Shown here piece by piece: positions 1 to 64,000 of a stretch of 64,000 nt of DNA (the stretch's first letter is position 1; the number at the start of each line of letters is the position of its first letter). The position numbers were made by a program, and so were the translations under genes. The stretch comes from Antedon mediterranea (lineage: Eukaryota > Echinodermata > Crinoidea > Comatulida > Antedonidae), in assembly GCF_964355755.1 (NCBI RefSeq), contig NC_092670.1, positions 20,521,201 through 20,585,200 on the forward strand, read 5' to 3'. Below the pieces are notes generated by a model, which did no database searches, was not told the origin of the DNA, and worked only from the letters and a program-made list of their open reading frames with translations.

Positions 1-990
1 CTGCAAATTGCGCAAGGTTTTTCGACAGATTGTGAAATCATGCACACCCATATTTTTATAGTAATTTCTAAGAATGATTCAAAATTAAAGATAAATATCG
101 CATTTCCTTATTTTAGTAGTGCAAATATAGTTATAAGTTAGCATACCGTCGAAGAACCGACGAAGGAAAACGAAGCGGTGGTGTTCCACCAGGCGGGCGT
201 GGCGCGGGCGGCCGGCTATACTACTCTAGCCTAGCTAGGGTCTGGACTACTGATACTGACTAGGTTACATGGCCTAGCTTAAACTAATATTAAAAACTTA
301 ATTTTTACATTTATTTTGATTTATTTCAAGTTACAGTGATAATATTATTTAATTGTAATAATAAATGTTATGTATTTATTATACACATGTTATCTTCGCA
401 TTTATTATGTTTTATTTTGAGTTATTTAGTTTCCAATAAATTATTATAATACCGATTGTCTGGTAGAATTTTGTTGCGCAATTTGAAAATTTACAGTTCG
501 TTTTCAAATTGCGCAAAGGTGTCATTTTGCGCAAGAACTATCTTGCGCAATTTACAAATTGTGCAGCGCAATTTAAAATTGCGCAAAGATTTTCTTGCGC
601 AAGTTGATTGCGCAATTTGAAATTGCGCAAAAAATCCTTGCGCAATTTTAAATTGCGCAAGAATTCTTTGCGCAATTTCAAATTGCGCAAGGATTTTTTT
701 GCGCAATTTCAAATTGCGCAAATCGTTCAAATCGCGCATAACACATACATTATTTGTTTTGTTTGTGTTTTAATTAATAATATTACATTTTTTAAAAACT
801 TATTTGTTAATTAATAATTATGCCTAGTCCAGCAGTATAATATATTAAAAAAGAATGATTTTTGTTCATCTGCATTACAGTCAACCGTGCAATTTGTGAA
901 ATCCTGCATAAAACATTAACTGAATGACTTTCCAATGTAATAACATTAAAATTAACTAAGCCATATCTTTGCACTTTTTTAAAATTGATA
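1..990. other. Upstream intron of FLII, repeat-rich
   Basis: No coding exon was found in either strand. The stretch ends in the acceptor of FLII exon 2 (AG at 990-991). It holds the TTGCGCAA palindrome array (474-735) and AT-rich sequence. A GC-rich patch at 145-215 has no recognisable coding content. Confidence 0.6.
474..735. repeat. Array of short palindromes built on TTGCGCAA
   Basis: Fourteen perfect TTGCGCAA octamers occur in about 250 bp, and another lies at the window edge (about 6-16). In the last 150 bp they pair into 23-bp palindromes (TTGCGCAATTT-N-AAATTGCGCAA) separated by 7-9 bp spacers. ATTGCGCAAT is the ideal C/EBP-family bZIP site, so binding is possible; a transposon subterminal repeat is an alternative. 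Confidence 0.85.
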
Positions 991-991
991 G

Positions 992-3900
992 GATGATGAA
1001 TTCCCAAAACATGTTGCAGACATGTCTGGTCTCCGTTGGCTTCGTATCAACAAAACAAACCTGGACATGCTACCCGATGAACTTTCGCACCTATCCAAAC
1101 TTGTAAGTACAGTATTCATTAATTTTATTGCTTAACAAAAGTTATGACCTAACTAATTAGACAGTCTGACTAATTTTTTGTTTTTTTTTATAGGAACATT
1201 TACACATGTCAAGAAATAATCTAATACAGATACACGGAGACTTGCCAACTCTGAGTTGTCTGCGTACACTAAACTTGCGACATAATAAAATACGTAACTC
1301 TGGCATACCTAATGACGTGTTCAACCTAGAGGAGATTAGTGTAGTGGTGAGTTTGTTTTTGTGGCTTTGTAGTGTTGTTGAAATATACATAAAATAAAAA
1401 CTAAAACAGATCTTATGTAACAGCATCAATACTTAAATTCCACGATAATAATTATTTCTATATTACAGTGTCAGAAAATTATTGAAATCTCAACTGTCTT
1501 TCCATAAGTAAAAGTAAATTGTTGTGTTTTCAGGATTTCAGTTACAATCAGTTATCAGCCGTACCAGAAGAATGTGAAAAGGCAAAGTCTCTATTGGTGT
1601 TGAACTTAAGTCACAATAAGTAAGTTAAAAGATCCTATCAGCTTTTTTATCTCAATAATTAATAGAATTTCTACTAATACAGTCAAGTCTCCCAATACTG
1701 GACTATCTGAAAACAGGAAACTTTCCCAAAACCAGACTTTTCTAAAGGTCCCAAGTTGCTCTTTATGCACTTGTCAATTGTATGACTCACTATACGACCC
1801 CCGGGAGAGGTGCGTCATGGGTGCGTCATTTACAAATAATTACTGACGCAGGGGTGCGTCAAAAAACCTAGATGGTACGTCACATCAATGAACAAGGTGT
1901 GTCAATGTCCGTCACTTTACCACCCACCATATCATAAACAACATGGTCACAGTGCGTCAAAATGGGTGCGTCGTGGTCACCTAAAGGTAAGTCACCTTTT
2001 TGACGCACGGGTGCGTCATGGTATTCAAAAGTATGACGCACATCGGACAAATGACGCACCTCTCCCGGGGGTCGTATAGTGGGTCATACAATTGACAAGT
2101 GCATTACCATTAAACACACATTCCTAATACCGGACTTTCCAGAAAACCAGACCTATTTAGCCAGGCCAACGGTGTCCAGTATTGGGAGAGTTCACTGTAC
2201 CAGAACTTACAACAGTACTTAGTAGTAGCGGTTTGTGTGTGTTCACTTTCTATACTTAATCATACATTTATTTTTATTCTAGTATTCCATCAATACCAAA
2301 TCAATTGTTTATCAACCTGACAGATCTTATCTACATAAATCTTAGTGATAATAAACTTGGTAAGTCATCTCAAATTAATAATTATTGAATTATAATATAA
2401 GCACAGAATGTAAATATAAAGTCTGTAATGCAACATTTATATAGTGCCATTTTGTGAAGATCAGAGCGCTTTGAGTGTTTGTTAATTATGAAAATGATAA
2501 TTAATGTCTCTTTAACCCCTCCTTCCACTGGATAATTTCAGAAAACTGCTAAAATATTCTTGACACAATCTGCGAACAACAGACTTCATTGAAAAACATT
2601 ATTATTTGATTACACATAACCTTGAAACTCCTATTTTCTCTTTTTGGTTAAGATACTTTCCCCTTGTCTTTATATATTTCATTTTTTTAAACATTTTATT
2701 GAATGATTTTGTTATAGAATCACTACCTCCACAAATGCGACGTTTAACAAATTTACAAACACTGATCCTGAACAACAACCCTATTCTACATGTTCAGTTA
2801 CGGTATGTGTAGCAATGCAAAAAGTTAATATATATCAGTTGGTTATTTTGACTATCAAACTTTATGTGACAAAAAATTGATGTGCCCATATATAGACATG
2901 ATGTTGTCATCTTACTACCATATTTGGGTATATCACTACCATAGTTGGGTATATCACTACCATAGTTGGGTATATCACTACCATATTTCGGTATATCACT
3001 ACCATATATGGCCACATCACACTTTTTTGTCAAACTAGTTTGATACTTAGTGTAGACAGAGTTTTGGGAAAAATAGTATCCCAGTTCTACAACTTTGATT
3101 GTAATTTTTTTTTTTTTATTTTGTTACAAATTTTGTTCTCAAGGCAAATCACTACCATGTCTCAACTGCACACTTTACACATACGTAACACGCAGCGTAA
3201 CTACAACAACATTCCTCCGCAACTTGACATGCTGACATGTCTCGCAGATGTCGACGTTTCTCATAATGAACTTCCCAAAGTACCAGAGGCTTTCTATCGT
3301 TTGCCGTCATTGAAGCGATTGAATCTTAGCAGTAATTGTATTAAGGATTTATCAAGTAGTGTAGGTAAGGGTAAATCATAGATTTTTAATTTAATTCAAA
3401 GTGACATTTATTTACTTCAAGAAAGACAGTTAACAAGATGTAAATAAAAAATACATGATAACAGTGGAAGAAGGCAAAAAAAAAGCAGAATGGTTGTGGA
3501 AGACATGCCTATTCGTGAGGTTAATAAAGACATGCCTATAGACAAAGATGATATTTAAACAGACAGATAAAAAAGAAAAGAAAAAACAGTCGTCTTCTGG
3601 TAAACATATTGAAGAGGCATGATATATATATATTTTCATCGTTTGAATAGAACAAAATAAGTTTACTTACTCATGCATCATAGCTTCTGTCCTTTGATCT
3701 TCATCCTCTTGTTCTAAGGCTCAAAAGAGGCCTAAATTTGTTAAAATGAAATACTATATAATATATATTATATAATAGCGTGTTCAAAACATAGAGGGTG
3801 TTAAAATAAAAAATAATACTATAATTATTATACTGCGATTTTAAACAACCATGTGTTTTTAGTAGAGCCTAAGGCTCTACAACAGACGACCAAACCTGTT

Positions 3901-6900
3901 AAAATGAAAAACCATAGAGGGTGCTATAATTTTGAATACATCCAGGATTTGTAGTGAATCGTGTGTTTGCTAGGAGCTCCAAGCATGTCATGAATGGTTA
4001 GAGAGAGACAAGAAATGTTATGAAGCTGCCTCAAAAAGACTGCTATAATTTATACATATCTCTTCTTATAGATTGTTGGGTCAACTTGGAGATGCTTAAT
4101 CTCTCGCGTAACAAACTCTCAAGTCTTCCAGTAGCGATCTGTAGGCTTACCAGCCTTAAGAAACTTTACGTCAACTCAAATGAATTAGACTTTGAAGGAA
4201 TCCCACCCAGTATTGGAAAGATGTCAAGTCTTGAGCAGTTCCTGGCTGCAAGCAATAAACTAGAACTCATACCAGAAGGCCTATGCAGGTAACAGAAACA
4301 AGTCATGCCTGACTGAACTCAGTCATGCTTGATTGCATTGTTTTAAAAATTACAGGATAATGAAGTATATTTAAAAAAAATGGGTGTTCAGTACATTGAA
4401 TTAGTTAATTCTTATATAGCGCATTTAAGCAAGCTCTCTAAGTGCTGCACATTATTACCCCGATCATTTTTTGAAAAAAACATGTATGGTCAATTTATGG
4501 ATACATAATCCCATAATAATGCAGCTAGTGATCAGTTCACAATTGTGTCTTGATCTAACTGGGTGGAGAGAGGCAAATATAAGTAAAGTGACTTACCTAA
4601 GGATACAACCAATGCGGCGAGAGTTGGATTCGAACCACGATCAATAATCCAACATCCAACACACTGCGCCACATACCCTCAATGTGGCAGAGTATCACTG
4701 TAAAAATAAAATCTAAACTCTAAGCCCTGTAAGCAGGTTCCTACTCACCAAAGTTAACGATAGTTGTACCAATGAAACCAACTTAGCCTGGTAGGTAACA
4801 TGCCTGTGATCTGTTACTGCTTATTTCATTGCTTTATAATATTTTGTAATGTTCAACTTTCAGATGTCCCAAGATCAAACGTTTAGTATTAAACAGCAAT
4901 TGTCTTGTTACTCTACCTGAAGCTATTCATCTCATTACTGATTTAGAGGTATTAACACTGTACATTTTTTTACTATGCATCTTTTATTTTAAAATTATAA
5001 TGATATTCAGTCCTGGAACAGGTAATAAGCAAAGACCAATCAGAATACCTGCTATAAAGTTCTGTCTACACTATCAAACTTTATGTGACAAAACAAAATG
5101 TGATGTGCCCATAAATGGACATGATTGCTACCATATTTAAGCATATCACTACCATATTTGGGCACATCACACTTTTTTTGTCAAGCTTGTTTATAAACAG
5201 AGCTTTACTCCATCCTATTTACTAGACTGTTAAAACATTTTATCCTATAATAGTGCACATACATTTAATTATATTTTAGAATAAGGATGATTGATACAGA
5301 TTAATTAATGTAGCAATAGCATTGATACTCTTACTGTTAAGCTCTGTCTACACTGTCAAAATTTATATGAAAAAAAAAGTGATGTGCCCATATATGGACA
5401 CGATGATATCATATAACTACCATATTTGGGAACATCCCACTTTTTTGTCAAATTAGTTTGATAGTGTAGACAGAGCTTTATTTACATATTTCCTTTTTTA
5501 CATGCAAGATACTTGATGTTCGTAACAACCCAAACTTAGTGATGCCACCTAAACCTAGGCCTCAACAGAAGGGATCTGGACAAGAGTTCTACAACATTGA
5601 TTTCTCTCTCAACCACCAGTTGCGCCTGGCAGGTGCAGTGCCAACTACAAGCACATCTGCTACTCCAAGTAAGTTTTACTCCACCGCTTGGTTGACAATA
5701 CATAGGCCTAGAGAATAAATAATAATAATAGTTCATTCTTATATAGCGCATATAAGCAAGTTCTTATGCTTCACATTATTACCCTCGTCATTTTTTGGAT
5801 CATACACGTATGGAAACATACTCCCATAATAATGCAGCTAGTAATCAGCGCAAAGTTGTGTCTTGATCTAACCGGTACCCATTTTATACACCTGGGTGGA
5901 GAGAGGCAAAAAGAAAAGTGTCTTGCCTAAGGATACAAATAATGTGGCGAGAGTTGGATTTGAACCACGATCAGTAATCCAACGTCCAGCACACTGCGCC
6001 ACACACCTGCACATTGTATACTGCATTTTTTTAGATTGAATATGATTAATTAAGATTGATTGTTAAAGATGTATTGTCCCCCAAAATCATGAGAAAAATA
6101 AAGATTTTTAAAATCGGACTTTGAATAGGCCATTTTGCAGTTTTAATGAAGTTGTTCACTTCCATAAGAAAAAAAACGGGGGAAAAAATTATTTCACCTA
6201 TAAAAAGACAAAATAAACAGTTAAATTACCCAAAAACTCATTGTCTTCCAGACAATTTGACCATTTTTTGCTTTAAATTACATTTTTCTCAGGTAAATAA
6301 AATTTTTTCAGACCCAATTTTTTGTGAGAGTGAATAACTATTATGTGACATTAAAATAACATATTCAACAAAAAAATTAAAAAAAATATTTTTTTAGGGG
6401 GACAATATATTTTTAAGAATATCTACCATGCTTTATTTACCTTATGCACAAATTCAAATATTGAAGATTTGATTTCCGTTTGTTGTCGTCCTAGCAAAAG
6501 ATCCAATTGCACGAAAAATGAGATTACGTCGAAGGAGACAAGAGAGTGAAGCGGATAAAGATCAAACCAAAGTTTTAAAGGTGAGTTTTGTGGTTGATTA
6601 ATTTATGGTTTAAAGCAAAAGATAAACCTAATTTGAATATTGATTTATTCAAATATATTGTTTGAGGGGAAGGGCAGGGAAGGTATAAAAAGAACAAACA
6701 ATACCACCCAATCAAAAGTTTTGTCTAATTGTAATAGCTAACAACTAATCAAAACACCTATTGTTTCTTTAATCCAATGAGAACCATTGTCTTATTGTTT
6801 TATGGCTTTAAACACTATGTTCAACCAATCAGAAAGTGTGTTTAATTGTTTATTAGTGAATTATACAAAGCTACTGAGGCGTGACAAGACGCCCTCCACT

Positions 6901-9900
6901 TTTTACTCAACCTGATCCACCCATGTAGCAATAACATAGTAAATCATTTAATTGACTGTATTTTCTGTGTTGATAAGTACATATTTTTCTGCACCATATG
7001 TTTATGAAACATTAATGGTACTCAAGGTAAGTGTATATGATTTGAGTATAAAAATTGGACATATTCATAACTTATAATTAAATTAACATAATGCATAGAG
7101 ATATTATAGTGAACTATAATATCTCTATGCATAATGGTACTGCTTTTTCATTTGGTAAGCACTGATAGATGTATTATTTAGTCAAAGCATAGAAAATAAT
7201 AATAGGTATTTGTATAGCGCCAGTATCAACTAAACCGACGCTTGTATTAGATGCTTTTTAGGTTCTTTTTTAAAAGTAGCAATAGATGTTGATTTAGTAT
7301 TATGACGAGGTTAAAACATGGAAGAAAAAAAGCACTTCCATGGTTAAAGGATAAAAAATATCTAAATAAAATTATAATGTATTTATTATATTGTTCAATA
7401 ATTTTATATAAATCAATTTACAGAGAGTCAAAACAGTTTAGTGATATCATAATTTGCCTTTTCTATTAATTAATCTTTTAATTAATTAATAGCTGTATAA
7501 CAAGGAATGATATAACCATAATTAGTATTTAATTATATTATGTGTATATTATTTGACATTGACAGTTTTTAATTACAGACTACAAGGTCAAGCTAATTGA
7601 AATAACCCTTATGGTTATCAAGTGCTCTATTGTATTTCACAACTCATTATTCTTTAGCAATATTGTAACACAATTCTGATTTTTATCAGAATGGTTTTTT
7701 TTATTACAGGCCTTTTTGGTTAAGATTTTTGTATACCAAATCCTGGAAATTACTGTATGTTGTTTGTAAGTTTTTAGTAACTTGGTAGCTTGCAAAGATG
7801 ATTACAGAAGCAAGTGAAAATTGTGTGTAGTGCTACAGATTATAGTACTTTTGTTTTTTGAAATTTAAATAACTACTATTGTAATCAAACTTGTTATTTG
7901 TAGGGTATGAGTGATTTGGCAGAGAAGAAAAACAAGGGTTTAACACGAATGGAATCTGAAGTCCAGGAAGTAGGGTGAGCATGAATCACATTTATATTAT
8001 ATATATCCAAAGGCAAATTACTGAAAAAATGACAATGCTGTGGGTATCAGTGGCCGGATCCCAATGGAGATACAAAAAAAAAGTGAAAAGCTAAATTAAA
8101 ACGATAAAGTAAAACAGCCAGAACAGTTAGTAGAGCTTTCAGGCAACACTAGCCCTTCATCACTAGCCCTTCATCACTAGCCCTTCATCACTAGCCCTTC
8201 AACACTAGCCCTTCAACACTAGCCCTTCAACACTAGCCCTTCATCACTAGCCCTTCATCACTAGCCCTTCATCACTAGCCCTTCAACACTAGCCCTTCAA
8301 CACTAGCCCTTCATCACTAGCCCTTCAACACCAGCCCTTCAACACCAGCCCTTCAACACTAGCCTTTCATCACTAGCCCTTCAACACTAGCCCTTCATCA
8401 CTAGCCCTTCAACACTAGCCCTTCAACACTAGCCCTTCATCACTAGCCCTTCATCACTAGCCCTTCAACACTAGCCCTTCATCACTAGCCCTTCAACACT
8501 AGCCCTTCAACACTAGCCCTTCAACACTAGCCCTTCATCACTAGCCCACACTAGCCCTTCATCACTAGCCCTTCATCACTAGCCCTTTATCACTAGCCCT
8601 TCATCACTAGCCCTTCATCACTAGCCCTTCAACACTAGCCCTTCAACACTAGCCCTTCATCACTAGCCCTTCATCACTAGCCCTTCATCACTAGCCCTTC
8701 ATCACTAGCCCTTCAACACTAGCCCTTCATCACTAGCCCTTCATCACTAGCCCTTCATCACTAGCCCTTCATCACTAGCCCTTCATCACTAGCCCTTCAT
8801 CACTAGCCCTTCATCACTAGCCCTTCATCACTAGCCCTTCAACACTAGCCCTTCATCACTAGCCCTTCATCACTAGCCCTTCATCACTAGCCCTTCAACA
8901 CTAGCCCTTCAACACTAGCCCTTCAACACTAGCCCTTCATCACTAGCCCTTCATCACTAGCCCTTCATCACTAGCCCTTCATCACTAGCCCTTCATCACT
9001 AGCCCTTCAACACTAGCCCTTCATCACTAGCCCTTCATCACTAGCCCTTCATCACTAGCCCTTCATCACTAGCCCTTCATCACTAGCCCTTCATCACTAG
9101 CCCTTCATCACTAGCCCTTCATCACTAGCCCTTCATCACTAGCCCTTCATCACTAGCCCTTCATCACTAGCCCTTCAACACTAGCCCTTCAACACTAGCC
9201 CTTCAACACTAGCTCTTCAACACTAGCCCTTCAACACTAGCCCTTCAACACTAGCCCTTCATCACTAGCCCTTCATCACTAGCCCTTCAACACTAGCCCT
9301 TCAACACTAGCCCTTCAACACTAGCCCTTCAACACTAGCCCTTCAACACTAGCCCTTCAACACTAGCCCTTCAACACTAGCCCTTCAACACTAGCCCTTC
9401 AACACTAGCCCTTCATCACTAGCCCTTCATCACTAGCTTTTCATCACTAGCCCTTCATCACTAGCCCTTCATCACTAGCCCTTCATCACTAGCCCTTCAT
9501 CACTAGCCCTTCATCACTAGCCCTTCATCACTAGCCCTTCATCACTAGCCCTTCATCACTAGCCCTTCATCACTAGCCCTTCATCACTAGCCCTTCATCA
9601 CTAGCCCTTCATCACTAGCCCTTCATCACTAGCCCTTCATCACCAGCCCTTCATCACCAGCCCTTCATCACCAGCCCTTCATCACCAGCCCTTCATCACC
9701 AGCCCTTCATCACCAGCCCTTTATCACCAGCCCTTTATCACTAGCCCTTCATCACTAGCCCTTCATCACTAGCCCTTCATCACTAGCCCTTCATCACTAG
9801 CCCTTCATCACTAGCCCTTCAACACTAGCCCTTCATCAGTGCAAGTTATAGTTTATAAACACTGTATATTAATATAACATAAATTGATATTATTTGTTGC

Positions 9901-12900
9901 CAAAATGCTAGCAAAGATATAATGGTGAGACATCACCAAACTTAATATATATTGTTAATGTTGTCTACTGAACCACTTTAGAAATCAACAGCTTTAGCAC
10001 TGAAAGTGTCATTCAGTATAAAGATAAAATAATTATATAGTAATATTCAATTCTTCAGTTGTATTATCCTTTTATGGACCAACATATTAAATATCATGCC
10101 TTGTGTCACTCACTGCATGTTTCGCTCAGTTTCTGATGGCTTATCTGATTATATTGTTTGTTAATAGACACAAAAGCTGGCTGGACAACTTAGAAAAACC
10201 ACAACTAGATTACAGTGATATATTTTCGTCGGATGTTGGACAGCTTCCTTGCGTAGAAGTTTGGCAAATTGAGAATTTTGTTCCGATAGAAGTAGAAGAA
10301 AGTAAGTTTAATAATCATTTTATTTCCCATGACAAATCACTTTACAAATCATAATTCTTGGTAGTGACTTGATGGCCTTCAAATAGAGTTTTGGTTTGCA
10401 CTGGACACCAAGAACATCTTCAATCTATAAACACTGACAGACTTTTGCTGGCAACTGATTGTTTGTTTGTTTTTGTGATTGATTGTAAAATTGTTTTTTT
10501 TTTTAGTTTATATGTAGTCACTCGAGCAAATGATACTTTGTTGTTTTGTTTGTATACATATGTTGATTTTGGTCGAAATAAATTTTAAATTGAACTGGTA
10601 CTATTAAATATTTTACACATTTTATTTCAGCTCTACATGGTAAATTCTATGAAGCCGACTGCTATATTGTCTTAAATGTAAGTCTTAAAAAAATATTTTT
10701 ACTGCTCTATAGTTATTTGGTTTTGCCAAACCTCACATACTAAACATTGTGCTAATTTTCTTTTAAACGACACTCCAGTGGCCGTATCCACAAATTTAGT
10801 TATTTTCCTTAAATACAAATTATTTAAATAAGAATTTCACTTCACAAGTGGTATTCATTTGAATGATTAACTTGACTATTATTAATTCATTCATTTCCTT
10901 TATTTCGGATAGTAAATCGACATACAAAGCATACAAAAAACAAGGAGAGAAAACATTTCACCAGGAAATTAACAATATAAGCATCCTCACTAGCCTATAA
11001 TCATTATACACCTTCAAAAATATATTCATAAAATCAATTTCTTTTACTAGACTACTCTCGATGATAGTGAAAACCTTTTTTGGCAAATTTATTATTGGAT
11101 TGGAAGCGAAGCAACAGTAAGTAGTATTATTATATACTTTTATTTAAAAAAACAATGTAGTGATATTATAACTTGTGGGCAATGGCCAGATTGCATGTAA
11201 CCCTTTAATACAAGCTCTGAAAGATTAAAAATACACCAATATTTAAAAGACATGAAAAGATATAATATGAAAAAATACAATAGGATTAGGCACTAAGCAT
11301 GTAGGTAAAATACTTTTTTAACTTAATTTAATGCTATGATATACCATTAAATAATGTACTCATATTTTGTTTGCGTATTACATTTTGATTTCATTTTATT
11401 ATTTATGTGTTTGTTTAGCTTGACAAAAAAGCAAGTTCGGCAATCCATGCCGTTAACCTGCGTAACTTGTTGGGAGCTCAGACTAGGACAATCCGTGAGG
11501 AGATGGGTGATGAGAGCGAGGAATTTATGGAGTTGTTTGGGGACGTGGCGTACATTGAAGGTGGAACGTTGAGTGGGTTCTATACAGTTGAGGACATCTC
11601 GTTTACTGTGAGGCTCTACAGAGCGTCTGGTACACAGAATATTCATTTAGAACCTGTGAGTATTGTGTAAATTCATAGATTTTCTTACCCGGTGGATTGG
11701 TTCACAAAATATATATGTATCAGGGGGATTACCACCTATCGGATAGGACAATGATTCATTTTCTATTGGTAATCCTTGGCCACGTGTGCCTAAAGACATC
11801 AAATAAAGCACAATTACAGGTTTTAAAAACTAAAAAGTATGTACTTTGCTAATAAAATAATAAAAAAATATTTTTGCTTTAGGTACCAGTGGACAAATCT
11901 TCACTTGACCCTAGGTATACCTACTTACTGGACAACAGACTAAGCATTATGATATGGTATGGTGACCAGTCCAAATCATTGACCAGGTCAAAAGCGAGGT
12001 ATGTTCATCACATGTTCAAATACTGCACAGAACCAATATTTACTGCAGTAACTTAATGTTGCCTTGAATGTAGAATATTGAAAAACAAATTTAAATGTAT
12101 AATATATATGTTTATATATTTGAATGTATGATAAATCCAAAGGCAAATTACTGAAAAAATGAATGTGTATATGGAGATACAAATAAAATACAGTAAGCAA
12201 AAAGTTAAATCAAAACAATAAAGTAAAACAAAGTAGAGTTTTAGGAATAACACCAATTGTTCTTATTTATATGTATTATTAGATTGATGGCAGAAAAGAT
12301 AAACAAAATGGAGAGAAAAAATAATGCTAATATACTGATGATGACACAAGGCTCAGAAATAAATGAATTCTGGGAAATTCTTGGTGGCTTCGATATCGAT
12401 TTTAAACCAACTGTAAGTTGCACCTTAAACTTGTTTTCTAAATATGCTGTCTTTTCTAAATATTCTGTATACTCGATTTTTATTGCACTTATAGTATAAA
12501 TGAAATGTTATATTCTATGCTGTTGAAAATCGAGATGGAATAGATTTAAATGAGACTACCCGTGTTAAGTCATATTAAAATAGTGTTTTGTTTTTCCCCT
12601 AGCCTTGTGTAGAAGACTTCACACCAATGAAACCAAAGCTGTACCAAGTTGGCCTTGGTATGGGGTACCTGGAACTCCCACAAGGTAAGTTTGAAAGAGT
12701 CTTTAATCCTGAGTTTTCTTTAGTACCAACTGTACTCTATATAAAGTTCTGTCTACACTATCAAACTTTATGTGATAAACAAATGTGTTTCATATCACCA
12801 AATTTGGGCATATCACTACCATATTTGGGTATATCACAATTTATTTGTCAAACTAGTTTGTTAGTGTAGACAGAGCTTTAGGCCAGCCTACAAATTCAGT

Positions 12901-15900
12901 TTTCTATGTGTCATTCTGTCTGAAAAAAAAAACATGCAATTAAAGATGGTATGTACTAAATTCTTAAATCTGAAGTAAAACACTTTGTTTTTATATTTTC
13001 AGTTGAGCTACCAAAGAACAAGTTGAAACAATCCTGTTTAGATACTAAGCACGTTTATATCCTGGATTGTGGAGCTGATATATTTATTTGGTAAGTTTTC
13101 AACAACAATACTGGAGTGAAGCAAACATTTATTTTCCAGTAAACTAAAGTTACTGCAGTATTATAAAGATTACCATGTCTCTTTCCAAAGTAGACTATTA
13201 TTGCTTTTGTTCATTTTTAGGATTGGTAGAAAGTCAAGTCGTCTTGTCAGAGCTGCTGCCCTCAAACTTGCGCAGGAGTTATGCAGTATGATAATAAGGC
13301 CGTCCGTTGCTATTGTTGTTAGAGTTCTTGAAGGGTAAGTGTTAGTGTGCGCCCCTCAGACACCAATACTCCTCCCTACCAACCCTCACCCATCTAAACA
13401 CCAGTTTACTTTATAATTTCTTTTAGAATTCTAAACTTGGTATTCTCACCCTGTTGTAATTTTCTTTTCTATATACATTTTCTTAATGCTTGATACTAAA
13501 TATAACAGGATCTTCTTTCTGAGAGCAATAGGCTAAAGCTCTGTCTACACTATCAAACTTTATGTGACAACAAAATTTGATGTGCCCATATATGGACATG
13601 ATGATGTCATATCACTACCATATTTAAGCATATCACTACCATATTTAGTCGCATCACATTGATAGTGTAGAAAGAGATTTGGAGAGTATCACCAATGCTA
13701 AACATAATACAATAAATCCTTATGGTATACCCAACAGGGTGTCGCCTAAGGGTGTCGCCAAGTGAGGGAGTGGTTCTACTGTATATTCCAGACAGGATGA
13801 TGCCCACAAAACAATTGTTTGCTCCCAAAAATGTTATATGGAGAAGGCTGTAAGAAAGAATCTTAAGAGAAGATGCTATGTTGGTGTCAATGTAGGCTTG
13901 TGAACCTGCACAGTATCCATCATCTTGTAGACAAAAATTATCGAAAATAAATGTTTACCTCCCAGATACGAACCATATGTTTTCAAGCAACATTTTGAAG
14001 TATGGGATGAAATACTGGCGGTCGACTATACAAAGACTGCCGAAGCCATTTTCAAATCAATGGCGTACGACATGTGGTAAGATGACGAGGCCAGTCAGTA
14101 CCATATGTGTACTAATTAACTGCGTGCCTTTGTCATAGTCCTTACAACTCACAAAAGCGTGGAAACAATGCATGAAAAGTTATTGCGAAAATTCATTTTT
14201 AACTTCGCATGCTAAAAGACAATGTTTTGTACCAATTTAGATTAAACAATTAATAGTAACCCATAGATATACAATATGAAATGTTTTTTAAAGTATTTCT
14301 AGTTTATTACTCATGAATTAAAACATTTTTACATAAATTTGTAGTATAAAAAATTTGCTCAGCAAAGTTGTTTGGCTGTTTTCGTTTTGATTTAGGTTTT
14401 TTTTCACTAATTTGCCTTTGGATTAAGTAAAAATATAGTGAATATAGCTGACAGTATTCCAAGTAAATAGTCATACTTGGACTCACTATGGAGTTGCCAG
14501 GATTCATCTGATTTATCTGTCGCTTCATGCTCTGGGAAAACCATTTCTTTTATTTTGCTATATAAAAAAATGTACAAAAAGCAGCAAAAGCTGAAAGAAT
14601 TGTATTTACATGATATAAAAATATATAAAAATGTAAAAGTATAACAAATTTGGGCAGCACACACACAGAAAAAAAATACAATATTATAGCAATAAAAAAA
14701 AAACATAAAAAATGCCATTAAAATTACGGATGATTGTGAGAACCTACATTACACATAATCACGTATTATGAATTACTTACTGATTTTGGTTGAAATTTAT
14801 CTGATGTGTTTATTTTATTACTTTTGTTAATATAACAATTTTTATAATATAAAGGTTTTTAATAATTTTATAACTATATTTTGTGTGGTTGAATTTTTTC
14901 CCCCTAAATAGTAAAATGTTATACTGCAATATCAACAATTGTTATATTTCAATGCTGTTTGTATAATATTTATTAATAGATTTTACAGTAAGAAAGATTA
15001 CATGATTTTTATAGGATTCTTTCCTATTAGATTAGAAGAATTATACACACTTCCATCAGTCACGTATACTCCCTCCAACCTTATCAGACTAAATGAAGGT
15101 TATTTAAATGATTCTCTATACTGATAGGTTTCGAACCCTAACTTTATTTTTCACAACCTGAAACACAACTAACTAACACATTTTCAATCCATCAATAACT
15201 AGTTAATTCAAATAATTATTGCATCTTGTAGTAAATTAGACTCATATTTCTTTGTAAACAAATATGACAGCTAATAATATTTTTCTATCAGCCCACTAAT
15301 TCCCTAACATTTTTGTGTACAATACTTGAAAAACAAAACAAAAATTGGACAAATTAACATATTATCACCTTTTTCTCAAACTTTTGTTTAATGTGATTTA
15401 TTTTTTTCTCTAGCACTGAGAGCCAAATCTTCAGGGCAAAATTCCAAGGCTGGGATAACGTTCTCGGAGTAGACTACACAAAAAAAGTAGAAGGAGCTAC
15501 TCGTCAAATTCGTAAGGTGAGCCGTAGTATGTGTGCTCTTGTTAAGCCAAGATACAGCAGCGGTACATATATAATATTTCTCAACTTGAAACAGTATATA
15601 CAATACAATGTTTTGTTAACATAGATTGTGTCTTTTTTTTTTCAGGATGATTCAGAGTTTAAGACAGATCTGTCTGCGCTGTTTATGAACCGACAGCCAT
15701 CAATGACAAATACGGAATGTGTAAGTTGTTTGTATGTAGTAACAATAACGTACCTGAAATACCTAACAGTGAATGTTAATAAATAGATACTATTCATAAT
15801 AATTAATTTTTTATTTAGGAACAATTGGCAGATGAGTGGAATGCTGACTTGGATGTCATGGAATCATTTGTTTTGGAGAATAAGAAGTTTGTCCGTTTGC

Positions 15901-18900
15901 CTGAGAATGAATTGGGTAATATGTTGTTTTGAATCCTAAAGGCCAACTTTACTGAGAACCTTATTTTGACAACGACGATGTACATATGATTTCAGAAATA
16001 TTGTGAGATTTACGATTTTGATGTGCGTGCTTGCTGTACATCTGTGACGTCAAGTGTGCTTAGCAAAATCTACCTCATGAGTAATAATATGGTTCTTGAT
16101 ATTAAAGTTTCTTTTAATTCCTTGTTCGTTTTCTCATGTTTTAAGTCACTATGAATCTTGCTGCATATAAAGTGTGAGGCAGATATATGTTGAATGCACT
16201 ACTACTCAACAATAACCTTATTTTTGTATTTGTACAGGTCATTTCTACAGTGGTGATTGCTATGTTTTCCTTTGTCGATATTGGGTTCCAAAAGAAGTTG
16301 AGGAGAAACCCGACGTTGAAGGCGGGGACAAAACAGATGATGATGAAGACGAAGAGGACTCGCAGGAGGATGAGATCGCGTACACCGTGTATTTTTGGCA
16401 GGGTAGAGATTCAAGCAACATGGGGTGGCTTACGTTTACGTTCAGCTTACAGAAGAAATTTGAATCACTGTTTGGAGAGAAGCTTGAAGTGGTTAAGCTG
16501 TGCCAGGTAATGCTTACATCCCACTGTGTTTTCATATTATAAACTATTGTTTCGATTGATATATGTAGCGTGATATATATGTTCATTGTCTTCCAATATC
16601 CTGATACCCTGTTAATCAAATCAGGTATATACATATATATGTCGCTATCCAGTCGAGAACTATACCATGAAAGCCCCAGTGGTCTAATGGTTAGGACATC
16701 TGCATATCAAGCAGAAGGTCCGGGTTCGAATCTTGGTTGGGGCGACTTTTTCTCATTCTCACAGATTTCCTCATCTTATTGTTTCAAATTAATTAATTAA
16801 ATTTCAGTATATCACCGGGCGGTTTAGAATTAATGTTCTATGCCTAATATGTTTATATATATATATATCATTTACTGTTGACAACCATTTACATAATGTA
16901 CAATAATCCATTCGGCTTACCGTACATATATTGCAATTACCATGGAGAGTGGGGTTTATTAAGCTGATTATTCTTTATTATTAATACTCCTACTTTTTAT
17001 TTTCCACTCTCACAATACAATGAGCTTTTTTAGTCGGAATTGGCATGATAAAAGGTTTGATTATTATTGTTAAATTTCAGCAACAAGAGAATCTAAAGTT
17101 CTTATCACACTTCAAATATAAGTTTATCATCCACCGAGGCAAGAGGAAGGCTGTACCAATCAAAGGAGAAGAACTTAACCCCAAGTTCTACCATGTTCGA
17201 GCAAATGGTGGATCATTGTTCACTCGCTGTGTTCAGGTTCATCCAACGTCTAAATGGCTTAATTCAGAATTTTGGTAAGTACATGATAAGTATATCCATA
17301 AGTAAGTTACGTACAGCAAACATGTATTACACACACCAGGAGGCACACCATAAGAACACCTGTGTTGAGTTTTCTAGGTGGTGTGGAAGGGTATAATATA
17401 TCTTTCACTATATATAGTGTATCTATAATATTACATATTTTAATACTTAGAAAACAATAATTTCATTGCAGTTACTGCAGGCATATTCAAATGTTTACAA
17501 GAATTCTGATTTTAAATAATCCTAATACTTTTTTCAGCTATATCCTGATGGTACCTTTTAACAGTGAAGACATGAAGGGAATTGTTTACACATGGATAGG
17601 GGATACGTGTGATGGAGAGGTGTCGCGCATGGCCGAGGAAATGGCCTATGACATGTTTGGTGTTAGTACATTTGATTAATTCAGACTTAAGTTCTGTCTA
17701 ATACACTATCAAACTAATTTGACAGAAGAAGTGTAATGTGCCTAAATATGGTAGTGATATACCTAAATATGGTAGTGATATACCTAAATATGGTAGAAAT
17801 ATGGTAGTGATATGACATCATCATCATATATGGGAACATAACATTTTTTTGTCACATAAAGTTTGATAGTGTAGACAGATAGTAACAAACTATTGCTGTG
17901 TAGAGGCCCACACCAAAGAAAAGAGGGTTAATGAAGAAATACAGTAGAACCTCTGGGACACCTCTATTTATGGGACACCTCTATTTATGGGACACCCCAA
18001 TTAAGGACACACTTTGCCATAAAACAAACAAGGGGAAATATATATTTGAACACTATGACTATTAAGGAATTGGGTCCCCTGAAGGTGTCCCCATAATAGA
18101 CATTTTACTGTATATTAGAGCCCAAACTTTTAAAATGTGAAATTGCTTATTTTTAAAAGAAATATTTTCTACATGTAGGAACATTACAGTCACCAGCTGT
18201 TAACAGAGGGAGAAGAGCCAGAGAATTTCTGGTGGGTTGCCCTCGGTGGCAAGCGACCTTACGACACCGATACTGACTACATGGAGCATGTACGTCTATT
18301 CCGCTGCTCTAATGATAAAGGATTCTTTACTGTATCTGAGAAGTGCTCAGATTTCTGCCAGGTAAATAACTATATTTGACTATTGGCTACCGGCCATCAT
18401 TTCATTCATTTATTTGACCAAAAAAACCCAATAAAAACAGGTCAGGAAAAACAAAAGCTACCCAGGACACTGTGACTCAACGAGTAAGTAATTCCTAATG
18501 ATATTAATTGTTTATTGATATCAATTTTTTTTTGGTAGGATGATCTTGCAGATGATGATGTTATGATTCTGGATACAGGTCATGAGGTGTACCAATGGGT
18601 CGGACCACTCTGCAGTGACACAGAAGTTAAACTGGCATTCAAAAGTGCTCAGGTAATGATTAGTACACTATCAAACTTTATGTGAACAAAAATATGTTAT
18701 GTGTCCATATATGGACATGATGATGTAATAATCACTACCATATTTGGGCATATCACTACCATATTTGTTCACATTACTTTTTTTTTTAACATAGCATGTA
18801 TAATATGAATATACATATAATGTAAATGGGTTTTTGTTTTAGGTCTACATCCAGCACTTACGGAACAAACAACCTGACGCTCCCCGAAAACTAGCAGTCA

Positions 18901-18986
18901 TAAAGAAGGGTCGTGAGCCGTGGAAGTTCATCAGATGTTTTCACGGATGGGGTAAATTTAAGACACATGCTGCAAGTAATATATAA
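992..18986 (+). CDS. FLII: Flightless-1 homolog (LRR plus six gelsolin-like domains), 5' partial
   Basis: Actin-binding, gelsolin-family remodelling protein and transcriptional co-regulator. Exons seen: 992-1102, 1194-1346, 1534-1619, 2283-2359, 2718-2802, 3144-3364, 4072-4288, 4864-4948, 5509-5668, 6495-6580, 7904-7974, 10168-10301, 10631-10677, 11051-11116, 11419-11655, 11883-11998, 12283-12412, 12603-12684, 13003-13090, 13221-13334, 15414-15516, 15646-15720, 15819-15915, 16238-16506, 17081-17274, 17538-17661, 18179-18361, 18539-18652, 18843-18986. They sum to 3669 bp, exactly in frame, giving 1222 residues; human FLII is about 1269. The first third holds leucine-rich repeats ([12 protein letters not shown] and similar). 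Then comes a basic linker (RKMRLRRRR) and gelsolin repeats with VGQLP...[18 protein letters not shown] and [11 protein letters not shown]. An acidic insert ([14 protein letters not shown]) lies in exon 16238-16506. The first exon (about 30 residues) was not found in 1-990. The intron-26 donor at 17662 (GTTAGT) is weak but keeps the frame. An extra duplicated exon is listed separately. Confidence 0.96.
1767..2102. mobile_element. 336-bp MITE with about 51-bp inverted repeats
   Basis: Left arm starts GCACTTGTCAATTGTATGAC. The right arm is its inverse with one mismatch in about 51 bp, running through CCCCCGGGAGAGGTGCGTCA. The interior repeats GTGCGTCA in both orientations about eight times. It lies in FLII intron 4. 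Superfamily not assignable; flanking sequence (CCAATACTGGAC and similar) may be an older repeat. Confidence 0.8.
2848..3063. mobile_element. TWA-TSD MITE family, copy 1 (expanded)
   Basis: Degenerate ends (GACTATCAAACTTTATGTGA and its inverse). The internal motif TACCATANTTGGGTATATCAC is locally amplified to about five units, making this copy longer than the others. It lies in FLII intron 6. Confidence 0.75.
4405..4682 (-). mobile_element. tRNA-derived SINE, copy 1
   Basis: On the minus strand it begins with a tRNA-like head: A-box-like GTGGCGCAGTGTGTTGGA and B box GGTTCGAATCC. It ends in a tail containing GCGCTATATAAGAAT, of the kind shared with CR1/L2-type LINEs. A second copy is at 5728-6005. 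Confidence 0.75.
5058..5204. mobile_element. TWA-TSD MITE family, copy 2
   Basis: Terminal repeats AGTTCTGTCTACACTATCAA and the partly decayed inverse ending CAGAGCT, flanked by TAA and TTA. FLII intron 9. Confidence 0.8.
5340..5477. mobile_element. TWA-TSD MITE family, copy 3
   Basis: AGCTCTGTCTACACTGTCAA to GTGTAGACAGAGCT, with a TTA duplication on both sides (5337-5339 and 5478-5480). FLII intron 9, close to the acceptor of exon 5509. Confidence 0.85.
5728..6005 (-). mobile_element. tRNA-derived SINE, copy 2
   Basis: Same family and orientation as 4405-4682: TATAGCGCATATAAGCAAG at the left, tRNA-like head with a TTTGAACCACG B-box complement at the right, and an (AAT)n tail at 5718-5728. 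Confidence 0.75.
6066..6413. mobile_element. MITE with TGTCCCCC inverted ends
   Basis: Left AGATGTATTGTCCCCC and right GGGGGACAATATATTTTT are inverted copies, flanked by TTA and TAA. A solo end of the same family lies at 59876-59895 and a decayed piece at about 56446-56530. FLII intron 10. Confidence 0.65.
7091..7132. repeat. Perfect 20-bp-arm hairpin
   Basis: ATGCATAGAGATATTATAGT, a 2-nt loop, then the exact inverse. It lies in FLII intron 11, with no coding context. Confidence 0.9.
8006..8145. mobile_element. Dispersed repeat that borders the 14-bp minisatellite
   Basis: Similar sequence recurs at about 12130-12250 (CCAAAGGCAAATTACTGAAA, GGAGATACAAA, ATAAAGTAAAAC). The element runs directly into the CACTAGCCCTTCAT array, so the array probably grew from its end. 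Confidence 0.6.
8146..9838. repeat. 14-bp minisatellite, about 120 units (FLII intron 12)
   Basis: Units CACTAGCCCTTCAT and CACTAGCCCTTCAA alternate in runs. A cluster of CACCAG variants occurs at about 9645-9735 and a few CTTTAT or CTTTTC changes elsewhere. One irregular short unit is at about 8547. 1693 bp divided by 14 gives about 121 copies. Intron 12 (7975-10167) holds little else. Confidence 0.97.
11690..11800. repeat. Dispersed repeat shared, inverted, with 46530-46640
   Basis: GGGGGATTACCACCTATC and ATTGGTAATCCTTGGCCAC recur in inverse order and orientation in NDUFAB1 intron 3. Type unknown. FLII intron 16. Confidence 0.5.
12130..12250. mobile_element. Second copy of the dispersed repeat at 8006
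   Basis: Shares CCAAAGGCAAATTACTGAAA and the AATAAAGTAAAAC block in the same order, but lacks any minisatellite expansion. FLII intron 17. Confidence 0.55.
12745..12877. mobile_element. TWA-TSD MITE family, copy 4
   Basis: AGTTCTGTCTACACTATCAA to GTGTAGACAGAGCT, flanked by TAA and TTA. FLII intron 19. Confidence 0.85.
13537..13678. mobile_element. TWA-TSD MITE family, copy 5
   Basis: AGCTCTGTCTACACTATCAA to GATAGTGTAGAAAGAG; the right half is shortened. FLII intron between 13334 and the cassette exon. Confidence 0.8.
13966..14076 (+). CDS. FLII: FLII duplicated in-frame cassette exon (gelsolin repeat 4)
   Basis: A 111-bp open segment between a good acceptor (CCTCCCAG, ends 13965) and donor (GTAAGA at 14077). 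It encodes a second version of the exon at 15414-15516: both contain F...F..WD..L.VDYTK..E and both match the same stretch of vertebrate FLII. Splice phases are 2 at both ends. It therefore reads in frame when joined from 13334 and on to 15414. It cannot replace 15414-15516, because exon 15646 needs phase 0. Retaining the following intron would stop translation at once (TAA at 14078-14080). Expression is not shown by sequence alone. Confidence 0.7.
14077..15413 (+). other. FLII intron between the duplicated exons
   Basis: About 1.3 kb of AT-rich sequence. Open stretches on either strand show no family resemblance and no flanking splice sites in phase. Nothing else supportable is seen. Confidence 0.5.
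16673..16744 (+). tRNA. tRNA-like gene, anticodon AUC (tRNA-Asp-like)
   Basis: A full 72-nt cloverleaf in FLII intron 25. Acceptor stem 7 bp (GCCCCAG with TTGGGGC, one G-U). D arm GTCT/GGAC with A14, G18-G19 and A21. Anticodon stem TCTGC/GCAGA with loop ATATCAA. T arm CCGGG/CTTGG with loop TTCGAAT. Discriminator G73. TTTTT at 16747-16751 fits a Pol III terminator. AUC would read GAU (Asp), but animals normally use GUC, so a pseudogene or a tRNA-derived repeat is possible. Confidence 0.7.
17690..17880. mobile_element. TWA-TSD MITE family, copy 6
   Basis: Inverse orientation relative to most copies, with the motif CCTAAATATGGTAGTGATAT in three tandem units. The left end AGTTCTGTCTAATACACTAT follows TTA. 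FLII intron 27. Confidence 0.8.
17943..18114. repeat. GGGACACC / GGTGTCCC dispersed repeat
   Basis: Starts AGTAGAACCTCTGGGACACC and ends GGTGTCCCC...TTTTACTGTA. Related fragments lie at 13718-13790, 20065-20180, 35449-35497 and in the 69-bp array of GID4. Confidence 0.5.
18664..18795. mobile_element. TWA-TSD MITE family, copy 7 (truncated)
   Basis: Carries ACACTATCAAACTTTATGTG and the CATATATGGACATGATGATG core but lacks both outer ends. FLII intron 29. Confidence 0.7.
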
Positions 18987-20267
18987 GATAGTGCTGTTCT
19001 GCCATACAGTAAACATTGTGCTGAATTGTAATTTGTTAACATTTAGTACTAAGATGCTACTGTTTGAATGCTTGTGAGTGGCAGTAAACAGAGCCAGATC
19101 ACAGTTACTAATTCTGGCTAGTTGTGTTCTTAAATTAAATTTTTTAAATCACACTTCACAGAATAAGTTTGTTAATAATACTGCTTCATTTTTTAGTTGA
19201 TTTGCACTCACTCATTCTAACATTGAACTTTTTCAATTGTTTTTGATAAAGACAATCATGTTTAAAATTTAAAAGATAAACTAATTACTAATTAAGGTCA
19301 TTTTTACATGTATGATAAATGCGATCTTTCCATTTTGTAAATTTATATCATAAATCTGTTATGTAGTTGTATATGCAATAGAAAGAACAACAGTTTTGAC
19401 TTAGAGCTTAGAGATCAGCCTAGCAGGCAAAACATAGGAATTAAGCTAATTTTTCAGCCACAAAGTAGGTTGGCTAACACATAGAAGTATTCACCAGACC
19501 AGGCTAGACTTACTAAATCGACCCATGCTTCTTTACTAATTGTTTTCCATAAGGTATCATGCCCTTAATTTCATTTTCATTGTACATATTTTATATACTT
19601 TCTTTTCCAAAACTTATTTTAACGTGCAATGAAAAATAGTTTATTATAAATTGATAAAGTTATTGTAGTGAACAATTTCTATTTAAAAGCAAAATATTAG
19701 ATGAGCTATTCCCTTATTTTGAAGGGGTGAAATGATGTGAATTTGTGTTTTTGTAAAATGCAAAGCTAATACAGTACATATTTTTGAAGGCATTTTTGGG
19801 GGATAAATGTCTACTTGGACACTATGCTAATTATTTTATTTATTCAGGTAGATTGTTAGATTTAAAGTGGACTTAACAGTAGAGCTGATTAAGATTTAAC
19901 AAATATTGTAGTGTTTAAATGGAACACTATATTTTACATAGAGGATGACTGAAAAATGAAATTTTACATCCTCCGATTTCATGCTATTACATTATTTTTT
20001 TGTAAGTTTGCAAACTTATTAAAGCTTTTTGAACAATATTTTATTCTGTAATTTTGTTGATAGTCCTTTGGTACACAAACCTCTTTTATTGGGACACCTT
20101 TTATGAAACAAATGAAGGGAAATAATATACATAACAGCTAATCAATATTCAAGGGATACCCCTTAACAGGGGTTTTACTTGTTTTTACATCTTTATTTAA
20201 AAAAAAGAAGTGGTCTATTCACTTTTTGTATAAATTATTTATTCAGAAAAGACTATAAAATACATTA
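18987..20267. other. FLII/DPH7 convergent 3' region
   Basis: AT-rich untranslated and intergenic sequence between the two stop codons. On the DPH7 strand AATAAA lies at about 20238-20243, roughly 30 bp past its stop, a plausible poly(A) signal. A GGGACACC repeat fragment lies at 20065-20180. No coding signal. Confidence 0.5.
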
Positions 20268-22592
20268 TTAATTACTGTATACAGGTCGCAAGTTCACTTT
20301 CCAAACATGAAGAGCATTATCATAAAATGAACAGGAAGCAATCATTTCATTTGACCCTTCCCAGCAGGCCTTGTCAGCCATATTTTCTTTAAGGTCAATC
20401 TCAGATATTGATTTCTCATCAACATGTTCATTTTTAGGAGTTTCTTTTGAAGTTGAATCGGCTTCTATATGATGTACACTTGAATCTTGATTTTGTAATG
20501 AAATCTCTGCAACACGATACCAATCCACGCCATAGGCTAAAGATTCGTGTTTTTCATATGAAGCGATGATTGGCTGAGGACATCCATCTGAAACAAAAGA
20601 AATGTATTGTTGACATACGTTTACTGTAAAGGTTCTAACAATACATTCTGCACTCTTTTAGATATAATTACTGATGGAGACTAGACTTGCCTGATAATGA
20701 GCAATTCAAGATGTGAAAACCATTATGCATACAGGCAGCAAGTAGTACCTCTCCATTAGTTGGATGCCATTTAAGCCTCCATACTCCGCCTCCTACATTT
20801 ATCTCCGATAGAGGGCTCCTCATCTTTCTTGTATCCCATAATAAGATTGTCTCATCATAGCTATTAAAGAAACAATGCAGTAATTATAATTTGCAGCAAC
20901 ACACATAATGTGCCACAGTTTTTACTTTGTAAATGCTTCGTTACCAAATAACTGAATATACAGACTTCTGATTGGTCATTTAATTATAATTTATTCTTCC
21001 TCACCTTCCTGTTGCTATGATATTTTCTTTGTGTATATTGCTATGGATACTACAAACACCCATAGAATGGCTTTTACTGACAAACGTTGGCATTTCACAT
21101 GATGTTCGGACATCCCAACCTTTTAGTCGGCAATCATCACCACCTGAAAAGCAAAGATTCATTTTGGCGTTCAACATTCAGATGTTTATCGCAGACATGT
21201 ACTAGATTTATATAACATTTTGAAATTGATTAGAAAAATAGAGATCATTCTATACCTGTATAAATAATACTAGGTTGCCAGTAGTTAAAAGCTGCTATCC
21301 ATGCTTCAAAACCATGAGCTTTCCACTGATTGACCTGTGTTAACGATCGGTCAAAGGTCACTTTGAATGTAGTGATCATTCCTTTTGAATCACTGGTAAC
21401 AATATGAGGCTCTGAGCTGAATAGTAAAGTTAAATAACACATTTATTTTTCTATTTAACAAGCAATCATTTCTTACTGTATACAAATTGATTGGATTGAA
21501 AAGTAAAATTGCAAATATCAGAGTTTACATATATTTTAATTGAATAAATTGAATAATGAGATACCCTTCTTTATTTTGTGTTTACTTACTTCTGATACTT
21601 AGCATTAGACCAATCTAATGACAATCCTAATCTGTCATCTCCAATTAAACTTGAACATAATTCATTAATGACCTGAAAAATTAGTTTGAATCGGCTATGA
21701 ATACAGTATATAAAATCACAAAGTTACTTATAATATAAAAAAATACAAAGAATTTGGATACTACGGTACCTTATTGTCTAGTTGAAAGAGCTGTAATTTG
21801 CCATCAGCGTTCACAAGAGCCAACTCAGAAGGTCTGTCTGATGAGTTTGGATTCCTAAATTGAAAATAATTAGGATTAATATATTGATTAAAGCAAATCC
21901 TGCCAGTTACGTAAAAGTAACAGTTTTAACTTGTATTTATATAATTTATATTATAAGAGACAAAGAGTTTATTTATATAATTTATATTATAACTTAAGAG
22001 ACAAAGAGTTTGCGCTGCTGCTGCACACATATACATGTGGGGTATTATTAAAATGAACAGAATTGTATTAGGAAGGTTTTTAACTAAATTTTGAAAATTA
22101 ACCGTTTTCTTGGTTCCAATATGGGGACAAAGTGTTTAAAATCCGTACTTTTATCACATATCTGTTTGTTGATTTTGGGTATAGTATATTTGTTACAACT
22201 ATGATATATATAACCATTTCATATCCAAAATTGCTGCCATATCTTGTCGCTGCGTTTCTTGTAATTTATTTTCATCACAATGGAATAATAGCAACCGTCC
22301 AAGTCTCTTCTTTGGTATATCACTGGTAACATCCTGTGGAACAAAAATAATGATATTGTTATTTATTAGTTTTGGCTAAGACTTTTGTTACACAATATTT
22401 TTGCCATTTGTCAATTGACCATTTACTCACATTTGGATCAACCCCGTCTGAAGTTGCTAGCTGATATGTTCCAATTGCAAGAACATTGTGGTGCGAAGGT
22501 GATGGACAGAATTCTGCAGAGTCTGCACTATACTCTGTGTTAAATATGTGTAAGGTTTCGGGATGTGATGCTGATGTTACTTGTGCAGCCAT
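20268..22592 (-). CDS. DPH7: Diphthine methyltransferase (WD-repeat, WDR85)
   Basis: Removes the methyl ester from methylated diphthine on elongation factor 2, the step before the final amidation of diphthamide. Exons in transcript order: 22592-22431, 22333-22215, 21854-21770, 21672-21590, 21416-21256, 21143-21005, 20860-20691, 20587-20268. They total 1239 bp and 412 residues. Recognisable blocks: an N-terminal [16 protein letters not shown]-like (AAILDMKW), the family signature [41 protein letters not shown] with GVWRLKWHP, and the C-terminal [11 protein letters not shown] and [12 protein letters not shown]. The start was set at the ATG before AAQVTSAS; an in-frame ATG at 22700 would add a basic, hydrophobic 36-residue extension unlike the family. 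The fourth-to-third-last residues of the repeat region are joined over a GC-AG intron (20690-20588). The donor at 22214 (GTTATA) is weak. Tail to tail with FLII and head to head with DRC3. Confidence 0.95.
20588..20690 (-). other. GC-AG intron of DPH7
   Basis: On the coding strand the junction reads CAG then GCAAGT, the classic context of the minor GC donor, and ends TTTCAG. Joining phase 1 to phase 1 gives a continuous WD-repeat reading frame. No usable GT donor lies nearby in the right frame. Confidence 0.85.
21935..22010. repeat. Short tandem duplication in DPH7 intron 2
   Basis: ATTTATATAATTTATATTAT plus AAGAGACAAAGAGTTT occurs twice in succession. Confidence 0.85.
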
Positions 22593-23557
22593 TAGAACCA
22601 CAATTTTCTTGTTCTTTTTAAATTTTTTAATGTTATACCTCAGACCTAAACAAAAACAGATATTAAATACGATTAAATCTAGGCCGATCCTGCCAATCAA
22701 CTAGTCAAATCCCCAGGTCTAATAAATGTACCATGGTCGTTAGCATCCCTTATATAGTAGGTCCAAGCCTACCTATAGGTCAGCCAGGAGTCGGCATGGG
22801 AAGGCCAGGCCAGCCTACTAATAGCTAGCTTGATCCACACGTGGACTAAAATGAATAGGCCTAGCATAAATAGTTGTGTGTTTGAGTGACTATGGTAACA
22901 ACAAAGTAGAAAGCAATACTGCAAATACAACTGATAGTAAGTCCTAAACGTATTAATAACTTTATATACACTTATAACATAAAAGAAAATCTTAAAAAGT
23001 AGACACACGAAGTAAACAAAAGAAGGCAAGAAAATCAAAATAAACAACAGCGCCACCAAGTTCAGTGAAGTATGATGGGATACTCTGCTTAACAACGATA
23101 CACAAAAAAGTTAGCACTATCATATTTCTAAACAAAATTACTTTAAAAAGTACTAACAAGTTTTTATTGAATAAAAATAGCTAATTTTGTTGTAGCTCTA
23201 ACTAGAGATCTAAGAGACTAGCCTAATATTCAGGCCTTATATAGTTAGGACTAGGCCTAGGCTTAGCTAGCTAGGCTAGGCCTTATTATATTATAGCTAG
23301 CTAGGCCTAGGCCGACCGAGTAAATCCACCCCTACAATTCAGGTGGGTGTATGAATGAGTGGACAGGTGGAGTCTGATTGGCCCTCTCTGTCCTGTCTAG
23401 CCCAAGCCTAGTATAGGGGCCTGCCTATCCATTGTACTGTGTGTCTAGAATTGGATACTGTATTATTCATCGAAAAATCAAATGCCTACTTTTACTTTTT
23501 TCTTACATTATTTATTTAGCAATCTTTAACACAGAGAGAGAGTGTATAAAACAAAAC
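22593..23557. promoter_or_regulatory. Probable shared DPH7/DRC3 promoter region
   Basis: Divergent genes with 965 bp between start codons. An inverted CCAAT box (CTGATTGGCC) lies at 23374-23383. GTGACTATGGTAAC at 22886-22899 is one change from a palindromic RFX X-box, apt for a ciliary gene such as DRC3. The rest is rich in CTAG and AGGCCT words (22740-22820, 23210-23320), probably repeat-derived. Confidence 0.45.
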
Positions 23558-26500
23558 ATGAGTCGTCTGTATGATACAGTTGAGCCGTCAGTGATTGAGG
23601 AGGATATGTTACAGAAAGCAGTAGAAGAACAAGGACCGAAAGAAGAAGCTGGCAAAATAGCAAAATCTGAAGGGATTGATTTTGGTGACGTTCTTCAATT
23701 AAGACTAGACTTCAAAAGTCAGTTGCAAACATCTTTTTTTTTTCTCTCTCAAAATCACATTATTTATGAATATTTCATCCAAAAAACTCTAATAACTTAA
23801 ATAAATTCGCATCATATATAACATTTCTAAGAGCTTAAATATATAGAATACTGATTGTTTAACAAACATTCAAATGTTTTTCTTTTATAGATATTCTTAA
23901 AATTGATAATTTGTGGCAGTTTACAAGCCTTGTCAAGTTACAATTAGATAACAACATTATTGAACGAATCGAGGGCCTTGATGCATTGGTCAATTTGGTG
24001 TGGTTAGGTAAGATATAATACTGATACGCCACCGCTAAAGGCCAACCCAGTAAAATCTCAATATATACAACGATGCCCTACGAATGAAAAGGCCCGAAAG
24101 AAAATTAAACATGGTTAAAAACTACACCCAACACTATCTCAAGACGACTCGTCTCATCGGGATTCAACTCAGCACTGACGAGTCAAGACATTCAGCAGGC
24201 CTCGTCGTATGATGCTGTCTGAGTTGAAATTTAGAAAACTTATATTGAGATTTTACTAGGTTAGCCTTAAAGGTCTTTTTAAAAACTTATTTAAGTCCAT
24301 CAGCCATACATCCACTCTATTTAGGTCTTTATGGGACAAAGTTTATTTATAAGTTCGACATTCACTGACCATTAAAAGTTAATTTGTTCTTTTAAAATCT
24401 CTTCTAGATTTGTCATTTAACAATATTGAAATCATCGAAGGGTTATACAAGCTAGGGAAACTTGAGGACCTGACATTATACAACAACAGGATAGCAGCAC
24501 TGGAGAACATGGCAAGCCTGACAAACCTACATGTGTTCTCAGTTGGCAACAACAAGCTCTCTAGCCTGGAAAATGTATGTATAATAGATAGATTTAATTT
24601 GATATTATTAATTGTATTAGCTAATGCAGTATGTTATTGGATATTACCTGTATTTGTTTCTACAGTCAAGTCATGTGTTACATATATTTAATTTTATATG
24701 TTATTTCAATTTATTCCATTAAGAAAGTTAACATTAACAAATTCAAATAACTCACTACATTTCATGAGATCAATGTGTAAATTCTGTACATTTTTATTTC
24801 GCAGCTTGTTTACCTGAGAAGGTTTCGAAATCTTCAGACATTAAATCTCAATGGGAATGCCTTTTGCGATGATGATAACTACAAGCCGTTTGTTGTCGCG
24901 CATATTCCATCACTGGTGTATTTAGATTTTAGGCTAATTGATGGCAACACAGTAAGTTTGCATATTTTTGTTTCCTCACACCACACATTACAACATAGCC
25001 CACAGTACAAGCTGACAGTACAACCCAATAGTGATGGAAACTTCTTATTTGGAGAATGAGTATTATCCTATGTGTAAACTGTAATTGAAGCTTAGTTTGT
25101 GGCTAGCTGCTTTGGTCATGAGTAATCCAGACCCAAAATGTGTACTCCCATTTCTTCAAGCCCAAGGTACAAGCCTGGTGACAATGTGGGTCAAGGAATT
25201 GGAGCATATCATGCAAGCTGTGTAACTGCTCGCTAACTAATTTTGTTTTTTTTACTAGAGAGAAGCTGCAGTAGAAAAGTATAGATATGCCATTGAAGAG
25301 CTGGTTGCAGATGAGACGGCAGCAGAGCTGAAAGAGAAAGGCAGGAAGCAACAACAAGAAGAATATGCCAGGCAGAAGGTAACCACACTAATGTAAATAA
25401 GCAATAGTCTATGCTACTGCCTAACACTAACAAGGCAGTTCTAGGCCCACAACAATGTCTCTACTTTCACAAGCTGCTGCCAAACATGGCAGGCTTAGGC
25501 CCACAACTCTTTATACCATTCACCCCAATTACTTAAATCTTTTAAAATCATTACTTTTTGTTGCAGGCTGCTTATGTGGAGAATCTGAATGGACCTTACC
25601 TATTTGACAGTATGTTCACAGACGACCCTGAAGCAGTGAATCTTGCAGCCTTACCAGGAGTTGATGAGTTACTTCTTTCATATCCTTTTAATTATCAGTT
25701 ATAACTTTTTTTAAATGATCCTAATTCAACAGCTACATTATTTGTAATTGCACCTTTGTAAAACTTGATACCCCATGTGGATACTGTAGATGGGTGCATG
25801 AGCAAACATTTAGATTAATTTACTGCAGTAATAGAACTATTAGTATCTTACTTAGTACTTCAGTTTCAAATATGACCCTCTTCAGTGGCGTAATGGCTAT
25901 GAGTGCTCACTGGCTAACAAATGGGCCCATGAGCTTACAGGGGCCCCTGAGCAGAGCCCAGAGAAAATAACAGGCGTTAAAATAGGCCTCCAGTGTTACA
26001 GGACCACTTAGGGGTTCCGAAACAAGGGCCTAGGCCTCTGTGTTACGCCACTGACCCTCTTGTGTTAAATTAACATTGATACCATGGAGCTATAAAATTA
26101 ATTTTATAGCTCCATGTTGATACCATAGGTATAGGTGTATCATCCTTAATAAGACTTACATATAAAGAAAAAATGGTGGTGATCTGTCAGCAGGTGTTTG
26201 AGTTCGGTCTAAAGGAGTTTGACAGACGAGAACATGATGTCCAAGAGTTCTACGCTTGCATTCAAGAAGCAAAGGATGAAAACAAAAAAGATGCCATCAA
26301 TGAAATAAAGAAGTTTAACCAATACAGAAAGAAGGTACTGCATTATCACTGTTGTCAATCATCATCACTATCATTATCTCCATCATTAATATTGTAATCA
26401 TCAATCATACCCACATTACTTTGAGTTTATAACTAAAGCCTTGTCTACACTATCAAATTTTATGTGACAAAAAAAATGTAATGTGATAGTGTCATACTAT

Positions 26501-27800
26501 TACCACATTTAGGCACGTCACACTTTTTTCAGTGTAGACAGAGCCTAATAGATTGTACTAATATTCATTATTTTTATATTACATAGATGTTTGCAGAGTT
26601 TAGTCAGATTAGTGACCCCAATGTATTGAAAGGTCGTGTAGATGAATACAAGGAGGAAGTAGATGCATTGTTGGACAAACTGATGGGCCTGGAGATGCAA
26701 ATTGTTGACCAACTTGAGGTAAGGCTTAAGTATGATTCTGAAAAAGATACTTAAACTTGTACTGAGTGCTTAATCGTGTTTAATGATTTAAACAGAATAA
26801 TTTCAAGATATTGTTTATTTTCGTTGCAGGATACTATCAAAGAATTTGAGAGAAACATGGCAGATTTCGTTGCAACATTTGTAGAGAATGTACAGGGACT
26901 ATATCCTTTAAAATATATATTATATAATCTGCATCATAATAATTTAAGCATGTCTTAAGCTCTGTCTATTAATCAGATATGAATGTACAGCTCTGACTAC
27001 AGTATAAAAAAAAATGTGATGTGCCCAAATATGGTAGTGATATAACATCATCATGTCCATTATGAGCACATCAAATTTAGTTGTCACATAAAGTTTGATA
27101 GTGTAGACAGAGCTTTACAAATAACTGTGCTCACATGTATTTCTTTAACTATCTCGCACGATATCACAGATACGTGATTTAGAAAACATTCACCATGAGC
27201 GGCTGTTGGAGACCGCCATCGCTACGTTGGAAAAGTATATGAAAAATGAACTTGATGACGATCTCCCTGAGGATCTTAAAATGGTATACTTGAAGTTCTA
27301 TTTTTCTAAAAAACTTCTCTTGAAACAGTGTTAGCTAAACGGATTAATTAGAATCCCGATTAGAATCCAGTTGACACTTTTCTAAAGTTCTGTCTTAACA
27401 AAATGTGATGTGCCATATATGAACATGATGTCATATCACTACCATATTTGGGCACATCACAAAAAATAATTTGACAGTTTAGACAGAGCTTTAGGTTGTT
27501 TCAAAATAATGAATACAGGAATACAGTACATTATCATTTTTCTTTTATCCATAGTTATTTGTTGACAAAGACACAATTTCAAACGCTGTTAGCGCATCTC
27601 ACGACGTGCACATGTTGAAGATTGACAACAGGGAGGACGACATTATACAGAGAGCAAACGGCTGGATGGCAAGTCTAATAGAAAGGATCCATAACGAGGA
27701 AGAAGTGAAGCGTAACAGAGATCGTGTGAAAGAAATCGGTAACTTTATTGATCATCTTGGAGATGAGCTAGAATTATTGGACTTGCAGGGAGCTTTGTAA
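23558..27800 (+). CDS. DRC3: Dynein regulatory complex subunit 3 (LRRC48)
   Basis: Structural subunit of the nexin-dynein regulatory complex of motile cilia and flagella. Exons: 23558-23717, 23891-24007, 24408-24574, 24805-24951, 25259-25378, 25567-25679, 26160-26334, 26587-26718, 26830-26900, 27160-27283, 27555-27800. These total 1572 bp and 523 residues, the same length as human DRC3. The N-terminus reads EEDMLQKAVEEQGPKEEA. Leucine-rich repeats follow (NLWQFTSLVKLQLDNNII, LVWLDLSFNNIE, LEDLTLYNNRI). After them come YLRRFRNLQTLNLNGN, the linker NGPYLFDSMF and coiled coil to the end (LKIDNRED, VKEIGNFIDHL). Introns 6 and 9 are AT-AC, U12-type; see their entries. Candidate poly(A) signal AATAAA at 27922. 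Promoter probably shared with DPH7. Confidence 0.96.
24039..24267. mobile_element. 229-bp MITE, TAA target duplication
   Basis: AGGCCAACCCAGTAAAATCT and its inverse (AGGCTAACCTAGTAAAATCT) form the ends, with TAA on both sides (24036-24038 and 24268-24270), as in PIF/Harbinger elements. A related end lies near 15938. DRC3 intron 2. Confidence 0.75.
25883..26053. mobile_element. 171-bp hAT-like MITE
   Basis: Ends CAGTGGCGTAA and TTACGCCACTG. An exact 8-bp duplication ACCCTCTT at 25875-25882 and 26054-26061 is the hAT hallmark. It sits inside the U12 intron 6 of DRC3. Confidence 0.92.
26083..26116. repeat. Perfect 34-bp palindrome
   Basis: CATGGAGCTATAAAATT followed at once by its exact inverse, 43 bp before the AC acceptor of DRC3 intron 6. 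Confidence 0.92.
26437..26545. mobile_element. TWA-TSD MITE family, copy 8 (short)
   Basis: AGCCTTGTCTACACTATCAA to GTGTAGACAGAGCC with TAA on both sides (26434-26436, 26546-26548). DRC3 intron 7. Confidence 0.85.
26901..27159 (+). other. U12-type AT-AC intron (DRC3 intron 9)
   Basis: Donor ATATCCTTTA, branch site TTCTTTAAC at 27141-27149 (one change from TTCCTTAAC), and AC acceptor at 27158-27159, about 11 nt after the branch adenosine. The joined peptide ENVQGLISQIRDLENIHHE aligns gap-free with human ENVQSLMAQCRDLENHHHE. A Harbinger-like MITE (26958-27114) sits inside. Confidence 0.92.
26958..27114. mobile_element. TWA-TSD MITE family, copy 9
   Basis: Flanked by TTA on both sides. The left part carries an extra partial end (AGCTCTGTCTATTAATC then GCTCTGACTACAG). 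DRC3 intron 9. Confidence 0.85.
27386..27490. mobile_element. TWA-TSD MITE family, copy 10 (short)
   Basis: AGTTCTGTCTTAAC to TTTAGACAGAGCT, flanked by TAA and TTA. DRC3 intron 10. Confidence 0.8.
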
Positions 27801-28158
27801 ACTTTGACCTTTTGGTATGCACTTTGACTCCATGTTATCTCTCTACATTTTAAGAGACACAGTTGGAATTTGAGATAAATACCGTATGGCCAAGTGGATT
27901 AATGTATTATATTAAAATATTAATAAATGTAAATATATTTTTATAATTTAAATATCTCAATTCTTTGTAAATAATTAAAACATTTTTGTTGTAGATTTTA
28001 TGCCTGAATATAAAAGTATAAAAATTTATACTAATATTTACAATAATTTGTTCTGGTTCTTAGTAACCCAATAACAAGAAACGCAACATAATAAATGAAA
28101 TAAAATGTATACATACAAACTACAGAAAGTAATACAGAATGAATGTAATTTTTTTTTA
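27801..28158. other. DRC3/ATPAF2 convergent 3' region
   Basis: 358 bp, AT-rich. AATAAA at 27922-27927 for DRC3. Nothing coding. Confidence 0.5.
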
Positions 28159-31100
28159 TTAATTAGCATAAAGTACATCCTTAAGTTGCTGTAATATTGT
28201 TGTTGCAACCCTGAGCTGCATCTCAGTGCAGTCTTGGAGGATAACTCCAACCTGTAGGGAGTAATTGCTTTTTATTTGACTATTTTTTCACTCAATAACA
28301 CTGACCAAAGAAGAATTATTTAGACTTGGCACAGGGCCAGACTATGCAGGTGTCCAATCATTGTTGTTTGTTACCTGCTGACAGCTGTTACTCTTGACTC
28401 ATGTTGCAGGTGTTTTATTCTAATGCATCTACTATTTCCAAAAACCGATTATGGACATTTTTGTAACGTTTCTTTCCCAAAATAACTTTTAATGTTTGTT
28501 AGATTCTTGTCATACTGCAATTTTCTTAATTTTATGCGTCGTCTCTGTTACCAGGTGTACAAACAATGTGGCAGCTGCTACTCTTGCTTGTAGATCCATG
28601 TGATCAATTCGATGACCCCATTCAACTTCACCCCATTTAGAAATCTGAATACAAAATACAATAATCTTTTAATGAAATATGTATGTACTAAGTCCCCTAT
28701 TCATTTCTGAACATAGGGCAAATGAGCTGTTAGGAGCTTATTTTACTAAGCCTCAGCAGGAAGACTGAAATTACAAATTGTAATTTCACTCTTCCCTGGC
28801 CTCAGCATTATGTGGTAGGGTAGCCTCCCTAGTATTTTCAACCAGGTACTCATTTACAGCCGAGTTGTCGGGAATTGAACCAACATCAAGTGTCCTATCA
28901 TATTTACTTGTAATTTTACACTATTGTCCTTTGTGACGCAAAACAAAATTGTACATTTTTAATATTGTCCATTATTCAGACTGACCTCACATTATGTTTG
29001 TTTTCATGCACATGTGGCTCAAATTTCCATAGCACATTATATTATGGCCATAAGCTTTGTCAAACATAACCAAGAGGCTAGGGCAGCTGTATGTTGTACA
29101 TAACCACGAAGCTAGGCCAGCTGTATGTTTTCCTCAATGGCTAAGCATGTCTGGGTATCATTACTGAGAGAGGATAATGTAATTGTACCCAGGCGGTCAA
29201 GCCACTGCTCTAACCCAGCCTTAAATCCCGCAAGAAAGTGTGAAAATCCCTAGGGAACCAAGACCAGGAAGCATGCCCTTTTCCAGCTGTAGTTCTCATC
29301 ACACAGGAAACAGCGCTATAACATTCAAAACCATGAATAACTCTTTGGATGTGTTGTCCTGTGTCCAAACACTGAAAGGGACTTTATCGGCACGTTTGGC
29401 TGACATTTGTTTGGTAGAATTTTTTAAACATAAAGGTAATTTTTTTCATGCTATTGTCAGTCATACAAGTCCGTCAACTTTAATTGATTTAGAATGAAAG
29501 AATATTCACTTATATACTTTATACGTGACTTGATTTCTTCATAAGGTAACATTAACAAACAAGCATGTAGATGATATTGAATCTTTGAATAAGTTATTTT
29601 CCATAAATTGTGAAGATGTTTTCTCTTGTGATAAGATATTAGTTGGGTGTGGTTACTTAGGTCTGTTTAATTTATAATTGTTTTAAATATCCGTCAACAT
29701 AATTTATTATTTAATTTCCATTGCCAATTAAACCTTTTAATTCAAACTCCATGTTCTTAAGAGGAGGTACTTGCATTTAGGAAACTGTGTCATTAGTAAT
29801 TACATATGATTTTTTTCAGCCACTCAGCCGACTTACTTGGAATTCTTCTTCTAACCTGGACAGCGCCATTGCTCGTTCAACGTGAATATGTCTATCCATA
29901 AGAGCAAATGCAACAACTATAGATTTCAACGATTGTACTGCGCTTTCATAGCCTGGCGAAACATAAATATTCACAGTTAAACAGTGTATACACCCTTTCT
30001 TAAAAAAATTGTAGAATACCTTAAGCTCTGTCTACACTACCAAACTTTATGTGACAAAAACATGTGATGTGCCCATATATGGACATGATAACATCATATC
30101 GCTACTATATTTGGGCACACTTTTTTTGTCAAACTAGTTTTATAGTGTAGACAGAGGTTTAGATTTAAAATAAGACGAGTAGACTAGTTTTATTATTAAA
30201 AGCTGTACACGTCTCCAGGTGTGTAGTACTTGAGTAGTTTAACTATATTTGATATCAAGTGCAAACCATAGGTTATGCCAAAATACGCTACCGAATAATG
30301 CCCACTCGTTGTGCGTCAACAAATGCTGTTTCAGCTTGGCTCGTGTTTCGTCTGGTACTGCAGGTGGCATGATAGATTGTGTAGATGTGATATCAGTCTC
30401 GTATCGAGAGTTGAACCAGTCTAACAGCGGGTCCCATTCTCTTGTCTGAAGTTCAACAAGGTCAACCGGTAATTCTTGTCTGTAACTAAATTAATATTGA
30501 TTAATCTTATATTGTTATCATCATAATTTTCAGGATTGTTAACATTCATCATCTTAATCACCATACCATCACCATTATCAATAATCATCTTCACTCTAAT
30601 TGTTATCATTATCTGTCATCATGGTTATACAGAATCATTCCCAGAATTACTATCATACAGTATCTTCTATCAATTTTCACATCATCAATTTTTCATACGC
30701 ATGAGCGAGTAACTTGCCAATTACAGGATGGATAAACTATTTTATAATTGATATTATAAACTAAGTCCCATTTTAGGCTTAGGGAGTAGAGTTGAAAGAG
30801 TTGTGAGTTACAACCCTGGCACTAGGTCAGGATTGAATGGAAGGCAAGTACGTTGACCACCCAAGCTACAGCTCCACCACTATCAATTGTCATCACCATA
30901 ATTGTACTATCTTCATCATTACATTATTAACTGTGAATAATTGCATACCACACTGTGTCTGTGTCAAGAAAATGAAGTATTGATGTTATCACTTGTTCTT
31001 TATTTCTACCAGTTGGATTATCAAGGGCAGTGTTGCATAAAGTTGTCTGGAAAGAAAAATAGCAATATCAATAGCAAAAATCATTACTATTATTATTAAA

Positions 31101-31657
31101 TTTAATTATATAAATATTATTACATAAATACAATAAAATATACAAAATATATATTTTACCATCTGCATAGTGTGTTGTTTTATAATGTCTGTCTGTTTGT
31201 CCCACTCCGTGCATACAGCAATAGCCAAGGCTTCACTTGGAACCTGGAAGAGCTTTCCAGATGGTGTCTTTAACTTGCGTTGGTCAAGATTAATCTCAAA
31301 CACACCTTCCGACTCAGTAATGCTCACTGATTTGTAAATTTTCTTCCTTTCTAAACGTTTTTATAAGAAGTTATTAGAAAGAATTTGTTTTATCCATCTT
31401 AAATTCTATTTTATATAATTGTAATTATCCTAAGCTATGTTTGCGTTACTGTGTAATCCTATTCCTTCGTTTCCAGGCAGTTTCCACTCACAAAAACACA
31501 TGTGGTTACACGTCTGGGCTAAGCCTAACAATTGTTTCTCTCAATAGAACTAAACTATCTTACCTCTAAAACCCCTTTTTAGCATGTTTGCAGCAGGAAT
31601 TCTAGATTTTAAAAGCGTTGAAGACAAACATTGATTTGCCAATGTTTTAAATGCCAT
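28159..31657 (-). CDS. ATPAF2: ATP synthase mitochondrial F1 assembly factor 2 (ATP12)
   Basis: Mitochondrial matrix chaperone that binds the free alpha subunit during F1-ATPase assembly. Exons in transcript order: 31657-31564, 31350-31160, 31046-30949, 30485-30292, 29952-29837, 28644-28552, 28251-28159, giving 879 bp and 292 residues (human 289). The N-terminus (MAFKTLANQCLSSTLLKSR) is basic, Ser/Leu-rich and lacks acids, as a matrix-targeting peptide should be. Core motifs: EINLDQRKLKTPSGKLFQVP, SEALAIAVCTEWD, CNTALDNPTGRNKEQ, LHFLDTDTVCYR, REWDPLLDWFNSRY, MALSRLEEEFQ and SKWGEVEWGH. The AATAAA at about 28155-28160 on the coding strand overlaps the stop and could serve as poly(A) signal. 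Tail to tail with DRC3 (358 bp apart); head to head with GID4. Confidence 0.95.
28730..28920 (-). mobile_element. SINE-like fragment
   Basis: On the minus strand it contains a B-box-like GGTTCAATTCC followed by GTAAATGAGTACCTGG, wording common in tRNA-derived SINE bodies. It lies in ATPAF2 intron 5 (28645-29836), whose remaining 900 bp show no other supportable feature. Confidence 0.4.
30024..30158. mobile_element. TWA-TSD MITE family, copy 11
   Basis: AGCTCTGTCTACACTACCAA to GTGTAGACAGAGGT with TTA on both sides. ATPAF2 intron 4. Confidence 0.85.
30776..30882 (-). mobile_element. tRNA-derived SINE head
   Basis: The minus strand starts GGTGGAGCTGTAGCTTGGG with TGGTCAACG (A box) and has ATTCAATCC further on (weak B box). 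A related head lies at 36625-36685. ATPAF2 intron 3. Confidence 0.5.
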
Positions 31658-31724
31658 AATTTTAAAGGATTTAAATTAAGCCTACTAGGCCGCCTAAATC
31701 AGTTTGTTTACAAAAAAATTACGA

Positions 31725-33538
31725 CCGCCGCACAGCGTTGCCAGCGATAAAATTTAAATTATGCCGTATCCTGTCTCAAATAATGCCAGATTGGGAAAAA
31801 TAATGCCAGATCCCCAAAATGTGGCCCTAAACAGCGCCACCAACGGTTGTATGTCTAATAAACGTTTGTAAAACCCCAACTGACACAAAATAGGGCCTAA
31901 ATTGTATCCCTATGTCGTTCAAAAATTGTATTTTTAGTTTTGTGAGTAATAATTCTAAAAATATCTAGGGTGCGAAAATGGTAATTGCAAATGACACAAA
32001 CACCAACCCACGAACCCTTATCCCCCCCACCCCCCCCCCCCCCACCTCCCCCAAAAAGAAAACTGTTACAGCCATGGGAAATTTAGAATTTTTGAGCTGA
32101 AATATGAGAGCTGCTCGATCTTTGCACTTAATTTCAAATATGAAAGGATCTTAGCCCACCATAATTAGAAAATTATAATTTAAAATAGGAAATAAAAATA
32201 TATATCTCATGGTTGATAAGAAAATTTTGAAAAAAGCTCATGGCCGGAAATGCCACTTAATTTAAAAAATGAAATAAAAATATAGGCCTATTTATTAGTG
32301 TCTCCAGGATCTTAGCCCACCATAGTTCGAAAATGGCAATTATAATTGAAAATAGGAAATCAAAATATATATTAAGTGTCTCCAGGACCTCAGCCCCACC
32401 ATGGTTGGGACTGAGGTACAAAAATTTGGAAAATAGAGCTGCTCGATGGCCGGAAATGGCACTTAATTTCAGATATGAAATAAAAATATATTTATTAGTA
32501 CCTCCAGGATCTTAGCCCACCATAGTTCGAAAATGGCAATTATAATTTAAAATAGGAAATAAAAATATATATTAAGTGTCTCCAGGACCTCAGCTCCACC
32601 ATGGCTGGTGCTGAGGTAAGAAAATTTGGAAAAATAGAGCTGCTCAATGGGCGGAAATGGCACTTAATTTCAAATATGAAATAAAAATATATTTATTAGC
32701 ACCTCCAGGATCTTAGCCCATCATAGTTTTGAAAATGGCAATTATAATTTAAAATAAGAAATAAAAATATATATTAAGTGTCTCCATGACCTCAGCCCCA
32801 CCATGGTTGGGGCTGAGGTAAAAAAAAAATGGGAAAAATAGAGCTGCTCGATGGGTGGAAATGGCACTTAATTTTAAATAAAAATTACCTCGCCCACATG
32901 GTCACTACAGGGGCTGAGAGGTGAAGAACATTTGGAAAAATAGGGTTGCTACGACGATGCAAATGGAACATAATTTGAAATATGGAAAACAAATTCTCCT
33001 AGATGAAATTCTTTTTTAGTTACTGGAAATTGCCATTTCAAGGGTTGGGGTAGGGGTGCGGCCACTTATAATTATGAACTGAAACAACAAAACCCCTTTC
33101 ATAATGTTTTCGTTCAATTGTCTCTATATCTGGGGATCCAATAACCTGCATGGTCTCTGAAATAGAGCAACATAATTGGCCAATAGCTAGCCTCTTCGGA
33201 TTTGTTGTGCTGCCTATATCGCACACACGGTAGTTTTCGAGCAGCCTTCCTATCCGAAGCAAAAGGATGGAAGAACTATTGTACGGAAAACCCGAACAGA
33301 TCTGTTTTGTACGATATGATATTGTGTAAGGTGATATGTATTAAATTGCAAGATTAAACAAAATATTTTATTTTTGTTCTGTGGTATATCATTTTTTTGG
33401 TTGTTCAAAAAACACAAAATTATGCCAGATTATGCTAAAAACGGCTAAATAATGCCGCGGCATTATGCCAGATGCCGTGGGCCTCTAAATAATGCCAAAA
33501 AGCATAATAATGCCAGAAATGGCAACTATGCCGCCGCA
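31725..33538. mobile_element. 1.8-kb hAT-like element with 8-bp TSD
   Basis: Element 31733-33530. It starts CAGCGTTGCCA and ends TGGCAACTATG. An exact direct repeat CCGCCGCA lies at 31725-31732 and 33531-33538, the 8-bp duplication typical of hAT. The interior holds scattered ATAATGCCAGA words near both ends, a poly-C run (about 32030) and an imperfect tandem array of about 200-bp units (32090-32890). No transposase frame, so it is non-autonomous. It occupies nearly all of the ATPAF2/GID4 intergenic space. Confidence 0.85.
32090..32890. repeat. Tandem array of about 200-bp units inside the hAT-like element
   Basis: GGAAATGGCACTTAATTTC recurs at roughly 32450, 32650 and 32855 and, decayed, earlier. 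CTCCAGGATCTTAGCCCA and the CCATGGTTGGGGCTGAGGT hairpin alternate between these. Confidence 0.85.
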
Positions 33539-33737
33539 CTTTATTGAGGAACGGCTGTGTCGACGCCTACATAAACTTTACTGAAACATGTTTTAATTGG
33601 TTAGAATTCCAAGCCTTGTATTTGTTTAGCCAATAAGCATACGCCATTTAGTTGTAGTAAATACAGACGTTATGTAGTAAATAATTAGAACATTTTAACA
33701 ACCATTCAACAAGAGCAGATTGAAGGAAGACAATTTC
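33539..33737 (+). promoter_or_regulatory. GID4 proximal 5' region
   Basis: With 31658-31724 this is the original ATPAF2/GID4 divergent spacer: about 270 bp once the insertion and one TSD copy are removed. ATTGG at 33598 and CCAAT at 33630 are possible CCAAT boxes. No TATA box is evident. Confidence 0.4.
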
Positions 33738-36700
33738 ATGTCAAAAGATATGCCTGGACTAAAGTTGGACCCACCTCCGCCAATTAACTGTCAACAACCT
33801 GGTGTTGCTAAGTCTGTTTTATACAGCGGTTCCAAATTTAAAGGCCAACAAAAAAGCAAAGGCAGTTGCTATACAGTTGAAGTTGAACTTCAGGTTCGTC
33901 TTCTTGCTAGCTAGGCCAACAAGAGAGAGTGTGTCAATGTTTTGTGTGTGGGTTCCTGGTGGGTCCAGCCCTTTTGCACTGGTGTGGTGCCCATCCATCA
34001 GGCCTGCATCCATTACTTGTGAGAATTTCTAGGCCTACATATTTTGTTCTTTTTGTTATAGTTGTTTGAAATAGTCTTTAAGTAAGATATAAATTATAGG
34101 CCAAAGTAGCTACAGTACAGGGGCAATCTATTTTTATCCGAGAATAAAAAACCCACAAACCTCATCGTATCACATCCTCCTAAACTACATCACTATATTA
34201 TATACCGCTATGCAAACCACATGCTGGTCGAACAAGTTAGATTTAAATTTTATAAATATATAATGTAATTACTGTGAAATATGTGTATACTATGTGTAAG
34301 CCCATCAGGAATCAGTTATCTAATTTTGTTTTCTACAGCATGTAGATGAACAAAACTGTTACCTTTGTGGGTACCTTCGAATCAAAGGACTGACGGAGGA
34401 ATATCCCACACTTACTACCTTCTTTGATGGAGAGATCATAAGTGACAAACATCCGTTCCTGACACGCAAGTGGGATGCTGATGAAGACGTTGATAAAAAA
34501 CATTGGGTGTGTATCGGGAATTGAATAAAAATATCATAATTCAATTATAATACCTGTACTATCTAGTCGAAGAAATTATCTTCTGTTATCCTTTGTTTGT
34601 AAATCACTTATTGGAACGGTTGATTGTAGTAGTGTTCGTCAATTTGTAGTTATTAATGGCCGTCACCTTGATACACTCAAGTTCATTCATCACTATGCTC
34701 GAACCAATTGTCTTCATCATTCCGCTATTAACATATTCCCTAGGTTATGGGAAGAGTTACCGGAAATGATGAAAATGTCTTTAATTTTAGACAGTTTTCA
34801 AACATTTCTAAATTCACCTAAATCACATGTATTATATTGACTTTGTTGAATCGACTATAAGTATTTTATCCTTTTGTTTTATATTGACACTGTTGATTCG
34901 TCTATTTGTATTTTTTCTTGAATCCTTTATTTATTTTTATTAATTTGTATAATATAGTTTATTATATATCATAGTTGTTACTTTGGGAGTCTGGAACCTG
35001 AACTCTTGTTATAGTGATTAGGATCACTTTTAGGTTCCTGCCTACTCCCTTAGTTTCTGTGTCTTTGTATGTTTGTAACTGGTTTTTGGCAATAAATAAT
35101 AATAATAATTTATGAAAATTGACAATATAAATTAGCAGTAATAATTATTCAATTATTAATAGTTTAATTTTTTTTATTAGGGTCAGTTTCCATCATTTTT
35201 CAAGTTTGCAACCATCTTTAATTCGGATTCATTTAAATATGATCAACTTGAAAATGATGATTTTATCTACATGAGATGGAAGGTATGTACTACAACAAAT
35301 CTTGACGAGGCTTAGAATACTAAAACGAACCCTCTTAAAAGTCTTATTCATGTGAAATATTTAGTGATTATAAGAATGTCTGCAATTTGGCCTCACAGGT
35401 TAGCTGTAGTGTTAAAATACATATTTCCTCTTATCTGTTTCACATAATAAGGGTGTCGCCAATGAAGGGTGTCGCCAATGAAGGGTTCTACTGTATTTTT
35501 AATACAACATAATTTCAATAAGAATAAAAAAAACAAATCCTACTTTGTTCTTCGTAAGGAGCATTTCTTGGTGCCAGATCACAGGATTCGTGACATCAAT
35601 GGAGCATCTTTTGCTGGTTTTTATTATATCTGTTACCAGAAGTCAAAGGGCGCCATCGACGGATACTATTATCACAAAAGCTCAGAATGGTATGTTTTTA
35701 GGTTAAACAATTTCTTTTCTTTCGACTTCAATTTACTTCAACATTTTAAAATGTATGATTTTTATACAAAAAATGATTAAGGTGACATCTTCTGGACCCC
35801 CAATGTTTCCCCTAAATATAGGGGTTGGCCATAGTATTAAAACATAAAATTTTCCCCGGTTCCTTTAAACCAGAAAATGTCCCCTTAATAGGGGTTGGCC
35901 ATAGTAATAACAAATATATTTCCCCTTGTTCCTTTAAACCAAAAGGTATCCCTTTAATAGGGATTGGCCATAGTAATAACAAATATATTTCCCCTTAATC
36001 CTTTAAACCAAAAGGTGTCCCTTTAATAGGGATTGGCCATAGTAATAACAAATATATTTCCCCTTGTTCCTTTAAACCAAAAGGTGTCCCCTTAATAGGG
36101 ATTGGCCATAGTAATAACAAATATATTTCCCCTTGTTCCTTTAAACCAAAAGGTGTCCCCTTAATAGGGATTGGCCATAGTAATAACAAATATATTTCCC
36201 CTTGTTCCTTTAAACCAAAAGGTGTCCCTTTAATAGGGATTGGCCATAGTAATAACAAATATATTTCCCCTTGTTCCTTTAAACCAAAAGGTATCCCTTT
36301 AATAGGGATTGGCCATAGTAATAACAAATATATTTCCCCTTGTTCCTTTAAACCAAAAGGTGTCCCTTTAATAGGGATTGGCCATAGTAATAACAAATAT
36401 ATTTCCCCTTGTTCCTTTAAACCAAAAGGTGTCCCCTTAATAGGGATTGGCCATAGTAATAACAAATATATTTCCCCTTGTTCCTTTAAACCAAAAGGTG
36501 TCCTTTTAATAGGGTTGGGCATAGTAATATATTTCCCCTCGCTCCTTTAACCAGAAAGTGTCCCCTTAATGGGGGTTTCCCAAAGGAGGATTCTACTGTT
36601 ATGATCAATACGAACTTATTCTAGCCATTAAACCTAGGGATTGGAGGACAAGCATGTTAACCACCAAGCTACAGCTCCACTTGTTTTTATAACATTAATT

Positions 36701-36811
36701 TATCATTTTCTTTGATTTGATTCCGTCATTTCATTTTGTTTTGCCAGGTTTCAGTCGTTGAATTTAGAACACGTACCAGATCACAGCATGCCAATTTACG
36801 TTTTCCGATGA
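33738..36811 (+). CDS. GID4: GID4, CTLH E3 ligase substrate receptor
   Basis: Receptor of the GID/CTLH ubiquitin ligase that recognises N-terminal proline (Pro/N-degron) substrates. Exons: 33738-33893, 34339-34506, 35181-35282, 35559-35689, 36748-36811; 621 bp and 206 residues. Core sequence is highly conserved: [101 protein letters not shown] and the terminal MPIYVFR. The human protein (about 300 residues) has a long low-complexity N-terminus that is absent here. The start is the first ATG of the frame; [15 protein letters not shown] precedes the core, and further 5' exons cannot be excluded. The first donor (GTTCGT) is weak. AATAAA at 36940 is a likely poly(A) signal. Introns 2 and 4 hold a LINE 3' end and a 69-bp minisatellite. 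Confidence 0.94.
34530..35110 (+). mobile_element. 5'-truncated LINE 3' end
   Basis: Around 34685-34810 a frame reads [19 protein letters not shown] and [11 protein letters not shown], matching the C-terminal end of non-LTR retrotransposon ORF2 proteins (the F-P-R...WN-LP type). A 3' UTR follows and ends in an (AAT)n tail at about 35092-35110. It fills GID4 intron 2. Dead copy. Confidence 0.7.
35797..36598. repeat. 69-bp minisatellite, about 11 units (GID4 intron 4)
   Basis: Unit contains CCTTTAAACCAAAAGGTGTC, TTAATAGGGATTGGCCATAG and TAATAACAAATATATTTCCC. Because 69 is a multiple of 3, the minus strand stays open for 175 codons, but this is a by-product. The edges resemble the dispersed GGTGTCCCC...TTCTACTGT repeat. 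Confidence 0.95.
36625..36685 (-). mobile_element. tRNA-derived SINE head fragment
   Basis: The minus strand reads GTGGAGCTGTAGCTTGGTGG then TTAACATGCTTGTCC, as at 30776-30882. Confidence 0.45.
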
Positions 36812-37965
36812 AGGAAGTACGAAGATTGGAGAAAAATAAAAAACTGCCGAAATAGAGAATGTAGGCATATTGCCAGCCGAGAGGAAGACTCTTGAGAGAA
36901 TTGGCCTGACAATTTAAAACCCACCGGCGAAGGAAATGCAATAAACAATTATTTTATAAATATTTTATACTTCCAAAATGTTGTTTAAAAGTATTTAAAT
37001 TAAATCGTAAGTGTGGTCTAAAATGACTGAAATGACCTAAATAAATTGTCTAAAAAGTTATAATAAAAAAATCTACTTTTTCTACAATTGTTTTCAATTA
37101 ATTGGATAAGAAAAACACTTTGCAAGACTTCCTTTTCGGAAAATCTGTGTTTACTTTAAAAATTAGATGTTTTTTCCACCTGGGTTGAAACCTTGGTAAT
37201 TATGCATATGATAGGAGTAAATTTAGGGTGAAATTTCTACCAAGTCACCGGCAACAAATTAAGTTTTAGGTCAAACTACTTACTTGAAATTACATACATA
37301 TTGGAAATGTTAATTTGCTCGTAAAAATTGCACTAACTTTAACTACATTGAATAATTAGTTAATAGGAGTGTAAGTTTTTAAATGCGTGCTGTTATTGAA
37401 GACAATTTTTTTTTTATAAAATTAAATAAGAAAATGAAATAATAATATGCAATATCTCTGTCATAGGTCTTTTAGTATAAAATTATAATAGTGAATTTTT
37501 TTGTTGTGAATTGAAACAGGTACTTATAAAATAAATATTGGTGAATTTGGGATACATTAAAGTAGTTTAGTACTGTAATACTATACTTTATCATTTATAA
37601 TTTAAAACATATTTTAAATACAGTATTTACCATAAAAAATATTAACATTGTATATTTTTGGGTTACACTTTAAATGGGAATTTAGTAAATTGTACTTTCA
37701 CTGGTTAATAAACAAAGGAAATGATTAAATAAAATACTTTTCAAAAATCCGATCAAACAATTATTATTATATTATTATTAATTTAAATATTAACATTAAA
37801 ATAGAGATCAATTATACAATAGTTTCTTTTAATTGGATAGTAATAAAATTGTTTATAGCGCCCTCTGTAAGCCATGTGAGTAATTTACCGGCGAAATTTT
37901 TACGATGCCTTTTCGTCGCGACACGCGATTGGTCGTATTTGACTGCCAGAAATCGTTCGGTAAAG
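36812..37965. other. GID4/NDUFAB1 intergenic region
   Basis: GID4 3' UTR with AATAAA at 36940, then AT-rich sequence without coding signal. An inverted CCAAT box (CGATTGGTCG, 37926-37935) lies 30-40 bp before the NDUFAB1 start in a locally GC-rich patch. Confidence 0.5.
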
Positions 37966-63194
<25,229 letters not shown>

Positions 63195-64000
63195 TCTCCC
63201 ATTCCATATAGGTAAGTCATGGCAAAGGTTGTGTAGTATCTTTTTGTACTCTGTACATTTTCTTAACCAGTATACATTATGTTGGTAAATAATTAAATAT
63301 TGGACCCTTTTTTAAGGAGACTCTCAGATATTACAGTATCTAACATTCTAATTTGCATTTGGTTTTATTGTTGAGAGCAATTGAAAATCTTGCTCTATTT
63401 AGAAGAAAAGTAATTAGGTGAAAGGTATACAGTATAGGAATGATGATGTTCATGCAATACAAATATTATATTAAGTACATTGCATTCTCAGCTAAGTTGA
63501 AAATTAAAATATGAATAATTTGACAGTCAAAGGACGGCATGCCTACAGCTCTATCTACATTATCAAACTAGTTTGACAAAAAAAAGTGTAATATGCCCAT
63601 ATATGGACATGATGATGTCATATCATATTTAGGTATATCACTACCATATTGGAGACATCACACTTTTTTGTCAAACTATTTAATAGTGTAGACAGGGCTT
63701 TAGTACTGCCTTAGTTACAGTTAACTTCGGAACAGACAGCTATTTACTTTACTTACAACATTTATTAAAAGGGTAATTTTTTCTTAGCCTGCGATAAAAC
63801 AAAATTCCATTTTGTTGATAGACGCTCATTGAATGGCATGCATAATTTCATGTTTATTATTGATGAGGTCTCATTGATAGATTTTAAGTTAAGCTGAGCA
63901 TAGCTGGTGTAATTCTTTGACAGGTTGCACAAGGCAGTGAAGGGTCTCTTAATGGCCTAAAGATTGAATCAACCACTTATCCTAGGCTAGTGTTGCCTGA
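63195..64000. other. NDUFAB1 3' region
   Basis: 3' UTR and flank. GTAAGT at 63212, just after CATATAG, may be the donor of a 3'-UTR intron. MITE copy 14 follows at 63547. No further gene seen. Confidence 0.4.
63547..63699. mobile_element. TWA-TSD MITE family, copy 14
   Basis: AGCTCTATCTACATTATCAA to GTGTAGACAGGGCT, followed by TTA. Confidence 0.8.

Follow-up and report, generated by a model that had tools for sequence, protein, structure and literature searches.

Introns 6 and 9 of the gene for DRC3 (LRRC48), a subunit of the nexin-dynein regulatory complex (N-DRC) of motile cilia, are almost certainly genuine U12-type AT-AC introns, and DRC3 would thus need both spliceosomes. The assignment is based on the sequence of the two introns, on the exon junctions that they define, and on the presence in the genome of the minor-spliceosome snRNAs together with CENATAC and PDCD7. 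The other eight of the ten DRC3 introns are GT-AG. All positions given below refer to the window, by which we mean the whole stretch of 64 kb that was analysed.

DRC3 gene and protein

Translation of the individual exons and joining at the predicted splice sites (Table 1) gives a DRC3 product of 523 residues, as many as in the DRC3 chain of PDB entry 8j07. In a phmmer search, the product matched axoneme chain 9fqr_Qv over its full length (E 6.3e-171) and chain 8j07_3 over query residues 5-518 (E 1.5e-169). Both are DRC3 chains from solved axonemes, the second one from the human respiratory doublet. The product and the 8j07 chain are identical at 267 of 512 aligned positions. LRR domains are present in the product, and the homology to DRC3 spans both the LRR domain and the C-terminal half; judged from its translation, the window encodes a complete DRC3. 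A genome-wide search showed this locus to be the sole full-length DRC3 copy. Outside the gene the search gave only distant LRR matches, and it revealed no second full-length DRC3 and no intron-free copy or retrocopy that could serve as a natural cDNA.

Table 1. Positions of the DRC3 coding exons, the two predicted U12-type introns and their splicing signals in the window.
Feature	Position	Strand	Description
DRC3 (LRRC48) coding span	23558-27800	+	11 exons, 523 aa
DRC3 exons 1-4	23558-23717, 23891-24007, 24408-24574, 24805-24951	+	
DRC3 exons 5-8	25259-25378, 25567-25679, 26160-26334, 26587-26718	+	
DRC3 exons 9-11	26830-26900, 27160-27283, 27555-27800	+	
Intron 6, predicted U12-type AT-AC	25680-26159	+	480 nt, phase 2, after residue 274 (codon TC/A, Ser)
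Intron 6 U12 5' splice site ATATCCTTT	25680-25688	+	9/9 to consensus
Intron 6 U12 branch site ATCCTTAAT	26142-26150	+	branch A 10 nt from intron end
Exons 7-9, between the AT-AC introns	26160-26900	+	378 coding nt; candidate 25680-27159 splicing would delete 126 residues in frame
Intron 9, predicted U12-type AT-AC	26901-27159	+	259 nt, phase 2, after residue 400 (codon CT/G, Leu)
Intron 9 U12 5' splice site ATATCCTTT	26901-26909	+	9/9 to consensus
Intron 9 U12 branch site TTCTTTAAC	27141-27149	+	branch A 11 nt from intron end

U12-type signals in introns 6 and 9

U12-type AT-AC introns are recognised by the 5' splice site ATATCCTT(T) and by a branch site TTCCTTRAY whose branch A lies ~10-13 nt from the 3' end. 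Introns 6 and 9, which are separated by 741 nt, both have such a donor and such a branch site, and both terminate in AC exactly at the exon junction. Each branch site matches the consensus at eight of nine positions (one mismatch). In the core of the U12 donor (positions 3-9), introns 6 and 9 agree with the consensus at all seven positions, compared with one to five of seven in the other eight introns of the gene.

Both strands of the 64 kb were scanned for U12 donors followed, at the proper spacing, by a branch site matching the consensus at eight or more of nine positions and by an AC end. The scan recovered only introns 6 and 9 and their own long-range cross-pairing, 25680-27159. Shuffling of the window yielded on average 0.3 AT-AC pairings; the highest number in any single shuffle was 5. 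The donor octamer alone (ATATCCTT/GTATCCTT) is not enriched in the window, being seen 6 times against 6.05 expected by shuffling, and the evidence therefore lies in the joint occurrence of four elements: donor, branch site, AC end and a junction that fits the exons exactly.

Exon junctions and alternative splice sites

The junction across intron 6, where GVDELLLS joins YKEKMVVIC, aligns exactly to GVGELLETYKDKFVIIC of 8j07; the junction across intron 9, where ENVQGL joins ISQIRDLEN, aligns exactly to ENVQSLMAQCRDLEN. Both AT-AC junctions are free of gaps against the two DRC3 axoneme chains. For comparison with other splice sites, all frame-keeping GT/GC-AG, AT-AC and AT-AG pairs near the boundaries were considered, and the full protein resulting from each was scored against 8j07 DRC3. 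The AT-AC pair ranked first of 88 pairs for intron 6 and first of 83 pairs for intron 9, with an alignment score of 1391.5 versus 1382.5 (intron 6) and 1358.5 (intron 9) for the best GT-AG pairs. The decisive point is that the predicted U12 sites sit exactly at the junctions demanded by protein homology. The coordinates, donors, termini, branch sites and protein length given in a preliminary description of this gene were all confirmed by the translation and the scan, and its gap-free alignment across both junctions and 523-residue product were borne out by the comparison with 8j07 DRC3.

The AT-AC termini could in principle be an artefact of boundary choice, with ordinary GT-AG sites nearby being used instead. 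For intron 6, the GT-AG pair 25668-26153 does keep the frame and scores just 9 units lower, but its donor, GTTACTTCT, departs from the U2 consensus. With the best GT-AG pair at intron 9, the score drops by 33 units and seven residues are lost. Moreover, two exact ATATCCTTT donors and the U12 branch sites at the junctions would have to be coincidences. We consider the use of GT-AG sites highly improbable and rejected the alternative boundaries at both introns on account of their lower scores and poor donors. Use of the AG near 26192, an acceptor that the preliminary description had named as the case that would speak against AT-AC splicing, would delete YKEKMVVICQQ, which is aligned to YKDKFVIICVN.

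Minor-spliceosome components

The genome (354 Mb, 18 contigs) was searched for the minor snRNAs, and matches were judged by the Rfam cut-offs. The preliminary description had suggested confirming the U11, U12, U4atac and U6atac genes, and all four were found above their cut-offs: U11 in two copies (88.6 and 82.9 bits), U12 (125.7 bits), U4atac (97.6 bits) and U6atac (136.6 bits, with a weak second copy at 33.7). Two minor-spliceosome proteins, CENATAC (CCDC84) and PDCD7, are also present; with the four snRNAs, they represent the minor spliceosome in this genome. Base pairing with the donor ATATCCTTT is possible for the U11 and U6atac of this genome, for U6atac at seven of eight positions. U12 can pair with the branch sites, leaving the branch A bulged, through seven Watson-Crick pairs plus one G-U pair in intron 9, and six plus one in intron 6.

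An AT-AC intron may also be removed by the major spliceosome, and 85 such U2-type introns have been counted in human (PMC8280824). These introns are without the U12 signature, whereas both DRC3 introns have the full U12 donor and a properly spaced branch site, and the minor snRNAs are in the genome. It is extremely unlikely, in our view, that introns 6 and 9 are of the U2 type.

The two U11 copies (L001 and L002) are diverged and lie on different contigs (C5 and C8); they are identical over their first thirteen bases, a stretch that takes in the segment pairing with the 5' splice site. The genome matches fall on eleven contigs, C1 to C11, which may correspond to eleven chromosomes. By gene content the animal may be a deuterostome invertebrate, perhaps a feather star or another echinoderm; a comparison of mitochondrial COX1 gave no match.

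Predicted dependence of DRC3 on minor splicing

With introns 6 and 9 taken as U12-type, the DRC3 pre-mRNA would be bound by U11 at ATATCCTTT and by U12 at the branch site, in each case through base pairing. U4atac/U6atac would join next, U6atac would take over the donor from U11, and the two introns would be cut out at AT and AC. The eight GT-AG introns would be left to the major spliceosome. Full-length DRC3 would require both spliceosomes, and CENATAC in particular. We propose the need for CENATAC from work in human cells, where AT-AN minor introns rely on this factor more than any other class does: its depletion affected 92% of A-type introns versus 24% of G-type introns (PMC8280824). A retained intron 6 is computed to bring a premature stop at residue 283, and a retained intron 9 at residue 420, such that the full protein would be lost if minor splicing failed. 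From the U12 class we infer that the predicted AT-AC junctions would be used and that DRC3 expression would depend on the minor spliceosome, with CENATAC probably taking part.

In addition to normal removal of the two introns, the donor at 25680 might sometimes be joined to the acceptor at 27159, which would skip exons 7-9 and produce a DRC3 of 397 residues. Introns 6 and 9 are both in phase 2, no stop would be created by skipping the 378 nt, and the cross-pairing was among the results of the window scan. Nonetheless, a splice site is normally joined to one nearby, and of phase pairs drawn at random about a third would be equally compatible; we regard such skipping as very unlikely. It is very unlikely that the same-phase AT-AC pair forms a regulated unit, in which CENATAC activity would set the amount of full-length DRC3, or its ratio to the form without exons 7-9, and thereby tune ciliary beating.

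Comparison with known minor introns

The donor (ATATCCTT), the TTCCTTRAY-like branch site, the AC end and a bias away from phase 0 are all shared between the DRC3 introns and U12-type AT-AC (A-type) minor introns, and there is no difference in the mechanism; the host gene, DRC3, is unnamed in the papers searched. A search of article texts found no paper naming DRC3/LRRC48 as a minor-intron gene.

AT-AC introns had been described as a small minority of U12 introns, which is too low an estimate, given that about a quarter of the minor introns in human are AT-AC, the published shares being 24-26% (PMC8280824, PMC10639083). Both introns being of the U12-type AT-AC class in a single gene stands as originally claimed, but it is less striking than was supposed, as genes with multiple U12 introns are documented (PMC7367187, PMC2831892). 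We estimated how often such a gene would occur as follows. With the published density of ~0.3% minor introns and independence between introns, a gene with ten introns would contain two AT-AC minor introns with a probability of ~2.5e-5, which corresponds to about 0.5 such genes per 20,000, but the assumption of independence is known to be wrong from the clustering of U12 introns (PMC7367187). Such clustering in the same genes was seen in 21 of 21 genomes tested (PMC7367187), and in most mammals each of the SCN and CACNA1 genes carries two introns of the U12 type (PMC2831892). For these reasons, the two AT-AC introns in DRC3 are uncommon, yet of an already known kind. DRC3 is like the SCN and CACNA1 genes (PMC2831892) in having two minor introns, but it belongs to an unrelated family, and its two introns are 741 nt apart and both AT-AC.

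Minor splicing and cilia

Loss of ZCRB1 disturbs ciliogenesis, and minor-intron genes include ciliary genes (PMC13216214). DRC3 resembles the genes mis-spliced on ZCRB1 loss in having a ciliary function that would rely on minor splicing. The latter are primary-cilium, centrosome and IFT genes, whereas DRC3 is a motile-axoneme gene and is unmentioned in that study (PMC13216214). At the same threshold, no canonical U12 intron was found in the DRC4 (GAS family) locus and two NYD-SP28 (DRC1/DRC2-like) loci, 38 kb in total, by a scan restricted to canonical donors accompanied by strong branch sites, in stretches that may hold incomplete genes. Because these three other N-DRC loci are without a U12 intron in the scan, a wider programme of minor splicing for cilia, or for motile cilia, is not supported. 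With DRC3, there is now a motile-cilium gene whose expression is predicted to depend twice over on AT-AC minor splicing. Should the two introns prove ancient, the gene could be used as a simple reporter of how CENATAC functions, and it would be a candidate for connecting disease of the minor spliceosome with motile cilia. Gene-prediction programs that allow only GT-AG introns will mis-annotate DRC3 in such genomes.

Repeats and neighbouring genes

Much of the length of intron 9 is made up of a foldback element (26950-27122), MITE-like and present in high copy number, whose termini resemble AAGCTCTGTCTACACTA. The same element is found at 26434-26544, 27397-27493, 30018-30165 and some ten further sites in the window. 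A first look at the genome yielded 2299 candidates; 40 of these were scored, and they matched. Intron 6 contains a perfect 34-nt palindrome (CATGGAGCTATAAAATT/AATTTTATAGCTCCATG, 26083-26116), 25 nt upstream of the branch site, which may form a hairpin. A tandem array with a unit of roughly 69 nt, open on both strands, occupies 35995-36550; its plus-strand translation repeats a motif of 23 residues.

Judged by eye, the neighbouring genes resemble DPH7 (20268-22700, reverse strand), COQ9 (28160-31680, reverse strand) and FLII (about 3000-17000, forward strand). Just downstream of an exon resembling flightless-I (FLII) is a tRNA-like sequence (16673-16744; Rfam 57.5 bits), called as tRNA-Asp with the unusual anticodon ATC, which is either a gene or a tRNA-derived repeat. 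Human FLII and DRC3 both lie in 17p11.2, and the linkage of the two genes may therefore be old.
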